NCBI RefSeq assembly: GCF_001701045.1 | Contig: NZ_CP016757.1 | Location: 2,754,219 to 2,818,218 of the forward strand | Length of the DNA: 64,000 nucleotides | Source: Cloacibacillus porcorum | GTDB taxonomy: Bacteria > Synergistota > Synergistia > Synergistales > Synergistaceae | Reading direction: 5' to 3' | Shown: one piece after another, positions 1 to 64,000 of the stretch | Numbering within the stretch: the stretch's first letter is position 1 | How the letters are laid out: the number at the start of each line of letters is the position of its first letter | Position numbers and translations under genes: made by a program | Notes under the pieces: model-generated | Database searches by the model: none | Told to the model about the DNA's origin: nothing | The model's input: the letters and a program-made list of their open reading frames with translations, nothing else

Positions 1-209
1 ACGTGGTTGCCGTTCGTGAGGATGTCGATACCGGAGGAGAAGAGCTCTTTCATCACCTTTTCGGTGAGTCCGAAGCCACCGGCGCTGTTTTCCCCGTTGG
101 CGATGATGAAATCAAAACCGCCGTATTCTTCCTTAAGCCTGGGGATCTCCCGGGCCGCCGCTTCGCGGCCTGGGCGCCCCATGATATCGCCGATGAATAA
201 TATGCGCAC
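1..209 (-). CDS. ymdB: YmdB-family metallophosphoesterase (TIGR00282 type), N-terminal part, cut by window edge
   Basis: Only the first 69 codons are in the window. The protein opens with a beta strand and GD motif (RILFIGDIMGRPGR), then ANGENSAGG and a closing TNGNH. These are the metal-binding blocks of the YmdB/TIGR00282 calcineurin-like phosphoesterases, a family reported to hydrolyse 2',3'-cyclic nucleotides. The start is GTG at 209, nine bases after the rny stop, so the two genes are cotranscribed. The rny-ymdB pairing is widely conserved and supports both calls. The C-terminal half and the rest of the metal site lie beyond base 1. Confidence 0.85.
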   Translation of the reverse strand, partial: MRILFIGDIMGRPGREAAAREIPRLKEEYGGFDFIIANGENSAGGFGLTEKVMKELFSSGIDILTNGNH

Positions 210-218
210 GGGCAGCGC

Positions 219-1760
219 CTATTTCGCGTATTCCACGGCGCGGGTCTCCCTTATCAGGGTGACCTTTATCTGCCCGGGATATCTGAGCTCTTCCTCGATC
301 TTGCGCGCGATATCGTATGCGAGCTTCTGCATCTCGCCGTCGTCAGTGACGGTGGGAGCCACCGCCACGCGCACTTCGCGTCCCGCCTGGATCGCAAAGG
401 CCTTGCTGACACCCGAGAAGGTCTTTGCGACCTCTTCGAGTTTTTCAAGGCGTTTCACATAGGCGTCGAGGCTTTCGCGGCGCGCGCCGGGACGTGAGGC
501 GGAGACGGCGTCCGCCGCCGCTACGAGTACGGCGTAGATCGTCAGAGGTTCTTCGTCTTCGTGGTGCGAGGCTATCGCGTTCACGATATCGGGGCTCTCG
601 CCGTAGCGTTTTGCCAGGTCGGCTCCGATCTTCGCGTGCGTACCCTCTATCTGGTGGTCAACAGCCTTGCCTATATCATGTAAAAGCCCTGCTCTGCGGG
701 CCTTCAATTCATCGAGTCCCAGCTCAGCCGCCATCACGCCCGATAGATGCGCCACTTCAAGGCTGTGGGCGAGGGCGTTCTGTCCGTAGCTGGTGCGGTA
801 ACGCAGTTGTCCGATAATTTTTGCCAGTTCACCATGCATGTTTTTGATGCCCGTTTCGAGAAGCGCCTCTTCGGCGGTCTCAAGAATCTGGACCTGAACG
901 TCCTTCTCCGCCCGCTCTATTATTTCCTCTATGCGGGCCGGGTGGATCCTGCCGTCGACGACCAGTCTCTCAAGCGAGAGGCGGGCCACTTCGCGGCGTA
1001 CGGGATCAAAGCTGCTCAGCGTGACGGCCTCCGGGGTGTCGTCGACGATGAGGTCGACTCCGGTGAGCGTTTCAAAAGTCCTGATGTTGCGGCCTTCGCG
1101 TCCGATGATGCGCCCCTTCATCTCGTCGGATGGGAGATTAACGACGCTTACAACCACGTCGGATGCGAATTCGACGCTGCAGCGCTGAATGGCGGTCGCG
1201 ATGACCTCCTGCGCTTTACGGTCAGCTTCGCGTTTCGCGCGCTCTTCAAGCTCTTTGAGACGCAGCCCGATCAAATGGTTCGCATCGGACTCCACCTCGG
1301 CAAGAAGCTGCTCACGCGCCTCTTCACGCGTCAGCTGGGCAATCTGTTCCAGCTTCGCGATTAGTTCCTGTTCCTGCGCAGAGAGCCTGTTCAGCTTTTC
1401 CTGCACATGTTCGTTGCGGTTCTTAAGTTCTTCTTCTTTGCGGCTGATGTTCTCAATCTTCTTGTCGAGATTTTCTTCCTTCTGTTCCAGACGGCGCTCG
1501 GAACGCTGGATTTCTCCGCGGCGTTCTTTTGTGTCGCGGTCAAGCTCCTGTCTCAGCCGGTGTATCTCTTCTTTGCCCTCGGCGAGAATGTCGCGCTTCG
1601 CAATTTCGGCCTTCTTAGTGGCCTCCTGTATAATGCGCTCGGATTCCGAAAGGGCTCCTCTGAATTTTTTTTCTTCGCTTTTTTTGTGATATGTAAAACC
1701 TACCAGGGCGCCTACGGCGAGTCCGGTGATTATACATAGTACAGCTGTGGTAAATTCCAT
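219..1760 (-). CDS. rny: Ribonuclease Y
   Basis: Membrane-anchored endoribonuclease that starts mRNA decay. The 513 residues show an N-terminal transmembrane helix (about 4-22), then a long charged coiled coil (about 28-200). A KH domain follows (GRIIGREGRNIR, about 220-230), then an HD domain (HSLEVAH; LLHDIGKA at about 359; ASHHEDEEP) holding the metal-binding His/Asp residues, and the C-terminal RNase Y domain. Length is typical of the family. The ATG is preceded by a good ribosome site (GAGGTGAAAGGA) and by an extended -10 promoter. The gene is followed at once by ymdB. Confidence 0.97.
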   Translation of the reverse strand: MEFTTAVLCIITGLAVGALVGFTYHKKSEEKKFRGALSESERIIQEATKKAEIAKRDILAEGKEEIHRLRQELDRDTKERRGEIQRSERRLEQKEENLDKKIENISRKEEELKNRNEHVQEKLNRLSAQEQELIAKLEQIAQLTREEAREQLLAEVESDANHLIGLRLKELEERAKREADRKAQEVIATAIQRCSVEFASDVVVSVVNLPSDEMKGRIIGREGRNIRTFETLTGVDLIVDDTPEAVTLSSFDPVRREVARLSLERLVVDGRIHPARIEEIIERAEKDVQVQILETAEEALLETGIKNMHGELAKIIGQLRYRTSYGQNALAHSLEVAHLSGVMAAELGLDELKARRAGLLHDIGKAVDHQIEGTHAKIGADLAKRYGESPDIVNAIASHHEDEEPLTIYAVLVAAADAVSASRPGARRESLDAYVKRLEKLEEVAKTFSGVSKAFAIQAGREVRVAVAPTVTDDGEMQKLAYDIARKIEEELRYPGQIKVTLIRETRAVEYAK

Positions 1761-1823
1761 TTTCCTTTCACCTCATTATTCTTTTGTCATGGTCCATTTT
1801 AAGTTTTGTTTGTCAGACGTAAA

Positions 1824-1832
1824 ATTATATCA
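1824..1832 (-). promoter_or_regulatory. Extended -10 promoter for rny
   Basis: On the minus strand the sequence reads TGATATAAT, a perfect extended -10 (TGnTATAAT) about 64 bases before the rny ATG. No good -35 sits at 17-18 bases, as expected for extended -10 promoters. A TTGGCA lies further upstream but is too distant (26 bases). Confidence 0.5.
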
Positions 1833-1878
1833 GATAAAATCAATAATGAATTTTATGCCAACGTCTGGTATTGTACAT

Positions 1879-1901
1879 AAAAAACGTCTCTTTCACAAGA
1901 G
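1879..1901 (-). terminator. Weak intrinsic terminator after the hybrid kinase gene
   Basis: Minus-strand hairpin CTCTT-GTGA-AAGAG, then ACG and six T. It lies about 55 bases past the kinase stop and just before the rny promoter. The stem is only 5 bp, so strength is uncertain. Confidence 0.35.
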
Positions 1902-1955
1902 GTAGGTTCAAAGCCTCCAAGCGCCCCATAAAATCCTCCGCGCGGAACGCAGACG

Positions 1956-4595
1956 CTACCGCGCTGATGACCGGCAGACGCTGAGCGCGGCAGTAACTTT
2001 CCTGAAATCTATCGGCTTAACGATATACTCGTCAATGCCGGCCTCCTGTGCCAAACGGATGTCCTCCTCAAAGGCGTTGGCGGATAGCGCGATTATCGGC
2101 GTTCTTTTTCTTCCGCCAATCTCCAGCGCGCGGATACGGCGTGAAGCCTCAAGGCCGTCCATCACCGGCATACGGATGTCCATCAGGATACAGCCGTAGT
2201 ATCCCCCCGGCGCCTCGGCATATTTATTGACGGCCACAGCGCCGTTATCCGCGGTATCGACAAAAGCACCTTTGAAAGTCAGGAAGGATTTCGCGATCTC
2301 CATATTAATTTCGTTGTCTTCGACGAGAAGAATCCTCATACCGCGAAGATTATCTATGTCAGCAACGGCTCCGGAGAGCTGTTCTTCCGCTCCGCAGCGG
2401 AGCGGCTCCCTGTCGGCTGCCAGCACAGGCAGCATGACCTCAAAGCTGCTCATCTCACCCTTTTTACTGCGGACGGAGACCGTGCCGTCCATCAGCTTCA
2501 CCAGGCTGTAGACGATGGCAAGGCCAAGTCCCGTACCCTCGAGGTTCCTCGCCCCGCCGGATTTTTCCTGCTCAAAGGGCAGGAAGAGTCTCTCCATAAA
2601 TTCCTCCGAAATACCGCAGCCGGTATCGGTCACAGAGAATAACAGTTTCGTATATTTACCGTCTCGTCCGCCTTCCTTCACCGAGAGCGTGACCTCCCCG
2701 CCTTGAGGCGTGAATTTAACGGCATTCGTCAGCAGATTAAGCAGTATCTGATGTATCTTCGTCACATCGCCGTCATAGGAGTCACACACATTTTCCAGCC
2801 CCGTGCAGCGGTAGGTGATGTTTTTATCCGCAACCTGCGTCTCGATAATCTGCCAAAGGCCGCCGAAGAGTTCTTCGAGTTTGAAGGATTCGATATCCAG
2901 GCGGATCTTGCCGCTCTCGATCTTCGACATACAGAGGATATCGTTTATCAGTGAAAGCAAATATTTTGACGACTGATCTATCTTCTCAAAGCAGTTTTTT
3001 ACCTCCGCCAAGTCGTCGATACGCATCTGGCCAAGTAAACTCATGCCGATTATCGCGTTCAGCGGCGTACGTATGTCGTGGGATACCCGTGAAAGGAAAT
3101 CCGACTTAGCCTCGCTGGCCGCCTTCGCGGATTCCAGGGCGTCGCGCAGCAGACTATCCTGCCGCAGCTTCTCCGACTTCTGCACATCCAGCACCTTGAT
3201 GACGCCGATCCCCATCAAATCCTCGCCCACCGGATTGTCGACGTGGATAAAGGTGAATGATATCCAGTGATATTTGTCGTCTTCTCCAAGCTGCCGCAGC
3301 TCCATGCCTATCTCGTCACAGCCGCCGGAGACCGCCTTTATGATGTTGGACTGCGTGAATTTTTCGCGGAATTCCGCCCGGTCGTCGGGGTGCAGCGTCT
3401 CTATGACATGGTCGAAGAGCTCTTCGTAGGTAATATCCGACGGAAGCCTGCGGATATAGCCGTCGTCTGCTGTGAGGGTACACCTTCCCTTTGTCAGGTT
3501 AACCGTTGAAATGACGTTGTTGCTGACCATCAGCGCACCGCTGAGAAGCCTGTTTTCAAGCAGCTGTCTGTTTTCCTTCTCTATCTGGATCTGCCTCTCC
3601 GAGGTAACGTCGATTATTATCGCCTGGATGGTCTCTTCATCATACTCGTTACGCAGAGACTGCAGATGGACCGATACCCACCTCTCCCTGCCCCCAGCCG
3701 TTGGAAAACATATTTCAAACTGCCGCGGGCCGTCGCCGACGAGAGAGTCAGCCAGGCCGGGTACGGCAATGATCTTTTCACGGAGTGAGCGAAGATAGGA
3801 GGTAGTGCCCTCTCCTCCGCCGGCCGCCTCAAATATACTTCCCGCCTGCAGGTTCGCAGAGAGGATATCGAACGGTTCACGGCGGCGCAGCTGGATTATC
3901 CCGCATGGCACGCTCTGGTACAGCTGCTGCAGCTGGATCGCCTGGCGGTTCAGCGCGCGGCTGACATCCTGTATCTCCCGCGACTGTTTCTCAAAGGCAT
4001 CCTGAAGGATCCGGTACTGCTCTTTTCCGTAGGTCTCGGGGAAAAGTTCGTCCTCCTCAAGCGCGTCATAGGCGATGGAATGGTGAATGTGGGCAATCTT
4101 CAGCGAACCGTCGGCCTTTCGGCGGTAGACGATCGTGCAGCGCTGATATGAGCTGAGAACGAATCCGTCCTCCTGGCGGCTGTTGAACTCGCTGAATCCC
4201 TCGCATATATAGTGTCCCTCGCACAGCTTGCAGTATTCATATCGCTGGTTTTCAAGAATAACGGGAAACGAGTCGTCCCAGTGATCAAGAAACCATCTGC
4301 TGACCGCTTCACGTCCCTCTGCCTTCTGCTTTCTGCCCCCGCCGATCCAGACCACGTCGTCGTCAAGGTACGAGAGGAGAAAATACAGGTCGTTTTCGGT
4401 AAAGTAACGATTCAATATCTCTCTTGTAAGGCCGATTACTTCTTCTCTTTCGTCGGTCATCTTATCGATATGGCGCGCCCAAAACTGCGGCGACCATCTC
4501 TCCTTTCTCCGGCGGCTGCCGGCCGGCGCGAATACCTTACGCCAGAAGGCGCGGTACCGGGAATTTTTATTTACGAGGCCGCCAGTTCGATCCAA
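1956..4595 (-). CDS. Soluble hybrid sensor histidine kinase: NTF2/SnoaL-like - PAS - PAS - HisKA - HATPase - receiver
   Basis: Two-component sensor of 879 residues with no transmembrane helix, so probably cytosolic. Residues about 50-180 look like an NTF2/SnoaL-fold domain (REILNRYFTENDLYFLLSYL, then DDVVWIGGG). A helical linker (about 205-228) and two PAS-like regions (about 230-335 and 345-470) follow. HisKA carries the phospho-acceptor His in SHDIRTPLN. The HATPase has the N box (LLTNAVKF) and G boxes (DTGCGIS, GTGLGL). The C-terminal receiver has VEDNE and LMDIRMPVMDG with the phospho-Asp. The furthest upstream start is TTG 4595, about 50 bases below a strong promoter. ATG 4460 (residue 46, MTDEREEV) begins just before the NTF2 domain and is an alternative. 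Neither has a good ribosome site. The ligand is unknown. Confidence 0.9.
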   Translation of the reverse strand: MDRTGGLVNKNSRYRAFWRKVFAPAGSRRRKERWSPQFWARHIDKMTDEREEVIGLTREILNRYFTENDLYFLLSYLDDDVVWIGGGRKQKAEGREAVSRWFLDHWDDSFPVILENQRYEYCKLCEGHYICEGFSEFNSRQEDGFVLSSYQRCTIVYRRKADGSLKIAHIHHSIAYDALEEDELFPETYGKEQYRILQDAFEKQSREIQDVSRALNRQAIQLQQLYQSVPCGIIQLRRREPFDILSANLQAGSIFEAAGGGEGTTSYLRSLREKIIAVPGLADSLVGDGPRQFEICFPTAGGRERWVSVHLQSLRNEYDEETIQAIIIDVTSERQIQIEKENRQLLENRLLSGALMVSNNVISTVNLTKGRCTLTADDGYIRRLPSDITYEELFDHVIETLHPDDRAEFREKFTQSNIIKAVSGGCDEIGMELRQLGEDDKYHWISFTFIHVDNPVGEDLMGIGVIKVLDVQKSEKLRQDSLLRDALESAKAASEAKSDFLSRVSHDIRTPLNAIIGMSLLGQMRIDDLAEVKNCFEKIDQSSKYLLSLINDILCMSKIESGKIRLDIESFKLEELFGGLWQIIETQVADKNITYRCTGLENVCDSYDGDVTKIHQILLNLLTNAVKFTPQGGEVTLSVKEGGRDGKYTKLLFSVTDTGCGISEEFMERLFLPFEQEKSGGARNLEGTGLGLAIVYSLVKLMDGTVSVRSKKGEMSSFEVMLPVLAADREPLRCGAEEQLSGAVADIDNLRGMRILLVEDNEINMEIAKSFLTFKGAFVDTADNGAVAVNKYAEAPGGYYGCILMDIRMPVMDGLEASRRIRALEIGGRKRTPIIALSANAFEEDIRLAQEAGIDEYIVKPIDFRKVTAALSVCRSSAR

Positions 4596-4650
4596 TGTCA
4601 GCGTATACAGGATATTTTACTGGCCGTTAAGCTTTTTCTCGACGTTTTTT

Positions 4651-4679
4651 ATGATATCCAGATAGCCACCGTATGTCAA
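4651..4679 (-). promoter_or_regulatory. Sigma-70-type promoter of the hybrid kinase gene
   Basis: On the minus strand, TTGACA (4679-4674), a 17-base spacer and TATCAT (4656-4651). Transcription would start near 4644, about 50 bases before the TTG start at 4595 and 185 before the ATG at 4460. Confidence 0.6.
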
Positions 4680-5065
4680 TTGACGGGAAAATCAGTACAT
4701 TGAGGGGCAACACACGATACAGGAATAAAAGGGGAAAGACAGAGGGGAGGGCGCGCGGCGGCGTTATAAAAAAATAAACGCCGCTGTGTCCAGGTTGACC
4801 GGATTAGGCTTACGAAAAGCCGCCGCCGTAACTCTGGACTTGGTATGCGGGCGCAAGCGGCCCTTATCTGCGGCGTTATCAATAACAGTGTGCGGCCGTA
4901 AGTTTTTTTACAAACAAGGTCGAGAAATTTTTTGTGATTTTTTGCGGCCTCTTATGGGGGGCGGAGCATCGTTATTTTATTTTCAGCGGGCGGTAGTAAT
5001 GCGCATGGGCGGTTTTTTTATAAATATTTTTTACTTTAAGAAGCGACTTTTTTAACATCTTTATT
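4680..5065. other. Intergenic region between recG and the kinase promoter
   Basis: About 385 bases with no convincing gene. It holds a hairpin with an 8-bp GC stem (GCGGCGTT at 4758-4765, AACGCCGC at 4777-4784) and an A-rich loop on the plus strand. The 3' part (about 4900-5060) has long T runs on the plus strand. Short frames on both strands have low-complexity translations and no ribosome sites. No clear terminator for recG was found. Confidence 0.5.
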
Positions 5066-7129
5066 TCAGGAGAGCTCCTCCGCGCGCATGGCGGCGATCT
5101 TTTCGCGCATGGCGCAGGGCAGCGCCTCCAGCCCCTCTTTTTCGAGAAATTCCCGCGCGTCGTCCCGCGCAGTCTCCGCGAGAAGATAGTCTTTTTGCAG
5201 GTCGGCGACCCTGAAGCGGGCGAGGCCGTGCTGCGCCGTGCCGGTGATCTCTCCCGCGCCCCGCAGCTCTAGGTCGGCCTTCGCGATCTCAAAACCGTCG
5301 TTGGTGGAGGCAAATATCCGCAGCCGTTCGTTGTCTTCCGGCAAAAGTGAGAGCAGCACGCATAGGCCGCGCCGCGTCCCACGCCCGACCCGGCCCCGCA
5401 GCTGGTGCAGCTGGGAGAGGCCGTAGCGTTCGGGAGATTCGATGACGATCACGGTCGCCTCCGGCACGTCCACCCCAACTTCAAGAACGGTGGTGCCGAC
5501 AAGCAGCTGTGAAAGGCCGGAACGAAAGCCGGCGATCGCCGCCTCTTTATCAGCGCTTTCCATCTGCCCGTGTATCAGGGACATCTTCACCGGGGGAAGT
5601 TTTTTCTCAAGCCATTCAAAGCGTTTCACCGCCGCAGGCAAGTCCGAGCCGTCGTCTTCCTCGACGCGCGGGCAGATCCAGTAGACGCGGCCCCCGGAGA
5701 GTATCTCTGCGGCGATAAAGCGCAGCAGCTTCGCCAGCTGGTCCCTGCCGATTATCCGCGTCTCTACGGGCGCGCGTCCCGCCGGTTTATCCTCGATCAC
5801 CGAGATGTCGAGGTCGCCGTACAGCGTAAGGGCCATCGTCCGCGGTATCGGGGTGGCGCTCATCATGATCAGGTGCGGTTTCGCGCCGCTTTTGAGCAGC
5901 CGCGCGCGCTGGCGCACGCCGAAGCGCTGCTGTTCGTCGATGATTACCGCGCCGAGGTTTTTAAATTTGATCTCGTCGGAGAGCAGCGCCTGAGTGCCGG
6001 TGACGACGCTAAGGGAGCCGTCGGCCGCGCCGCTCAGCACCGCGCGGCGCTCCCGCGCCGGCAGCTGCGACTTTATCAGCGCGCATCCAACGCCGAGCGG
6101 GGCGAGGTATTTTGCCGTCTGCGCGTGCAGCTGCTCCGCGAGCACCTCCGTGGGGGCCAGCACCGCGCACTGCGCGCCGCTGTCACAGAGACCGGCGGCG
6201 AAGGCGATGGCGACAAGGGTCTTGCCGGAGCCGACATCCCCCTGAATAAGACGCGATATAGGGCGCCCCGACGCGCCGTCGGCGAATATTTCGTCGATTA
6301 CGCGTCTCTGCGAGGCGGTCAGAGAAAACGGGAGTGAGGCGGTCATCGCCTCAAAAAGAGCTCCTCTTTTTAGGAGTACGGCGGAACTTTCCGCGCGCTC
6401 CTTTCGCGAGGCGGCGAGGGTAAGCTGGAGGGTAAAGAGTTCTCCGTAGGCTAAGCGCCGGCGCGCCTCTTTCCAGCTCTCGGGTGATTCCGGCATGTGC
6501 ATCTCATATATCGCCCGCGATATTGGCATAAGGGCGTTTTTTTCAATCAGGCACGAGGGCAGCTCTTCCTCCGCCTGGTTGTGATATTGTTCCACAAGAG
6601 CGCGGGCGATACCGCGGAACCATTTCTGCGGAAGCCCCTCAGTTGAGGGATATACCGGCACGATGCCTGCGAAGGGGCTTTTTTCGCCCTTATCTTTCAC
6701 AACTTCAAATTCCGGCTCCGTCATCTCAAATACGGAGGACCTCAGGGAGGGCGTGCCGTATAACGCCACCGGCGTATCTTTCGCAAGGGTATTCTCAAGT
6801 CCCCTGCGGTTGAACCACACGGCGTCAAGAAAACCGCTGCCGTCCGAGAGGCGGCAGGTTATCAGACGCCGCCCGCGTCCGGGAAGCGGCCGGACATCAA
6901 CTCCGCAGACCGTGGCATAGACGACCGCCGGAGCTCCGGGTACAAGCTCCGTGATCTTCTTTACGCTTCGGCGGTCCTCATAGCGGCGCGGGAAGAGGTA
7001 GAGCATATCCTCCACAGTCCGCAGGCCGAGCTTCTCAAGCAGCGCGCTTCTGCGCTGCCCGACGCCTTTAAGCGCCGAGAGCGGCAGGGAGAGGTTTTTT
7101 TCCGCTGTTTTTCTATCCAAACGGCTCAC
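5066..7129 (-). CDS. recG: ATP-dependent DNA helicase RecG
   Basis: Branch-migration helicase that remodels stalled forks and Holliday junctions. The 687 residues include the N-terminal wedge/OB-fold part (about 15-200; GVGQRRSALLEKLGL, YLFPRRYEDR). The motor follows: Walker A GDVGSGKT, IIDEQQRFG (motif II), MSATPIPRTMAL (motif III), and the helicase C half with TTVLEVGVDVPEA and QLRGRVGRG. The C-terminal region LELRGAGEITGTAQHG is typical of RecG. The start is GTG 7129 with only a weak ribosome site. It lies 184 bases after divIVA and is probably the last gene of that run. Confidence 0.97.
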   Translation of the reverse strand: MSRLDRKTAEKNLSLPLSALKGVGQRRSALLEKLGLRTVEDMLYLFPRRYEDRRSVKKITELVPGAPAVVYATVCGVDVRPLPGRGRRLITCRLSDGSGFLDAVWFNRRGLENTLAKDTPVALYGTPSLRSSVFEMTEPEFEVVKDKGEKSPFAGIVPVYPSTEGLPQKWFRGIARALVEQYHNQAEEELPSCLIEKNALMPISRAIYEMHMPESPESWKEARRRLAYGELFTLQLTLAASRKERAESSAVLLKRGALFEAMTASLPFSLTASQRRVIDEIFADGASGRPISRLIQGDVGSGKTLVAIAFAAGLCDSGAQCAVLAPTEVLAEQLHAQTAKYLAPLGVGCALIKSQLPARERRAVLSGAADGSLSVVTGTQALLSDEIKFKNLGAVIIDEQQRFGVRQRARLLKSGAKPHLIMMSATPIPRTMALTLYGDLDISVIEDKPAGRAPVETRIIGRDQLAKLLRFIAAEILSGGRVYWICPRVEEDDGSDLPAAVKRFEWLEKKLPPVKMSLIHGQMESADKEAAIAGFRSGLSQLLVGTTVLEVGVDVPEATVIVIESPERYGLSQLHQLRGRVGRGTRRGLCVLLSLLPEDNERLRIFASTNDGFEIAKADLELRGAGEITGTAQHGLARFRVADLQKDYLLAETARDDAREFLEKEGLEALPCAMREKIAAMRAEELS

Positions 7130-7313
7130 ATCTCAACAGACCCGGGCGCACAAAAAGACCGGACACATCATATAATTTTCGACAGGGGTTATGAACTGCT
7201 CCATAGTGTTTTTAGCCGGGCAAAGCTTCCGCGGACAAAGCACCCCCCACTGCTCCGGGCAAAGACTTGTCGGAGAGATATACAGGGACGGCCTCTTTGC
7301 GGCGGGTATTGTC

Positions 7314-7949
7314 TTAGGCTCCCTTATTGGAGCCCATCAGATCCCGCGGGTCGACGCCAAGGATGCCGCAGGCCGCCTCAAAATCTTTACGGTCTGATTT
7401 CACCTCAGGTTCGGCTGGAAGCTCCTCAGGCTCCTCTTCGGGCTGAGGCTTTTCCATTCCCTCCAGCACGCTGTCCACCGCTCCCGACAGTTGGGAGGAG
7501 CCAAGCGCCTGGTTGAGCTGGGTATCGAATTTCGCGAGAATGCCGCGGAATTCCTGCGCGTACATGTCGCGGATGTTGCGTATCTGCTCGACCCCAGCGC
7601 GCAGGCGGTCGGCCTCGGCGGCGGCCTCGCGGCACATCTCCTCCGCCTGTTCGCGCGCGTCGGAGAGTATCTTGTTTGCCTGCTCGCGCGCGCTCTTCAC
7701 GCGCTCGTCGGCGCTCTTCTGCGCCATGAGCAGCGCCTCATGGAGCACGTCTTTCATGCGTTCGTATTCGGCAAGGCTCTCCTGCTTCGCCGCGAGCTCG
7801 CGCTCAAGTTCTTTGTTTTTCTGGTTGTAGCTCTGCAGGGTCTCCGCCACGTGATCGAGAAATTCGTCGACCTCGGCGGCATCGTAGCCGCGGAGGCTCT
7901 TTTTGAATGACTGGTTCACAACATCAAGCGAGGTCAAGTATTCGGACAT
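7314..7949 (-). CDS. divIVA: DivIVA-family cell division/polarity protein
   Basis: The N-terminus (LTSLDVVNQSFKKSLRGYDAAEVDEFLDHV) is the DivIVA lipid-binding signature, here F-x-K-x-x-x-GYD-xx-EVDxFLD. Residues about 38-150 form a long coiled coil rich in Glu, Lys and Gln. The C-terminal third is acidic and Pro-rich, then a short tail. In other bacteria DivIVA coiled coils bind curved membrane at septa and poles and recruit partners. Its neighbours yggS (ylmE) and the HlyD-like gene match the division-linked ylm cluster of Firmicutes-type genomes. A clear AAAGGAG ribosome site precedes the ATG. Confidence 0.93.
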   Translation of the reverse strand: MSEYLTSLDVVNQSFKKSLRGYDAAEVDEFLDHVAETLQSYNQKNKELERELAAKQESLAEYERMKDVLHEALLMAQKSADERVKSAREQANKILSDAREQAEEMCREAAAEADRLRAGVEQIRNIRDMYAQEFRGILAKFDTQLNQALGSSQLSGAVDSVLEGMEKPQPEEEPEELPAEPEVKSDRKDFEAACGILGVDPRDLMGSNKGA

Positions 7950-8015
7950 TTTTTCTGCTCCTTTCCTTTATGAAAACAACTATGAGAAATACCCTCGGCG
8001 CGCAGCCAACGGTTT

Positions 8016-8720
8016 CTATCCGTAGTTTCGCGGGCCGAAGATCGCGCTTCCCACACGTACTATCGTGCTGCCCTCTTCGATAGCGGTCATGAAATCGCCG
8101 CTCATGCCCATAGAGAGCTCCGGCAGCGGCAGCCCTGTTGCGCAGCGCAGTTTTTCGCGCAGTTCCCGCAGGCCGCCGAATATTTCGCGCAGGACACATT
8201 CGTCCTCCGTGTCTAAGGCGACGGTCATCAGCCCCTCCACCGAAAGAAGCGGGCAGTCCGTCATCATCCCTTCGAGCAGACGCTCCGCCTCTTCGGGAGC
8301 GACGCCGCTCTTCGCCGCTTCGCGCGACATGTTCACCTCTATATAGACGGGGAATCTGCGCGGCCCCCCCTCGGAGATGACGCGGTTTATCCCGACTGCC
8401 GTCTCCAGCGAGTCTATGCTCTCGATGAGGTCGAAGCTCTCAAGCGCGCGTCTTATCTTGTTGCGCTGCAGGTGGCCGATCATGTGCCAGGGACAGCTCG
8501 CCATTCCCACAGGCCAGACGGCGCGCTTGTTCACGGCCTCCTGTACCTTGTTTTCTCCGATGAGGTCAAGATGAGGCGCCGCCTCCGTCATCATTTCAAC
8601 GGGGTGGTATTTCGTGACGCCCATGAGTTTTATCTCAGAGAGCACACGTCCGCTCTTTTTTGCGGCCAGCGCCATATCCGACCTTATCTTCGCAATATTA
8701 TCCGCAATGTTCATCACCAT
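8016..8720 (-). CDS. yggS: YggS/PROSC-family pyridoxal phosphate homeostasis protein
   Basis: Single-domain PLP-binding protein of 234 residues with the alanine-racemase-type barrel. It helps keep free PLP and amino/keto acid balance. Visible motifs are LMGVTKYHP (the Lys binds PLP), HMIGHLQRNK, EVNMSREAAKSG and the C-terminal phosphate-binding block SMGMSGDF..AI..GST.VRVG..IFG. ATG 8720 overlaps the upstream HlyD-like gene by 7 bases and follows AAGGA at a good distance. An in-frame ATG at 8714 is an alternative. Genes of this family (ylmE) often sit next to divIVA, as here. Confidence 0.95.
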   Translation of the reverse strand: MVMNIADNIAKIRSDMALAAKKSGRVLSEIKLMGVTKYHPVEMMTEAAPHLDLIGENKVQEAVNKRAVWPVGMASCPWHMIGHLQRNKIRRALESFDLIESIDSLETAVGINRVISEGGPRRFPVYIEVNMSREAAKSGVAPEEAERLLEGMMTDCPLLSVEGLMTVALDTEDECVLREIFGGLRELREKLRCATGLPLPELSMGMSGDFMTAIEEGSTIVRVGSAIFGPRNYG

Positions 8721-9649
8721 AGCTGAATCCTTCCTTCGCGGGCGGTGGCGGCGTCTTCCACGACCGCGTCGCCCACAGTTATACCCTTTGTCACGAGAAA
8801 TTTATCATTGGCAAGTTTCCGCCCCTCCACGGGAATAAAGACGACGCGCGCTCCGCGCACCATATATATGCCCGTGCGGCCGCCCTTTTCGAGTATCGCG
8901 CTCTGAGGCACGAGAGCCCCCTCCGTCTGCCCCGCGTCTATTATCAGGGTGTAGTTGCGGGAAAGCGCCAGCTCTGGCGGGAACCACGGCATCGTCAGAT
9001 AGAATTTTGTCAGATTGCCGGCCTTCTGCGTAACGCGGATCTTTGCCGTCGAGACCGTGTCTTCGCTGTCGATGCGTACGCGCAGCTTTTTACGCCTTAT
9101 CTGCTCTTCGACGTCGCCACGCATGGGCATATAGCCGATAAAGCGGAGCTCCTGCGGCTGTTCGATGATCTTGCCGACGATCTGTCCTCTCATCGCGGCG
9201 GTGTTGTCGGAGAGGAACTGCAGCTTGTAAGGCTTAGAAAATTCTTTCTGTTCGGAGGGCCAGATCGAAGAGTAGCGCCACGTAGATTCCTGACCGTCTT
9301 TTCCGGCAACAAAGTAGCCCTGCTGGTAGGCCTTCACCTCACGGCCTCCGACACGCGCGACGACCGCGCCGCGGGCCACTCGCACCGGTCCCCTGCCGAG
9401 CGGATAGGTGAGAGTTCCCGCCGCCGGGGAGAGCAGGACGTTTTCTTTCCAGAGGAGCAGCCCCTTGACCTTTATTATCTGGTTGTCTATGCCGGGGACC
9501 GCCCAGGTTATCTCCGGGTGGAGGTACTCGTAGCGGTCAAAGTAAGACTTGAAGGCCCATATCCAGAGCGCGATGATCGCGGCGACGCCAAGCCAGTAGG
9601 CAACGCGAAAACTTCTCTTTTTTCCCTCCGGCGTGTAGCGTCTGACCAT
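8714..9649 (-). CDS. HlyD-like single-pass membrane protein of the ylmE-divIVA cluster
   Basis: A protein of 311 residues with one N-terminal transmembrane helix (about 19-36) after a basic cytosolic tail, then an extracytoplasmic region rich in beta structure. The body resembles HlyD-type membrane fusion proteins. It has a barrel-sandwich-like part early (LLLWKENVLLSPAAGTLTYP, about 65-85) and beta-barrel strands at the end (GALVPQSAILEKGGRTGIYMV). The long coiled coil of true efflux adaptors is absent, and no ABC or RND partner is nearby. Similar HlyD-like genes are known beside ylmE/sepF/divIVA in Clostridia, so a cell-envelope or division role is more likely than export. Function is inferred from context only. 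Confidence 0.7.
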   Translation of the reverse strand: MVRRYTPEGKKRSFRVAYWLGVAAIIALWIWAFKSYFDRYEYLHPEITWAVPGIDNQIIKVKGLLLWKENVLLSPAAGTLTYPLGRGPVRVARGAVVARVGGREVKAYQQGYFVAGKDGQESTWRYSSIWPSEQKEFSKPYKLQFLSDNTAAMRGQIVGKIIEQPQELRFIGYMPMRGDVEEQIRRKKLRVRIDSEDTVSTAKIRVTQKAGNLTKFYLTMPWFPPELALSRNYTLIIDAGQTEGALVPQSAILEKGGRTGIYMVRGARVVFIPVEGRKLANDKFLVTKGITVGDAVVEDAATAREGRIQLW

Positions 9650-9659
9650 TCCGCGTCCC

Positions 9660-10301
9660 CTATTTTAGGCCGAAGAGTCCCGGTACCTCTATGAGGTCGG
9701 AGCATACGCGCCACGCCCCCGCGGCGGCAAGCCCCTCTTCGTCAAAGTTGCCCGTCGTCATGCCCACGCCGCGCACCACGGCGGCGACGGCGGTCTGCAT
9801 ATCGATGTCCGTATCTCCCACGTAGACGGCCTCTCCCGCGCCGACTCCAAGCTTGCCGACGGCTTTGAAGAGGGCCTCTGGGTCGGGCTTCGCGTTCGTC
9901 ACATCCTCAAGTCCGACGATGACGTCCATATAGGGAGTGAGATTCATCGACTCCACCACACGGCTGGCAAAGCGCCGGTTGGAGACGACCCCCGTCTTTA
10001 TCCCCGCGCCGCGAAGCTTTTCAAGCGCCGCGACGGTGTTCGGGAAGAGGCGGATGCCGGTCTGCTCCACCCCACGGAACTCATTGCGGTAGTAGCTGAG
10101 CCACTCATCCTTGAAGTCTCCCCAGTACAGGCGCCAGCAGTCCTCTATCGGCAGACCGATACCGGCGAGGACCACCTCGCGCGATATCTCCTTGAGCCCG
10201 AACTTTCGCGCCAGCAGGTTCGAGCAGTGGTGTATCGCGTAGCTGCTATCCGCCAGCGTCATATCAAAATCAAAAATAACGGCCTTTGTCTCATTCGTCA
10301 T
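9660..10301 (-). CDS. HAD-superfamily phosphatase, phosphoglycolate phosphatase-like
   Basis: A Mg-dependent HAD hydrolase of 213 residues. Motif I is FDFDMTLADS (Asp nucleophile and Asp acid/base). Motif II is VVSNRR, the motif III Lys lies in NAKPDPEALFKA, and motif IV is YVGDTDIDMQTA. A helical cap lies between motif I and II (about 20-85), giving the Gph/PpaX-like subclass. The substrate cannot be told from sequence. Phosphoglycolate, pyrophosphate or a sugar phosphate are all possible. Its ATG shares one base with the rlmI stop (TAATG), so translation is coupled. Confidence 0.88.
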   Translation of the reverse strand: MTNETKAVIFDFDMTLADSSYAIHHCSNLLARKFGLKEISREVVLAGIGLPIEDCWRLYWGDFKDEWLSYYRNEFRGVEQTGIRLFPNTVAALEKLRGAGIKTGVVSNRRFASRVVESMNLTPYMDVIVGLEDVTNAKPDPEALFKAVGKLGVGAGEAVYVGDTDIDMQTAVAAVVRGVGMTTGNFDEEGLAAAGAWRVCSDLIEVPGLFGLK

Positions 10302-11500
10302 TACTCTTCAACTCCCATTACAAACCCCTTCAGGTAATCCGTCTCCGGCACGCCAAGCAGCGCCGGATGGTCCTGGGGCTGATGTATCTCATGCACGATG
10401 CGGCAGACCGAGCCGGCGTCCCGCGCCGCGTCGTTCAGCGTATCGAGCAGCATGTCACGCGTAAAGGCGTGGCTGCATGACATAAATACAAGGTGTCCGC
10501 CCGCATCCAGGCGTCGAAAACCGCGCACCGCGAGTTCCTTGTATCCGCGCCGCGCGGAATCAAGCTGTCCGCGCGCCGGCGAAAAGGGCGGCGGGTCCAT
10601 TATCACAATGTCGTAACGCGCGCGGTCGGCGTCCATCTCGCGCATTATATCAAAGGCGTTGCCGCAGCGGAACGTCACTTTCGCGCATGGCAGGCCGTTT
10701 ATGGAGATATTTTCTTTCGCGCGTTCAAGCGCGGACTGCGACTGGTCTATCGCCGTGACCTCCGCCGCGCCTTTGCGAAGGGCATGAAGGGTAAAGTGCC
10801 CCTGGTATGAGAAACAGTCAAGCACTTTTGCATCCTCGTAGAGCGGGTCAAGCAGCGCAGGGACACGGCGGACGTCGAGGTAGGCGCCGGTCTTCTGCCC
10901 CCCGGCGATATCGACAAGCTCATAAGTTTCGCCGATCTTCACCTTAAGCGGCTCCGCCGGCATTTCACCGAGCAGCGGTTTTATCTCGCGCGGTATCCCC
11001 TCTTTTTCAAGATGTTTGGTATCGTTGCGCAGAATAATAGCGGAGAGTTTCTTTACCTTGCGGAATACCTTCGCCACCTCGTCGGCATGGCGGTACCACC
11101 CCATCACCGAGAGCTGCAGGGAGAGGACGTCGCCATAGAGGTCGGCGGAGATGCCCGGGAGCCTGTCGCCCTCGCCATGTACCCAGCGAAAGGACTCCTC
11201 ACCGGCGCACCAGCATTTGCGCACCGCGAGCGCGCGCTCGACGCGGCTGCGAAGCAGCTCCATCTGGTCCGGCTCATGGCTGCCGAAGGAGAGGACGCGA
11301 ATACAGAGCGCCCCCTCGCTCCATAGCCCCCAGCCAAGCACCTGGCCCCTCCTGTCGGTGAAGGCGATAATGTCGCCTGGAGCGCAGACGGGAGCCTGGA
11401 TCAGGTTGCCGCGAAAGAGCCACGGATGGCGTGATTTTACGCGCTCAACGCCGCTTTCATTCAGAACGGCGCGGCGCAGCGCCTTTTTTATCGATGTCAT
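10301..11500 (-). CDS. rlmI: Class I SAM-dependent 23S rRNA (cytosine-C5) methyltransferase, RlmI family
   Basis: 399 residues. A PUA domain (about 8-85; SRHPWLFRGNL, PGDIIAFTDRRGQVLGWG) is followed by a Rossmann methyltransferase with VLDCFSYQGHFTLHALRKGA (SAM site) and IVIMDPPPFSP. SCSHAF carries the catalytic-type Cys. RlmI methylates C1962 of 23S rRNA in E. coli; the same target here is inferred. ATG 11500 was chosen because AGAAGG lies six bases upstream, inside the end of folE2. An in-frame ATG 11 codons earlier lacks this. Two bases separate the folE2 stop from the start. Confidence 0.92.
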   Translation of the reverse strand: MTSIKKALRRAVLNESGVERVKSRHPWLFRGNLIQAPVCAPGDIIAFTDRRGQVLGWGLWSEGALCIRVLSFGSHEPDQMELLRSRVERALAVRKCWCAGEESFRWVHGEGDRLPGISADLYGDVLSLQLSVMGWYRHADEVAKVFRKVKKLSAIILRNDTKHLEKEGIPREIKPLLGEMPAEPLKVKIGETYELVDIAGGQKTGAYLDVRRVPALLDPLYEDAKVLDCFSYQGHFTLHALRKGAAEVTAIDQSQSALERAKENISINGLPCAKVTFRCGNAFDIMREMDADRARYDIVIMDPPPFSPARGQLDSARRGYKELAVRGFRRLDAGGHLVFMSCSHAFTRDMLLDTLNDAARDAGSVCRIVHEIHQPQDHPALLGVPETDYLKGFVMGVEE

Positions 11501-11502
11501 AA

Positions 11503-12336
11503 TTAGCCTTCTTCCGTTCGCCGCGGCGAACATGGTAAATTTTCCCGCGAGGGAATACTGCCGGTACGTTTATCCCTCTCTATCACGGCGAACGCGTCGT
11601 GGTTATGTATGCTCTCATGGCTCGTCACGGAGACCCGGTACCAGACCACACGTTCGTCGGCCTGCATCGCAAGCGCGAGCTCCCGCACCGAATCCTCGAC
11701 AAAACGTGGATTCTCGTAGGCGCGCTCCGTAACATACTTTTCATCCTCACGCTTGAGCAGGCTGTATATCGGCGCCGAGGCGCAGTCGTCGGCCATCTGA
11801 ACAAACTCCTCAAGCCAGACGAAACCGGCGAGACGTACCTCCATCACCGCGTGCGCGCGCTGGTTGTGAGCTCCAAATTGGGAGATCTCCTTTGAGCAGG
11901 GACAGAGAGTCTGGATCGGAGAGGTGACCGTCGTCACAAGGTCAAAATCATCGCCGCGGAGCGCCGCGTCAAAGCGGACATCGCAGCGCAGCCGCCCCTT
12001 AGCGCCGCTGACCGGCGCTGCCTTCGTGATGAAATAGGGAAAATCGAATACGGCGTGCGCGTCGCGGGCCTTCAGCCGTTCCTTGAGAGTCACCAGCAGC
12101 CCCTCCATATTATGAAAGGTGACGCGCTTCTCCTGCGCCCCGAGGACCTCTACAAAGCGGCTCATGTGCGTGCCGCGGTAGTCCTGCGGCAGCGAGACCG
12201 AGAGGCTCACCTGGGCGACCGTCTCCTGCGTTCCGTTCGTGCGGTCAGGCACCGAGATCGGCCACGAGATGTCGCGGATACCGACCCGGTCGATCGCCAT
12301 ATTCCTGTTGTCGGTCTCGTTCTGTACGTCACGCAT
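11503..12336 (-). CDS. folE2: GTP cyclohydrolase I type 2 (FolE2)
   Basis: Converts GTP to 7,8-dihydroneopterin triphosphate, the first step of tetrahydrofolate and queuosine synthesis. The 277 residues match the FolE2 (COG1469) fold. Conserved blocks include GTHMSRFVE, SPIQTLCPCSKEIS with the metal-liganding Cys, GAHNQRAHAVMEVR and the C-terminal ESIHNHDAFA. FolE2 differs from classical FolE in accepting metals other than zinc. The start overlaps queD by 8 bases and the stop is 2 bases from rlmI. No classical folE is in the window. Confidence 0.96.
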   Translation of the reverse strand: MRDVQNETDNRNMAIDRVGIRDISWPISVPDRTNGTQETVAQVSLSVSLPQDYRGTHMSRFVEVLGAQEKRVTFHNMEGLLVTLKERLKARDAHAVFDFPYFITKAAPVSGAKGRLRCDVRFDAALRGDDFDLVTTVTSPIQTLCPCSKEISQFGAHNQRAHAVMEVRLAGFVWLEEFVQMADDCASAPIYSLLKREDEKYVTERAYENPRFVEDSVRELALAMQADERVVWYRVSVTSHESIHNHDAFAVIERDKRTGSIPSRENLPCSPRRTEEG

Positions 12337-12700
12337 CTTTTACATCCTCGCGGCGGCAGATGACGGAAGAGCTCTCCGTCTCCCACAGCCGTATCTCATG
12401 TAGCCGGCAGTTGGCGCGCGAAAGCGGCCCGTCAAGCGCGCGGAAGATCCAAACCGCGATATATTCCGCGGTGGGCTGCGGCAGGATATCGTTTATATAG
12501 GCATGGTCAAGCTTCGAGAGCACAAGCTCGTTAACGGCCTTTTTGAGGTCTACAAAGTCAAAGATCATCCCCTCGGCGTCAGGCTCTCCCTCGAGCGTCA
12601 CCCGCAGATGGTAGGTGTGGCCATGAAGACGCTCACACTTTCCATGATAATGTATAAGGTTATGTGCTGCATCAAATTTAAAATCACGGCACAGTAACAT
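12329..12700 (-). CDS. queD: 6-pyruvoyltetrahydropterin synthase/QueD family (COG0720) with CExxHGH motif
   Basis: A small (123 residues) T-fold enzyme acting on dihydroneopterin triphosphate made by FolE2 next door. The zinc ligands are His13, His26 and His28. The catalytic motif reads Cys22-Glu23-Arg-Leu-His-Gly-His, i.e. CExxHGH. E. coli QueD has CGRLHGH, without the Glu. From memory of COG0720 work, Glu in this motif marks PTPS-III proteins that yield 6-hydroxymethyl-dihydropterin and replace FolB. Cys plus Glu marks dual I/III proteins. So the product may feed queuosine, folate or both. A strong AGGAGG precedes the ATG. First gene of the run down to divIVA. Confidence 0.9.
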   Translation of the reverse strand: MLLCRDFKFDAAHNLIHYHGKCERLHGHTYHLRVTLEGEPDAEGMIFDFVDLKKAVNELVLSKLDHAYINDILPQPTAEYIAVWIFRALDGPLSRANCRLHEIRLWETESSSVICRREDVKDA

Positions 12701-12866
12701 CCCTATTCCTCCTAAGTTTATTTTTACGCGACTTTATTCTACCACGTAGCCGCAGCACTGTTTACCCGTAAAAATTCCGCGTAAACGACAACGGGCCGAC
12801 GGCGCGGCGCATTCTTTATGGAAAGAATGGCTTCAAATACAGATTGTATCACCTGAATGTCCCGCA
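12701..12866. other. Divergent intergenic region with a gmhA 3'-end-like remnant
   Basis: Bases about 12749-12781 read on the minus strand closely match the last codons of gmhB-gmhA and the bases after its stop (about 14808-14840). Both contain ATTTTTRCGGGTAAACAG, with few mismatches over about 33 bases. Here it is non-coding and lies just upstream of queD. It may be a leftover of a rearrangement or duplication. No other feature was recognised. Confidence 0.4.
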
Positions 12867-12896
12867 TTAGCCTATTCACCATAAAAATAATATAAT
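12867..12896 (+). promoter_or_regulatory. Probable promoter of the flavodoxin-galE operon
   Basis: A perfect TATAAT at 12891-12896 with a weak -35 (TTAGCC, 12867-12872) 18 bases upstream. The GGAGG ribosome site of the first gene follows about 25 bases later. Confidence 0.45.
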
Positions 12897-12934
12897 AGAG
12901 CCGTTAAAGATTAATATAATTGGAGGAAACCACG

Positions 12935-13498
12935 ATGGCCGGTAAAAAAGTGATGACGATATTGCTTGGAAGCCCGCGTAAAGAGGGTAACAGCGAACAG
13001 CTCGCCGATTCTCTCGCAAAGGGCGCGGAAGAAAGAGGCTACGAAGTGCGCAAGGTGCGCCTCGCCGGTAAAAAGCTGAACGGCTGCCTTGACTGCCGCA
13101 AATGCTGGAGCAAGGACACACCCTGCATACAGCAGGACGATATGGCCCCGGTATACGAAGACATTACGGCTGCGGAGGTCCTCGTCTTCGCCTCGCCGCT
13201 CTACTACTACTCCTGGAGCGCGCAGATAAAGCCGGTATGGGACCGGCTGATGCCCTTTTTTGCGGCGAACGCAAAAACCAACCTTAAGGATAAGCGGGCG
13301 GTACTGCTGGCGACGGCGGGCGACACGGAGATAAGCTGCTTTGACGGGCTGAAAGCCTCCTTCCGCCTCGCCTGTAACTTCGCGAACTGGAACATCGCGG
13401 GCATGATCTGCGCGCCCGACATGTACCCCAAGACGGATATGGCCGAAAAGGGGCGCAAATATCTCTTCGAAGCCTACGAACTGGGAAAAAATTTATAG
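12935..13498 (+). CDS. Flavodoxin-fold NAD(P)H-dependent oxidoreductase
   Basis: 187 residues with the flavodoxin-like fold of the NADPH-dependent FMN reductase family. An early phosphate-binding loop for FMN (GSPRKEGNSEQLADSL), then a Cys cluster (CLDCRKC ... PCIQQDDM, about 55-75) and ASPLYYYSWSAQ are typical of the IsfF/flavodoxin_2-like group. The Cys pattern could bind iron-sulfur, but the spacing is not diagnostic. Start ATG 12935 follows GGAGG at 8 bases; an in-frame ATG at 12920 lies upstream of that site and is rejected. It abuts galE with no gap. The substrate is unknown. Confidence 0.88.
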   Translation: MAGKKVMTILLGSPRKEGNSEQLADSLAKGAEERGYEVRKVRLAGKKLNGCLDCRKCWSKDTPCIQQDDMAPVYEDITAAEVLVFASPLYYYSWSAQIKPVWDRLMPFFAANAKTNLKDKRAVLLATAGDTEISCFDGLKASFRLACNFANWNIAGMICAPDMYPKTDMAEKGRKYLFEAYELGKNL

Positions 13499-14503
13499 AT
13501 GAATAACATACTAGTGACCGGCGGGGCTGGCTTCATCGGCTCCCACACCTCTGTAGCCCTGCTCGAGGCGGGATATTCCGTCGTCATCGCCGACGACTTC
13601 TCCAACAGCAAACCGCAGACATTGGAGCACATAAAGGAGATAACGGGACGAGGCTTCGTATTCTGCGAAGCGGACGTCACCGACCGCGCCACGGTCACGC
13701 GGATATTTGACGAAAATAAGATAGACGGCGTCATCCACTTCGCGGGCTACAAGGCGGTCGGAGAATCGGTCGAAAGGCCGCTCGCCTATTATTACAACAA
13801 CCTTGTGAGCACCATCGAGCTGGCAAAGGCCTGTGTGATGCGCGGCGTGAAAAATTTCGTCTTTTCCTCATCCGCCACAGTCTACGGCGACAACAAAGCG
13901 CCGTTCGTGGAGACGATGCCGCTGATGCCCGCGACAAACCCCTACGGGGAGACGAAAGTCATAAGCGAAAAGATCCTCTCAGACACCGCCGCCGCCAACC
14001 CGGGATTCTCCGTGGCCCTGCTGCGCTACTTCAATCCCATCGGCGCGCATGAGAGCGGGCTCATCGGCGAGGCTCCGAACGGCATTCCCAACAACCTGAT
14101 GCCCTACATCACAAAGGTCGCAAAGGGCGAACTGAAGGAGCTGCGCGTATTCGGCGACGACTACGATACCGTGGACGGCACCGGCGTCCGCGACTACATA
14201 CACGTGATGGACCTTGCCGAGGGACATGTCGCGGCGCTGAAAAAAATGGGCGGCGGCGTCTCCGTCTATAACCTCGGAACCGGCCGCGGCACCTCGGTGC
14301 TCGAGCTGGTCACCGCCTTCGAGCGCGTCAACGGCATCAAGATCCCCTACAAAATAACACCGCGCCGCGCGGGAGACATCGCCACCTGCTACGCGGAGAC
14401 GAAAAAAGCCGAACAGGAGCTTGGCTGGAAGGCCCGCCGCTCGGTAGAAGATATGTGCCGGGACTCGTGGAGGTTTGAGGCGGGAATAAAAAAAGACGCT
14501 TGA
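13499..14503 (+). CDS. galE: UDP-glucose 4-epimerase
   Basis: Interconverts UDP-glucose and UDP-galactose (or the N-acetyl forms), supplying sugars for the adjacent LPS genes. The 334 residues have the extended SDR features: GGAGFIGSH for NAD, HFAGYKAVGES, the catalytic SSSATVYG Ser and YGETK Tyr/Lys, and LRYFNPIGAH. Length and the motif GVRDYIHVMDLA fit GalE well. The ATG begins at the base after the stop of the preceding gene, so the two are translationally coupled. A long GC-rich terminator follows. Confidence 0.96.
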   Translation: MNNILVTGGAGFIGSHTSVALLEAGYSVVIADDFSNSKPQTLEHIKEITGRGFVFCEADVTDRATVTRIFDENKIDGVIHFAGYKAVGESVERPLAYYYNNLVSTIELAKACVMRGVKNFVFSSSATVYGDNKAPFVETMPLMPATNPYGETKVISEKILSDTAAANPGFSVALLRYFNPIGAHESGLIGEAPNGIPNNLMPYITKVAKGELKELRVFGDDYDTVDGTGVRDYIHVMDLAEGHVAALKKMGGGVSVYNLGTGRGTSVLELVTAFERVNGIKIPYKITPRRAGDIATCYAETKKAEQELGWKARRSVEDMCRDSWRFEAGIKKDA

Positions 14504-14796
14504 AAACATAGGAAGATACCTGCAGCCCGAAAAGCAGGAGAGTATCTGTTCGATCATCCAAGTCTCTGAACATAAAAATCACGACATATCCCATGACAGG
14601 ATAATTATAGATAAGCCCGTGGCCTAAAGCAGGAAAATACGCTAGGCCACGGGCTTTTAAGATCTGGGCAGTTGCCTGGCACATTTCACTCACGTTAGGT
14701 TAATACCTCAGGGCCGCCAGTTAATAATTAATAATGTATATAACTACGCAGAATTTTCACATCCCATAAAGGCGTAAATATCCTGATATAATATCT
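14504..14796. other. Intergenic region between galE and gmhB-gmhA
   Basis: Non-coding gap between convergent genes. It contains the galE terminator (14613-14658) and, nearer to galE, a partly paired segment (GATACCTGC ... GCAGGAGAGTATC, about 14514-14547) with no T run. Nothing else was recognised. Confidence 0.5.
14613..14658 (+). terminator. Strong intrinsic terminator of the flavodoxin-galE operon
   Basis: A perfect 14-bp stem (AAGCCCGTGGCCTA at 14613-14626 and its complement at 14643-14656), a 16-base loop and TTTT at 14655-14658 on the plus strand. Confidence 0.8.
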
Positions 14797-14817
14797 AAAA
14801 AAGCACACCGCTGCGCT
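14797..14817 (-). terminator. Intrinsic terminator of the hldE-gmhBA operon
   Basis: Minus-strand hairpin AGCGCA-GCGG-TGTGCT (6 bp including one G-U pair) followed directly by six T. It lies three bases past the gmhB-gmhA stop codon. Confidence 0.55.
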
Positions 14818-14819
14818 GT

Positions 14820-15935
14820 TTACCCGCAAAAATCCCGTTCCACCATTTCGCAGATGGTATGGCCAATCAGGATGTGAATTTCCTGAATGCGCGGAGTGAA
14901 GGAGGAGGGGACACAGATAGTAAGATCAGCCGCCTCGCGCAGCCTGCCGCCACTCTCACCGGTGAGCCCTACAGTAAAAATCCCTTTTCCTTTCGCCACC
15001 GACACCGCTTTAAGAACATTAGCGCTATTCCCACTCGTCGATATTGCTATCAACAGATCGCCGCATCGGCCATGTGCCTCTATCTGGCGGGAAAATATCT
15101 CGTCATAACCGTAGTCGTTACCCAGTGCCGTCAGCGCCGAGCTGTTACAGGAGAGGGCGGCGGCGTCAAGAGCACGGCGCTCTTTCAGATAACGGCCGGA
15201 AAGCTCCGCTGCGATATGCTGCGCGTCGGCGGCCGAACCGCCGTTGCCGCAGAGAAAAAGCCGGCCTCCGGCAAGCAGGGCTGCCGTTATCTTCTTTGCC
15301 GCCAAACACACCGTCTCCTCCAATGCCGCCATACGTACGGCAGTTTTCAAATGGTCATCCATATTGCGCCTGTATATTTCGCCTTTTTCCAGCATATTCT
15401 CCTCCTTCTTAATTATCCGCCGCGCAGTCTCGGACATATCTTCACAGTTCAAATCACCACGCACACCTTTGGCATATTCCACGCCGCCGTAACCTGACAT
15501 GACCAGCGCAGAGGGCGCTCCGACCGCCTTTGCAAGCATGAGGTCACACTCTTTATCCCCAATTACCGCCGCTATATCCGTTAAACTGAAGCCAAGTTCC
15601 GCGGCGGCCGTCTCGACAAGACCACGTTTAGGCTTACGGCAGCCGCAACCCTCTTCCGGCAAATGCGGACAATGGTACCAGCCATCTATCTTTATTCCAT
15701 CCACAGCAAGAATCTCGTCTATACGTGCGTGTACAGCGCGCATATCTCCCTCTGAATAATACCCTCTGCCGATGCCCGACTGATTTGTCACAACGGCAAA
15801 ACGGTATTCAGCCGCCGCAAGCAGCCGCAGCCCCTCAGTAACTCCGGCTATGAGCTCCACTTCTTTTGGGTCGTGCAAATACCCCTTTTCCCTTATGAGA
15901 GTACCGTCACGATCCAGTATTATCCACCGGCTCAT
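14820..15935 (-). CDS. gmhBA: Fused heptose-bisphosphate phosphatase - sedoheptulose-7-phosphate isomerase (GmhB-GmhA)
   Basis: One 371-residue frame carries two ADP-heptose pathway enzymes. Residues 1-175 are GmhB, a HAD phosphatase with DRDGTLI, VVTNQSGIGRGYY, the Cys/His zinc loop (CPHLPEEGCGCRKPKRG) and IGDKECDL. Residues about 181-371 are GmhA, a SIS-domain isomerase with CGNGGSAADAQHIAAEL, ALGNDYGYDEIF and AISTSGNSANV. The order is unusual, since the enzymes are normally separate genes. At the junction, ATG 15395 (residue 181) has AAGGAGG five bases upstream, so a free 191-residue GmhA could also be made. The start overlaps hldE by 4 bases. Confidence 0.95.
   Translation of the reverse strand: MSRWIILDRDGTLIREKGYLHDPKEVELIAGVTEGLRLLAAAEYRFAVVTNQSGIGRGYYSEGDMRAVHARIDEILAVDGIKIDGWYHCPHLPEEGCGCRKPKRGLVETAAAELGFSLTDIAAVIGDKECDLMLAKAVGAPSALVMSGYGGVEYAKGVRGDLNCEDMSETARRIIKKEENMLEKGEIYRRNMDDHLKTAVRMAALEETVCLAAKKITAALLAGGRLFLCGNGGSAADAQHIAAELSGRYLKERRALDAAALSCNSSALTALGNDYGYDEIFSRQIEAHGRCGDLLIAISTSGNSANVLKAVSVAKGKGIFTVGLTGESGGRLREAADLTICVPSSFTPRIQEIHILIGHTICEMVERDFCG
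15395..15407 (-). promoter_or_regulatory. Internal ribosome-binding site for GmhA inside the fused gene
   Basis: On the minus strand, AAGGAGG (15407-15401), AGAAT and ATG (15395-15393), in frame with the GmhA domain. The product would run from 15395 to 14820, 191 residues, close to the usual size of free-standing GmhA. Confidence 0.55.
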
Positions 15936-17416
15936 ACTCCACGTGACCTTTCAATTACGGAAGTTGTTGAAAAACCATCGGTCAGAGGAAGGATGACAAT
16001 CTCTTCGGCGTATTCACGCCCAGCAACCTCTTCGGGTCGGTAATCTCCACCTTTTGCTATCACATCAGGCCGCAGCCGCGAGAGAAGCTCCTCAGGAGTA
16101 TCTTCTTCAAAGACCACAACGGCGTCCACCGCTTCAAGCGCGGCAAGCACCTTCGCACGGGACGCCTCTCCATTCACTGGGCGTGAGTCACCCTTCAGCC
16201 GCCGAATGGAAGCGTCTGAGTTGAGCCCCACAATAAGCCGGTCACCGAGAGACTTCGCCGCGGATAAAGAATCGATATGTCCGGCATGTATGATGTCAAA
16301 GCAGCCATTTGTGAAGATCACTCGCTCACCGGCATTACGCCATATGGCGCGAAGCTTCACGGCCTCGGCCTCAGTCAATACCTTGGATGACACGGATATG
16401 CTCCTTTCAGAGATCACATCCAGCAACTCCGCCGCGCTTATCGAGTATGTGCCAATCTTTCCGATGACGACCTGAGAGGCCGCGTTTGCCAGTTTTACAG
16501 CCTCCCGCAGTTGAAGCCCCTCCGCCGCAAAAGCGGCGGCGACGGCAATCATCGTATCTCCAGCACCGGATACATCGTAGACCTCAACGGCCCAAACGGG
16601 TATGTGCGTGGCGGTATCCCCTTCAATTAGGGTAGCCCCTCTCTCTGAACGCGTCACAAGGATATTTTCTATCCCATATTTTTTAATCATGGAAATGGCG
16701 GCAGCTGTTATCTCTTCGTCATCATTACGCAGAGGGTGCCCGGCGGCGGCGCTCAGCTCTTTGATATTAGGCGTAATGAGCGAGGCGCCACGGTAACTTT
16801 CCCAGTCAGATTTTTTCGGATCTACCCAGACGCTGACACCCTTTTTACGAGCTAGGGCGATGAGCCCGCGGCAGAGCTCAGGTGAACAACAGCCCTTACC
16901 ATAGTCAGAGATGATGATCAACTTCGCTCCCGCGGAAACCGCTCCCGAGACTTCAGAGAGAAGCATCGCTGCTTCCGCATCAGATGGGCTTATCTTTTCT
17001 TCCATGTCAAGACGAAGCATCTGCTGACGTCCGGAACCCAGCAAACGTGTTTTAACAGTAGTTGGGCCAAGTGGCAACAGTGCGGAATGATCGATTTTTT
17101 TAAAAAGAGGCAAATCAAGCAGCGCCCATCCATGGATGTCATCACCCACGCTACCTGCGGCAAAGACATTTACACCTAGGCCAACGAGGTTTGCCGCGAC
17201 ATTGCCCGCACCGCCCGCCACCAACCGTTCTTCCCGAAATCTTATTACCGGCACTGGCGCTTCAGGAGATATCCTCTCCACATCGCCGCTGATATAGCGG
17301 TCCAGCATAAAGTCGCCAGCGACGACTATCAAGGTGCTTTTAAATCCCCCTGTCAGAAGTTCCGCAACGCGGCTAAAATCAGTATCCGATAAAATTTTTT
17401 TCGTTAAGCGTTTCAT
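15932..17416 (-). CDS. hldE: Bifunctional heptose-7-phosphate kinase / heptose-1-phosphate adenylyltransferase
   Basis: 494 residues in two domains. Residues about 1-330 are a PfkB-family ribokinase (GDFMLDRYISGDVERISPEAPVP near the start, AGGAGNVAANL, and VYDVSGAGDTMIAV with the catalytic Asp). Residues about 350-494 are a cytidylyltransferase-type domain (FTNGCFDIIHAGH, GLNSDASIRRLKG). With GmhB-GmhA it gives the whole route from sedoheptulose-7-phosphate to ADP-glycero-manno-heptose for LPS core. A good AAGGAGC site precedes the ATG. The stop overlaps gmhB-gmhA by 4 bases. Confidence 0.97.
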   Translation of the reverse strand: MKRLTKKILSDTDFSRVAELLTGGFKSTLIVVAGDFMLDRYISGDVERISPEAPVPVIRFREERLVAGGAGNVAANLVGLGVNVFAAGSVGDDIHGWALLDLPLFKKIDHSALLPLGPTTVKTRLLGSGRQQMLRLDMEEKISPSDAEAAMLLSEVSGAVSAGAKLIIISDYGKGCCSPELCRGLIALARKKGVSVWVDPKKSDWESYRGASLITPNIKELSAAAGHPLRNDDEEITAAAISMIKKYGIENILVTRSERGATLIEGDTATHIPVWAVEVYDVSGAGDTMIAVAAAFAAEGLQLREAVKLANAASQVVIGKIGTYSISAAELLDVISERSISVSSKVLTEAEAVKLRAIWRNAGERVIFTNGCFDIIHAGHIDSLSAAKSLGDRLIVGLNSDASIRRLKGDSRPVNGEASRAKVLAALEAVDAVVVFEEDTPEELLSRLRPDVIAKGGDYRPEEVAGREYAEEIVILPLTDGFSTTSVIERSRGV

Positions 17417-17511
17417 TTTAAGAGCTCCTTTTGTGTTTTATCAAAGAGTCCCGGAACCGTTCATATCGCAAAAAATAATTTTTAACTCCAACGGCAATCT
17501 TTCAAATATAA

Positions 17512-17520
17512 ATTTTACCA
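17512..17520 (-). promoter_or_regulatory. Candidate extended -10 promoter for hldE-gmhBA
   Basis: Minus-strand TGGTAAAAT, matching TGn plus a near-consensus -10, about 100 bases before the hldE ATG. No strong -35. Confidence 0.35.
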
Positions 17521-17550
17521 CTTACGATACTCCCTTTAGGCAATTTCCCT

Positions 17551-17556
17551 TATAAT
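17551..17556 (+). promoter_or_regulatory. Candidate -10 for the plus-strand LPS pair
   Basis: A perfect TATAAT 65 bases before the ATG at 17622, in an AT-rich divergent region. The -35 at 17 bases (TACTCC) is poor. Confidence 0.3.
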
Positions 17557-17621
17557 ATAATAAAAGAATGGACATCAGCGTTTATTTATTATAAGAGATA
17601 ACTCGAAAGCGGTGCAACTCA

Positions 17622-18599
17622 ATGATAATTTCGTTTTTGACAAAACCTTTTTCTGTATTTGAAAGAGCAGCGAAAGATTTGGAACGACGCTTCAACTATT
17701 TAAAATATACTGTTAGGGGCAACGCATATAAGGCGTGGACGTGCACCTTTCCCATTGGTGGACACCAGGACGTCGTAGACTCTTTTATAAAGGGGGCAAA
17801 ATGTTTTCCTAATGTGAAGATACTAGTCAACCCTTCAAGGAGTCAGGCTGAGGGTACTGTCGTATATGTTCCATCCGGCTGGCGGGCGCTGCGTGACGCC
17901 ATCTCGCTAAAGCAGTCAGGAAAAATAAAAAAGCTCATAGCCGGACCTCTCATCTGTTTTGAGCATGTTGACGAACACGGCGCGATCATCACAGACACAT
18001 CCATAGATCGCTATCTCCTCGCATCTCCCTGGGTAAAAGAAGCATATGAAAAAGAGGCGGCGCAAAAACATTTAATTCTCAGAGAAACTGCCGTATGGGC
18101 CGCGGGCGTGGACCACGTGGTATGGAACCCAGAGAGAAAGGTGCCCTCCGATACGCTGGAAAAGGTGATGGTATATGTTAAAGGACAGGGAAAAACAATT
18201 CTTCCTGCAACGCTGGAAACACTTAAGAATAACGAAAAGGAAATAAAAACCCTTTACTGCGGCACCCATACTCCAAGCGACTATAAAAAATTACTCGAGT
18301 GGAGCGACTTCGTAGTCTGTCTGGGCGGCAGCGAAACACAGGGGCTCGCTCTGGCCCAGGCATGGTCAATGAACAGACAGACGCTGGTATTTGAATCTGA
18401 CGAGGTGCGACAGCGAAGACAAAACGCCGCCCCTTATATCACTGAACATACAGGTAGAAAATGGAACAATATCGATGAACTTTGCGAATGTTTAACTACA
18501 CTGAAAAACATATCTCCCCGCAATTGGGTACTTGCCAACCAGACCAATGAAATAGCCTTTGGCAGATTTCTCGATATCGTTAACGGGCTTTACGTATAG
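17622..18599 (+). CDS. Probable glycosyltransferase, GT-B-like, in LPS cluster
   Basis: 325 residues with no clear family name. The C-terminal third (KTLYCGTHTPSDYKKLLEWSD, then CLGGSETQGLALAQAWSMNRQTLVFES) has the shape of the nucleotide-sugar half of GT-B enzymes, with an acidic Glu-rich loop and the SETQGLALAQAW helix. The N-terminal half (GGHQDVVDSFIKGA) lacks the classic Gly-rich acceptor loop of the neighbouring GT4 proteins. No signal peptide or membrane helix. The ribosome site is weak. It precedes a beta-propeller protein by 11 bases on the same strand, opposite to the other LPS genes. Acting on the LPS or exopolysaccharide is inferred from context. Confidence 0.6.
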   Translation: MIISFLTKPFSVFERAAKDLERRFNYLKYTVRGNAYKAWTCTFPIGGHQDVVDSFIKGAKCFPNVKILVNPSRSQAEGTVVYVPSGWRALRDAISLKQSGKIKKLIAGPLICFEHVDEHGAIITDTSIDRYLLASPWVKEAYEKEAAQKHLILRETAVWAAGVDHVVWNPERKVPSDTLEKVMVYVKGQGKTILPATLETLKNNEKEIKTLYCGTHTPSDYKKLLEWSDFVVCLGGSETQGLALAQAWSMNRQTLVFESDEVRQRRQNAAPYITEHTGRKWNNIDELCECLTTLKNISPRNWVLANQTNEIAFGRFLDIVNGLYV

Positions 18600-18610
18600 G
18601 AATCTGCGAT

Positions 18611-19678
18611 ATGATTTTATTAAAACTTCGCCGTGAGACATTGCGTTTTTTCCTGCAAATTACGTCGTCATTCCCTTATTTTTTCACGAATAAAGCCCGC
18701 CGTAGCGCAAAAATGAAATGGAACGAACTTCAGCGGGAGGAGGGAAAACTACTTGGCGTAACATATCATCGCCCTCCAAAGAACGACGATATAAAAATCC
18801 TAGATTTGTCACAGACTTCGGGGTTCGGCGAAACAGTACATCCAGACATTCTATTCATTCAGGAAGGGTTCGGCAATAAAGGCTGGAAATACCTTATGAC
18901 CATAACCCCCTTCCCTAAAGGAATCGTATATTTTGAAAATCCAGAATTTATGGTGAGCCACGATGGACTGAACTGGGATATCCCAGAAGGAGGGAGTTCC
19001 CCTCTAATTCCCGCCCCTGACGACTGGATAGGCTATAATTCGGACCCTTCGCTTCTCTATGATAACGGCATACTGTACCTTATCTACCGGGAGGTCCGCA
19101 TAGAGGAACACCAGACTGTGATTAATATTTTTATGCTATCAAGCGACAACGGCATCAAGTGGAACAAACCGGAACGCATTGTCACCAAAACAACCGCTCC
19201 AGGAGACGAGGGCTTCCTCATGTCCCAGACCCTGTTAAAAAGGGGAGACAGATATATAATGTGGTATGTGGATTCTATTAAGAGCGGCTTCTCTATTTTT
19301 AAAATTGAAGGACGCGACATTTTCAACACAGCACTGCCGCAAGAGATACATATCACAGGAATGCCGGAAAACCGGCAACCGTGGCATATCGATGTGGTCG
19401 AAGGCGACAGCGGCAAACTGATCATGGCGATTTGCGTGAAGGATAAAAATAACAAAGAGCGCCACGCTATAATTCTCGCAGACAGCGAAGACGACGGTAA
19501 CAGCTGGCAGGTCTTTGGAGAATCCCTTGAACCCGGGGACGAGGCTTTTTGCGAAAAAAGTCTCTATAGGGCGTCGTTAGCGAGGGGTGAAGATGGACGA
19601 TGGAGACTATATTATTCCGGATGTGACAACGACGGCAATTGGTTCAGCGCCGTGAAAAACATCTCTTTTGGTACATAA
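18611..19678 (+). CDS. Five-bladed beta-propeller glycosidase-like protein (GH32/43/117-like)
   Basis: 355 residues. The body from about 45 on looks like a five-bladed propeller, with repeated strands such as FMVSHDGLNWDIPEGG, LSSDNGIKWNKPERI and DSEDDGNSWQVFGES, the Asp-box-like or blade-turn pattern of glycosidase propellers. YNSDPSLLYDNGILYLIYRE is the block that often carries a catalytic Asp in GH43-like proteins. The first 45 residues are basic with a short hydrophobic run but no convincing signal cleavage site. In an LPS cluster it might trim or sense a glycan, or be a non-catalytic binder. Specific activity cannot be assigned. Confidence 0.6.
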   Translation: MILLKLRRETLRFFLQITSSFPYFFTNKARRSAKMKWNELQREEGKLLGVTYHRPPKNDDIKILDLSQTSGFGETVHPDILFIQEGFGNKGWKYLMTITPFPKGIVYFENPEFMVSHDGLNWDIPEGGSSPLIPAPDDWIGYNSDPSLLYDNGILYLIYREVRIEEHQTVINIFMLSSDNGIKWNKPERIVTKTTAPGDEGFLMSQTLLKRGDRYIMWYVDSIKSGFSIFKIEGRDIFNTALPQEIHITGMPENRQPWHIDVVEGDSGKLIMAICVKDKNNKERHAIILADSEDDGNSWQVFGESLEPGDEAFCEKSLYRASLARGEDGRWRLYYSGCDNDGNWFSAVKNISFGT

Positions 19679-19775
19679 CACTTCCCCACTTATCTATATT
19701 CGCCAGCAATAATCTTTTTCAAAAAGGCCGCTAACGTGAGAAAGAATATGTTCCTGTAATATCAGCAATAAGTTG

Positions 19776-20735
19776 CTATATATTAGGTAGCAGCGTTTCT
19801 ACTCCCTCAAACACCTCCGCCGCACTTATATCCTCAAGACATTGCCTGGAGCACTCAAGTTTTTCACAGCCAGAATTACTGCAGTGACAAACATATTTCC
19901 TTCCAAGTCTATCCATATATTCAGCCTCCACTCCGGGAAAATTTGGCCCGAATAGCCCCACGACTGGTTTCCCCAACGCTCTTGCCACATGCATCAGCCC
20001 GGTGTCGCCGGAAACTACAAGGTCAAGCTCATTGATGAGCGCTATCGTATCGGTAATAGAGAGAGCTCCTACTTTGTTGATAATATATCGTGACGCCGCC
20101 GCAGACACAATCTCTTCCGCCATGCCAACCTCATCCGCACCGCTGCCGAGAAGCAGCAAATAGAATCCTTTTGTCTCGGCAAACCGGCAAAATTCTATCC
20201 AGCGCCTGACAGGCCATCTCTTGACGGCATGGCTCGCACCTATGGCAAGCCCAATTGCCGCACTTCCGGCAGGCACGGAAACATGGGCGGCGTCATTTAC
20301 TGTCCGCGGAGCATAAAGATATCTTTTACAGCGGCTTACAGGCAAAGTGGTATCCATCAAGTCGTCAAACGAAAAATGCGTATGCGAGAAAGGAAATCTC
20401 TTCTTACATCCGTACCGTACCGGTATGCCGCAAAGAAAAGAAAAAAGGCTTGTACGATCGGAGGTATGCATGTCAACAAGGATATCAAAGCGCCGACGCC
20501 TCACCTGACGCAAAATTTCCAAGAATCCTCTGTTTTTTGTTCTCTTCCTATCCCATACCATCACATCATCTACCCATGGCTGGGTACGCACTATATCCGC
20601 ATAGAAACTGTCGACCAACCACGTCAGGCGGAAATCAGGATTTTTTTCCTTGATCCGCATTGCGGTATAGTTTGCGAAAATCACATCGCCAAGCGACGAA
20701 AATCTCAAAAATAACACATTTTGGGGATAATGCAT
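19776..20735 (-). CDS. Glycosyltransferase family 9 (heptosyltransferase-like)
   Basis: 319 residues of the GT9/WaaC-WaaF type, which transfer heptose from ADP-heptose to LPS inner core. Visible signatures are LFLRFSSLGDVIFANYTAMRI at the start (acceptor-side loop), IGLAIGASHAVKRWP in the middle and the GT9 block VVSGDTGLMHVARALGKPVVGLFGP, with the conserved TG-x-MH. The Cys-rich tail (CHCSNSGCEKLECSRQCL) is common in GT9 proteins. ADP-heptose is made by the nearby hldE and gmhB-gmhA. Which heptose it adds cannot be told. Confidence 0.92.
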   Translation of the reverse strand: MHYPQNVLFLRFSSLGDVIFANYTAMRIKEKNPDFRLTWLVDSFYADIVRTQPWVDDVMVWDRKRTKNRGFLEILRQVRRRRFDILVDMHTSDRTSLFSFLCGIPVRYGCKKRFPFSHTHFSFDDLMDTTLPVSRCKRYLYAPRTVNDAAHVSVPAGSAAIGLAIGASHAVKRWPVRRWIEFCRFAETKGFYLLLLGSGADEVGMAEEIVSAAASRYIINKVGALSITDTIALINELDLVVSGDTGLMHVARALGKPVVGLFGPNFPGVEAEYMDRLGRKYVCHCSNSGCEKLECSRQCLEDISAAEVFEGVETLLPNI

Positions 20736-20945
20736 ACTTCCCCGCCTCCTAAAACAATCTATTAACCGTTAGAAGATAATTTTGTACACTTCAGCTTTTT
20801 ACGATAAACATACTGTAATCCCGGCTCTTCCTAAAATAACGGTTAAAGATGTAAGTTTTTCATTTCTTAGTACTGAAACGTTAATTTTATCCTCACACTA
20901 TTACATAATAATCCAGTAAAAAAGTAGCAGTCCACAACAAAATCA

Positions 20946-20960
20946 AAGTATTAAATACTT
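20946..20960 (-). terminator. Weak hairpin after the GT4 gene, possible terminator
   Basis: Inverted repeat AAGTAT-TAA-ATACTT just past the stop at 20979, followed on the minus strand by TGATTTTG. AT-rich and short, so weak. Confidence 0.25.
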
Positions 20961-20978
20961 CTCGTATCTTTAGCATAT

Positions 20979-22052
20979 CTATCTTTCTAATATTTTTCGA
21001 TACAAAGTTATTGTTTCATGGGCTATTCTCCGAACATTGAATTCATTAGCGCTTTCCAAAGCTTTCAACGCAACACAAGAAAGTAACTGATCATCCCCGA
21101 TAACACTGAAAAGCTTTTCTGCAAGGCCACTATCTATACCAACGCCCATAAACCAACCATTATACCCGTCTTTGATTATATCAAGCGTTCCACCAATATT
21201 CGTAGCAATAGACGGAAGTCCAGCTGCCATGGCTTCAAGTAGCATGAGGCTGAACCCCTCTGGGAGTTGGGATGGCTGAACAAAGATATCAGCTGCCCAC
21301 AACCATGGTCTTATATCTCTAGCAAAACCATGAAATTCTATTCTATCTGTAAGCTGGTATTTTTCGGATAAATCCCTATATTTTTTCATCTCAGGTCCGT
21401 CGCCCACAAGCCATAGCCGCGTGTCATAGGGCGTTTTATAATTGTTTGTCACCTCAAAGTAAGCATCTATCAGATACTCAAAGCCCTTCCAATCTATAAA
21501 TCTGCCCGCTCCGAGAATGATTTTTGTGTCTTTAGGCACGCCATACTTATTTCGAACATTTTCGCGCACTATATCATCACGTCTATACCGCAATATATCT
21601 ACCGGATTATAGACAACAACCATTTTTTCTGGAGGGAAACCCTTTTTTTCCATATGTTGCAGTACAGCGTTAGAACATGGAAAAATCATTGAAGCATTTT
21701 TGTAATATTTTATTTTCGGGTATTTATCTATAGTTTCAACAACTGGTATACCATAACATTTGCCCCACCAACCGCCAATGCGTGCTGCCGCAGATAACCG
21801 CGTATGTATTATATCGGGCTTTTCTCTTTTTAATATCTTACCGAACCCCAAATTAGTGATCGGCAGTGACTGAATGAAAGGTGTTGATACGGCAAATGGT
21901 ATACCTTCTTCCGTAAGTCTCTGAGGTAAGCTCCCACCAGGGCGGCATACTACAAAATTATCGACTCCCTGTACCGCAAGCTCGTGAATAAGTTGTATCC
22001 AAGTTTCTCCCCATGCGAGTTTGTTTTCGTCAACATAATGGAGTATTTTCAT
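20979..22052 (-). CDS. Glycosyltransferase family 4
   Basis: 357 residues with the GT-B fold. The N-terminal half ends around ETIDKYPKIKYYKNA. The nucleotide-sugar half has ILGAGRFIDWKGFEYLID, LVGDGPEMKKY and the E-x7-E type block PEGFSLMLLEAMAAGLPSIATNIGG. It would transfer a sugar retaining its anomeric configuration during LPS core or O-antigen assembly on the cytosolic membrane face. It shares ATGA with the next upstream gene (overlap of 4 bases). The coding sequence is AT-rich. Donor and acceptor are unknown. Confidence 0.92.
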   Translation of the reverse strand: MKILHYVDENKLAWGETWIQLIHELAVQGVDNFVVCRPGGSLPQRLTEEGIPFAVSTPFIQSLPITNLGFGKILKREKPDIIHTRLSAAARIGGWWGKCYGIPVVETIDKYPKIKYYKNASMIFPCSNAVLQHMEKKGFPPEKMVVVYNPVDILRYRRDDIVRENVRNKYGVPKDTKIILGAGRFIDWKGFEYLIDAYFEVTNNYKTPYDTRLWLVGDGPEMKKYRDLSEKYQLTDRIEFHGFARDIRPWLWAADIFVQPSQLPEGFSLMLLEAMAAGLPSIATNIGGTLDIIKDGYNGWFMGVGIDSGLAEKLFSVIGDDQLLSCVALKALESANEFNVRRIAHETITLYRKILER

Positions 22053-23086
22053 TTTTGCCTCTCTCTTTCACATAATTCGATCACTTCTTCGTATATCCTT
22101 TCATCTTGATCAACCATTTGTTGCAAAGTCGGCACTGAAGATAACGGTATTGAAAGTTTTACCTTCCTAACATTCATGAAATCAACTAAAGCCTTTTCCC
22201 AAGCAAGTAGATCTCCAGGAGGAATTAAGTTGTCTTCACAACCTGCCATCTCACGAACAGATGGTATATTCGACGCTATAACAGGGATTCCGATTTGCAC
22301 CGCACGTGCGAGGGTCAACGGCATTCCCTCCGTGTATGAAGGAAAGAGCAAGCAAGAAGAATTCGCCATGAACTGATCTACCATATCTGAGTATCCATGG
22401 AAAGTTATCTTATTTTCAAAACCACGCTCTTTACAGATATCCTCCAGCTTTTCTTTCATCGGACCATCTCCCAAGATATCCAGCGTCCAATCCCCGTCTT
22501 TCCTTATCGTTTTTAATATGTCCTGCAATCCTTTTACCAGCGACAATCTGCCAACAAAAAGGAACCGTATTGTCCCTTTCAAATTGTCCTTACGCCACGA
22601 TACTCCAGGTATATTTAAACCATTCAATACAACTTGTGTATTCTCATAAAAACATTGTTTCATACCTTCGCGTACAGCCTCACTGACGCATATCACACGG
22701 GCCGCGTCGCGATATGGAGAATATATCCACCTTGATTTATTGCCAAAATCCACATGCGCGGTTACAACGTATGGAATACCGGACATATTAGAGGCCCAGC
22801 GCGCGATCCAGGCAGGAACCCTAGAATGAGCGTGGATCAGCTGATACCTGCCGTTCTCTACAAGTCTCGCGATTTTTCTCGCACAAAACCAGCCTGTCAG
22901 AGGATTTTTCTTATGGACCGGCATTTCGATGTGACTGACTTTCTGCGAAAGCTGACACTGCATCTTACCGCCGGCAGATATCACTAAAATCTCATGCCCA
23001 CGTTCAGCGAGTTCATTCGAAAGATCTATAACATGCCTTTCAACACCGCCAATATCTAATTCCGGTAAAATTTCAATTATTTTCAA
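22049..23086 (-). CDS. Glycosyltransferase family 4
   Basis: 345 residues. It starts with the typical GT4 opening IIEILPELDIGGVERHVIDLSNELAERGHE, then YQLIHAHSRVPAWIARW, RFLFVGRLSLVKGLQDIL and FPSYTEGMPLTLARAVQIGIPVIAS, which holds the E-x7-E-like pair. No signal peptide or transmembrane segment, as usual for enzymes working at the inner face of the membrane. Translationally coupled to the following GT4 gene. Role in LPS assembly is inferred from neighbours. Confidence 0.92.
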   Translation of the reverse strand: MKIIEILPELDIGGVERHVIDLSNELAERGHEILVISAGGKMQCQLSQKVSHIEMPVHKKNPLTGWFCARKIARLVENGRYQLIHAHSRVPAWIARWASNMSGIPYVVTAHVDFGNKSRWIYSPYRDAARVICVSEAVREGMKQCFYENTQVVLNGLNIPGVSWRKDNLKGTIRFLFVGRLSLVKGLQDILKTIRKDGDWTLDILGDGPMKEKLEDICKERGFENKITFHGYSDMVDQFMANSSCLLFPSYTEGMPLTLARAVQIGIPVIASNIPSVREMAGCEDNLIPPGDLLAWEKALVDFMNVRKVKLSIPLSSVPTLQQMVDQDERIYEEVIELCERERQK

Positions 23087-23163
23087 AAGAACATCCCCCC
23101 TTTTTTACCATGAATACCTTTGAGAAGTTTTAAGATAAAATTTTAGTTTAGTTAAATATTTTG

Positions 23164-24471
23164 TCATAGTATATTCTCTGCTTCTTCTTTTGGCTGCGTA
23201 TTTTTATCTTTCGGTGAAGATATCCTATTCTCATAAGACAGACAGCTCTTTGGAAGCACCGATGCAATACCTAAAGATGTCCAAAATATCACAGCAATAT
23301 CCCTTCTGGCCTCAAAAACATCGCCTGTAAGACCGTAGACCAGCTGCCCCGCCAGCAAGACGAACAACATCAAGTTCCACGGGACTCCATTTTCCGTAGC
23401 ATCACGGGCGCGCCATGTTGAGATAAGCAAAAGAATAAACGCCATTATAAAAAATATGGCCGACGGCAGGCCTCCGGAAAATGCAAGTTCCATATACATG
23501 TTATGCGCATGTCCGTGAATAACATTATTATCCCTCACTACATCAGGATACTGCGGCAGTGCTCTGGCGTACTCCTGCTCAAGAGAACCCCGTCCATAGC
23601 CTACAATTGGATTTTTCAAAACTAACCCAGACACGATTCGCCAAATAGTATATCTGTGATTCGTCAGTGAATCCATATTATTTACGGCTAAAATCTGATT
23701 TTTTTCTATTTTGAATCTGTCAAATACACCTCCGTGGGATAGAACGTTAATCCCAAACAACACCGTTATACATAAAACCATCGCAACAATAACACTTTTT
23801 ATGTTAATTTTTTTATTAACAGCGGCAAAGTATAAAAAGAATGGAAGCATAAAGGCAATAGACAGCCATGCGCCACTGGAAAAAGATATAAACGCGGTCA
23901 GCAATACTACTATACAGCCGGCATATTTCAGAAATATTTTATTCCTTAAAACCCACATGCTATAAAAAAAGACATAAGGAAATGCCATAACGGCATATAA
24001 CCCCAAGGTATTTCCATTCATCGTCAGTCGCTTGGGTAACATCTGCGGAGGCAACTGGTCTTTTACTAGGATCATAATAAAAATAAATACCGTAGCCGGG
24101 ATAAAAAACGATATAAATGCTTTTCTGGACCTCTCCGTGCAGAGCAGTCTAACAGCGAACAGGTATCCAATCAACATTTCTAAGTATACAGAGGCACCTT
24201 TCCCCCAAAGCTCCAAATCCGACATATAAATGAGATTAGCAAAAGCACTCCATAAAAAAAACAACAGTAATATAAATGACACATTACGGCAATTTTTATC
24301 TGGAAAACACAAAAACGGCGTCTTATACTTAATCCTCCCATAAATTAATATAAGCAATATCAAGGAGTAACCAATGTAATGCACCGCTGGCGCGAAAATT
24401 GTAAACGATATGGAAAAAACTAAAGTAGCTAGAGCTACATTCTCATATGATATGTTATTTATTTTAAACAT
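23164..24471 (-). CDS. O-antigen ligase/polymerase family membrane protein (WaaL/Wzy-like)
   Basis: 435 residues, strongly hydrophobic, with about 10-12 transmembrane helices. The large periplasmic loop near 300-340 has GYGRGSLEQEYARALPQYPDV and ends with the conserved HGHAHNMYMELAFSGG, where the His is typical of WaaL/Wzy proteins (PF04932). It would join O-antigen or another glycan to lipid A core, or polymerise repeats. It is the only such gene in the LPS cluster, which favours ligase, but the family cannot separate the two roles by sequence alone. Confidence 0.87.
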   Translation of the reverse strand: MFKINNISYENVALATLVFSISFTIFAPAVHYIGYSLILLILIYGRIKYKTPFLCFPDKNCRNVSFILLLFFLWSAFANLIYMSDLELWGKGASVYLEMLIGYLFAVRLLCTERSRKAFISFFIPATVFIFIMILVKDQLPPQMLPKRLTMNGNTLGLYAVMAFPYVFFYSMWVLRNKIFLKYAGCIVVLLTAFISFSSGAWLSIAFMLPFFLYFAAVNKKINIKSVIVAMVLCITVLFGINVLSHGGVFDRFKIEKNQILAVNNMDSLTNHRYTIWRIVSGLVLKNPIVGYGRGSLEQEYARALPQYPDVVRDNNVIHGHAHNMYMELAFSGGLPSAIFFIMAFILLLISTWRARDATENGVPWNLMLFVLLAGQLVYGLTGDVFEARRDIAVIFWTSLGIASVLPKSCLSYENRISSPKDKNTQPKEEAENIL

Positions 24472-24497
24472 TCTCTCAGCCTCTTATTCATATATTT

Positions 24498-25490
24498 TTA
24501 TAATTTATCACGTATCTCAAGAAATCCCTGGTATATTTCTTCGGGAGTTATAGATAGAATACACGGCGCAGCCGCATCGCCCAATTGGTGCTTATGACAA
24601 TGCCAGCCTCTGCAGATACAACTTTTATCAAATAAAGAAATTACGTGTATATCCTTTATATCCCACGGAAGGAAACGGTTTCGATCTCCTCCTCCCAATA
24701 TACATAGAGCGCGGTTCCCACATAAATATGCCCAATGTGTAAGTCCCGTTTCATTGCCAACAAACAATGGCGTATCTTTTATGATAGAGAAAATTTCAGA
24801 GATACTCGCACCCCGCACTCTAGTTAAATTCGGGTGGCTAAGAGATAAATCATCTTCTCCCACCTGGACGATACGCAGTGCAACAGGAAGCATGTTAAGA
24901 AATTTTTGCCATAGCTCAGTCGGATAACGTCTATATTTTGCCCCCGCATCGGTCATTATCACCAGATCATAGCACCGCTGGAGCTTTGTGTCCCTCAACA
25001 TCTTGGGATATGAAAGAAACAGCTCTTCGTATGAGGGTAATCCGCCAAACAACGAACGGAAGTAGCTATCAACATGCCTGCTTACATGAAGCACTGCATT
25101 ATCCGCTCCTTTAATTCTTTCTATGATTTTAAATCCATAAGAGGCCAAATCGCAGGTTACCATCTCACCTTCATATACAAAAGTAGGCATATTTAGCCTC
25201 TGTGCGGCATCCAGGATTTTTTTATGATTATACGTAATCGGGATATATAAAGCATCACTATCAGAAATATTATATTTCATTTTCAGGTAAATTGAATAAC
25301 AACGGCTATGAGCCAATAGTCCCTGATTAATAACTTCCAGAGAATTAGCAGGGAGGAACATTGATAGAACAGGATATTTGTCTTTAGGAATCAGTATCTT
25401 TAATTCTATGCCGCTCCTATATAAATAGTGGTAGTAAGGCAAACGAATCAGAATATCACCTATTCCGCCTCTATCAAGAAAGTACTTCAC
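24498..25490 (-). CDS. Divergent GT9-like (heptosyltransferase superfamily) protein
   Basis: 330 residues. RGGIGDILIRLPYYHYLYRSG resembles the N-terminal loop of GT9 enzymes, DLVIMTDAGAKYRRYP the central donor strand, and FVGNETGLTHWAYLCGNRALCILGGG the TG-x-x-H donor block. The C-terminal part has paired Cys (CICRGWHCHKHQLGDAAAPC), as in many GT9 proteins. It probably adds a heptose or related sugar to the LPS core. First gene of the AT-rich minus-strand LPS run, with a promoter candidate 150 bases upstream. Confidence 0.78.
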   Translation of the reverse strand: MKYFLDRGGIGDILIRLPYYHYLYRSGIELKILIPKDKYPVLSMFLPANSLEVINQGLLAHSRCYSIYLKMKYNISDSDALYIPITYNHKKILDAAQRLNMPTFVYEGEMVTCDLASYGFKIIERIKGADNAVLHVSRHVDSYFRSLFGGLPSYEELFLSYPKMLRDTKLQRCYDLVIMTDAGAKYRRYPTELWQKFLNMLPVALRIVQVGEDDLSLSHPNLTRVRGASISEIFSIIKDTPLFVGNETGLTHWAYLCGNRALCILGGGDRNRFLPWDIKDIHVISLFDKSCICRGWHCHKHQLGDAAAPCILSITPEEIYQGFLEIRDKL

Positions 25491-26067
25491 AAAAATCTAC
25501 CGTCCTTCGATTGATGACGTCTTACCTTGCCTTATATCGACATCTATTCACATAATACATGGATGCATCCATACATCATACATAGTTATTACTAATTTTT
25601 ATAAAATTTCAAACGAATATCTCGCCGCAATACCGTTTGTATAATATCCTAATATGCAGTTTAGCACAAAGGGTACTATAACATTAACTTCATATAATTA
25701 CCTTTTACTGATAAGGCAAAAATATCATATAAAACTATAAGCGAGACTTTATAGGCCGGTGTAACAACGCTTTGAAGCAAATCCTCCTTATTAATTGACA
25801 ATATTTATTTTGTACCACAAATAAACAATAATCCATGTTTCACATTAATAACACGGGACTTACGACGTTTTTACCACCACGATTCTGGACCCATAAAATC
25901 AATATTCCTTAGAAATATCTGTACCGGAAATCAGTATACCAGACTTTACAAATATCTATTCCAATTACCGTTGCAGGCACTAGATATATCTCAAATTAGA
26001 TATTTTCTAACACACCACAGATGAAAATAGATAATAAACAATTATGTCCTCATAAAAGACACGACTT
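25491..26067. other. AT-rich non-coding gap between the LPS and type II secretion clusters
   Basis: 577 bases, clearly AT-richer than the secretion genes, with no frame that looks coding. It contains the candidate LPS promoter below and a 14-bp perfect palindrome (ATGGATGCATCCAT, 25559-25572). No gspG, pseudopilin remnant, tRNA or clear terminator for gspF was found. Confidence 0.5.
25641..25669 (-). promoter_or_regulatory. Candidate promoter for the minus-strand LPS glycosyltransferase run
   Basis: Minus-strand TTGTGC (25669-25664), 17 bases, TATTAT (25646-25641). It lies about 150 bases before the GT9-like gene. The local AT richness lowers confidence. Confidence 0.4.
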
Positions 26068-27237
26068 TTACCTCCCCGCCAAACTCGACAGATCGAATAT
26101 CGGCAGCAGCACGGCAACTACTACGAAGCCGACGAGCACGCCCATCACCAGGATGATCAGCGGTTCCGCGAGGGTCGCCCATTTTTGCATTGAGGACTGG
26201 GCGTATTCCCAGCAGCTGGCGCCCAGGCGCACGGCGGCGTCCGGGAGGTTGCTGCCGCTTTCTCCGACACGGATTATCGTCACGATCTCCTCGGGGAATG
26301 AGCCCTCTTTCTCAAGTGCCTGAGAAAAACGGTAGCCCTGGCGGATATGTTCGGAGACGACTGAGAGGCGTCCTTTGACGGGGTCCAGCGGCTCCGTCAG
26401 TTTGAGAGCCTGCACCAGTGGGATTCCGGCGCGCAGCAGCGTGCCGCTCTGGCTGAAGATCAGCGCGAAGGCCAGGTTGTCGCGGATATCTTTGAACATC
26501 GGCAGGTTGATTTTTTTGTTGCTGCGGCGCATCCAGAACACGACAATCGCCACAACTGCAATAAATGGGAGGAATCCTACGCGGACGGCGTTAGAAACAA
26601 AGATCAGCATCTCGGTTATGAAGGGCAGCTCCGCGCCGGACTCCACGACGAGCGCGGTGAGGCGCGGCACAACAAAGCTGAGAAGGAATACGACGACGCC
26701 AAGGCCGACAATAAGCATCAGTACTGGATAGGTCAGCGAGGACTGTATCTTTCGGCGCAGCGATATTTCGTTCTGGATGAGTTCGCCGGCCTTTTCGAGG
26801 ATTTCGGCGAGAGAGGCGGATCTTTCTCCAGACTCCACCATCCCGACGAGGCTTGGACGGAAGACGCCGAGCGCGGTCATCGAACCGGCGAGCGAACGCC
26901 CTCCCTCCACCGATTCGCGCAGCTGCGTGTATATCGGCTTGAGATTTTTGTCACGCGTCTGCTTTTGCAGCAGGCGCAGCACCTCGGTCATCGAGAGACC
27001 GCTGCGCATAAAGGAAGAGAGCGTGGTACAGAAGAGGTATTGCTCTTCCAGCGTCAGGTTTTTCCTGCGCGACCGTCCCGCAAAGGACCAGGTGCGCGGC
27101 TTTTCCTCTTTCACGCTGATGATCACATATTTTGCCTCGCCAAGTTCGCGAAGCAGATCGTTCTCGCTCGCCGCCTCTTTGCGGAGCTGCTTTTTCTCCC
27201 CCGCCAGAGTGTAGACTTCGGCCTTATAGAGCGGCAT
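26068..27237 (-). CDS. gspF: Type II secretion system inner-membrane platform protein GspF
   Basis: 389 residues of the GspF/PilC family. Two homologous cytosolic helical domains (about 60-165 and 255-360) alternate with three transmembrane helices near 168-190, 215-235 and 362-385. Conserved blocks include LCTTLSSFMRSGLSMTEVLRLL with its repeat FSQSGTLLRAGIPLVQALKL, and YPVLMLIVGLGVVVFLLSFVVP. It couples the GspE ATPase to pseudopilus assembly. It is the last gene of the cluster; the usual next gene, gspG, is not present. Confidence 0.95.
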   Translation of the reverse strand: MPLYKAEVYTLAGEKKQLRKEAASENDLLRELGEAKYVIISVKEEKPRTWSFAGRSRRKNLTLEEQYLFCTTLSSFMRSGLSMTEVLRLLQKQTRDKNLKPIYTQLRESVEGGRSLAGSMTALGVFRPSLVGMVESGERSASLAEILEKAGELIQNEISLRRKIQSSLTYPVLMLIVGLGVVVFLLSFVVPRLTALVVESGAELPFITEMLIFVSNAVRVGFLPFIAVVAIVVFWMRRSNKKINLPMFKDIRDNLAFALIFSQSGTLLRAGIPLVQALKLTEPLDPVKGRLSVVSEHIRQGYRFSQALEKEGSFPEEIVTIIRVGESGSNLPDAAVRLGASCWEYAQSSMQKWATLAEPLIILVMGVLVGFVVVAVLLPIFDLSSLAGR

Positions 27238-27240
27238 TGA

Positions 27241-28737
27241 TTATACCTCGCCGACGACGCGCAGCATCTCTTCGGGCGTCGTCTCTCCCTCGCGGACTGC
27301 CAGCAGGCCAAGCTCCAGCAGGGTAGCGAAGCCGCCGTGGCGCGCGAGGCTCTTGAGTTCGTGCAGCGCCGCACCGCGGGCGATAGCGTCCTGTATCTCC
27401 GGCGTGACGTCGAACTGCTCATAGAGACCGAAGCGCCCGCGGTAACCGCTGCCGTTGCAGTGTTCACAGCCAACGCCGCGCCAGGCCTTTTCGATGCCGT
27501 TTTTTAACACGACGCCGGAGGTCGGGATCTCTTTTTTACAGTGCGGGCAGACCCGGCGCACAAGCCGCTGAGCGACGACACCTAGCAGCGAACCTGAGAT
27601 AAGGTATGGCTCGACGCCCATGTCGGTAAGGCGGGTCACGGCGCTGATGGAGTCGTTGGTGTGGAGCGTCGAAAAGACAAGGTGCCCCGTAAGCGAGGCC
27701 TGGATGCCGATGTGCGCGGTGTCAAAATCGCGCATCTCTCCGATCATGATGATGTCGGGGTCCTGGCGCAGTATAGAACGCAGGGTGTTCGCAAAGGTGA
27801 GTCCCGCCTTTTCGTTCACCTGCACCTGCCCCACGCCCGGAAGATCATATTCTATCGGGTCTTCGACGGTGATGATGTTCACCTGCGGCCGCGCGAGCGC
27901 CTGCAGGATGGCGTAGAGGCTCGTGCTCTTGCCGGAGCCGGTGGGGCCGGTGAAGAGGATCATGCCGTTGGGGCGGCGGATGAGGTTCTCTATCCGCTCC
28001 CGTTCGTAGGCCTTCATGCCGAGGTCCTCAAGCGTCAGCAGGCCGCGCGCCTTGTCGAGGAGCCTGAGCACCAGACGCTCTCCATGCTGTGTCGGCAATG
28101 AGCTGACGCGTATATCGACAAGGCGGTCCCCAAGGCTGATGCCGATGCGGCCGTCCTGCGGCACGAAACGTTCTGCGATATCCATGTTGGCCATGACTTT
28201 GATACGGCTCGTCACGGGCGACTGATGTCCTTTGGAGAGGGCGTAGCGGTCGGATAGGACGCCGTCGACGCGGTAACGCACGGCGACGCGGTCCTCGTAG
28301 GGTTCGATGTGGATATCCGTCGCGCGTTCGCGCAGGGACTCCATGAGGATGCCGTTGACAAGCTTGACGACCGGCGCGTCTACGCTGTCGCTCATGACCT
28401 CCTGGCGCGCGAGTTCGGAGAGGTCGTCGACCTCTTCGATGGCGTTCAGCGTCTCCTGCCCGACGCCGCTCTTGATGTCGTAGAGGCCGCGGATGAGGTT
28501 CTGTATCTCCGCGGGCGGGAATAGTATGGTATCGGCGCTGGCGTCCATCGAGGCCGCGAGCAGCTGCGTCTCCACTACGCATGATAGGTCGGCCGCCGCA
28601 AAGGTGACGACCTTTTCGTCGCGCACGATGGGTATGAAGCACTTGTCACGCAGAGCGTCAAGGCTCACCCCCGGAGGGATGAGCTCAAGCACGCTTTCCG
28701 GCGTTATGTTCAGATCTTTTAAGGAACGCTCCGTCAT
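27241..28737 (-). CDS. gspE: Type II secretion ATPase GspE
   Basis: 498 residues. An N-terminal GspE/MshEN domain (about 10-90), a linker, and the secretion ATPase core. Walker A is GPTGSGKST at 264-272, the Asp box IEPYEDRVAVRYRVDG is at about 144-159, Walker B is IIMIGEMRDFDTA and the His box follows (ASLTGHLVFSTLHTND). The tetracysteine zinc site CPHCKK ... CEHCNGSG is present, marking the T2SS/T4P extension type. It powers pseudopilus extension at the inner membrane. Three bases separate it from gspF and four from gspD. Confidence 0.96.
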   Translation of the reverse strand: MTERSLKDLNITPESVLELIPPGVSLDALRDKCFIPIVRDEKVVTFAAADLSCVVETQLLAASMDASADTILFPPAEIQNLIRGLYDIKSGVGQETLNAIEEVDDLSELARQEVMSDSVDAPVVKLVNGILMESLRERATDIHIEPYEDRVAVRYRVDGVLSDRYALSKGHQSPVTSRIKVMANMDIAERFVPQDGRIGISLGDRLVDIRVSSLPTQHGERLVLRLLDKARGLLTLEDLGMKAYERERIENLIRRPNGMILFTGPTGSGKSTSLYAILQALARPQVNIITVEDPIEYDLPGVGQVQVNEKAGLTFANTLRSILRQDPDIIMIGEMRDFDTAHIGIQASLTGHLVFSTLHTNDSISAVTRLTDMGVEPYLISGSLLGVVAQRLVRRVCPHCKKEIPTSGVVLKNGIEKAWRGVGCEHCNGSGYRGRFGLYEQFDVTPEIQDAIARGAALHELKSLARHGGFATLLELGLLAVREGETTPEEMLRVVGEV

Positions 28738-28741
28738 TTTC

Positions 28742-30787
28742 TTATTTGCCGCCGTTCGGGGCCTTTTGCTGCGGCTTCACGTCGTCTGAGCCCACCATTC
28801 CGGAGAACTGTCCGTGGGGATCAAGCATCTCTCTTGAAACTCCCTGCTGTTTGATCGACTTGCGGTAGTCCTCGTTGTTGCGCTGCATCAGGATGCGTTC
28901 CGCTTCGCTGAGCTTCTGTCCGTCAGTGATGATCTCGTTGGTGATCTTCGAGGCGTGCTGCGGCGTCTCAAGTATATAGGGCGTGAGGAAGATCATCAGG
29001 TCAACCTTTTCGCGCTGCTTCTCCTGAGATTTGAAGAGATTGCCGATCAGAGGGATGTATGAGAAGAGCGGCACACGGTTCTTCAGCTCCTTCTCCGCCT
29101 CTTTGATGAGACCGCCAATGACGACCGTTTCGCCGTTCGCGACGAGTACGCTGGTCTTGACCTCGCGCTTGGAGGTTATCGGCGTGACGGAGTTCGTCGT
29201 CGTCATCAGGTCTTCGATGCGCTGTTCGATCTCCAGCGCGACGAGGTTACCGCTTCTGATGTGCGGCGTCACCGTGAGGATGAGGCCGACGTCCTTGTAT
29301 TCGTAAGAGTTCGTCACAGAGTCAGTGTTGGCCGCGTTTGTAAGGCTGCCCTTGAGCTGCGGTATGACCTGTCCCACCTGAAGGGAGCTCTCAAGGTTGT
29401 CGGTGCACATGAGGCGCGGCATCGAGAGGACGTTGATCGCGTCGAATTTGTTGAGCAGTTTTATGTAGGCATAGGCAAGACCGGCGCCTTGTGTATTTGT
29501 GAGTGTGTGAGCATTGCCCTTATCATCATATTCCAGTTTTTCATTAGTGATCAGACTCTGGTATAACTGCTGAATGTCGGAGGGAACGGCGGTGTTGCCA
29601 AGCTGCACGTTACCCGCGACGACCGTACTGCCGAAGAGGTCGCCGCCCCAGGCCGCCCAGTCGATGCCGGCGCTGTTGAGCTTGTTGAGGCTGACCTCGG
29701 CGATAAGGCCGCGCAGCAACACCTGTTTCGGCTGTGTGTCAAGCTGTTCGAGGATTGTCTTAAGCGAGTTATACTGTTCCTGCGAAGCGGTAAATACAAG
29801 GCTGTTGGTCGGCAGGTCGGGGACGACCGTCGATGGCATCGCCCCTTTGGGGTCCGGCGAGAGCTTCGCGGCGACGGCGAGTATCTGGGAAAGCTGCTCG
29901 GCGACCGTCTTCGCGTCGGCGTTTTTCAGGCGATATACGTGGAAGTTCTCGGTGCGCGAGGGGACGTCGATATCCTTGATGATACGCTCCGCCTCACGGA
30001 TGTTCTGGCTGCTGCCGACGAGGATTATCCTCTTAGTGCGCTCGTCGGAGACCGATACCATCCCCGCCAGCTTTGAGGAGGCGTCCTTCGCGATCGCGTT
30101 GAGCTGCGCCTCCAGCAGCTTCGCGTTCGCGTATTGCAGCGCGCAGACCTTGATCGTGCGAATGCTGTCGGGGGCGTCGATCGCGCGGATGACCCCGGCG
30201 GCGCGGGAGAGCAGGGCGGCCTTGCCTACCAGCAAAACGGCGCTGCCGTTGCCGATCGGGGAGACCTGTATCTGCGGGATCGCCGTCTTGAGCGGCGAGA
30301 CGACGTAACCGGCCTTCACATAGCTCAGAGGCACCAGCTGCACCATTATCGTGTCGCTCGGGTCAACGCTTTGGTCCCCCTTGATGACGGTGTTGCTCGC
30401 GGTTCCGCCGGTGGAGAGGGGCACAACTTTGGAGTATCCCTCCATGTCCTGCAGAGAGAGGTTGTTCATTTCGAGCACCGACAGCATCACCTGCCGCGCC
30501 TCTTTGAGGGTGACGGCCTTCGGTGAGACCACCGAAACCTTGCCTGAGACCCCCGGGTTCACAAGAATATTTTCCCCAAGGAGCTCCGACATAAAGCGGA
30601 TGAATTTCGCCATATCGAGGTCTTTGAAGTTCAGCTGTACGCGGCCCGCGGCGCGCATCTCCTGCGCCGCCTGGATCAGGTTCAGCTCTTCTTGGTCGGG
30701 CTCCGCCGCCGACAGGGTGCAGGCCGAGAGAGATACGGCAGCCGCTGCGAATAATGTATAAAGCAATCTTTTCTTACCGTGCATCAT
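28742..30787 (-). CDS. gspD: Type II secretion outer-membrane secretin GspD
   Basis: 681 residues. The N0 domain (VQLNFKDLDMAKFIRFMSELLGENILV) is followed by three N1-N3-type repeats (IRTIKVCALQYANAKLLEAQL; FHVYRLKNADAKTVAEQL) and the secretin barrel with VGQVIPQLKGS and VPLFSYIPLIGNLFKSQ. The signal peptide ends in SLSAC, a lipobox (L-S-A-C), so the protein may be lipidated at Cys22 and insert without a separate pilotin. It forms the gate through which folded proteins leave. The first ATG has AGGAG at six bases. The C-terminal tail is Gln/Pro/Gly rich. Confidence 0.95.
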   Translation of the reverse strand: MMHGKKRLLYTLFAAAAVSLSACTLSAAEPDQEELNLIQAAQEMRAAGRVQLNFKDLDMAKFIRFMSELLGENILVNPGVSGKVSVVSPKAVTLKEARQVMLSVLEMNNLSLQDMEGYSKVVPLSTGGTASNTVIKGDQSVDPSDTIMVQLVPLSYVKAGYVVSPLKTAIPQIQVSPIGNGSAVLLVGKAALLSRAAGVIRAIDAPDSIRTIKVCALQYANAKLLEAQLNAIAKDASSKLAGMVSVSDERTKRIILVGSSQNIREAERIIKDIDVPSRTENFHVYRLKNADAKTVAEQLSQILAVAAKLSPDPKGAMPSTVVPDLPTNSLVFTASQEQYNSLKTILEQLDTQPKQVLLRGLIAEVSLNKLNSAGIDWAAWGGDLFGSTVVAGNVQLGNTAVPSDIQQLYQSLITNEKLEYDDKGNAHTLTNTQGAGLAYAYIKLLNKFDAINVLSMPRLMCTDNLESSLQVGQVIPQLKGSLTNAANTDSVTNSYEYKDVGLILTVTPHIRSGNLVALEIEQRIEDLMTTTNSVTPITSKREVKTSVLVANGETVVIGGLIKEAEKELKNRVPLFSYIPLIGNLFKSQEKQREKVDLMIFLTPYILETPQHASKITNEIITDGQKLSEAERILMQRNNEDYRKSIKQQGVSREMLDPHGQFSGMVGSDDVKPQQKAPNGGK

Positions 30788-30843
30788 TTACCACTCCTAA
30801 TTTATTGCTGCGTTCTGACCTGTGATAAAGACGGGAGATCCGT

Positions 30844-31311
30844 CTATTGCTGTTGTTTATCGCCGCGGCTTCCGCTCTTTATAATATCCGTCGACGACGC
30901 CGCTGCCGCCTCTTCCTCTGCATCCTCTTTCGAAGGGATGTACAGTATTATCTTTTTATTTTTCTTATCGGCGACGGTGATCTCGCGCCACTTCACCTTT
31001 AGGGCTTCTCCGCTGTCGTCGGAGCCTGCCTTGTCGAAGTCGAGCCGCCCGAATTTCTCGCCGAACATCTCCGTCTCCTTGTCCTTCGTCTCCCACTTGA
31101 AGTCCCCGCTCGTTCCCGCGTCGGAGAGCTCCTTTGTCGAGATCCCCGCCTCCACCGCCTGCGCGGCATTCAAGAGGCTCTCCTTCTCCTTTACGGCGGA
31201 GAGGGTATTTTGCGCCATTATCGTAAGTTTTATCGCCGCCGTCGTCGTCAGCGCGAGGACCATGACGGCGACCATTACCTCTATAAGGGTAAAACCTCTC
31301 CTTCCCAGCAC
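30844..31311 (-). CDS. gspI: Minor pseudopilin, GspI-like
   Basis: 155 residues. A short leader and prepilin site (GRRG/FTLIEV, with Glu5 of the mature protein) is followed by a hydrophobic helix (MVAVMVLALTTTAAIKL). The A-I-K-L stretch and mature length fit GspI best, but the globular domain is poorly conserved and the Ser/Lys/Gln tail is unusual. It would be cut by a prepilin peptidase not encoded in this window and form part of the pseudopilus tip with GspJ and GspK. It lies between gspC and gspD. Confidence 0.75.
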   Translation of the reverse strand: MLGRRGFTLIEVMVAVMVLALTTTAAIKLTIMAQNTLSAVKEKESLLNAAQAVEAGISTKELSDAGTSGDFKWETKDKETEMFGEKFGRLDFDKAGSDDSGEALKVKWREITVADKKNKKIILYIPSKEDAEEEAAAASSTDIIKSGSRGDKQQQ

Positions 31312-31317
31312 CGGCCC

Positions 31318-32310
31318 TTATTTCACCTGGTACTTAAGCTCAAGGGGTTTTCCCTTGCGCTGTACGGTAACGTCGAAGCGCGTCCCCGCCATCAGCGAGT
31401 TCACGGCGTTAGCGGCATCAGCCATATTAGAAATGGTGACGCCGTTGACCGCCTGTATAACATCCCCCTGTGCGACGCCGACACGGGCGAAGACGCTGTC
31501 AGGCGCGATACGCTCAAGCTGCATGCCGGAACCGTCATCTGCCGGCACCATCCGCAGCTTGCCGAGTTCGTCGTAAGGGTTCATCAGCAGCGCGTCGACA
31601 AGCTCGCGCGGCACAGCCCCCTCTTTTCCCTCCGATGCCGGTTCGACGCCGGAAAAATCAAGCTTCGGCGAGGTTGGCTTCGGCGTCCTCGGAGAAGCCG
31701 GCGGAGGCGTCTGAGCCCTGGGTGCGGTCCCTCCCGAGAGGAATAGGTATAGGGTATGCTCGCTCTTACCGTCGGTAAGGAGCACCTCTCCGTATTTTAT
31801 CTTTTCCAACGTATAGCCGTTTACAGTCTGTCCCTTCAGGAACAGCTTCGTTCCCTCGGGATCGCTTATCCAGGCTCCGATGTTAGGCAACGTTCCCTGA
31901 AGAGAGAGGGAGTCAAGCGCCACCGTGCGACCCGTCGTCGCTTTATCCTCTTTCACCGGCAGATCGGCCTTGAAGGGGTTCGCTGCGGTGAAGTCTCCCA
32001 GCCCACCGCTGCCCTTCGCGTTCGCAAAGGAGGGCGCGCGGCCGCTGACCCTTGAGGCGGCGGCGATATCGGCGTCAAGGCGCAGAGAGAGCAGCACTCC
32101 CTTTACCATCCAGCACAGACAGAGCCCCGCGAATAGTCCGCAGACAAACAACGCCGGCGTCAGCATACGCGAGCCGCCTCTCTTCCCGGCCTTTTCTCCG
32201 CCGGTAAAGGAGGAGCGGAGACCGCCGTAAAGTTTTACTACCTGTTCGTAGGAGCCGTCGTATTTAAGACGGTCCGTTATCTTGTTTTTTATGGAGGCGA
32301 TAAGGCTCAT
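31318..32310 (-). CDS. gspC: Type II secretion inner-membrane protein GspC with PDZ domain
   Basis: 330 residues. One transmembrane helix (about 49-72, ALFVCGLFAGLCLCWMVKG), then a periplasmic HR domain (LDSLSLQGTLPNIGAWISDP ... LFLKGQTVNGYTLEKIKYGEVLL), a Pro-rich linker and a C-terminal PDZ domain (ARVGVAQGDVIQAVNGVTIS). This is the GspC layout that links GspD with the inner platform. Start ATG 32310 overlaps the gspN stop as ATGA and has GGAGG at eight bases. An upstream ATG at 32325 is less likely. Confidence 0.9.
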   Translation of the reverse strand: MSLIASIKNKITDRLKYDGSYEQVVKLYGGLRSSFTGGEKAGKRGGSRMLTPALFVCGLFAGLCLCWMVKGVLLSLRLDADIAAASRVSGRAPSFANAKGSGGLGDFTAANPFKADLPVKEDKATTGRTVALDSLSLQGTLPNIGAWISDPEGTKLFLKGQTVNGYTLEKIKYGEVLLTDGKSEHTLYLFLSGGTAPRAQTPPPASPRTPKPTSPKLDFSGVEPASEGKEGAVPRELVDALLMNPYDELGKLRMVPADDGSGMQLERIAPDSVFARVGVAQGDVIQAVNGVTISNMADAANAVNSLMAGTRFDVTVQRKGKPLELKYQVK

Positions 32311-32900
32311 CTCTCGATCCTCCACTCCCCGCTCTTGACCTTGGTCAGCGGAACCATTCCCATCTTACCGGCCATTTCAAGGGCCCGGTCAAGTTCCGCA
32401 GGCACCTTGAGCAGCATCTTCGCGCGCGTCAGCTTCCCCGTCTCACGCGAAAGCTCGGCAAAGCCAGTAACGGAAGTTTTGCCGGTAAAGGCGATATTCT
32501 CTATCATCAAAGACTGCGGTGTGAGCGAGATATCCGCCGTGCCGCCGTTCCACTCTAGAGCCTGCCGCGTCACCGGCACAAGGCTGCCGCGTCCCATCTC
32601 TAGCCGGCAGCTCTTAGTCTGCGAAAAAAGCGAGGAGATTATTGAGGGCGTGAGGGTCACCTCTCCGGCGCTGAACCTGAACACAGGAAAGTCGGCGTTC
32701 ACGCCGTTGTATATAAAGCTCTTTGAAAATAGCCCCGATACGCCGGATGAGGCAACTGTAAGAAAAATTCCGTTTTCCGCCGCGGCGCTCATAGCCATCG
32801 AGGCCGAGGTTCCCGCGAGGGACGACCAGGGGAAGAATACCAGTAATCCGCAGAACAGCCCCGCGATGACCGCCGCGGCGCCGCGTAAGGTTTTTTTCAT
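32307..32900 (-). CDS. gspN: Type II secretion protein GspN-like
   Basis: 197 residues with one N-terminal transmembrane helix (about 8-28; AAAVIAGLFCGLLVFFPW) and a periplasmic beta-rich body. The repeated amphipathic strands and the phrase ENIAFTGKTSVTGFAELS resemble the AsmA-like fold of GspN. Position between gspM and gspC supports the call; GspN is variable and often missing in other T2SS. It overlaps gspM by 4 bases and gspC by 4 bases. Confidence 0.7.
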   Translation of the reverse strand: MKKTLRGAAAVIAGLFCGLLVFFPWSSLAGTSASMAMSAAAENGIFLTVASSGVSGLFSKSFIYNGVNADFPVFRFSAGEVTLTPSIISSLFSQTKSCRLEMGRGSLVPVTRQALEWNGGTADISLTPQSLMIENIAFTGKTSVTGFAELSRETGKLTRAKMLLKVPAELDRALEMAGKMGMVPLTKVKSGEWRIER

Positions 32901-33367
32901 TGATCTTCACCCACTATCGTCAGCGTTACGTTGATCAGCCGGCCGTCTTTCTGTCCCGTCAGCGAACGAAGCTCCGCCGTCTTCACCGAGAGACCGTTTC
33001 GCTGAATATCCTCAACAAGCTTGCCCAGCTCCTCGTGATAGAGCCTATTGACCTGCAGCACAAGTCCCGACGGAGAAGACGACAGCTGATTGACCTTGCT
33101 CTGGAGCCCCAGCTTGTCGATTATCTCCGATACCGCCGAAAGCGGTTCTTTACCGGATACGGCGCCCTGCTGCGGGTAAGATTTTACCGTTATCGCCGCG
33201 TTGAGGATCTTCTCCGCGTCGCCAAGCCGGTCTTCGTTTTCGCTCATGGCGGAGAGCGCGGCGGAAAAGGCAAGCAGCGCGGCGAGCCAGATCATCACCG
33301 TGATCAGCGCCGCCCTTTGCAGACGTTTCGCCCCCGGCATCGCGCGCAGCTCTTCAAGAGATAACAT
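32897..33367 (-). CDS. gspM: Type II secretion protein GspM-like
   Basis: 156 residues. A cytosolic N-terminus, one transmembrane helix (about 20-40; LITVMIWLAALLAFSAALSA) and a small periplasmic ferredoxin-like domain ending in LINVTLTIVGED. The SAVSEIIDKLGL ... VNRLYHEELGKLVEDIQRNGL pattern is typical of GspM/PilO proteins. It partners GspL. The call rests on topology and gene order, as these proteins diverge quickly. Confidence 0.78.
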   Translation of the reverse strand: MLSLEELRAMPGAKRLQRAALITVMIWLAALLAFSAALSAMSENEDRLGDAEKILNAAITVKSYPQQGAVSGKEPLSAVSEIIDKLGLQSKVNQLSSSPSGLVLQVNRLYHEELGKLVEDIQRNGLSVKTAELRSLTGQKDGRLINVTLTIVGEDQ

Positions 33368-33369
33368 CT

Positions 33370-34563
33370 TCAGCGTCCCCCTTCCGCAAGATTCAGCGTA
33401 AAGCGCATACCGCCGCCCGGTATCTGCTGTACGTCGCCAAGCTTGACGGTAAAGCCGTTCTTCGCAAGCGCGTCGCGCAGCAGCTGAATATGATCGGTTT
33501 TGGAGGCCTGGCCCTCAATCTCCGTACGTTCGCGTCCGTAACGTATCGCGTCGACCTTGATATCCGTCCCCGCCGGCAGCGTCTTCCAGGCCGCGGCGAA
33601 GTTCGCGAGCGTTCCCTCCAGTGTGAGCTGGACGCCGCCGCCCGTCAGAAGGCGCAGCCTCTTGGTGATATCCGCGAGAGGGCTGCGGCTAACCTCTCCT
33701 GTGGTAAGCCTGTATACCTCGGAGGGCGCCGCGGCAAAGGATTCAGACATGTATTTATTTTGTACAAGTATAAAAAGCGAAAGGATCAAAAACATCAGCC
33801 CCGCCGCCGAGGCGATCTTCACCGCTCGAAAGGCTGAATTGAAAAAGGCCTCGTACTGTTCGGCCATCGAGGCTCCGCGGTTGGAGAGGTCGAGCCGAGC
33901 AAGTCCCGGCGCGGCGGCAAAGGTCGCCGCTGCGGCACGCCGCAGCTCCTCGCGCGAAACATCCTCCGCGCAAAATATGCGTACGTTCTCCGCCGGTATC
34001 TCCCCGCCGGTCGAAGAGACATAGCTGCGCATCCACTGCGCGAGCTCCTCCGCGCCGCCAGAGGCGTATCTGTAAAGCTGCGGCGTATATTCCTTAAACC
34101 ACACTGCGCAGGAAGAATCTCCCTCCTGCCAAACAATGAGGCCATCGCCGCCTATCTCGGCGGCAAAGGCTGCCGGAGCGGGCAGAAAGATACTTTTATT
34201 GCCCAGCCGCTCCTCATACTCCGATATCTCTTCCCTCGAGACGAACCAGGCCGCGCCGCGCGTGAGATTCGCACGCTGCTCGGCGACCTGCGGGACCAAA
34301 GAGAGCCTGGACTCCTGTTCGCCGAGGATCGGCCTAAATGTAAGGGTTATCGCGCTCCTTAAATTGACCTTACGACCAAAGGGAAAGGAGAAGGGAAATA
34401 CCGTGGCAGTACGAAAAGGAATAAAGTAAGCTTCCGTCTCGCCGGCCAGCGGCAACTCCCCCCTCTCGCAGGAGAGGTGGTAAAATTTTATCTTATTCGG
34501 AGCCCTCGCCGGCTTAGCCGCAAAGGAAATTTTTTCCATTAACCTATGACCCTTTATCAGCAC
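33370..34563 (-). CDS. gspL: Type II secretion protein GspL-like
   Basis: 397 residues. The N-terminal half is an actin-like cytosolic domain (GspL/PilM type; residues about 20-240) that binds GspE. One transmembrane helix follows (about 250-275; AAGLMFLILSLFILVQNKYM), then a periplasmic ferredoxin-like domain (LLRDALAKNGFTVKLGDVQQIPGGGMRFTL). The GTG at 34563 has GAGAGGAA upstream and is preferred. ATG 34539 (MEKISF) is a possible alternative. Gene order K-L-M supports the call. Confidence 0.8.
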   Translation of the reverse strand: MLIKGHRLMEKISFAAKPARAPNKIKFYHLSCERGELPLAGETEAYFIPFRTATVFPFSFPFGRKVNLRSAITLTFRPILGEQESRLSLVPQVAEQRANLTRGAAWFVSREEISEYEERLGNKSIFLPAPAAFAAEIGGDGLIVWQEGDSSCAVWFKEYTPQLYRYASGGAEELAQWMRSYVSSTGGEIPAENVRIFCAEDVSREELRRAAAATFAAAPGLARLDLSNRGASMAEQYEAFFNSAFRAVKIASAAGLMFLILSLFILVQNKYMSESFAAAPSEVYRLTTGEVSRSPLADITKRLRLLTGGGVQLTLEGTLANFAAAWKTLPAGTDIKVDAIRYGRERTEIEGQASKTDHIQLLRDALAKNGFTVKLGDVQQIPGGGMRFTLNLAEGGR

Positions 34564-34617
34564 TGATCATTCCTCTCCGGCCTACGCCGCTGCGTCGTCA
34601 TCATAAACGCGAAAAAG

Positions 34618-35529
34618 CTACTCTTCCCAGCTGAATATTTTGCATTTTTTACCGCTGCGCTCTACTATCACCCGATAATTTCTTGTATTGCCAACTTTGT
34701 CTTTAACATTCATCTCAAGCAGAAAATGCGTGCTTTCAAAACCAATGACATTCGCCAGCTTCGTCGCCACCGCCGCGGGAAATCCCGGCAGGCGTTTCAG
34801 ATCTTCCATACTCGTGAGCGGTGAGATAAGCCGCTGCGCCGCGATATCCTGAGCGTGTGCGAGGGAGAGTCCGTCGTCTAGTTTCTCGATCACCTCAGGC
34901 GCGGCGACGTTTATATTTATCTTCTGGCCTCCGGGAACGGTAAGATACCTCGCCAGTCCGCCAGGATGCTCATTGTCGCCCCACAGCACCTTGTCATTGA
35001 TCTCCGGCATCGCCTTAAACTCGTTAAGATCCGAGACAAGCCGGTTGATATTGCCGTCACGCTCCGCCCCGCCAAGCTTCTGGTTTTTATCCTTATCAAT
35101 AAAGTCAAGCACCGGCGCCGCGAGCTCCGCGTGCTCTAATTCCTCCCAGATCGCGTCCCACGCGGTCTCATATTCCGAACGGAGGGTAACTCCGTCGGGA
35201 AGTAAAAGCCCATTCACAGATATTCTATCATTTAACGGCGTAATTCGAATGGAAATATCATAATCTCCGATCTCAATTTTCGTCCGCTGTCCCGGAGCGT
35301 AGAGCGGCTCGGTGAAACCGTCGTATTTATTGTCGTCGGCGGCGATCTTCCGTCCGATGACTCCCACCGCGATCTCGGCGGCGTTGCGGCATTTAAGTAT
35401 ATTCTCGCGCGTCGACACCCGCCGCGCCTCGGTGCGCGCGAACCAGGCGAAGGCCGTCGCCGAGGTTAGAAGCAGCGTCGTGGAGAGCAGAACGGAGACG
35501 AGGATGAAGCCGCTACTTCTCTGCCGCAT
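34618..35529 (-). CDS. gspK: Minor pseudopilin GspK
   Basis: 303 residues. A prepilin-type N-terminus (RSSGFILVSVLLSTTLLLTSATAFAW) with Phe after the Gly but no Glu at mature position 5, which is characteristic of GspK. The large globular insert and helix-hairpin-helix-like segment (LISPLTSMEDLKRLPGFPAAVATKLA) are typical of T2SSK. It caps the pseudopilus with GspI and GspJ. It overlaps gspJ by 17 bases. Confidence 0.88.
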   Translation of the reverse strand: MRQRSSGFILVSVLLSTTLLLTSATAFAWFARTEARRVSTRENILKCRNAAEIAVGVIGRKIAADDNKYDGFTEPLYAPGQRTKIEIGDYDISIRITPLNDRISVNGLLLPDGVTLRSEYETAWDAIWEELEHAELAAPVLDFIDKDKNQKLGGAERDGNINRLVSDLNEFKAMPEINDKVLWGDNEHPGGLARYLTVPGGQKININVAAPEVIEKLDDGLSLAHAQDIAAQRLISPLTSMEDLKRLPGFPAAVATKLANVIGFESTHFLLEMNVKDKVGNTRNYRVIVERSGKKCKIFSWEE

Positions 35530-36181
35530 TGGGAAACCTCTCAGTGTGCGAATAAGTGCCCTCTTTGGTGATGATCTCGGTCTTCAGAAGATTCGGGAGC
35601 TTTCCGTCATACTCCTGGGCCCATTTGTTCCCCTGCCATACATAGAATTTCACGCCAACCGCGTCGGCAAGCATAAGCTTCGCCACTTTAGGGTCGAGCT
35701 CGTCGGTGTTGACATCCATCGGCGACTCCGGCTCCGAGGCGGAGCGTCCGGAGATATCCCCCGATACGGTGGACTTTGATGGAACGTTGGCAAGCACCCA
35801 GCGGTAGAGTCCGGGCTTCGCGTTATTGAGGACACCCTTCGTCACGATCTTATAGACCACGACGCCGACATTTTTACCCTCGTACTTGGGAGCGGCGCTC
35901 CACATCACTAGACGGTCGTCGGCCTCGGTCGAAAAACCGCTCTTATGGATGATCTTAAAGGTTGAAAAAGAGGGGTTGGGAATGACGCGGCGGATATCGG
36001 AATATATCCTGTCCACCGCGGCGGCGGTGTTGTGAGAGCTACCCCACCGCCGCTGCGCCTCTTCCAGCGAACGAATCGTAAATACAAGCGGGGCGAGGGC
36101 GGCGGCGGCTATAATGCCGACCAGCCCCACTACGAGCATTATTTCGATGAGAGTAAATCCCGGGCTGACGCCGCGCCTCAT
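35513..36181 (-). CDS. gspJ: Minor pseudopilin GspJ-like
   Basis: 222 residues from ATG 36181. A short leader, prepilin site SPG/FTLIEIM with Glu5, a hydrophobic helix (LVVGLVGIIAAAALAPLVF) and a beta-rich domain. The early block AAAVDRIYSDIRRVIPNP fits GspJ. The ATG is one base past the stop of the membrane ligase gene and has no good ribosome site, so translation probably depends on coupling. An in-frame ATG at 36250 would overlap that gene by 68 bases and is rejected. Confidence 0.78.
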   Translation of the reverse strand: MRRGVSPGFTLIEIMLVVGLVGIIAAAALAPLVFTIRSLEEAQRRWGSSHNTAAAVDRIYSDIRRVIPNPSFSTFKIIHKSGFSTEADDRLVMWSAAPKYEGKNVGVVVYKIVTKGVLNNAKPGLYRWVLANVPSKSTVSGDISGRSASEPESPMDVNTDELDPKVAKLMLADAVGVKFYVWQGNKWAQEYDGKLPNLLKTEIITKEGTYSHTERFPNAAEK

Positions 36182-36182
36182 C

Positions 36183-38018
36183 CTATTTTGAGAGCGGCCC
36201 CGCGTCGCCCGAAACGACTCGGTATTCCGAGGGGTGCAGATACCGCACAAGTTCGGAGAGCAGCGCCTGGTTTCCCGTACGCTGCGCCAGATTTATCAGC
36301 TCAAGCAGCTGCTTTGCCTGCGGCCTGGTCTTAAAGCTCCGATAGAGCTGCTCGATGCCGGCGGCAAGGTCCTCCGGCTTCTTCGTGACGTTTGCCACGG
36401 CAAGCAGATGATAGGCCAGCTGTTCGTTTGCCTCGTCCCTGCCCATCAGGCTATGCCGCGCCTCGTCTATGCGGTAGCGCTGCAGAGAAGCGCTGTTCGT
36501 CAGCGAGGCAGCGCGCAGATACTTATCGGCGCGGCAGCCCGAATAGAGGAAGATCATCCCCATCACGGCGACCGCCGCCATAAAAAACCCAAGAAGCCGA
36601 TAGATGAAGCCGTGGCTGATCTCGCTGAATTTAGCCGAGAGCGGCAGCAGCTGCCGGTTGGCGACCGCAAAGGCCAGCGACAGCCAAATGACATTCTCTA
36701 TCCGGTGGAACGGACGGCTGAATATAGCGTCGAACCAAATCAGATAGACGAAGGCGCAGCCCCACATCGCGGCATAGGAGAGATCCTTTTTCCGCGTCAG
36801 CGCGCGAATAAAGCTCCATATCCACCAGAGAGCCGCCCCCAGCAGGATCAGCGTCCCGAAAAGGCCGAATTCCGCCATCCACTGCAGATACTCGTTGTGG
36901 GCCCAGTAGGTAAACTGCCACTTCATCTCCGGATGGTCTTTGAAGGCATCTCGCTGCCCGTCGAGGTAATGCCACTTATAATGGCCGAGCCCCACGCCCG
37001 CGATTGGATGTTCCTTGACCACATTCCAGCTCGTGAGCCATATCTCGCGGCGCGCGCCGAAGTTGGCGGTGTTCAAAAGCATGTCGGAGGTTTTGTTTAT
37101 CAGCGCATAGGCGCGGCTCCAGCCGAAGTAGCCCATACAGATGTTGACGACGAGCATCACGGCGACCAGCAGCGCGGCAAAGCCGACATTTTTCAGCAGC
37201 TTCCGCGGCTTGCAGTTCCAGATGATGACCGAGAGGATTATCGTCCCCGTCATTAGCGAGAGCATTCCCGCGCGCGTCGTCGAATTCCAGAGCCCCCACG
37301 AGTTGAAGGCCAGCATGACAAGGTTGGCGTACTTCATATTCCGGTATTTTTTCGGCTCGGCTTCGGAGAACTGCGAATATACCATATGGAGGAAGATGCC
37401 GTTCATCGCGGCCATCGCCATCCAGAGGCCGAACATCTCCTGCTGTCCCGTATTGCCGATATAGTTACCCGGCACGTTCATGATGAACCAGAAGGGGCCG
37501 TTCATATCCCGGATCAGCAGCTCGGCGAAGACGATGTTCACCGCCGCGTTGAGATTCGCGCACCAGAGCAGACAGCGCAGCGCCTTTTCTCCGGTAAAGA
37601 GGTTGTAACAGAAAATATAGGCGGCGAGCAGCGTCGCGAAGAAAAACCACTCCTTCATATAGGTGGAAAGGGCAAAGATATCGGCCCACAGAGGCTGCAG
37701 CGAGACAAAGGCCAGCAGCGAAAACCATACGCCGCCGAAGATATCAAGGCGGAAGCCGGTACGCTCCGCGCCGTAGAGGGCGAGAATGGCGCCGCCGATC
37801 AGCGATATCAGCGCGACAGGCACCATCGCCCAGGCCCATTTCATTATATGGAGCGTATCGAACCAGCTCACACCCGAGAATATCAGGTTCGGCAGCGCAA
37901 GCGAGACGAAAATCAGCGGATAAAATATCCACCGCGGCACCAACGATACGGGGCCGCCGTCAAGCAGTCCCCACGAGAATTTACTCTCCGTAGTTCTCTT
38001 CTTATTCGATGTTTTCAC
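36183..38018 (-). CDS. O-antigen-ligase-like membrane protein heading the type II secretion operon (possible protein O-glycosyltransferase)
   Basis: 611 residues with about 11 transmembrane helices (about 30-455). The large periplasmic loop has GVGLGHYKWHYLDGQ and WAHNEYLQWMAEFG, the His-containing block shared by WaaL, Wzy and PglL/PilO oligosaccharyltransferases (PF04932). A helical, TPR-like region of about 110 residues follows (490-611). It is separate from the LPS cluster and sits in the T2SS operon, one base from gspJ. In known systems the PglL/PilO members glycosylate pilins. That role here is inference; ligase or polymerase activity on a lipid-linked glycan is possible. GTG start with AAGGTGA upstream. 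Confidence 0.78.
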   Translation of the reverse strand: MKTSNKKRTTESKFSWGLLDGGPVSLVPRWIFYPLIFVSLALPNLIFSGVSWFDTLHIMKWAWAMVPVALISLIGGAILALYGAERTGFRLDIFGGVWFSLLAFVSLQPLWADIFALSTYMKEWFFFATLLAAYIFCYNLFTGEKALRCLLWCANLNAAVNIVFAELLIRDMNGPFWFIMNVPGNYIGNTGQQEMFGLWMAMAAMNGIFLHMVYSQFSEAEPKKYRNMKYANLVMLAFNSWGLWNSTTRAGMLSLMTGTIILSVIIWNCKPRKLLKNVGFAALLVAVMLVVNICMGYFGWSRAYALINKTSDMLLNTANFGARREIWLTSWNVVKEHPIAGVGLGHYKWHYLDGQRDAFKDHPEMKWQFTYWAHNEYLQWMAEFGLFGTLILLGAALWWIWSFIRALTRKKDLSYAAMWGCAFVYLIWFDAIFSRPFHRIENVIWLSLAFAVANRQLLPLSAKFSEISHGFIYRLLGFFMAAVAVMGMIFLYSGCRADKYLRAASLTNSASLQRYRIDEARHSLMGRDEANEQLAYHLLAVANVTKKPEDLAAGIEQLYRSFKTRPQAKQLLELINLAQRTGNQALLSELVRYLHPSEYRVVSGDAGPLSK

Positions 38019-38063
38019 CAGGAATCACCTTTTTTCGCCGCGCCGCACATTGGCGGACACAGC

Positions 38064-39416
38064 TTAATATCCGCTGCTGTAGCCGTTTTCGAACCGCGCG
38101 AATTCGCGGAAGAATACCAGATCGACCTTTCCGGTGGGACCGTTGCGGTTCTTCGCAACTATTACCTCCGCCGTCGCGTCGTTCGTATCGTTCTCCTGTG
38201 CGTAATAGGCCTCGCGGTAGAGAAAGATGACCATGTCGGCGTCCTGCTCTATCGCGCCGCTTTCGCGCAGGTCGGAGAGCTGCGGCTTCTTCTTGTCGCG
38301 CTTTTCAACGTCGCGCGAAAGCTGCGAAAGCGCGAGCACCGGCACCTTGAATTCGCGCGCGATACTCTTCAGCGTGCGCGAGATCTCCGAGACCTCCTGG
38401 GTACGGTTCTCAATCCGCCGCGCCGCGTGCATCAGCTGGAGGTAGTCTACGACGATGAGGCCGCGTCCCTCGCCGTATTTCGCAAAGAAACGGCGGCAGC
38501 GCCCGCGCAGCTCCATCGTGTTCAGCGGCGAGCTGTCGTCGATAAAGACTGGGCTCTTCTCGATCGCCGCCGCGGCGTCTTTCAGCCGCTTCCACTGTTC
38601 GTTCTGCTGGCGTTTAGTCTCGAAGAGAGCCCTGAGATTGACCTTCGCCTCCGAGGAGAGCATTCGCTGCACTATCTGCTCCGCCGACATTTCAAGGCTG
38701 AAAATAAGGACGGGAATATTCTCCTGCATCGCCGCGTACTGCGCGATGTTTATCGCGAAGGCCGTCTTTCCCATCGATGGACGCGCCGCCAGTATATAAA
38801 GCCCGCCCGGCTGCAGGCCGGCGGACATGCTGTCAAAATCTTTGAATCCGGAGGGAACGCCCGTGACGGCCAGCCCTCCGGCGAGACGTTTTTCAATATC
38901 GGCCATCGCCGAGACCAGCACTTCGCGCGTGGAGCGTATGTTGGTGGTCTTCCCCGTGCGCGCGATCTCGAATACCCGCTGCTCCGCGGTCTCAAGCGCG
39001 TCGTCCACCTCGATGTCCTCGCTGAAGCCTAGACGCGAGATATCGCTGCCGACGACGATGAGCGAACGGTGTATCGACTTGTCGCGCACGATGCCGATAT
39101 GATATTCGATATTGGCCGTCGTCGTCACCGATTCCATCAGAGAGGCGATAAAGGATATTCCGCCGAGGCGCTCCTCAAGACTCTGCTTTTTTATCTCGTC
39201 GCGAAAGGTGAGAGAGTCGACGGCGACGTTGCGCGAGGCCATCGACTCCATCACCTCAAAGGCCTTGCGGTGGCGCGGGTCGTAAAAATCCTCGGATGAC
39301 AGCCCCTCCATGACGGCGGTCAGCGCCTCCGAGTCAAGAAGACACGAGCCAAGGACAGACCTCTCTGCCTCAAGGTTGAACGGCGGTATTCTGTCTATGG
39401 CGCTGTTGTTCTCCAA
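38064..39416 (-). CDS. dnaB: Replicative DNA helicase DnaB
   Basis: 450 residues. The N-terminal DnaB domain (PPFNLEAERSVLGSCLLDSEAL, about 9-110), a linker, then the RecA-like ATPase with Walker A (ARPSMGKTAFAINIAQ), FSLEMSAEQIVQRML, Walker B (LIVVDYLQLMH) and the C-terminal ESGAIEQDADMVIFLYR. It loads as a hexamer at the fork and binds primase. The start is 3 bases after the rplI stop. rplI-dnaB is a common arrangement. The first T2SS-operon gene starts 45 bases downstream on the same strand. Confidence 0.97.
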   Translation of the reverse strand: MENNSAIDRIPPFNLEAERSVLGSCLLDSEALTAVMEGLSSEDFYDPRHRKAFEVMESMASRNVAVDSLTFRDEIKKQSLEERLGGISFIASLMESVTTTANIEYHIGIVRDKSIHRSLIVVGSDISRLGFSEDIEVDDALETAEQRVFEIARTGKTTNIRSTREVLVSAMADIEKRLAGGLAVTGVPSGFKDFDSMSAGLQPGGLYILAARPSMGKTAFAINIAQYAAMQENIPVLIFSLEMSAEQIVQRMLSSEAKVNLRALFETKRQQNEQWKRLKDAAAAIEKSPVFIDDSSPLNTMELRGRCRRFFAKYGEGRGLIVVDYLQLMHAARRIENRTQEVSEISRTLKSIAREFKVPVLALSQLSRDVEKRDKKKPQLSDLRESGAIEQDADMVIFLYREAYYAQENDTNDATAEVIVAKNRNGPTGKVDLVFFREFARFENGYSSGY

Positions 39417-39419
39417 AAC

Positions 39420-39866
39420 TTATTCAGTCTCCACCTTAAGCGTCATCTCCGCCTCGATGCCGGGATAGAGCTTTATCCTGAAGGTGTACGAGCCGGCCTG
39501 CTTGATAGACTCGTCAAGCTTGATATCTTTTTTATCGATGTTTACCATGAACTGGGCCGACAGCGCCTCGGCGACCTGCGCTGAGGTGACGCTGCCAAAG
39601 AGCTTTCCGCCCTCTCCCGCGCTGACCTTTACGGAGACAAGCTTACCGCCAAGTTTTTTCTTCGTATCCTCCGCGGCCTTCTGACGCTTGTCGTCGCGCG
39701 CCTTCTGCGTCTTCTGGAACTCCTGATACTCGCGCATCCTTCCCGGCGTAGCCTCCTCGGCGAGCCCGCGCCCGATGAGGAAGTTGCGTCCGTAGCCGTC
39801 GGAGACCTCGATCAGCTCTCCCTTTTTACCGACCTTCGCGACATCCTGCTTTAAAATTACTTTCAT
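39420..39866 (-). CDS. rplI: 50S ribosomal protein L9
   Basis: 148 residues with the L9 layout: the N-terminal RNA-binding domain (KVILKQDVAKVGKKGELIEVSDGYGRNFL, ending in GLAEEAT), a long connecting helix (about 42-76) and the C-terminal domain (GKLFGSVTSAQVAEAL, IKQAGSYTFRIKLYPGIEAEM). The length is usual. Two bases separate it from the DUF2232 gene and three from dnaB. Confidence 0.98.
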   Translation of the reverse strand: MKVILKQDVAKVGKKGELIEVSDGYGRNFLIGRGLAEEATPGRMREYQEFQKTQKARDDKRQKAAEDTKKKLGGKLVSVKVSAGEGGKLFGSVTSAQVAEALSAQFMVNIDKKDIKLDESIKQAGSYTFRIKLYPGIEAEMTLKVETE

Positions 39867-39868
39867 TT

Positions 39869-40822
39869 CTATTTCCTCCTTAATTTAATACGCCTGCGTA
39901 AATCGTACCATATATCAAAGATACCGATCATCGACAGCACATACGAGACCGGGGCGAAAAAGGCGCAGAAGAGCGTCAATATCACCCTGAGCGCCTTGTT
40001 CACCTTGTAGGCGCTCATAAAATACCAGAGCAGCGAGAGACCCTCAACGAGGAATATCCCGCGCAGCACCTCCATGAGGTTCAGCGAAAGCATCCGGTAG
40101 AGGCCGTCGTCGGGAAAGGCCTTGGAGGCCATATCAAGAATGAGCGCCGCGAGCAGCGCCCAGAATATATTCTTAGGAAAACGCCAGTGGACGAAGGGCG
40201 GCAGCGCCGGCAGCTTCACGCCTCCGGCCCGCTTGAAATAGAGCCGCGTCAGCACATAGCCCATCATAGTATCCGCCGCGGCGAAGAGTATCAGCATCGC
40301 GGGCATCATCAGCGAAACGGTCTGCGCCATCGTCTCCACATATTCATTAACGCTCTCCGGCGAGACGGAAACCCCTCCCTGTGAAAGAGCCGCCGAGACG
40401 GAGGCCGCCAATCCCTGCGCCGCCTCCGGCGTCATCATGAAGGGATTGACTCCGGCTGCATAGTGAAATCCCCCCATCATCAGCATCTTCACCGCCAGCG
40501 AGGCAAGCAGCGCGAAGATGACATAGTCCGCACCGCTGCGGATCTTGATCATCAGGATGCCCATCAAAAGGCCGAGCAGCGCAAATTCACAGGTATATAG
40601 AAAGGCCGATACCGGCCCCATAATGACATAGACAAAGAGAGTCCCGAAGACGGCCCCCAACGTGCCCTCGCGCACACCCTGCCGGCAGACGAGGATCATC
40701 AGCGGCACCGGCGCGGCCAAAATTATCAGCGGCGACAGGAAGGCAATCTCAATGCCAGCCATAAACATAAGGACGCTCAGCAATATCCAGAAAAACCATT
40801 CAAAAATAACTTTACCCTTCAC
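39869..40822 (-). CDS. DUF2232/YybS-family polytopic membrane protein
   Basis: 317 residues with about eight transmembrane helices. The opening FEWFFWILLSVLMFMAGIEIAFLSPLIILAAPVPLMIL, the LLGLLMGILMIKIRSG helix and the C-terminal LSLLWYFMSAYKVNKALRVILTL fit DUF2232 (YybS). That family is often found between rpsR and rplI, as here. Start GTG 40822 is chosen because GGAGG lies six bases upstream; the longer frame has none. The function is unknown; an ECF-type substrate-binding role has been suggested by fold for relatives, which is not shown here. Confidence 0.85.
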   Translation of the reverse strand: MKGKVIFEWFFWILLSVLMFMAGIEIAFLSPLIILAAPVPLMILVCRQGVREGTLGAVFGTLFVYVIMGPVSAFLYTCEFALLGLLMGILMIKIRSGADYVIFALLASLAVKMLMMGGFHYAAGVNPFMMTPEAAQGLAASVSAALSQGGVSVSPESVNEYVETMAQTVSLMMPAMLILFAAADTMMGYVLTRLYFKRAGGVKLPALPPFVHWRFPKNIFWALLAALILDMASKAFPDDGLYRMLSLNLMEVLRGIFLVEGLSLLWYFMSAYKVNKALRVILTLFCAFFAPVSYVLSMIGIFDIWYDLRRRIKLRRK

Positions 40823-41021
40823 GTCAGACCTCCGCCAGTTTTTATCAAAAAGAGAGCCGCAGACTCCCACATATTATAACAGCAGTTAAAAGAATTGTAG
40901 GGGCCCGCAGGCGACATCTTCCCGAATATCGCACGATAAACAGCCCTTCCACATCGGCTTCAGCGATGAAAACCATAAGTCTCAAAGACAAACAGTCTTT
41001 TATGATTTACATGATAATAGG

Positions 41022-41150
41022 AAAATCGGCGTGAAGAAGTGCTGTAGGCTAAATAAGCCGGTCCCTGAGTACCGGAGCCGTATTGTTCATACGGCGAGGA
41101 CACTCAGGGGCCGGCTTATGACGCATACGGCGCTTATTCGCGCCGATTTT
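41022..41150 (-). repeat. Nested palindromic element between rpsR and DUF2232-rplI
   Basis: Three inverted repeats lie inside one another. The outer stem is a perfect 10 bp (AAAATCGGCG 41022-41031, complement 41141-41150). The middle stem is 18 bp with one mismatch (41053-41070 with 41102-41119; ATAAGCCGGTCCCTGAGT). The inner one is a perfect 7 bp hairpin (GCCGTAT 41077-41083, ATACGGC 41089-41095). A further ATACGGC is at 41125-41131. The right outer arm touches the rpsR stop. On the minus strand the element ends in GATTTTCC, so it may act as a terminator or attenuator. Its size and nesting also suggest a MITE-like insertion. Confidence 0.6.
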
Positions 41151-41388
41151 AGTCGGATGTGAAGGGCAGCAGCGCGATAAGCCTCGCGCGCTTGATCGCG
41201 CGCGTCAGCTGGCGCTGGTGCTTCGCACATGTACCAGTTACGCGGCGGGGGATTATCTTGCTGCGTTCCGTTATATATTTCTTAAGTTTGTCTATTTCTT
41301 TGTAATCGATGTGCTCGACTTTATCTACGCAGAAATGGCATACCTTCGGCCTGCGCTTGCGGCGCTTGCGGTTGAATGCGTTTTCCAT
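41149..41388 (-). CDS. rpsR: 30S ribosomal protein S18, zinc-ribbon form
   Basis: 79 residues. [23 protein letters not shown] and [25 protein letters not shown] are the S18 signature. Cys at CHFC together with the Cys and His of CAKH give four possible zinc ligands, the C-plus type. Many genomes carry the Cys-free paralogue instead or as well. It forms the rpsF-ssb-rpsR run, 20 bases after ssb. Confidence 0.97.
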
Positions 41389-41408
41389 TGCCTATCCACC
41401 TCTTTCTA

Positions 41409-41966
41409 CTAGAACGGTATCTCTACATCTCCTGATGAATCAGGGCCTCCGAGCTCGGAAAAATCAAGCGGGAAATCATCCTCAAAGCCGGCCTCGCCTC
41501 TCAGGCTGCCCATATCGGGGGCCGCCATGGCGTCGGACTGCGGCTGCGGCGCGCGCCCGTAACCGGACTGCTGGCCTCCGCCGTAACTCTGCTGCTGATA
41601 ACCGCCGGAACCTTCATCTTCTCTGCGGCCTGAACTCAGAAGAACGATGTTCTCTGCTACGACCTCCGTGACCCAACGGTGCTGGCCTGTCTTGATGTCG
41701 TCGAAATCACGCACGGTGATCCTTCCTTCTACCAATACAGGACGCCCCTTCTTAAGATAACGCTCACAGATATCCGCAGAGGCGCCCCAGGCCACCACGG
41801 GAATAAAATCCGTATGGCTCTGAAGCTCGCCGGTGGCTTTGTTCTTCCACTGACGCCCTATGGCTACCGTAATGCGCGCCACCTTCTGTTTGTTGGGCGT
41901 AAATCTTACATCCGGATCGCGTGCCAGGTTGCCCATCAGCACTGTCCTGTTATATCCTCTGGACAT
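41409..41966 (-). CDS. ssb: Single-stranded DNA-binding protein
   Basis: 185 residues. The OB fold (about 1-110; NRTVLMGNLARDPDVRFTPNKQ, FIPVVAWGASADICERYLKKG) is followed by a Gly/Gln/Ser-rich linker (GGYQQQSYGGGQQSGYG) and an acidic tip ending in VEIPF, the site that binds partner proteins. It coats DNA at forks and in repair. ATG lies 5 bases after the rpsF stop with GAGGAG inside the rpsF end. Confidence 0.97.
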   Translation of the reverse strand: MSRGYNRTVLMGNLARDPDVRFTPNKQKVARITVAIGRQWKNKATGELQSHTDFIPVVAWGASADICERYLKKGRPVLVEGRITVRDFDDIKTGQHRWVTEVVAENIVLLSSGRREDEGSGGYQQQSYGGGQQSGYGRAPQPQSDAMAAPDMGSLRGEAGFEDDFPLDFSELGGPDSSGDVEIPF

Positions 41967-41971
41967 AAGAC

Positions 41972-42256
41972 CTACTTCTCCTCAAGGTTGACGACCATCT
42001 GCCGCACAACGTAAGGCTTGAGGCTAAGGAGACGTTCCATTTCCTTAACCTGCGCGGGGTCGAGCTTAAACGTGTAGAGAGTGTAAAAGCCCTCTAGCTG
42101 TTTGTCGATGGGGTAGGCAAAACGCTTTTTGCCCCAAAGGTCGATCTTCTCAACCTCTGCTCCCAATCCGCGCACGATCTCGGCCGTATCTTCGGAAACT
42201 GTCTTATGATCCTCGATATCAGCCTTAAATATTACAACCATTTCGTAAGACCGCAC
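41972..42256 (-). CDS. rpsF: 30S ribosomal protein S6
   Basis: 94 residues from GTG 42256. RSYEMVVIFKADI, AEVEKIDLWGKKRFAYPIDKQLEGFY and LLSLKPYVVRQMVV mark S6, which pairs with S18 on the 30S platform. A strong GGAGGTGA lies upstream of the GTG; the longer frame to 42334 runs past the promoter and is rejected. First gene of rpsF-ssb-rpsR. Confidence 0.96.
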   Translation of the reverse strand: MRSYEMVVIFKADIEDHKTVSEDTAEIVRGLGAEVEKIDLWGKKRFAYPIDKQLEGFYTLYTFKLDPAQVKEMERLLSLKPYVVRQMVVNLEEK

Positions 42257-42322
42257 GTACTTCACCTCCTCCCTTTGGACTCTGGCCTCTTCTATGGAAG
42301 AGACAGGGAAACACAATTCAGT

Positions 42323-42351
42323 ATTGTACTTCAAGCGGACCGCTATTGCAA
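42323..42351 (-). promoter_or_regulatory. Promoter of the rpsF-ssb-rpsR operon
   Basis: Minus-strand TTGCAA (42351-42346), 17 bases, TACAAT (42328-42323). The -35 lies in the last codons of the upstream ftsB-like gene. Transcription would start about 60 bases before the rpsF GTG. Confidence 0.6.
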
Positions 42352-42642
42352 GCTGTCCTTTGACGTTATCTCGATTTTGTAGATCCGGTCGCCGGACTGC
42401 ACCAGATTGAACTGCTCGGTGGCAAGACGCGCAATTCCCTCCGGGGTGCTGTAGTAGCGGATATCCTGCTTCAGCTTCTGGGTCTTACGCTCCTCTTTGA
42501 CCAGCTCTTCCATCCTGCCGTCGAGCGCGGAGGCAAGCACGTCAATCTTCTCGATCTCCTTGAAGAAGGAGGTCAAGAGCACCGCGATCATAAAGGTCAC
42601 CGCCGCTCCAAAGAGCACCCAGCGCAGTTTCGGCGCGTTCAT
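42343..42642 (-). CDS. FtsB/DivIC-family septum formation initiator
   Basis: 99 residues. A short cytosolic N-terminus, one transmembrane helix (about 8-27; VLFGAAVTFMIAVLLTSFF), a coiled coil (about 30-65) and the end block YYSTPEGIARLATEQFNLVQSGDRIYKI, typical of FtsB/DivIC. It would join FtsL and FtsQ at the divisome. It lies 27 bases after argS. FtsB and FtsL-like proteins can be hard to tell apart; the end block favours FtsB/DivIC. Confidence 0.85.
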   Translation of the reverse strand: MNAPKLRWVLFGAAVTFMIAVLLTSFFKEIEKIDVLASALDGRMEELVKEERKTQKLKQDIRYYSTPEGIARLATEQFNLVQSGDRIYKIEITSKDSLQ

Positions 42643-42669
42643 CTCAGAGACCGGGCTCTATCGCCAGCC

Positions 42670-44346
42670 CTACATCTTCTCGGGGGCCGACACTCCGAGG
42701 ATGCCGAGCGCGTTTTTCAGCGTCACGCGCGCCGCCTCCATAAGGAGGATGCGGCTCTTCATCACATTTTCCTCTACGCCGAGGACGCGCTGCGCGTTAT
42801 AGAAGGCATGGAAGGCCTCCGCCAGCTCAGTCGCGTAGTAGACGAGGCGGTGCGGCGCCGTCTCTTCGGCGGCCTTCATGATCTCTTCGGGGAAGCGCGA
42901 GACAGCCTTCGCAAGATTTATCTCGGTCGGGTCCGTGAGCAGGCTCACGTCAAAATCTTCCATTGTCGGCATCGGAATGCCGCGCTCGGCAAGCTCGCGC
43001 CTGATGCTGCAGATGCGCGCGTGCGCGTACTGGATATAAAATACCGGGTTCTCCGACGAGGCCTTTTTCGCCAGCTCAAGGTCAAAGTCGACAGTGCTGT
43101 CACAGCGGCGGATGACAAAGAAGAAGCGCGCCGCGTCACGGCCGACCTCGTCCATGATCTCGCGCAGCGTCACTATCGTGCCAGCGCGTTTCGACATCTG
43201 CACCGGCTTGCCGTCGCGGAGAAGGTTCACCATCTGGATGAGAAGTACGTCAATACCGTCGTCGGGGAAGCCAAAGGCCTTATTCACCGACTTAAGACGC
43301 GGCACATAACCGTGATGGTCGGCGCCCCAGACATAGATATTCTTTTCAAACCCACGGTCATATTTATTCTTAAGATAGGCGACGTCCGAGGTAAAGTAGG
43401 TGGGCATCCCGTTTGAACGGATGAGGACGCGGTCCTTGTCGTCGCCGAACATCGTGGAACGGAACCAAAGGGCCCCCTCGTCCTCATAGGCATAGTCGCG
43501 CTCCTTGAGTGCCTGCATCGCGGGCTCCACAAGGTTGTCGTCGTAGAGCGACTTCTCCGAGAACCAGACGTCGAACTTGACGCCGAAATCTTCGAGGTCT
43601 TTCTTGATCAGTTCCAGGACCAGCCTGCCGGTCTCCTCCGAGAAAAACGGCAGCGTCTCCTCGAGCGGCTTCTGCGCGAGAGAGTCGCCGTATTTTTCCA
43701 CATAGGACTTCGCGATATCGGACATATAATCCCCGTGATAGCCGTCCTCGGGCATCGGCGCCTCTTCAGCGCGTCCCAGCGCCTCAAAGTAGCGGGCCTG
43801 AGCCGATTTACCGAGCAGCTCCATCTGCAGTCCGGCGTCGTTTATGTAATATTCGCGCTCGACATTATAACCGGCAAAATCAAGCAGTGAGGCCGTTATA
43901 TCGCCGACCGCCGCGCCGCGGCCATGCCCCATGTGAAGGGGACCAGTCGGATTCGCGCTGACAAATTCTACCTGTATGCGGCGTCCGCCGCCGATATTGC
44001 TTCTTCCGTAGTCGTCACCCTTTTCGATGGCGTTTTTCACCGTCTCCGTCACCCAGTTTGCGGAGAGGGTAAAGTTCATAAAACCGGGTCCGGCGACCTC
44101 GGCCCTGTCGATCACGGAATCCTTGGGAAGCTTGGCGATTATATCCTCGGCCAGGTCACGGGGCTTAACGCCGAAAGGCTTCGAGAGCTGCATCGCGATG
44201 TTCGTCGCCCAGTCGCCGTGCCCCTCCTGGCGGGGACGTTCAAGGCGTACCATAAAGTCCTCCGGTATCTGGTAGCCTTTCTCGGCGGCCACAGCCTTCA
44301 CGGCCGTATCAAGGGCCTGTTTCAGTTCGTCTGTCATGTTCTGCAA
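42670..44346 (-). CDS. argS: Arginyl-tRNA synthetase
   Basis: Class I synthetase of about 558 residues. ANPTGPLHMGHGRGA carries the HIGH-like motif and VQMSKRAGTIVTL the KMSKS-like loop. An N-terminal Arg-tRNA synthetase domain (about 1-90) and a C-terminal DALR anticodon-binding domain with the usual end (RVLGVEENVMKSRILLMEAARVTLKNALGILG) are seen. Start choice is uncertain. TTG 44346 has AAGGAG eight bases upstream and is used here, while GTG 44355 and ATG 44337 are in frame. It is followed by the ftsB-like gene. Confidence 0.96.
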   Translation of the reverse strand: MQNMTDELKQALDTAVKAVAAEKGYQIPEDFMVRLERPRQEGHGDWATNIAMQLSKPFGVKPRDLAEDIIAKLPKDSVIDRAEVAGPGFMNFTLSANWVTETVKNAIEKGDDYGRSNIGGGRRIQVEFVSANPTGPLHMGHGRGAAVGDITASLLDFAGYNVEREYYINDAGLQMELLGKSAQARYFEALGRAEEAPMPEDGYHGDYMSDIAKSYVEKYGDSLAQKPLEETLPFFSEETGRLVLELIKKDLEDFGVKFDVWFSEKSLYDDNLVEPAMQALKERDYAYEDEGALWFRSTMFGDDKDRVLIRSNGMPTYFTSDVAYLKNKYDRGFEKNIYVWGADHHGYVPRLKSVNKAFGFPDDGIDVLLIQMVNLLRDGKPVQMSKRAGTIVTLREIMDEVGRDAARFFFVIRRCDSTVDFDLELAKKASSENPVFYIQYAHARICSIRRELAERGIPMPTMEDFDVSLLTDPTEINLAKAVSRFPEEIMKAAEETAPHRLVYYATELAEAFHAFYNAQRVLGVEENVMKSRILLMEAARVTLKNALGILGVSAPEKM

Positions 44347-44451
44347 GTCCGACACTCCTTATCTGTAAACTTTCTAAAAATATGCCACATACGCGCCGTG
44401 CCAACCGGCCCATGCCGAAAATGGCTGAGACGGCATATATACCGGCTTATA

Positions 44452-46281
44452 TTATTTCCTGAACGGCAGGTCGAGCACCGGCCACCGCAGCGAGGCGGCA
44501 AGTTCCTCTCTCAGCACCTGCGCCAGCGTGCCGTCTATCTCGCGGCTCTTGACGACCCAGGTGCTGTCCGCAAGTAGCTCGGCCTTTTTGGGCCAGTGCG
44601 TGATTGACTCCTTGAGCACCGCCTTCGTGCCGGTGCCAAGCTGTTTCAGCGGCGGCGTCTGGAGCATCCTGAATCCTCGTGGCATCGACATCCGCACCTT
44701 CTGATCGATGATGAAGGGGAAGCGCAGAGTATATTTTTTCTCCCTGCCGATCATTTCGCTGACACGCAGCGGAATGCCTCCCGGCAGCCGCAGCAGCATG
44801 CTGCCTCCGTGGATGATCCCAGGAACGCACCTGACGTCAAACGAAAGCTTGTAACCGGTCGGGAGCGGCTCCACCGCCGTGGGGGTGATATCCATTCCCG
44901 GTATCGCGAAGTTTATCTTCGCGAGGAGGAAAGTCCCGATCTTATTCAGCGACGGCACCTCGTTGCCGGAGAAGATATCGCTCCAGCCGCCGGTGACCGT
45001 CACGTCGAGTTTGCCCTCCGCCTTGCCCTGATCGTCAAGCTTGAGCCGCCACAGAAGCGCGAGGCGGTTGTCCGACGACGAACCGGCGGGAAGCCTCTTT
45101 GTCACATATTCGTCGTCCTTCAGCCCATAAAGCTCGGTTCCGGCGATCGACGAGGGCACGCGGTCAAATGTAAAGGGCAGTCCCGCCTTAAAGTAGGAAG
45201 ATTTCGCTCCCTCGCGTGGCTTCAGCTCAAGTACCGGATAGGCAAAGAGCGTCGTGGAGGCCGGCGTCGTCTCGTCAAGGGGCATCTTGCCCTCCAGCCA
45301 TAGAGAGACAGTCCAGCCTTGCGAGGCAAGCCACTTATTGAGCAGCAGCGTCTGTTCCCACGGCGTCCACGGCCCCTCCGCCGGGATCTGGTCCGCCGCG
45401 CGGACCCAGTTTTCCGGATAACCGACCAGGGTACGTTCCGGGGCGCTGACCCATTCGATCAGCTTCGCACCGGCACGCGCCGAGTCGCCCTTCATCGAGA
45501 CGGGCAACGGCAGCGGAGGCATCGAGGCGGCCATTTCGCGAATCATACGAAGGCTGTGAAGCACTCCCTTTTTAGAGCTGAAAGAGAGCATCGGACGCTC
45601 ATTTGTAACAAACCCCTCTCCGTGCCACGGCAGCTGATTCATCACCTGCCAGCTATAGCGCTGCACGTTGTTTTGTTTTGTGATGAGGGGCTCTTTCATA
45701 TCGCGGCCGGTCCAGAATATCTCCATACCCTCGGGAAGTTCTACGCTGACGTTCTGCTCCCAGATCGGCAGGCTGCCGGCCATATTGACCGTCTCATCCA
45801 CGCCGTAACGGTTCGCGCGGTTCTCTTTGACGACGATCACGACGGCACGGCCGACGGTATCATCGGGCACTGATATGACGTTCACACTGGCGCCGCCCGC
45901 AAGTTTTTCTTCGGTTACGGGCAGAGAACCCTCTTTCATGCCGGTCATCGGGTTGTACCAGGCGGCCTCCTCGACGACGAGCGAGCCGTCCGCCGGGACC
46001 GGATAGCGCAGCGTCTTCCAGTCCTCCGGCACCCGCTCACCCATCATTATGATGGTATAGCGCCTGTTTTCCATCGATCCGTCGGCCAGCATTCTCGATT
46101 CGTTGTTGCGGAGCCATATTACCGCGCTGTTGTCTCCGAAGGTCTCCAGCGAGGGAACCTCCTTTTTCAGGCGCGCAATCTCATCCCCGCTGTTCCATGC
46201 GCAGGCGGCGACGGCGCTTGAGGAGAGAATCAGCAGCGCGGCCGCAAATACGGCGGCCTTCTTGAAGAAATTATCCTTCAT
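44452..46281 (-). CDS. Exported DUF3857/transglutaminase-like protein without recognisable catalytic residues
   Basis: 609 residues from ATG 46281. A signal peptide (MKDNFFKKAAVFAAALLIL ... AVAACA) precedes an N-terminal beta-rich DUF3857-like region (about 30-220; TIIMMGERVPEDWKTLRYPVPADG). The segment about 310-420 aligns in order with the transglutaminase core. At the usual Cys position there is GPWTPWEQTLLLNKWLASQGW, and at the usual His and Asp positions TLFAYPVLELKPREG and LPFTFDRVP, so the triad seems lost. The C-terminal third is beta-rich. It may bind partners at the envelope. The AGGAGG upstream is 15 bases away, which is long. It lies between secA and argS. Confidence 0.6.
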   Translation of the reverse strand: MKDNFFKKAAVFAAALLILSSSAVAACAWNSGDEIARLKKEVPSLETFGDNSAVIWLRNNESRMLADGSMENRRYTIIMMGERVPEDWKTLRYPVPADGSLVVEEAAWYNPMTGMKEGSLPVTEEKLAGGASVNVISVPDDTVGRAVVIVVKENRANRYGVDETVNMAGSLPIWEQNVSVELPEGMEIFWTGRDMKEPLITKQNNVQRYSWQVMNQLPWHGEGFVTNERPMLSFSSKKGVLHSLRMIREMAASMPPLPLPVSMKGDSARAGAKLIEWVSAPERTLVGYPENWVRAADQIPAEGPWTPWEQTLLLNKWLASQGWTVSLWLEGKMPLDETTPASTTLFAYPVLELKPREGAKSSYFKAGLPFTFDRVPSSIAGTELYGLKDDEYVTKRLPAGSSSDNRLALLWRLKLDDQGKAEGKLDVTVTGGWSDIFSGNEVPSLNKIGTFLLAKINFAIPGMDITPTAVEPLPTGYKLSFDVRCVPGIIHGGSMLLRLPGGIPLRVSEMIGREKKYTLRFPFIIDQKVRMSMPRGFRMLQTPPLKQLGTGTKAVLKESITHWPKKAELLADSTWVVKSREIDGTLAQVLREELAASLRWPVLDLPFRK

Positions 46282-46306
46282 AATCGTGATATCGCGCCTC
46301 CTATCT

Positions 46307-49018
46307 CTATTTATCTCTTCCACAGCACTGTTTGTATTTTTTCCCGCTGCCGCAGGGGCAGGGGTCGTTACGCCCAATCTTTACCTCGTTCACGATCGGC
46401 TGCGTCTTTTGAGCGGTAGCGAGCGCGCCTGGGTTTTCCATATCATCACTGTAGGAGCCGCCGGTTGCCGCCGGAATATCTAAGGCTTCACGGCTTTCGC
46501 GCCACCTCTTACTGCGCTCTTCCCTCTCCGGCTCCTTGGTGACCACAGATACACGCAGCGCGAATTCGGTGATGCCTTCGCGTACCTGATTGAGCATCTC
46601 CTGGAAGAGGTTGAATGATTCAAACTGGTATTCGACAAGCGGATCCTTCTGTCCGATGGCGCGCAGCCCGATACCACGGCGCAGCTCGTCCATCGCGAGC
46701 AGATGTTCCTTCCAGTTCTTGTCAAGCACCTCAAGGAATATATATCTGAATATCTGCTCCGAGAGCTCTTCTCCAAGCTCCGCCGTCTTCTGGTTGAAAC
46801 GCGCGCGTATCTCTTCGATGATCTTCGGGCGCGCCTCTTCAAGTTCAACCTCCGCCTGCACACCGTCAAGGTGGCGCGCGATGCCGGGCCAGAAGAGGGC
46901 ATTCAGGCGGACGCTGACGGAGGCCACATCCGGCTCGTCGGCGCTCTTGTCGGCAAATATTTTGTCGAGCTGCGCCTGGGCAGTGTCTTCAAGAACCCCA
47001 AGGGTACGCTCAACGATATCTTTATCGTCAAGTATCTCCGCGCGCTCGCGATAGACGGCCTCGCGCTGGCGGTTCATCACGTTGTCATAGGAAAGGAGCT
47101 GCTTACGGATGTCAAAGTGCATCTCCTCCACCTTTTTCTGGGCGTTTTCGATCGCCTTGGAGAGCAGCGGGTGCTCTATCGATTCGCCCTTCTCCATACC
47201 CAGCTTGTCCATGATGCCGGAGATCCGGTCCCCGCCAAAGAGGCGGATCAGGTCGTCCTCAAGGGCGATATAGAAGCGGCTCTCACCGGGGTCACCCTGG
47301 CGTCCGGAACGGCCGCGGAGCTGGTTGTCTATGCGGCGCGATTCATGGCGCTCGGTGCCGATGATGCGCAGCCCGCCGGTCTCGATGACCTTATCGTGTT
47401 CCTCGGCGCAGACCGCCTTATATCTTTCAAGGGTCTCGGCGTAGAGCTGGGGCTCCGCCGCCGGATCTATACCCTGCTTCTCAAGCTCCTCGCGCGCGAG
47501 GAACTCCGGGTTTCCGCCAAGTACGATGTCGGTACCGCGTCCAGCCATGTTGGTGGCGACAGTAACCGCGCCGAAACGCCCGGCCTGGGCGACGATCGAG
47601 GCCTCTTTATCGTGCACCTTCGCGTTGAGCACATTGTGCGGTATCTTACGCACACGCAGCAGCTTGCTTACTCGCTCCGAATGCTCGATAGAGGCGGTAC
47701 CAATCAGGATCGGCTGCCCCTTGGCGTGAAACTCCGCCACCTCGTCGGCCGCCGCGATATATTTCTCCTCCGCCGTCTTATAGACGGCATCCGGCTGGTC
47801 GACGCGGATCATCGGCCTGTGTGTCGGGACCACGATGACCTCGAGCCCGTATATCTCCTTGAATTCTTCCGCCTCGGTGAGCGCGGTGCCGGTCATACCG
47901 GCGAGCTTCTTGTACATGCGGAAATAGTTCTGCAGCGTGATTGTCGCGAGCGTCTGATTCTCGCGTCCCACCTTCACGCGCTCTTTAGCCTCGATAGCCT
48001 GGTGAAGACCGTCAGAATAGCGGCGGCCGAACATCAGGCGCCCCGTAAATTCGTCTACGATGACGATCTCGCCGTCCTTGACGACGTAATGGACGTCACG
48101 CTGGAAGAGGTGATGCGCCTTAAGCGCCTGCACGATCTTATGCGAGAGAGAGGAGTTCGCGAAGTCTGTGAAGAGGTTCGGCAGTTTCATGATGCGCTCG
48201 GCCTTGGAGATACCCTCCTCCGTCAGCGCGAGGTTGCGCTCCTTCTCGTCGAGCTCGAAGTCAGCGCCCTTCACCAGCTCACGGGCGACTCCGTCCGCGA
48301 CACGGTAGGGTTCGGTATCGTCCTCAGAGGGGCCGGAGATTATCAGCGGCGTCCTCGCCTCGTCTATCAATATCGAGTCGACTTCGTCGACGATGCAGAA
48401 ATAATGGCCGCGCTGTACCTGCTGCTCCTTCTGGATCGCCATATTGTCGCGTAGGTAGTCAAAGCCAAATTCACTGTTCGTACCATAGGTGATATCACAG
48501 CGGTAGGCGGCGAAACGCTCCTCCTCGGGCATAAAGGGCGAGATCACCCCCACCGACAGCCCCATGCCCCTGTAGACCGGCCCCATCCAGGCGGCGTCGC
48601 GCGCGGCGAGGTAGTCGTTCACCGTGATGACGTGGACGCCCTCTTTTGTCATCGCGTTCAGAGCGACGGCAAGGGTCGCGACGAGGGTCTTTCCTTCGCC
48701 GGTCTTCATCTCCGCGATGTTTCCGTCATGGAGCGCCATACCCCCGATAAGCTGTTCCTTGAAATGGCGCAGCCCCAGCGTGCGCTTTGAGACCTCGCGC
48801 ACCCTCGCAAATACCTCGGGCATGATATCGTCAAGAGATTCTCCCTTGTCGAGCCGCTCCTTAAAGATTACCGCGGACTGAGCCAGCTCTTCGTCAGAGA
48901 GTTTTTCGAGCTCCGCCTCGTAGGAATCTATGATCTCCGTCTTCTTCTCGTACTTTGCCACGGCCCTGTCGTTCGGATCAAAGCCTAGCGCCTTTATTAC
49001 ACCGTTCAGAAATCCCAT
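46307..49018 (-). CDS. secA: Preprotein translocase ATPase SecA
   Basis: 903 residues. NBD1 has [13 protein letters not shown] (Walker A) and [21 protein letters not shown] (Walker B and following). The preprotein cross-linking domain, NBD2 ([32 protein letters not shown]) and the scaffold helices follow. A C-terminal zinc motif [13 protein letters not shown] (SEC-C) binds SecB or ribosomes. The signal-dependent export it drives would feed the T2SS and the liv binding protein seen here. The upstream leader has a strong promoter, a hairpin and a possible short overlapping frame. Confidence 0.98.
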
Positions 49019-49080
49019 CTATAATTTTTCCACCTTTCAGGCGGCACAACACAACATGCCGCACATTTCATGCGTACCAT
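49006..49080 (-). other. Possible 24-codon leader frame overlapping the secA start
   Basis: In the secA leader an ATG-started frame of 24 codons (49080 to TGA at 49006) reads [22 protein letters not shown] and then two more residues. It overlaps secA by 13 bases in another frame. Its first ATG is about two bases from the predicted transcript start; a second ATG is at 49071. It is short enough to be chance. Confidence 0.2.
49041..49062 (-). promoter_or_regulatory. Hairpin in the secA leader
   Basis: Perfect 6-bp inverted repeat (GCGGCA 49041-49046, TGCCGC 49057-49062) with a 10-base loop, just before the AAAGGTGG ribosome site of secA. It may modulate translation. Confidence 0.35.
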
Positions 49081-49088
49081 ATCAGGTG

Positions 49089-49118
49089 ATTATATACTTA
49101 TATATATATCGAAGTCAA
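49089..49118 (-). promoter_or_regulatory. Promoter of secA
   Basis: Minus-strand TTGACT (49118-49113), 18 bases, TATAAT (49094-49089). Transcription would start near 49082, about 64 bases before the secA ATG. The spacer is a run of alternating T and A. Confidence 0.65.
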
Positions 49119-49290
49119 AATAATTTGTACAAAAAGCGGGACAAACACATGAAAATCAGACATCTGCGCCCAACATCGCGGGCCGTTTATGTTCGTCAAA
49201 AGAATCTGATACGATCACTATCATACAAAAATTAGGCTTCCTCTTAAATCCGTCCCCAAATAAAAACGTCAGGGGGCCAAGCGAAAATGT
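49119..49290. other. Intergenic stretch between the secA promoter and the liv terminator
   Basis: Part of the 348-base gap between secA and livF. Nothing coding or structured was recognised in this stretch; the secA leader and promoter lie on one side and the livF terminator on the other. Confidence 0.5.
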
Positions 49291-49328
49291 AAAGGGGCTC
49301 CGGATGAAAACCGAAGCCCTTTAGTTTT
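49291..49328. terminator. Intrinsic terminator of the liv operon, hairpin active in both directions
   Basis: Stem AAAGGGGCTCCGG (49291-49303) with CCGAAGCCCTTT (49311-49322), one bulge or mismatch, and a seven-base loop. On the minus strand it follows the livF stop by about 45 bases and is followed by ACATTTTCG. On the plus strand TTAGTTTTTC follows. Confidence 0.6.
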
Positions 49329-49366
49329 TCGGTAAATCTCGGATGTGCCCTTTGTCAGGGGAGACG

Positions 49367-50098
49367 CTATTTTTTCTTTCCTCCAAGATAGGCCTCTTCG
49401 ATCTCCGGGTTATGCAGAAGGTCATCCGACTTGCCCTCCATCATGATCTTGCCCGTCTGAATAACATAGGCGCGGTGGGAGAGCTGCAGAGCCTTTCTCG
49501 CGTTCTGCTCGACGATGAGAATCGTCATGCCAAGCTGCCGGTTGACCTCGGTCAGCTCCTTGAATATCTCATTGATAATGATCGGGGCAAGTCCGAGCGA
49601 CGGTTCGTCGAGAAGAAGCACGCGGGGTTTTGCCATCAGCGCACGGCCGATGGCGAGCATCTGCTGTTCGCCGCCGGAGAGCGTGCCGGCATACTGGTTT
49701 TTACGCTCAAGCAGGCGGGGAAATAGTTGAAATACCTCTTCCTTCTGCTTCTCTATCTGGCTTCTGTCGGAGAGCGGAAAGGCTCCCATATCAAGATTCT
49801 CAAGTACGGTAAGCGGGGCAAAGACCTTGCGCCCTTCGGGAGAGAGGCTGATTCCCGCGGAGACGACCTGGTAGCTCTTATGGGGCAGCAGCTTGCCGTC
49901 AAGCAGTATCTCGCCGGATGCGCGCGGCACGTCGCCCATTATCGCGTTCATCATCGTCGACTTACCGGCGCCGTTCGCGCCGATGACGGCGACGATCTCT
50001 CCGGCGTAGACGTCAAGCGAAGCTCCCTTAAGGGCCTGGATCGCGCCGTAATTTACCACAAGATCCTTTACGGAGAGGATAGGGGTTCTCTCTTCCAT
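49367..50098 (-). CDS. livF: Branched-chain amino acid ABC transporter ATPase LivF
   Basis: 243 residues. Walker A (VIGANGAGKSTMMNAIMG), signature LSGGEQQMLAIGRALM, Walker B (RVLLLDEPSLGLAP) and a switch His in IVEQNARKALQLSHRAYV. Length and the end block MEGKSDDLLHNPEIEEAYLG are typical of LivF. With LivG it powers uptake through LivM/LivH. Two bases separate it from livG. Confidence 0.96.
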   Translation of the reverse strand: MEERTPILSVKDLVVNYGAIQALKGASLDVYAGEIVAVIGANGAGKSTMMNAIMGDVPRASGEILLDGKLLPHKSYQVVSAGISLSPEGRKVFAPLTVLENLDMGAFPLSDRSQIEKQKEEVFQLFPRLLERKNQYAGTLSGGEQQMLAIGRALMAKPRVLLLDEPSLGLAPIIINEIFKELTEVNRQLGMTILIVEQNARKALQLSHRAYVIQTGKIMMEGKSDDLLHNPEIEEAYLGGKKK

Positions 50099-50100
50099 GG

Positions 50101-50868
50101 CTATTCCTCCTCTCCAAGATAGGCCTTAAGCACGTCGGGGTGGCTCTGTATCTCCTCCGGCGTTCCCTCGGCGATCTTCGCGCCGAAATTCATACATACA
50201 ATGTGCGGACATATCTCCATCACCATATCCATATGGTGTTCGATGAGCAGGATCGTGAGGTTAAAATCTTTGTGAATGTCGGTTATGAGATGGTTGAGCT
50301 GTTCAACCTCCTCGGCGTTCATACCGGCGGCAGGCTCGTCAAGCAGGAGCAGTTCCGGCTTGAGCGATATCGCGCGGGCAATCTCCAGACGCCGCTGAAG
50401 ACCGTAAGGCAGCGTGCCGGCAGCTTGGTCGGCGCGGTCGGCGAGACCTACGCGTTCGAGAAGCTCCATGCTCTCCTTACGCGTCGCGGATTCTTTGCTC
50501 TTCCAGCGTCCGAGGTGGGAAACGGCCTCAAAGAAGTTATACTTGTAATGCTGCTGCGCGGCGGTCATTACGTTTTCGAGGACGGAGGAGGCGGCGAAAA
50601 GACGGAGGTTCTGAAAGGTACGCGCAATCCCCAGCGAAATGACCTGAAAGGTCTTGAGCTTATTGATGTTATTGCCCTTAAACTCGATATCGCCGCTCGT
50701 CACATCATAAACGCCGGTGATAAGGTTGAAGATCGTCGTCTTACCCGCCCCGTTGGGGCCGATAAGCCCGGCAAGCTCGCCCCTGTTTATCACAAAACTC
50801 ATATCGTGGACGGCCTGAACTCCGCCGAAGGCTTTGTTAACATTTTTTAATTCAAGTACGGTGCTCAT
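50101..50868 (-). CDS. livG: Branched-chain amino acid ABC transporter ATPase LivG
   Basis: 255 residues. Walker A (LIGPNGAGKTTIFNLITGVY), RTFQNLRLFAASSVLENVM, signature LPYGLQRRLEIARAIS, Walker B (LLLLDEPAAGMNAEE) and IVCMNFGAKIAEGTPEEIQ mark LivG. The longer insert after the Q loop (about 95-140) separates it from LivF. The ATG shares a base with the livM stop (TGATG), so translation is coupled. Confidence 0.96.
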   Translation of the reverse strand: MSTVLELKNVNKAFGGVQAVHDMSFVINRGELAGLIGPNGAGKTTIFNLITGVYDVTSGDIEFKGNNINKLKTFQVISLGIARTFQNLRLFAASSVLENVMTAAQQHYKYNFFEAVSHLGRWKSKESATRKESMELLERVGLADRADQAAGTLPYGLQRRLEIARAISLKPELLLLDEPAAGMNAEEVEQLNHLITDIHKDFNLTILLIEHHMDMVMEICPHIVCMNFGAKIAEGTPEEIQSHPDVLKAYLGEEE

Positions 50869-51752
50869 CAGCGGGCTCCCTCCTCTGCGGCGTCAGCCTT
50901 TTTTTTGCGTGAAAAGAGTCTCTTTATGTAGCCGGGCGTAAGTTCGCTGGTCCCCATGATGCCCTCAGGGCGCAGGACCATCACCAGCACCAGCACCAGG
51001 CCGTAAATGAGCATACGGTACTGCGAAATGGGGCGGAAAAGCTCAGTGACAAGGGTCAGAATCGTGGTACCGATCAGACAGCCGCTCATAGAACCTAGGC
51101 CTCCGAAGACGACGACGGAGACAAGTTCCGTCGATTTCGCCATGTCAAACATTACCGGCTGTATAAATGACATGTAGCCGGCAAGAAGCCCGCCCGAAAC
51201 GCCGCAGTAAAAGCCGGATATCGCGAGGCTCAGGACACGGAAATGAGCCGTATTGAAACCCAGCAGCGAAGCGGCCACGTAGTCGTCGCGGCAGGCCTTA
51301 AAGGCGCGGCCGTAGGTGCTGTTGACGAGGAAGAACATCGCCACCGCCAGTACAATGAAAAAACATACCGCCACCGGCATCGTGGTATAGCCGTCGATGC
51401 CGGGGTAGCCGCGCGCGCCGCGCGTGACGGAGTTCCAGTTTTCGATAATGAGCCTGATCGCCTCTCCGAGTCCCAGCGAGACGATGGCGTAGTAGTCGCC
51501 CACAAGTTTCAGCGTTGGGATACCGATAAGATATGCTAGGATCATAGCCAGAATACCGCCAGCGATGATAGCAACGACATAATGGACGCCGTATTCGACC
51601 GTCAGGATGGCGGCCGTGTAGGCTCCAATAGCCATGTATCCGGCATGACCGAGGGTAAAGACTCCCGTAAAGCCCGTAAAGAGTGAAACTCCGAGGGCTG
51701 CGACGCAGTTGATTGCGAGAAGGGTGATAACACCGATGGCATAGCCTTCCAT
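50868..51752 (-). CDS. livM: Branched-chain amino acid ABC transporter permease LivM
   Basis: 294 residues with about nine transmembrane helices. LFTGFTGVFTLGHAGYMAIGAYTAAI, GIPTLKLVGDYYAIVSLGLGEAIRLIIENW and FGGLGSMSGCLIGTTILTLV are the LivM/LivH family blocks; the KLVGDYYAIVSLG motif points to LivM. A charged cytosolic tail follows (about 275-294). It lies 14 bases after livH. Confidence 0.95.
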   Translation of the reverse strand: MEGYAIGVITLLAINCVAALGVSLFTGFTGVFTLGHAGYMAIGAYTAAILTVEYGVHYVVAIIAGGILAMILAYLIGIPTLKLVGDYYAIVSLGLGEAIRLIIENWNSVTRGARGYPGIDGYTTMPVAVCFFIVLAVAMFFLVNSTYGRAFKACRDDYVAASLLGFNTAHFRVLSLAISGFYCGVSGGLLAGYMSFIQPVMFDMAKSTELVSVVVFGGLGSMSGCLIGTTILTLVTELFRPISQYRMLIYGLVLVLVMVLRPEGIMGTSELTPGYIKRLFSRKKKADAAEEGAR

Positions 51753-51766
51753 AAAGATTATCCCCC

Positions 51767-52648
51767 TTACACCTTTTCTCCGACGGATTTCCCAAAGAGC
51801 CCCGTCGGGCGCACGATCAAAGTCACGATAAGGATGCCGAAGACGACCAGGTCACGGAACTGGCTGGAGATGAAACCGGCCGTAAGCATCTCCGCGAGAC
51901 CAAGAATGAGGCTGCCGACAACCGCTCCCGGCAGCGAGCCGAGACCGCCGATGACCGCGGCGACAAAGGCCTTCGTCGTTATCATGCCAAGCTGCGGGTA
52001 GAGGGTGTAGCGGACAGAGAGGAAGATGCCGCCGACACCGGCGAGAAGCCCAGCAACAAAGAATACGATGGCGATGAGCCTGTTCACGTTGACTCCCATC
52101 AGCCCGGCAGTTTTGAGGTTATAGGAGGCGGCACGGATGGCAAGCCCCCATTTGGTCTTGACGAGGAATATCTGCAGCCCCACGAGGAATACTACTGCCG
52201 TGACAAGTGAAAGGATGTCAAAGGCGCTGGTGGTGGCCAAGCCGAAGAAATTTACCGGATTAGTCGGAATCACAGGCGGCAGGGCGCGAAAACGTCCTCC
52301 GACCGTGACCACGAAAATATTTTCAATCACGATGCTCATGCCCATGGAGGCGATAAGCATATAGAGGGTGACAGGGGTACGTTCCCTGATGGGACGATAG
52401 GCGAGACGTTCGACGATGATAGCCGAGAGTCCCGAGCCAACCAGCGCCGCCAGCGACGCGAGCCAAATGTTCATCCCACCGGCGCGAAGCGCGAAATAAC
52501 AGATATATCCGCCGATGACCAGAAATCCGCCATGGGCAAAATTGGAAAATAAGAGAACTGAATATACGAGCGAATAACCAACTGCGATAAGGGCGTATAC
52601 AGAACCCAGGGACAGTCCGTTAATAAGCTGCTGGATAAGGGTCTCCAA
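51767..52648 (-). CDS. livH: Branched-chain amino acid ABC transporter permease LivH
   Basis: About 293 residues and eight transmembrane helices. LIQQLINGLSLGSVYALIAVGYSLVY at the start and AFVAAVIGGLGSLPGAVVGSLILG are typical of LivH. TTG 52648 is chosen because GAGGTG lies six bases upstream and it gives the family's usual N-terminus. GTG 52657 is an alternative. A terminator hairpin separates it from the binding-protein gene upstream. Confidence 0.94.
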   Translation of the reverse strand: METLIQQLINGLSLGSVYALIAVGYSLVYSVLLFSNFAHGGFLVIGGYICYFALRAGGMNIWLASLAALVGSGLSAIIVERLAYRPIRERTPVTLYMLIASMGMSIVIENIFVVTVGGRFRALPPVIPTNPVNFFGLATTSAFDILSLVTAVVFLVGLQIFLVKTKWGLAIRAASYNLKTAGLMGVNVNRLIAIVFFVAGLLAGVGGIFLSVRYTLYPQLGMITTKAFVAAVIGGLGSLPGAVVGSLILGLAEMLTAGFISSQFRDLVVFGILIVTLIVRPTGLFGKSVGEKV

Positions 52649-52704
52649 TGGCAACACCTCAAACCTTTCCTGCTGATAAGCAAATAAGCGGGGTCTTGTG
52701 TAGG

Positions 52705-52739
52705 AAAAAGTGCCCAAGGTTCAGTCAAGAACCTTGGGC
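52705..52739 (-). terminator. Intrinsic terminator/attenuator between livJ and livH
   Basis: Minus-strand perfect 11-bp stem (GCCCAAGGTTC, loop of 6, its complement; 52712-52722 with 52729-52739) followed by A and CTTTTTCC. It is 16 bases past the livJ stop. Partial read-through would give more binding protein than transporter. Confidence 0.75.
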
Positions 52740-52755
52740 CGCGTGTATCAGTTGT

Positions 52756-53904
52756 TTATTTCGGTTCTACCTTCTTATAGAACTTGGTTTTAAGGTCGTC
52801 TCCGACTTTAAGGATAATACCGGCCTTATTGATCGGGTTGTGGGTCGCGGGGTCGATGGTGAGCGTGGCGTGGTGCAGCTTCAGCCCCTTCGTCTCTTCG
52901 AGAGCCTTGGCTATCGCCTGTCCGTCTGCCTTGCCGGCGCGCTTGATCGCGTCGATGAGCCAGTACATCGCGTCATAGGCCATCGTACCGTTCACGAATT
53001 CTTTGCAGTCGTCCTTATAGACTTCCTTGTAACGTGCGAATATCGGCGCCATTTCGGGGTCGTCGAGGTACGTATGGTTGACCCAGAACGTACCCTTCAT
53101 CGCGGGTCCGGCGATCTCGTTCATAAATTCGGCATAGCCGTCGCCGCCGATGATCGTCACTTTAAGTCCAAGTTCCTGCGCCTGCTTGATGGCGAGCGCC
53201 ATATCCTTGCCCATGCCGGGCAGGAAGAGCAGGTCGGCGCCGGAGTTCTTGATCGTCGTCAGCTGAGCGCGGAAGTCGACGTCCGTCTCACGGAAACCTT
53301 CGTCGGCAACGATCTTTCCGCCGAGCTTCTCGTAGTCCTTGACAAAGAACTCACGCAGCCCCTGAGCGTAGTCGGAACCTACGTTGTAGAGGATGGCGGC
53401 CTTGGTCTTTTTAAGGTCGTTGTAGGCGAGGTCTGCCGCGAGGGCGCCCTGGTAGGGGTCGGTAAAGCAGATACGGAACGAATAGGGACGGACCTTACCC
53501 TTATTGTCGACCGTTACAAAGGGGTTAGTCCCGACAGTTGAGATCTGCGGGGTCTTGCCCTTGGCGACGATAGGCGCGGTGGCGATGTTAATGCCGCTGG
53601 AATTCGCTCCGACGATCGCGCAGACCTTATCGCTCTCGATCATGCGGCGCACGGCGTTGACCGCGTCTTCGTTACGTGTCTTAGTATCATAGGGAATAAG
53701 TTCAATTTTACGCCCAAGGATGCCTCCCTTGGCGTTGATGTCGCCAACGACAAGCTTAGCCATGTTGACCTCTGTAATTCCGTACTGGGCATAGTCTCCG
53801 GTAAGGGCCGCAAGATAACCGATCTTGATGGGTTCCGCAGCCATCGCGGTTCCGGCTGCGAATACGACGATAATGAGAGCCAGTAAAGCTAGTACTTTTC
53901 TCAA
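52756..53904 (-). CDS. livJ: Branched-chain amino acid ABC transporter substrate-binding protein
   Basis: 382 residues from TTG 53904, the start that has GGAGG nine bases upstream and gives a clean signal peptide (RKVLALLALIIVVFAAGTAMA/AEP). The mature protein is a periplasmic binding protein type 1 (EPIKIGYLAALTGDYAQYGITE; VCAIVGANSSGINIATAPIVA; GVVGSD-like hinge). No lipobox. Exact ligand (Leu/Ile/Val or another amino acid) is not clear. First gene of the liv operon. Confidence 0.93.
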   Translation of the reverse strand: MRKVLALLALIIVVFAAGTAMAAEPIKIGYLAALTGDYAQYGITEVNMAKLVVGDINAKGGILGRKIELIPYDTKTRNEDAVNAVRRMIESDKVCAIVGANSSGINIATAPIVAKGKTPQISTVGTNPFVTVDNKGKVRPYSFRICFTDPYQGALAADLAYNDLKKTKAAILYNVGSDYAQGLREFFVKDYEKLGGKIVADEGFRETDVDFRAQLTTIKNSGADLLFLPGMGKDMALAIKQAQELGLKVTIIGGDGYAEFMNEIAGPAMKGTFWVNHTYLDDPEMAPIFARYKEVYKDDCKEFVNGTMAYDAMYWLIDAIKRAGKADGQAIAKALEETKGLKLHHATLTIDPATHNPINKAGIILKVGDDLKTKFYKKVEPK

Positions 53905-53952
53905 TACAGTGCACCTCCATATTGTTTTGTGTATCAACTTGACGCTTTACTT

Positions 53953-53981
53953 ATTTTATAGTTTTGTCAGCAATATGTAAA
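53953..53981 (-). promoter_or_regulatory. Promoter of the liv operon
   Basis: Minus-strand TTTACA (53981-53976), 17 bases, TAAAAT (53958-53953). It lies about 50 bases before the TTG start of livJ. Confidence 0.5.
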
Positions 53982-54064
53982 GGTAATTTGCCATGGTTAA
54001 TTATGTTTATTAAAATTTTTGAATTGAACGACGAATTGAGTTTATTTTTTAGATAACTATCTAC

Positions 54065-54100
54065 AAAAATAAAAAGAGCTCTCCTAAAAGGAAAGCTCTT
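54065..54100 (-). terminator. Intrinsic terminator of dnaJ
   Basis: Stem AAGAGCTCTCC / GGAAAGCTCTT (54074-54084 with 54090-54100), with one mismatch, then on the minus strand TTTTTATTTTTG. It is about 30 bases past the dnaJ stop. On the plus strand AAAGTCTTTTTTC follows, so it may also work for the other strand. Confidence 0.65.
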
Positions 54101-54130
54101 AAAGTCTTTTTTCTGTTTTTGGTATTTTAT

Positions 54131-55264
54131 CTATGCGTTCACCTGCTGGCCGCTCTCTTTCGCGAGTTCTTTCAGCAGTTCGCGCTCCTTCGCGGTGAGG
54201 CTCTTGGGTACCTTGACCTTGACGAGGATGTTCATATCGCCGCTGCCTTTGCCCTTGAGCCGCGGCATTCCGCGTCCGCGGATACGCAGCTTCGAACCGG
54301 CCTGCGTGCCCGCAGGGATGTCGAGTTTTTCCATGCCGTCAAAGGTTTCCACCTTGACCTCGCTGCCAAGCGCCGCCTGCGGGAAGGATATCTCCACCGT
54401 CGTATTGAGGTCGTCGCCCTTGCGTGTGAACCGGCTGTCGGGCATCACTTCCGTGAGGATGAAGAGATCGCCGGCCGGACCGCCGTTGATCCCCGCCTCG
54501 CCCTTGCTTGAGACGCGAAGCCTCGTGCCGGTGTCGACTCCCGCGGGGATTTTAACTTCAACGTTCTGGATGCGTTTGACGCGCCCCTTGCCGCGGCACT
54601 CCGTACAGACCTTGTCGATGATCTTGCCCTTGCCGTGACAGGTGGTGCAGGTCACAGTCTGCTGCATCTGACCAAACGGAGTGTTGACGACCTCGTGCAT
54701 CTGTCCCGTGCCATGGCAGGTCGGACAGGCCTCTACCTTGCTGCCGGGCTCCGCGCCGCTGCCGCCGCAGTGTTTACAGGTATCGAGGCGCGGTATCTCG
54801 AGCTTACGTTTAAGTCCCCGGTATGCCTCTTCAAGGGTGATCTTGACGGTGGCCTCAAGGTCGGCGCCGCGCCGCGGCGCGTTCGGGTTTGAGGCGCGGC
54901 GGCGTCCGCCGCCGAAGCCGCCCGCTCCGAAGAGGTCCCCAAAGATATCGCCCAGGTCCTCCTGCGAGAAGGTCTGACCCTGTCCGCCAAAGCCTCCGAA
55001 GCCGCCCTCTCCGCCGAAACCGCCCGGCGGCATATCGCCCACGTAGCCGAACTGGTCGTACTGCGCCTTCTTTTTCGGATCGCTCAGCACTTCGTTAGCT
55101 TCGTTGATCTCTTTATATTTAGCCTCCGCCTCAGCGTTGCCCGGGTTTGCATCGGGATGATATTTCCGCGTAAGGCTACGGTAGGCCTTCTTTATTTCGT
55201 CAGCCGATGCTCCCCGGCTAACACCCAATATTTCATAATAGTCTTTTTTACCGGGAGCAGCCAT
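54131..55264 (-). CDS. dnaJ: Chaperone protein DnaJ
   Basis: 377 residues. J domain with HPD in [20 protein letters not shown] (about 32-34), a Gly/Phe-rich region (about 78-110), four zinc-finger repeats ([32 protein letters not shown]) and the C-terminal substrate-binding domains. It stimulates DnaK ATPase and holds unfolded proteins. It has its own promoter and is separated from dnaK by 239 bases. Confidence 0.98.
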
Positions 55265-55357
55265 CAGCGCTTCACCTCGCCATAAGATTTAAAATCTGCG
55301 CCGCGCCCTATAAAACCGATTGACCATATATCCGCCGGTGCGCGGCCTTTATTATTT

Positions 55358-55385
55358 GCCGCACAGGATTATACACCTGTGCGGC
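55358..55385. promoter_or_regulatory. Palindromic operator centred on the dnaJ -10
   Basis: Perfect 10-bp inverted repeat GCCGCACAGG, 8 bases, CCTGTGCGGC. The -10 (TATAAT) lies within its centre and one arm fills the spacer, so a protein bound here would block RNA polymerase. It is not CIRCE. It may also form a hairpin in single strands but lacks a T run. Confidence 0.5.
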
Positions 55386-55395
55386 TATTTGTCAA
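55368..55395 (-). promoter_or_regulatory. Promoter of dnaJ
   Basis: Minus-strand TTGACA (55395-55390), 16 bases, TATAAT (55373-55368): consensus hexamers, with start near 55361, about 95 bases before the ATG. Confidence 0.7.
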
Positions 55396-55445
55396 GATTA
55401 GTTAAAAATTTTTGAACTGCCGTTTGAGCAGTCGTTCATTTCCGG

Positions 55446-55484
55446 AAGCGCATGCCGCAGGGCTGTCGCCCGCGGCATGCGCTT
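55446..55484 (-). terminator. GC-rich hairpin after dnaK, probable terminator or 3' end stem
   Basis: Perfect 13-bp stem (AAGCGCATGCCGC 55446-55458, complement 55472-55484) with a 13-base loop, 20 bases past the dnaK stop. No T run follows on the minus strand, so it may be a processed 3' end or a Rho-assisted stop. Confidence 0.45.
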
Positions 55485-55503
55485 TAAAAATGTTTTTACT
55501 GAT

Positions 55504-57336
<1,833 letters not shown>

Positions 57337-57439
57337 TTATGATAGTTATTTATCTGATTCGTCCGGCATCTATTTTTCTATAGCTGCCCTTCTGTTACTT
57401 CCGTTTTATTACCTAATCGGCTTTAAGCCTCGCTTACAA

Positions 57440-57994
57440 TCAGCCGTTATACTTGCCGACCCGCACCTGCGGGGCCTTAAGTACACGTCCCGCAAGCTTA
57501 TAGCCGCGGCAGAGGGCGCCCACGATGTGTCCGTCCTTCGCGGCGTCGTCCACCGGCTCCATACATACCGCCTCGTGGAGAGAGGGGTCAAATTCGCCCT
57601 CAGTCGAGATAAATTCAAGTCCGAGCTTACAGAGGCCGTCGGCGAACTGTTTGATCACCATCGACATGCCCCTCGCAAGGCTGCTCTCCTTATCTTCGAC
57701 CGCCGCCGCGATCCGCTCGAGGTTCTCGAAAACCGGCAGCATCTCATTTATCGCCTGTTCGGCGGCAAGCTTCGCGTTGTTCTCGCGGTCCCGTTCCATC
57801 CGGGTACGCAGGTTGAAATAATCGGCCCTGCCTCTCGCCACCTCTTCTTTGAGCTTGCGAACCTCCTCTTTCAGCGCCTCGGACTCCCCCGCTTCAGGCT
57901 GGGGAATACTCTCCTCGGCGGCTTGGACGCCTTCGAGTTCCGGCTCATCCTTCATCTGCGGCTCGCCGCAATTCGGTTTCTTCTGCTCATCCAT
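57440..57994 (-). CDS. grpE: Nucleotide exchange factor GrpE
   Basis: 184 residues. An acidic N-terminal part (about 1-45), long dimerisation helix (EALKEEVRKLKEEVARGRAD, then YFNLRTRMERDRE) and the C-terminal beta domain (FDPSLHEAVCMEPVDD, ending VGALCRGYKLAGRVLKAPQVRVGK). It releases ADP from DnaK. Four bases after hrcA, 118 bases before dnaK. Confidence 0.96.
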   Translation of the reverse strand: MDEQKKPNCGEPQMKDEPELEGVQAAEESIPQPEAGESEALKEEVRKLKEEVARGRADYFNLRTRMERDRENNAKLAAEQAINEMLPVFENLERIAAAVEDKESSLARGMSMVIKQFADGLCKLGLEFISTEGEFDPSLHEAVCMEPVDDAAKDGHIVGALCRGYKLAGRVLKAPQVRVGKYNG

Positions 57995-57998
57995 ATCT

Positions 57999-59015
57999 TC
58001 AGTCTCCTCTTTCGCCTGATTCGGAATCCAGCTTACGCAGCACTCCGTCTATCGCGGATATTACCTTTTCGTAATCCATTCTTTCGGGGCCGATCACACC
58101 GACTACGGCCTTCTGGCCTCCGGCCTCTCCCGTGGCGGCGACCAGCGCGGAATTTTTCATTCCCGGCAACACGTTCTCGTCGCCGATCATCACGTTTATC
58201 TCGTTCATCGAGCAGCGGTTCACCAACGCGGTCATGTTACTCTCCTCTTCGATAAAGGAGCAGAGCGCCTGTATCCGTCCCAGATCCTGAAAATCCTGCA
58301 GCTTCATGATCTGGCTGACCGAACCAGTGAATATCTTTGTCTTCTGGACACCGAGCAGTGCGTCTATCTCAAGCAGCGCCTGACTGCAGGCGTCACGGTA
58401 ACTGCTTATCTCCTCCGTCAGCTTAGCCTTCAGCGAGCTCTTGATATCACTCCAGGCACAGCCTGAAAAACGGTTCAGTTTGGAGGCCAGCTCGTCAAGC
58501 TCCTCCTGCGGCATATCCACCGGCATATCGATGAACTTCTGATGGACAAGTCCGCCCTGAAGTACAACCAGCAGCAGTACGCGGAACTCGCTCATCCGCA
58601 CGAAGCTCACATGATGGAAGCAGACCGTGTCAAGGGGCGTGATGGCGGCGATTCCGACGTAGTCGGAGACGCGGCTCAGCATCTCGGAGGCCGATTCAAG
58701 CACTCTTCCCAGCCCCTGCCGGTGTTCCATCATCTTTTTTAGTAATTTTACAGACGGGCCGGCGTTATTTACACGTTGAAGTACCGAATCAACGTATAGT
58801 CTATATCCCTGAGTTGTGGGAATCCTGCCCGAGGAGGCGTGGGTCTGTTTGAGAAAGCCCATGTCCTCCAGATCGGACATTTCATTTCTGATCGTCGCGG
58901 AGCTGCGTCCGGTGAGGTAACGGCGGGATACCGTGCGCGAGCCTACCGTTTCACCGCTTTTTATATATTCATACACCACGGAGAGCACGACTTCCAGCTG
59001 TCTTTCTGTGATCAC
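57999..59015 (-). CDS. hrcA: Heat-inducible transcription repressor HrcA
   Basis: 338 residues. An N-terminal winged helix (ERQLEVVLSVVYEYIKSGETVGSRTVSRRYLTG; SSATIRNEMSDLEDMGFL; THASSGRIPTTQGYRLYVD) and the GAF-like and dimerisation domains, with VIGPERMDYEKVISAID at the end. HrcA binds CIRCE and represses chaperone genes until heat stress. A CIRCE lies just upstream, so it controls its own operon. ATG start at 59015, first gene of hrcA-grpE-dnaK. Confidence 0.97.
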   Translation of the reverse strand: MITERQLEVVLSVVYEYIKSGETVGSRTVSRRYLTGRSSATIRNEMSDLEDMGFLKQTHASSGRIPTTQGYRLYVDSVLQRVNNAGPSVKLLKKMMEHRQGLGRVLESASEMLSRVSDYVGIAAITPLDTVCFHHVSFVRMSEFRVLLLVVLQGGLVHQKFIDMPVDMPQEELDELASKLNRFSGCAWSDIKSSLKAKLTEEISSYRDACSQALLEIDALLGVQKTKIFTGSVSQIMKLQDFQDLGRIQALCSFIEEESNMTALVNRCSMNEINVMIGDENVLPGMKNSALVAATGEAGGQKAVVGVIGPERMDYEKVISAIDGVLRKLDSESGERGD

Positions 59016-59052
59016 CAGACCTCACCTGCCACAAAAATTTTTTCATTCCTTG

Positions 59053-59079
59053 TTAGCACTCAATACTCACGAGTGCCAA
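59053..59079. promoter_or_regulatory. CIRCE element, HrcA operator
   Basis: TTAGCACTC, nine bases, GAGTGCCAA. It differs from the consensus right arm (GAGTGCTAA) at one base. It lies just downstream of the hrcA -10, over the start of transcription. Confidence 0.9.
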
Positions 59080-59097
59080 CACCTTAACGACGAATAA

Positions 59098-59126
59098 ATA
59101 ATAATCGTCATAGAGGCTTTTGTCAA
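59098..59126 (-). promoter_or_regulatory. Promoter of hrcA-grpE-dnaK
   Basis: Minus-strand TTGACA (59126-59121), 17 bases, TATTAT (59103-59098). The CIRCE element follows 18 bases after the -10. Confidence 0.7.
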
Positions 59127-59214
59127 TACAGGTCAAAGATTTATTTTTAAAATTACAGGTAAAATTTTTTAATTCAAAAAATTAACAAAAGGCCGTATCG
59201 CCGCGCTGTTGTTG

Positions 59215-59220
59215 TATAAT
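59215..59220 (+). promoter_or_regulatory. Candidate -10 for the phosphatase-folP-folK operon
   Basis: A perfect TATAAT about 115 bases before the TTG start at 59334, with no good -35. The rest of the gap between hrcA and this operon holds only the divergent hrcA promoter and CIRCE. Confidence 0.3.
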
Positions 59221-59333
59221 TAACAGATGTTTGAGCTACCGGACCGGCGGTTCTTTTATCAGACGGCACAAAAGAATTTCAAAGGTTCCCAGTACTTCTG
59301 CATTATCTGCAATCGTAACAGGAGTGAAGAATA

Positions 59334-59981
59334 TTGAAAAAAGACAAGACGTTTATCTATCTTATCAGACACGGCGAATGTGCCGGCAACAAAGAAAACC
59401 GCATCCGCGGCTGTATGGATTTCCCCTTAAATGAAAACGGCATCCTCCAGGCCCACGCCCTCGCGAAGGCGATGAAGGACAAAAATATAGAGTATATCTA
59501 CTCAAGCCCGCTCTCCCGCGCGACGACCACCGCAAAGATCCTCGGCGATACGCTGGGGCTTCCATACGAGGCGCGCGAGGGCTTCTGCAACATACACCTC
59601 GGTCCCTGGGAAAACAGAAAGAAGGCCGAGCTCGCCATTGAGGAACCCGATAAATGGCAGACATGGCTCGACCAGCCGGAAGAGCTCAAGATCGACGGCG
59701 GAGAGACGCTTGACGAGGTGCGCGAGCGCGCGCTCGCCGAACTTGACCGCGTCATCGGCGAGCACCGAGGCAGCAATATCGCGCTCGTGGCTCACCGCGG
59801 CGTGCTTAAACCTCTCATGGCCGGAGCTATCGGCGTAATGCGCCCAAGCTACTGGCGGCTCCACGTCGATACGGCCTCATACAGCCTCCTTACTCACGAC
59901 AGCCTCCACGGCTACTGCCTCATGGGGCTCAACTTCACGGAACATCTCGCCGGACTGCCGATAATCCAGGAGTTCGACTAA
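59334..59981 (+). CDS. Histidine phosphatase family protein (phosphoglycerate mutase-like)
   Basis: 215 residues. LIRHGECAGNKENRIRGCMDFPLNENG carries the RHG catalytic His, SSPLSRATTTAKIL the second Arg block, GETLDEVRERALAEL, and VAHRGVLKPLMAG the second His. This fits the GpmB/CobC branch; the substrate (phosphoglycerate, alpha-ribazole phosphate or other) is unclear. TTG start with AGGAG nine bases upstream. Two bases precede folP. It is tempting to see it as the phosphatase for dihydroneopterin phosphate, but that is context only. Confidence 0.88.
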   Translation: MKKDKTFIYLIRHGECAGNKENRIRGCMDFPLNENGILQAHALAKAMKDKNIEYIYSSPLSRATTTAKILGDTLGLPYEAREGFCNIHLGPWENRKKAELAIEEPDKWQTWLDQPEELKIDGGETLDEVRERALAELDRVIGEHRGSNIALVAHRGVLKPLMAGAIGVMRPSYWRLHVDTASYSLLTHDSLHGYCLMGLNFTEHLAGLPIIQEFD

Positions 59982-59983
59982 GA

Positions 59984-61198
59984 ATGCCCGCCCACCTCAT
60001 CCGCTTCGGAGATAAATGGGAGCTGACACAGGCCATTGAAAAGGTAGGCTGCGATATAAATTCCCTGCCCTACTTCGAGAACCGCCGCGAGATGCTGCAG
60101 CTCTACGTCACGGACGTCCCCGCGCCGGCGGCCAGCATCATCAAGCAGGAGATGCTCTCGCGCGGCGGCGACGCCGCCGTACACGCGCAGGTGATCACCT
60201 GCGGCGTTAAAAAGAGCGACGTCATTCTCTTCGGCACGGCGAAGCAGCTCGGCCATCTCGCAGAAAAGCTGGCACGGATGCCATGGTGGGGCCTCGGACG
60301 CCTCGCAGACGAAATACGCGGCCTGATCGCCCCGTCGCTTCCAGAGACAAGAAGACTTCCCTGCGGCACTGAGCTTCCCTTCGGAGAGAGAATGCTGCTG
60401 ATGGGGATCATAAACCTCACGGACGACTCATTCTTCGCCGGAAGCAGAAGCGGCGCGGAGACCACTGAGACCGTAAAAAGGGCGCTGCGCATGGCCGAAG
60501 AGGGGGCCGACATTCTCGATCTCGGAGCGGAATCAACGAGGCCGGGAGCGGGAAGGGTTCCCGAAGAACAGGAGATATCACGCATGGAGGCGGCGGTGAG
60601 GGCGATACGAAACGAACTTCCGCATATGCCCCTTTCGATAGATACCACGCGCTCCTCCGTAGCGCGTGCCGCGCTTGCCGCGGGCGCGGACATAATAAAC
60701 GACGTTTCCGGGCTGCAGTTCGATGAGGATATCGCGCACGCCGCGGCCGAGTATGGAGCGATGCTCGTCGTTATGCATATGCGCGGCACCCCAGGAGATA
60801 TGCAGTCGATGTGCGGATACGATAATCTCATCGCCGAGGTCTGCTCTTTCCTCCGGGAAAAGACAAAGAGGGCCGAGGAGCTGGGCGTGCCGAAAAAAAA
60901 TATTATAATAGATCCGGGCGTCGGGTTCGCAAAGGACTACAACCAAAACTTGCTGCTGATGCGCCACTGCGAAAGCTTCAAAGCCCTTGGCTATCCGCTG
61001 CTGGTCGGAGCCTCGCGAAAGGGCGTCGTCGGCGCCGCCACGCAGACAAAAAAAGCGGAGGAGCGGCTCTGCGGCACGCTTGCCCTGACCTCCGTTTGCT
61101 GTTGGCAGCGTGCGGACATCATCCGCGTCCACGATGTGAAAGAGAATAAAGAGGTCATCATGATGACAGAGGCGGTACGGGGAGCAAAATATGTCTGA
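59984..61198 (+). CDS. folP: Dihydropteroate synthase
   Basis: 404 residues. Joins 6-hydroxymethyl-dihydropterin pyrophosphate to p-aminobenzoate. The TIM-barrel blocks are GIINLTDDSFFAGSR, DILDLGAESTRPGA, LSIDTTRSSVARAAL, INDVSGLQFD, MHMRGTPGDMQ and IDPGVGFAKDYNQNL, with the end GASRKGVVG. An N-terminal extension of about 120 residues precedes the barrel, a form known in Clostridia-type DHPS. It overlaps folK by 8 bases. No folB lies between folP and folK. Confidence 0.96.
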   Translation: MPAHLIRFGDKWELTQAIEKVGCDINSLPYFENRREMLQLYVTDVPAPAASIIKQEMLSRGGDAAVHAQVITCGVKKSDVILFGTAKQLGHLAEKLARMPWWGLGRLADEIRGLIAPSLPETRRLPCGTELPFGERMLLMGIINLTDDSFFAGSRSGAETTETVKRALRMAEEGADILDLGAESTRPGAGRVPEEQEISRMEAAVRAIRNELPHMPLSIDTTRSSVARAALAAGADIINDVSGLQFDEDIAHAAAEYGAMLVVMHMRGTPGDMQSMCGYDNLIAEVCSFLREKTKRAEELGVPKKNIIIDPGVGFAKDYNQNLLLMRHCESFKALGYPLLVGASRKGVVGAATQTKKAEERLCGTLALTSVCCWQRADIIRVHDVKENKEVIMMTEAVRGAKYV

Positions 61199-61691
61199 TC
61201 ATAAAGTGGTACTGGCATTGGGCGCCAATCTCGGCAACCGCCTTGAGGCGCTCAAAAAAGCGATCATAAAGCTGGAGAGCTGCGGAATACGGACGGAGGC
61301 AAAGAGCCGCGTCTGGGAGACAAAACCCTGGGGCGTAACGGAGCAGCCGCTCTTTCTCAATATGTGCATGACGGCCCGTACGGATCTGGAACCAATCGAG
61401 CTGCTCTGTCTGCTGAAAAAGACTGAGGCTGAACTGGGCCGTTCCGCAGGTACACGCTGGGGACCGCGTGAGATCGACATAGATGTGATCTTTTTCGATT
61501 CTCTATCACTCAAGGTCCCAAAGCTGGAGATCCCCCACCCGCGCATGCACGAACGGGGTTTTGTACTGAGGCCGCTCATTGAAATCGCCCCCGACATAGT
61601 ACATCCCATCCTGGGAAAGAGCGCGGCCGAACTTTTCGAAGAGCTGCCTGATTCGGAGAAGGACGGGATGGTATGGATATCAGAGGTATGA
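61191..61691 (+). CDS. folK: 6-hydroxymethyl-7,8-dihydropterin pyrophosphokinase (HPPK)
   Basis: 166 residues. ALGANLGNRLEALKKAI at the start, RVWETKPWGVTEQPLFLNM, GRSAGTRWGPREIDIDVIFF (with the metal-binding Asp pair) and IPHPRMHERGFVLRPLIEIAP are FolK signatures. It makes the pyrophosphate used by FolP next to it. ATG overlaps the folP stop by 8 bases, and the next gene overlaps its end by 19 bases, so the three are coupled. Confidence 0.97.
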   Translation: MSDHKVVLALGANLGNRLEALKKAIIKLESCGIRTEAKSRVWETKPWGVTEQPLFLNMCMTARTDLEPIELLCLLKKTEAELGRSAGTRWGPREIDIDVIFFDSLSLKVPKLEIPHPRMHERGFVLRPLIEIAPDIVHPILGKSAAELFEELPDSEKDGMVWISEV

Positions 61692-62497
61692 CCTCAATCA
61701 AAAAAATCTTCTCCGAGCGCGGCTCAGGCGGCCGGAAGCGAAACCACGCGATGTGGTTCCTGCCGCTTCTCTTTGCCGCCGCGGCCCTGATCCTCTATCT
61801 GCTGCCGGCCGCGGAGCTGAGCGATAAAAATATCAGCATCAGAACGCTCGAAGTACCGGAGTTCCCGATCATCGTCGTCCTTGAACAGGACCGCGGCACA
61901 ATAACTTCGGCGTGGCTGCGGACCCCGGCCGGGGCCAGAAGGCTCGACCAGCTCGACGGGCTTTCTTTCATCTCCAGCGATCCGGTCATTTCCAAAGTAG
62001 ACCAGGATTCCAAGAACGACCTGCTCTGGCGTCTCTCGTTCACAAACCTGGAAGGAGATGGCGTACACCTATGGATCGGCATGACGACCTGGGCTCCCAG
62101 GGTCTTTATCGCCTCGACCCCCTTCCAGTACACCAGGTGGCACGCGCTGCCGGCGAAGGTAGAGGTCCCCAAAGGAACGAGCATCTACATCGCCCCCGCC
62201 GCGCCCTTCTATAAAATGCTCGACAAGCAGTACAGCGGCAAAGACAGCTACTCTTTCATATACACCATAATGCTGACGCCGGAGGGACCGGCCTTCGTTC
62301 CCGTCCCCTCCGTCTATAAACAGCTGGCGGTCCTGCTCAAAGCCGGAATGCACGGAGAGACCTCGCCCAAAAAGAGGCTAGCCTATGTGCGGATGCTAAC
62401 AGAATTCAACCGTCTCGCCGAGGGCAAAGCCCCGCAGGCAGACACGCTTCTTAACTTCCCGCTGGAAAAGCTAGACACGCTTACCTGGAAAAGGTAG
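61673..62497 (+). CDS. Unknown single-pass membrane protein at the end of the folate operon
   Basis: 274 residues, no family recognised. A basic N-terminal tail (about 1-25), one transmembrane helix (about 26-46; MWFLPLLFAAAALILYLLPAA) and a beta-rich body outside the membrane (DLLWRLSFTNLEGDGVHLWIG; SFIYTIMLTPEGPAFVPVPSVY). No Cys and no obvious active site. It overlaps folK by 19 bases. ATG 61688 is an alternative start. A long terminator follows. It may be an envelope protein carried by the operon with no folate role. Confidence 0.7.
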   Translation: MDIRGMTSIKKIFSERGSGGRKRNHAMWFLPLLFAAAALILYLLPAAELSDKNISIRTLEVPEFPIIVVLEQDRGTITSAWLRTPAGARRLDQLDGLSFISSDPVISKVDQDSKNDLLWRLSFTNLEGDGVHLWIGMTTWAPRVFIASTPFQYTRWHALPAKVEVPKGTSIYIAPAAPFYKMLDKQYSGKDSYSFIYTIMLTPEGPAFVPVPSVYKQLAVLLKAGMHGETSPKKRLAYVRMLTEFNRLAEGKAPQADTLLNFPLEKLDTLTWKR

Positions 62498-62524
62498 ATA
62501 TTCCCTGATATAAAAACCCCGTAA

Positions 62525-62566
62525 AAAACAAGAGGTTCCACGCCGCAGGTGGGAACCTCTTGTTTT
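62525..62566. terminator. Strong intrinsic terminator after the folate operon
   Basis: Perfect 15-bp stem (62525-62539 with 62552-62566; core ACAAGAGGTTCC) and a 12-base loop. The right arm ends in TTTT. The A run at the left side makes it usable on the other strand too. Confidence 0.75.
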
Positions 62567-62666
62567 GTTGACATAGCTGTATTTTTGCGCCGTTCTATGC
62601 TAAGATGTCGAGAATATATTCGTAAACCTGCTATTTCCGTTGTGCAGACCGCTTTTGAGGAGACGG

Positions 62667-64000
62667 ATGATAATGCTGGATCACTTTAAAGATATAGAAA
62701 AGGTGCAGGAGGTGCTCCACGAAGCCCAGACAGGGCTGTGGGCGATAGAGCTCGACGAGGGGCGTGAGCCGCGGATGTATGCGGACAACGTCATGCTCGA
62801 ACTTCTTGGCCTTGATCATGCTCCAACCCCAGAGGGGTGCTACCAGGCCTGGTACAGCCGTATCCACAAAGATTATTATCCCGCGGTGCACCGCTGCGTG
62901 GACAGACTTGTCTCAAGTAACAGGGCTGAAGTAGAATACCCTTGGAGTCATCCGCTGTGGGGAACGATATATGTGCGCTGCGGCGGCGTACGGGACTGGA
63001 ACTATAAGGACGGCATCTGCCTCCGCGGTTACCATCAAAATATCACAGATATGCACAAAATTGAGCAGGAACATGCCGCGATCATCCAGACACTGGGGGA
63101 AAACTATGACGGCATCTTCCTCTGTAATCTGCGTGACGGCTGCTTTAAGATAATCAAGATGCCGGAAAATTACCGTGGTATGACACAGTCTTTTTCAAAT
63201 TACAACGAATTGCTTAAATACTATATAAACACCGTCGCTACCGAGGAATATTGGCCCTCTCTCTTGGAACTGACAGATCCCGTTCTCATAAAGGGAGAGA
63301 TCGACCGCAATATTAAACGGGTAGAACGCCTCTACCGAAACAGGGACGGAGCCTGGAGGCGCGTAAGCTTCCTCCCCTCACCGCGTTATTCCGAGAACCA
63401 TCCCTGGGTTATCGCCGCCTTCGACGGGCAGGACGTCGAGGTGGAGAAAAAACTTAACGAGGTCACGGCCCAGATCGCTGTATCAAATATATACACTCTG
63501 GTCATGAGTATGGATCTTATAAAGATGGAATACAGCTGCATCCATTACTCTGGCAGTCTGCTGGACCTTGGACAGCGCGGCTCGTACGACACCCTGTGCG
63601 AACAGATATGCGCTAAAATGCCGGGAGAGGAGCATAACGAGTTCAAAGCGATATTTGACCTGAAGAACTACAGAAAACAGAGCTATCTGGAGGGCGATTT
63701 CAGGCTATGGGACAATGACGGCGTCCTGCACTACTATTCCTATTTCTCTACCCGTATCGGGCAGGGCGCGGCGGAACGAATACTGCTGACAGTACGCTGT
63801 GTCGACGACAAACGGGAGAGCAAGCGCCGCGAAAAGGTATTGTCCAATCTCTGCCGATACTATTACTCCGTCTACCTCTTCGACCTCGAAAATGACAGGG
63901 GTGAGGCCGTGTGGCGGGAAGATCATGCAGACGGCACAGATATCGCTCCCCATGACAGCCTGTCTGCATATTACAAGAAGTTTGTCGAAGAACACGTGTT
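62667..64000 (+). CDS. PAS-domain signalling protein, N-terminal part, runs off the window
   Basis: Open from ATG 62667 to the window end (444 codons, no stop). GAGGAG lies four bases before this ATG and ten before an in-frame ATG at 62673. A PAS-like fold is seen near the start (AQTGLWAIELDEG; MYADNVMLELLGL; YQAWYSRIHKDYYPAVHRCVDRLVSS), and two or three further PAS-like segments follow (NYDGIFLCNLRDGCFKII; FSTRIGQGAAERILLTVRCVDD). No transmembrane helix so far. The output domain (kinase, GGDEF or EAL) is beyond the edge. It resembles the hybrid kinase at 2-4.6 kb in style, not closely in sequence. Confidence 0.75.
   Translation, partial: MIMLDHFKDIEKVQEVLHEAQTGLWAIELDEGREPRMYADNVMLELLGLDHAPTPEGCYQAWYSRIHKDYYPAVHRCVDRLVSSNRAEVEYPWSHPLWGTIYVRCGGVRDWNYKDGICLRGYHQNITDMHKIEQEHAAIIQTLGENYDGIFLCNLRDGCFKIIKMPENYRGMTQSFSNYNELLKYYINTVATEEYWPSLLELTDPVLIKGEIDRNIKRVERLYRNRDGAWRRVSFLPSPRYSENHPWVIAAFDGQDVEVEKKLNEVTAQIAVSNIYTLVMSMDLIKMEYSCIHYSGSLLDLGQRGSYDTLCEQICAKMPGEEHNEFKAIFDLKNYRKQSYLEGDFRLWDNDGVLHYYSYFSTRIGQGAAERILLTVRCVDDKRESKRREKVLSNLCRYYYSVYLFDLENDRGEAVWREDHADGTDIAPHDSLSAYYKKFVEEHV

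Follow-up and report, generated by a model that had tools for sequence, protein, structure and literature searches.

The folate genes of Cloacibacillus porcorum raise the question of how the organism makes the substrate of FolK. The window (the whole stretch of DNA analysed, 64,000 nucleotides long) contains folP, encoding dihydropteroate synthase (59984–61198, plus strand), folK, encoding HPPK (61191–61691, plus strand), both recognised by profile matches, and folE2, encoding a type IB GTP cyclohydrolase I (11503–12336, minus strand; model NF010200, 273 bits against a cut-off of 215), but no folB. The initial annotation had described folP as joined to folK without folB; there is indeed no folB between or beside them, whereas the two are separate, overlapping genes and not a fusion. 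FolP carries an N-terminal extension of about 130 residues (window 59984–60400) that matched no Pfam family at E 0.001.

We consider it highly likely that the gap is closed by a COG0720 enzyme encoded next to folE2, a folate-synthesis enzyme of the PTPS-III type that bears a hybrid motif and serves folate only, with Q-tRNA being made from imported precursors. FolE2 would convert GTP to 7,8-dihydroneopterin triphosphate, whose side chain would then be cleaved by the COG0720 enzyme with the aid of its zinc site and Glu23. This would yield 6-hydroxymethyl-7,8-dihydropterin in a single step, skipping both the phosphatase step and FolB; and FolK, for which this proposed product would be the substrate, would together with FolP (59984–61691) take it on to dihydropteroate. 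Queuosine would not be a second use of the enzyme. What was read directly is the gene content, the co-occurrence, the operons of the relatives, the conserved residues and the predicted fold; the reaction is deduced from them, and the role of Glu23 would follow by analogy with Plasmodium mutants. FolB bypass by PTPS-III is already known, and what is traced here is very probably its course through a whole bacterial phylum.

The COG0720 gene and its operon context

The gene (12329–12700, on the minus strand, which the initial annotation had left unstated) is an intact open reading frame with an ATG start that encodes 123 amino acids, preceded by a strong AGGAGG ribosome-binding site (12708–12713, minus strand). 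Its assignment as a proposed PTPS-III draws on profile matches, predicted fold and residue conservation; the protein scores 126 bits against the Pfam PTPS family (cut-off 22), and its closest named relatives are from the Synergistaceae. FolE2 had been noted as its neighbour in the initial annotation, and the link proves to be a tight one: both genes lie on the minus strand and share 8 nucleotides, the folE2 start residing within the last codons of the COG0720 gene, an overlap that suggests translational coupling. An Rfam search of the window found no riboswitch.

The same company is kept outside the phylum. Relatives of about 60% identity in Caloramator, Thermobrachium and other Firmicutes are encoded in PTPS-folE2-folP-folK operons, and among the 80 closest named homologues this gene order recurs in Fonticella, Thermosediminibacteraceae and Gallicola; que genes were detected near none of these 80 loci. 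A maximum-likelihood split between folate-linked and que-linked proteins was weakly supported (60).

FolB and the distribution of the enzyme across the phylum

The genome searched is a single contig of 3.585 Mb (99.98% complete). It gave no match to the FolB family PF02152 and revealed one further COG0720 gene, in which the two catalytic positions hold neither Cys nor Glu. A profile built from 17 FolB proteins of the phylum, with rows taken from the phylum's own FolB matches but without a positive-control genome alongside, likewise found none at E values up to 10; on these two negative searches we rejected a hidden or divergent folB. The archaeal-type MptD was absent from all 121 phylum genomes including this one, in a search whose controls were positive in three archaea.

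Across these 121 genomes the CExxHGH enzyme follows the folate genes. It agrees with FolK in 109 genomes (93 with both, 16 with neither, and six discordant in each direction) and with FolE2 in 117 (99 with both, 18 with neither, four discordant). The corresponding Fisher p-values, about 1e-10 for FolK and about 6e-18 for FolE2, are given before allowing for species relatedness, which inflates them; the losses of the enzyme are spread over five families. FolE2 is encoded near the CExxHGH gene in at least 60 of 98 phylum loci, a lower bound in that the flanks fetched spanned about 500–1500 bases.

Six genomes possess FolK and lack the CExxHGH enzyme. FolB is present in two of them, and the other four, with neither FolB nor the enzyme, are all drafts of 82–93% completeness. 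Conversely, the enzyme is retained in 13 of the 15 genomes that have both FolB and FolK; FolB and the enzyme are therefore not simple alternatives in these organisms. Among genomes with FolK, loss of the COG0720 enzyme was not significantly associated with the presence of FolB (2/6 versus 13/93, p 0.22). The replacement of FolB that had originally been suggested for this locus is nevertheless supported by the absence of FolB and MptD, by co-occurrence with FolK and FolE2, by the folate operons of the relatives and by the conserved Glu described below. The enzyme would fill a missing folate step in nearly the whole phylum, and bacteria that bypass FolB in this way would presumably not respond to FolB inhibitors.

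Several arrangements of the folate genes were observed alongside. FolK and FolE2 matches fall within one open frame in 13 genomes (G052 among them), an apparent fusion of about 500–530 amino acids that is longer in some, and some of these genomes have a second FolK. Two deep-branching genomes of the phylum (G003 and G007) encode FolB and have no FolK or FolE2 match. In G097, FolB adjoins FolP in a frame that also contains a FolK match, the classical folP-folBK arrangement; this genome has another FolK, too, and retains the CExxHGH enzyme, and its folP-folBK genes were possibly acquired.

The Cys-Glu motif and the predicted structure

Codons 22–28 of the COG0720 gene (12617–12637, minus strand) encode CERLHGH, within the sequence KCERLHGH, and both Cys22 and Glu23 are present exactly as first claimed. 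We take Cys22 to be the QueD-type nucleophile, Glu23 the catalytic residue of the PTPS-III type, and His26 and His28, from knowledge of the family, the zinc ligands. The segment matches the QueD motif CxxxHGH by way of C22, the PTPS-III motif ExxHGH (E23-R-L-H26-G-H28) and the PTPS-I/III hybrid motif CExxHGH. In an alignment of 147 distinct relatives Cys22 and Glu23 are invariant, as are His13, His26 and His28; Asp65, His66 and Glu107 are invariant in all but one gapped row. Among 26 distinct COG0720 motifs with a que neighbour, on the other hand, the residue after Cys is Gly in nine, Arg in six, Ser in three, Ala and His in two each, and Asn, Phe, Lys and Glu in one each, the single Glu belonging to Parabacteroides; we compiled this comparison set ourselves, drawing on phage and plasmid records, and it over-represents QueD of phages and of the E. 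coli-like kind. Since Glu occupies this position in 147 of 147 relatives as opposed to 1 of 26 que-linked motifs, the CExxHGH sequence is not a chance match. A similar contrast drawn by the presence of FolB had to be discarded, as Glu is found in FolB-containing genomes as well.

A precedent for Glu23 is the Plasmodium falciparum enzyme (PfPTPS), in which the Glu at the equivalent position is required for the production of 6-hydroxymethyl-dihydropterin, the FolK substrate, and in which an E38C mutation abolishes it (PMC2229834). The two systems share the Glu of ExxHGH at the same place, supply by a GTP cyclohydrolase I, the FolB gap, the fold (VIA-align Z 12.9, 2.1 Å rmsd over 116 residues to the PfPTPS structure 1y13) and, when the bacterial PTPS-III relatives are included, a folate gene context. 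They differ in that Glu replaces Cys in PfPTPS, whereas the C. porcorum protein keeps Cys beside Glu and is only 27% identical to 1y13.

A pyruvoyl product can also arise from PTPS enzymes in a side reaction, and PfPTPS itself makes both products (PMC2229834), so that a PTPS-II-like enzyme yielding 6-pyruvoyl-tetrahydropterin, or a pterin enzyme of some other pathway, has to be weighed; with a motif that is not CxxxxxHGH, and a gene coupled to folE2 and co-occurring with folK, we judge this reading highly improbable.

The AlphaFold model of the protein is confident (pLDDT 97). Its best fold matches are the QueD proteins of E. coli and P. aeruginosa (Z 19), followed by human PTPS (Z 17) and Plasmodium PTPS (Z 13), while FolB proteins reach Z 9–10, reflecting the shared T-fold. 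The closest solved structures, by both sequence and fold, are true QueDs: E. coli QueD (4ntk) superimposes with Z 19.2 and 0.9 Å rmsd over 113 residues, is identical at about 41% of the aligned residues and shares the Cys and the zinc His residues. It has Gly at the position of Glu23, however, and the que gene context is absent around the COG0720 gene here. The protein also exceeds the threshold of the QueD equivalog model TIGR03367 (101 bits, cut-off 89). Taken together, the structural neighbours and this score would suit an enzyme that is solely a true QueD (PTPS-I), with folate being made via an unrecognised aldolase. Such an account is very hard to reconcile with the invariant Glu23, the relatives in folate operons, a genome with neither FolB nor MptD, and the lack of the partner QueC, and we regard it as most unlikely.

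On TIGR03367, folate-operon relatives from Thermobrachium and an Acidaminococcaceae genome score 105–106 bits, over the cut-off and above the QueD encoded in a queCDEF operon of Paenibacillus (91 bits); the model fails to distinguish the two groups. The default QueD annotation in the phylum, and in relatives such as Caloramator, is probably wrong, and surveys of gene content that take QueD as a sign of queuosine synthesis would go astray.

Queuosine precursors and the second COG0720 gene

In the de novo queuosine route QueC is needed after QueD. A search with PF06508 found no QueC in C. porcorum and a real one in just one of the 121 phylum genomes, G067 (2.7e-58). The best match in C. porcorum covers 60 of 210 positions with a score of 26 bits; it resides next to the second COG0720 gene, inside a 421-aa open reading frame that by eye we take to encode an argininosuccinate synthase. 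The phylum-wide matches at E values around 1e-5 were rejected as QueC; most are about 60 residues long, like the one in C. porcorum. The QueE model TIGR03365, a narrow one that only a single control passes, had no match over its cut-off in the 121 genomes. TGT, in contrast, is found in 120 of the 121 genomes, and 94 have QueT, a transporter of queuosine precursors; this genome is included in both counts. The presence of TGT and QueT without QueC indicates that the organism probably salvages queuosine precursors, in agreement with a 2024 survey in which most Synergistales were predicted to be preQ1/preQ0 salvagers (PMC11130926). Judged from gene content, the queuosine precursor does not appear to be made de novo in the phylum, G067 being the one genome with QueC.

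The CExxHGH sequence is the published signature of PTPS-I/III hybrids, which in some organisms have been described as acting in both pathways (PMC5041015), and the initial annotation had proposed on this basis that the enzyme supplies queuosine as well as folate. The QueD score above its cut-off and the real QueC of G067 would agree with such a dual role. It is at odds with the absence of QueC here and in 119 other genomes of the phylum, with the lack of a QueE match in the narrow model and with the signs of salvage. Furthermore, the 16 genomes without FolK and FolE2 also lack the CExxHGH enzyme, yet 15 of them retain TGT, the exception (G009) being a genome of 77% completeness. Without QueC the product of a QueD has no known use in this organism, and we consider queuosine service by this enzyme very unlikely. 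The likeness to the published hybrids ends at the motif; with the queuosine route incomplete here, a dual motif does not imply dual use.

For the folate-only enzyme that we favour, the invariance of the Cys calls for an explanation, and a functional need in the folate reaction or slow loss are both possible. A more specific proposal, which we put forward tentatively and rate as rather doubtful, is that the Cys-Glu pair is the site of catalysis in a PTPS lineage dedicated to folate, in which Cys would be needed by the folate reaction or for a second product of another pathway, and CExxHGH would mark folate competence as opposed to dual function. The phylum offers a natural test case for the published motif rule, with CExxHGH fixed where the QueD product is unusable for queuosine.

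The QueC gene of G067 belongs to a queC-queF-queT cluster (contig C5, 102280–103958) with no queE detected nearby, which suggests salvage of 7-carboxy-7-deazaguanine or a recent gain.

The second COG0720 gene of C. porcorum is distant from the first (C1:2381184–2381585). With the sequence GEAQYLHGH, and present in few genomes of the phylum (about nine others have a paralogue of this type), it was ruled out as a FolB substitute. The paralogue, as seen in two retrieved loci (L002, 1456–2046; L214, 5140–5730; both plus strand), is a protein of 196 aa with a C-terminal CxxC...CxxC tail that resembles a zinc ribbon; its gene directly follows that of an apparent Fur-family regulator and is convergent with a probable argG.

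Follow-up and report, generated by a model that had tools for sequence, protein, structure and literature searches.

An O-antigen-ligase-like gene beside the type II secretion operon of Cloacibacillus porcorum, a candidate surface-glycan ligase

In Cloacibacillus porcorum, a member of the phylum Synergistota, a gene for an O-antigen-ligase-like membrane protein lies directly ahead of the genes of a type II secretion system (T2SS). The gene, here called LIG, occupies positions 36183..38018 on the minus strand of the 64,000-nucleotide stretch of DNA that was analysed (the window), begins with GTG, and encodes 611 aa comprising a Wzy_C membrane protein and a TPR-fold tail. Its upstream neighbour is dnaB (38064..39404, minus strand, with the listed open reading frame running to 39416; TIGR00665, 521.2 bits), and upstream of that is a conserved block of rplI and a DUF2232 gene (39420..40870, minus strand), identified with Pfam and in the neighbourhoods read. 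The end of dnaB is 45 bases from the LIG start, and AAGGTGAT precedes the GTG; this upstream neighbour did not figure in a preliminary description of the locus. At the other end, the TAG stop of LIG (36185-36183) is followed by a single G and then by the gspJ ATG (36181-36179), so that the junction reads TAGGATG (36179..36185, minus strand). No Shine-Dalgarno sequence was seen by eye at a usable spacing before gspJ, and both the one-base spacing and the missing ribosome site are as first described. Promoter- and terminator-like sites occur at near chance level.

The secretion genes follow on the same minus strand. A gspJ-like minor pseudopilin (35513..36181) is recognised from a prepilin N-terminal motif only and from its position between LIG and gspK, and gspK (34618..35529) matches PF03934 with 32.5 bits, over the Pfam cut-off, and NF037980 with 71.7 bits, below the cut-off of 130. 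Next are gspL (33370..34563; NF041617, 544.6 bits), gspM (32897..33367; NF041618, 207.7 bits), gspN (32307..32900; NF041619, 243.4 bits), and gspC (31318..32325; NF041616, 378 bits), all four matched by NCBIfam models built for Synergistota. They are followed by a pilin-like protein in the gspH/I position (30844..31311; PF07963, 28.2 bits), the gspD secretin (28742..30787; TIGR02517, 398.8 bits, over the cut-off), gspE (27241..28737; TIGR02533, 573.5 bits, below the cut-off of 630.25), and gspF (26068..27237; TIGR02120, 227.3 bits, below the cut-off of 424). This is a genuine T2SS operon with two pilin-like proteins.

The sole Pfam domain above cut-off in LIG is Wzy_C (PF04932; 65.8 bits against a gathering cut-off of 31.7), which is also matched by 25 of 25 LIG homologs; an NCBIfam search at E 1 returned no family. 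A putative catalytic His loop, WAHNEYLQWMAEFGLFG (residues 372-388; 36855..36905, minus strand), has W372, A373, H374, E376, E383, and G385 invariant in alignments of 25 and of 62 homologs, and residues 374-388 (HNEYLQWMAEFGLFG) fit the H[NSQ]x9Gxx[GTY] motif. The preliminary description had noted a His loop of the WaaL/Wzy/PglL kind, and the profile match and the invariant histidine bear this out. H374, R249, and R323 are present without exception in the 25 homologs (down to 38% identity) and in the 62, with T2SS-minus members among the aligned proteins. Two further stretches are conserved in both alignments: PGNYIGNTGQQEMFGLW (residues 183-199; 37422..37472, minus strand), in which Q192 is invariant in the 25 homologs and nearly so in the 62, and the displayed rows have either N or E at residue 194; and RPFHRIE (residues 435-441; 36696..36716, minus strand), which follows the Wzy_C domain and has R435, P436, R439, and E441 invariant. 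Mean column identity across the 62 homologs is 39%. Because homologs occur in 163 of the 185 genomes of the phylum sample, the gene is not a chance reading frame, and it was not found on plasmids.

An AlphaFold2 model of LIG built from 62 sequences has a pLDDT of 89.8 and a pTM of 0.91. Its C-terminal tail, predicted to take a TPR fold at about residues 494-602 (36213..36539, minus strand), has high model confidence as far as residue 600 or so. Compared with solved chains, residues 494-610 resemble TPR proteins (Z of about 7-8, values that common helical repeats reach). The TPR-like tail proposed earlier is thus recovered at the level of fold, though no Pfam TPR model rises above noise in LIG.

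LPS-type genes are close by. The preliminary description placed LIG far from the LPS cluster, but an LPS-type cluster (14820..25490, minus strand, from profile matches, with two plus-strand open reading frames inside) begins about 0.58 kb beyond gspF. Its distance from the LIG stop is 10.7 kb, an interval filled by T2SS genes alone. In order from 25490 to 14820, the cluster comprises an open reading frame with no Pfam match, a Wzy_C protein, two GT4 proteins, a GT9 protein, an HldE-like protein, and a GmhA/GmhB-like fusion. The Wzy_C protein (23164..24471, minus strand; 435 aa, no tail; PF04932, 67.2 bits) is the second of two PF04932 places in this genome and could be its O-antigen ligase. 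Elsewhere in the phylum, the siting in an LPS core locus that would be expected of a waaL gene gives a mixed picture: LPS genes lie within 6 kb downstream of LIG in 3 of 71 named loci (L053, L054, and L056) and also in L044 and L045, and in genus g5 LPS-type genes come directly after LIG while gspL is on another contig. In genus g7 (L049) neither a T2SS nor an LPS cluster separates LIG from a relative of the window gene at 12329-12700, and LPS adjacency may therefore be as incidental as T2SS adjacency.

The phylum sample comprised 185 Synergistota genomes, of which those with a completeness of 90% or more and a contamination of 5% or less are counted as near-complete. LIG is present in 107 of the 115 near-complete genomes, and in the whole sample GspL is found in 131 and gspD scores over the family cut-off in 115; weaker secretin matches, presumably PilQ, are far more widespread than strong gspD. 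Both LIG and GspL occur in 123 genomes, LIG only in 40, GspL only in 8, and neither in 14, a co-occurrence with an odds ratio of 5.4 (Fisher p 6.5e-4) that is crude and uncorrected for kinship. Seven of the 40 LIG-only genomes were set aside, either for strong or partial gspD (G003, G033, G074, and G148) or for a weak LIG match (G003, G004, G028, and G113). The 33 that remain span several families and carry LIG without a detected T2SS; 22 of them, counted by eye, are near-complete, and among the 11 less complete ones are some from T2SS-bearing genera (G128, G133, and G141), whose missing T2SS may reflect an assembly gap. Assembly gaps will account for part of the absences in the whole sample. 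Five genomes assembled in one or two contigs (G170, G172, G030, G032, and G179) have no GspL or strong gspD, and LIG stands behind dnaB in each, directly or with one gene between. Only two of the eight GspL-only genomes are near-complete (G135 and G136), and in their T2SS operons another gene precedes gspJ. A rule that LIG is present if and only if a T2SS is present therefore fails across the 185 genomes; LIG needs no T2SS to be kept.

The LIG/DnaB distance ratio is 2.14 in T2SS-minus members (n=20, including L070, perhaps from a 66% complete genome, G165), 2.23 where the T2SS is elsewhere, and 1.98 where the two are linked (n=23), differences that have small p values on rows that are not independent. 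Decay of LIG after T2SS loss was rejected on these ratios. Measured against DnaB, LIG evolves at an almost unchanged pace where the T2SS is missing, which favours a function of its own.

Linkage to the secretion genes is nevertheless common. Adjacency of LIG and gspL could be derived for 143 of the 163 LIG genomes. Among the places listed, at least 84 have the genes linked on one strand at a distance of 1.5-3.1 kb, 26 have the two genes on different contigs, and 33 have no GspL, so that 84 of the 110 genomes listed with both genes are linked; some of the 26 may be unlinked because of contig ends, and those relied on were read directly. The preliminary description had asked for co-occurrence with gspJ in relatives, and most of those examined do keep the two together. 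The search yielded 127 relatives, of which 80 Synergistota loci were kept, and 20 neighbourhoods were read that had been picked because LIG is not next to gspL. DUF2232-rplI-dnaB precedes LIG in 16 of these 20, directly or with one intervening gene, which is ParB-like by eye in L041, L042, L046, and L048 and was assigned no identity in L031-L033. The dnaB-LIG order is kept in T2SS-minus g21, f10, g29, g7, and f9 and, with the T2SS elsewhere, in g5, g28, and G009; LIG has moved away from dnaB in g24 (L043) and g50 (L037-L039).

Among 71 complete named LIG loci, 22 have both neighbours, 23 gspJ only, 11 dnaB only, and 4 neither, with 11 not fully judged; all of the gspJ-only loci fall in one clade, and dnaB/rplI is directly upstream of LIG in 38 of the 65 judgeable loci. 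On a quick tree of 81 LIGs, with ten rows labelled by hand, gspJ adjacency (51 yes, 24 no) changed at least eight times and dnaB adjacency (46 yes, 29 no) at least four. dnaB is the more durable neighbour of LIG, and the ancestral order is likely to have been dnaB-LIG-gspJ, with the T2SS lost or moved repeatedly since. Loci in which gspJ does adjoin LIG show a close spacing: gspJ starts within -20 to +40 bases of the LIG stop in 45 of 47 loci (50 gspJ-adjacent loci less three without a recognisable start, with start codons taken by a simple rule), and in a clade composed largely of rumen genomes most loci have an 11-base overlap. A tight junction that is kept where dnaB is gone is a hint of selection for a tie to secretion, and no other evidence speaks as strongly for an association of LIG with the T2SS beyond mere inheritance.

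Solved structures and sequence comparisons place LIG in the superfamily of WaaL and PglL. Residues 25-459 of the model align with WaaL (7tpg; 7tpj is a further WaaL entry) at a VIA-align Z of 16.4 and an rmsd of 4.8 over 355 residues, ahead of FtsW/RodA at Z 11.4 or less; the VIA rows hold no 9rmk, so that PglL is absent from this fold comparison, and a shared fold shows no function. Foldseek alone gave no LIG match at E 1e-3 or better, and WaaL surfaced only in the VIA second look. By hmmsearch WaaL 7tpg scores E 9.2e-12 against E 0.055 for the oligosaccharyltransferase 9rmk, which was recognised as Neisserial because a stretch of it is 93.8% identical to N. gonorrhoeae DNA. The HN loop and a GVG stretch align between LIG and 7tpg, and the catalytic His aligns with that of the E. 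coli K-12 waaL product. That protein has 419 aa with only Wzy_C above the Pfam cut-off, in contrast to about 600 aa and a TPR-fold tail in LIG, and LIG is mostly outside LPS clusters. Within the Wzy_C region, the catalytic His and Arg residues (H374, R249, and R323 in LIG) are common to WaaL and PglL.

Other traits recall PglL. LIG is similar in size to Neisseria PglO (604 aa) and, like it, has a C-terminal periplasmic domain behind Wzy_C. Residues present in PglL and absent from WaaL are listed in PMC3643930, and a MAFFT alignment with N. gonorrhoeae PglO puts LIG Q192 in the column of one of them, Q178, where none of 18 short Wzy_C proteins of Synergistota (the one at 23164-24471 and 17 others) nor E. 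coli WaaL has Q. These short proteins are about 400-510 aa long and share the HN-type motif with LIG in most rows. LIG N or E194, G341, G343, and P436 fall in the N180, G316, G318, and P406 columns, the last in a gappy region, but these positions do not discriminate because identical letters are frequent among the short Wzy_C rows. P436 was dropped from the PglL traits, there being P in 6 of the 18 rows, the second Wzy_C protein of the window included. PglL H400 and E404 are not matched in the same columns, where LIG has D430 and S434; LIG H438 and E441 are close by, and another alignment register is therefore possible. Neither PF15864 (PglL_A) nor PF11846 (the Wzy_C_2 tail) was found at E 10 in any of 25 LIG proteins, in contrast to control PglO at 26.2 and 62.9 bits respectively. 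A layout similar to that of LIG is presented in PMC12800693 for PglS, a protein transferase modelled with AlphaFold, which has a proposed catalytic His, three Arg that may guide entry or hold the pyrophosphate, and a C-terminal periplasmic domain.

In a tree of LIG, the short Wzy_C proteins, E. coli WaaL, and Neisseria PglO, the LIG proteins group together in a single clade (99/99) that excludes the short proteins, and the deep fork is supported at 43/71 with long-branch warnings. The preliminary description had named firm grouping with WaaL or Wzy, combined with loss of the T2SS link in relatives, as evidence against its guess; neither applies, since 'firmly WaaL' and 'firmly PglL' placements were both rejected on the weak fork and most relatives retain the link.

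LIG very probably transfers a glycan linked to undecaprenyl pyrophosphate, judging from its modelled fold and conserved residues. It would be an inner-membrane ligase of the WaaL/PglL superfamily that takes the finished glycan from undecaprenyl pyrophosphate at the periplasmic face, with the conserved arginines predicted to hold the pyrophosphate and His374 to act as the base, and that would pass the glycan en bloc to an acceptor. The acceptor is the more finely balanced part: the LPS core, as in an O-antigen ligase role, has about an even chance, and a protein acceptor comes second as a possible but rather unlikely choice. Taken together, a housekeeping ligase of undecaprenyl-pyrophosphate-linked glycans, with LPS as the likelier acceptor and no part in the T2SS itself, is the reading that we favour, at odds that are roughly level. 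Since LIG is kept in relatives without a T2SS, it is more likely to be a general surface-sugar enzyme than a dedicated secretion part. Its gene would belong to the DUF2232-rplI-dnaB neighbourhood of Synergistales, with the T2SS operon directly behind it in most lineages and transcript and translation probably shared, and ligase and secretion system would therefore be made together. Such co-expression is probable from the gene arrangement, and a T2SS-relevant side role is possible. In favour of LPS, a Kdo transferase is nearly universal, being found in 166 of the 185 genomes, and LIG is the sole PF04932 protein in several near-complete ones (for example G122, G022, G106, G108, G109, G110, G112, G017, G034, and G020). 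The g5 gene order, a deep f11 relative behind lipid A/Kdo genes, and the absence of PF15864 and PF11846 point the same way. The LIG-gspJ link, the second Wzy_C protein, and the Q178, size, and C-terminal domain shared with PglL count against the favoured reading, as do the weak deep fork of the tree, the g7 gene order, and the somewhat higher LIG/DnaB ratios where the T2SS is absent or elsewhere.

In titles and abstracts we found no description of a LIG-T2SS gene pair in Synergistota, a group with little genetics. A LIG gene tied to the T2SS operon across much of the phylum offers a clean and testable link between surface glycans and secretion, and its junction with gspJ is tight enough for coupled expression. 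Because LIG also occurs without a T2SS and has a deep relative beside lipid A genes, it is a natural comparison for the evolution of WaaL-like and PglL-like acceptors.

The possible but rather unlikely protein acceptor corresponds to a general PglL-type protein O-oligosaccharyltransferase, acting on several periplasmic proteins, perhaps pseudopilins and secretion chaperones among them, and so tuning the T2SS. As the preliminary description noted, PglL genes adjoin pilin-like genes, in 21 of 31 cases according to PMC3643930, and LIG does likewise; its Q192, its length with a C-terminal domain, and the other Wzy_C protein in the LPS cluster point the same way. In V. cholerae, too, the status of PglL and RbmD changes T2SS output, as described in PMC6901666, so that there as here a Wzy_C-type transferase is tied to type II secretion, there through a general glycosylation system that includes DegP and here through gene order. 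Set against this are the absent PglL domains, the unmatched H400 and E404, a sequence nearer to WaaL than to PglL, and the deep TPR-bearing relatives. These are four distant f11 proteins with 29-33% identity to LIG over the matched part and unmistakable TPR repeats; Pfam matches put lpxK and a CMP-Kdo-synthetase-like gene ahead of one of them (L156), and the upstream genes of L158 and L159, not those of L157, look by eye like the same pair. A TPR tail alone does not mean a protein acceptor, because such relatives sit beside lipid A/Kdo genes.

A T2SS-linked protein O-glycosylation system had been the guess of the preliminary description, and the link itself has proved real, old, and tight. A dedicated version, in which pseudopilins or T2SS cargo would be the sole substrates of LIG, draws on the 84 linked genomes, the overlapping or tight gspJ junction, the crude co-occurrence, and the slightly higher LIG/DnaB ratio where the link is gone; it is disfavoured by the 33 genomes that keep LIG without a detected T2SS, the T2SS operons that lack it in G135 and G136, and the repeated changes of gspJ adjacency, and is the least probable of the readings weighed. 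A role as a Wzy-type polymerase, extending a surface glycan carried on undecaprenyl pyrophosphate, is nearly as improbable. The Pfam Wzy_C model covers ligases and polymerases alike, and both the shared superfamily and the genomes where LIG is the only PF04932 protein would suit it, but serotype-specific polymerases vary strongly while LIG is uniform across the phylum, and its best solved match is a ligase. Unlikely, though less so than these two, is that LIG works as a protein O-oligosaccharyltransferase while belonging to none of the known PglL families. Translationally coupled to gspJ from an early point in the history of Synergistales, it would glycosylate minor pseudopilins or periplasmic secretion factors during their synthesis and would be kept in T2SS-minus lineages for type IV pilins or other proteins.

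In the genera g7, g28 and g29 (loci L049, L040-L042 and L046), the stretch that follows the Wzy_C ligase (36183-38018, minus strand, in the window) runs to relatives of the window genes at 12329-12700 and 11503-12336, with neither the type II secretion (T2SS) operon nor the LPS-type cluster (14820-25490) between them. The pattern resembles insertion, or loss, of both clusters at a single spot of a conserved backbone. The interval does hold one opposite-strand gene in g28 and g29. On the other side of the ligase, a ParB-like gene, named by eye, separates it from dnaB in four loci (L041, L042, L046 and L048), and a different gene does so in genus g21 (L031-L033).

Compared with loci in which ligase and T2SS are linked (median 1.98), the ratio of ligase to DnaB distance rises by approximately 10% in those with an unlinked T2SS (2.23) or with none (2.14), a small difference from a statistic that ignores kinship. 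Genus g6 (L131 and L132) carries the operon without the ligase: gspJ to gspF are present and an ORF of 173-180 aa lies before gspJ. In many genomes of family f6, the GspL profile match crosses exactly one stop codon, the kind of which varies, and possibly extends beyond the gene end. Within the T2SS operon stretch of the window (26068-38018) no gspG was seen; the sole profile match above the gspG cut-off in the window genome (190.5 bits) lies approximately 414 kb beyond the window, at G000:C1:3232083-3232487.

Four deep ligase relatives of family f11, one of them in L157 (5698-7641), are proteins of 647-708 aa with clear TPR repeats. Those of L156 (6235-8346), L158 (6077-8191) and L159 (6309-8435) are located behind lpxK and a CMP-Kdo-synthetase-like gene, identified by Pfam in L156 and by eye in L158 and L159.
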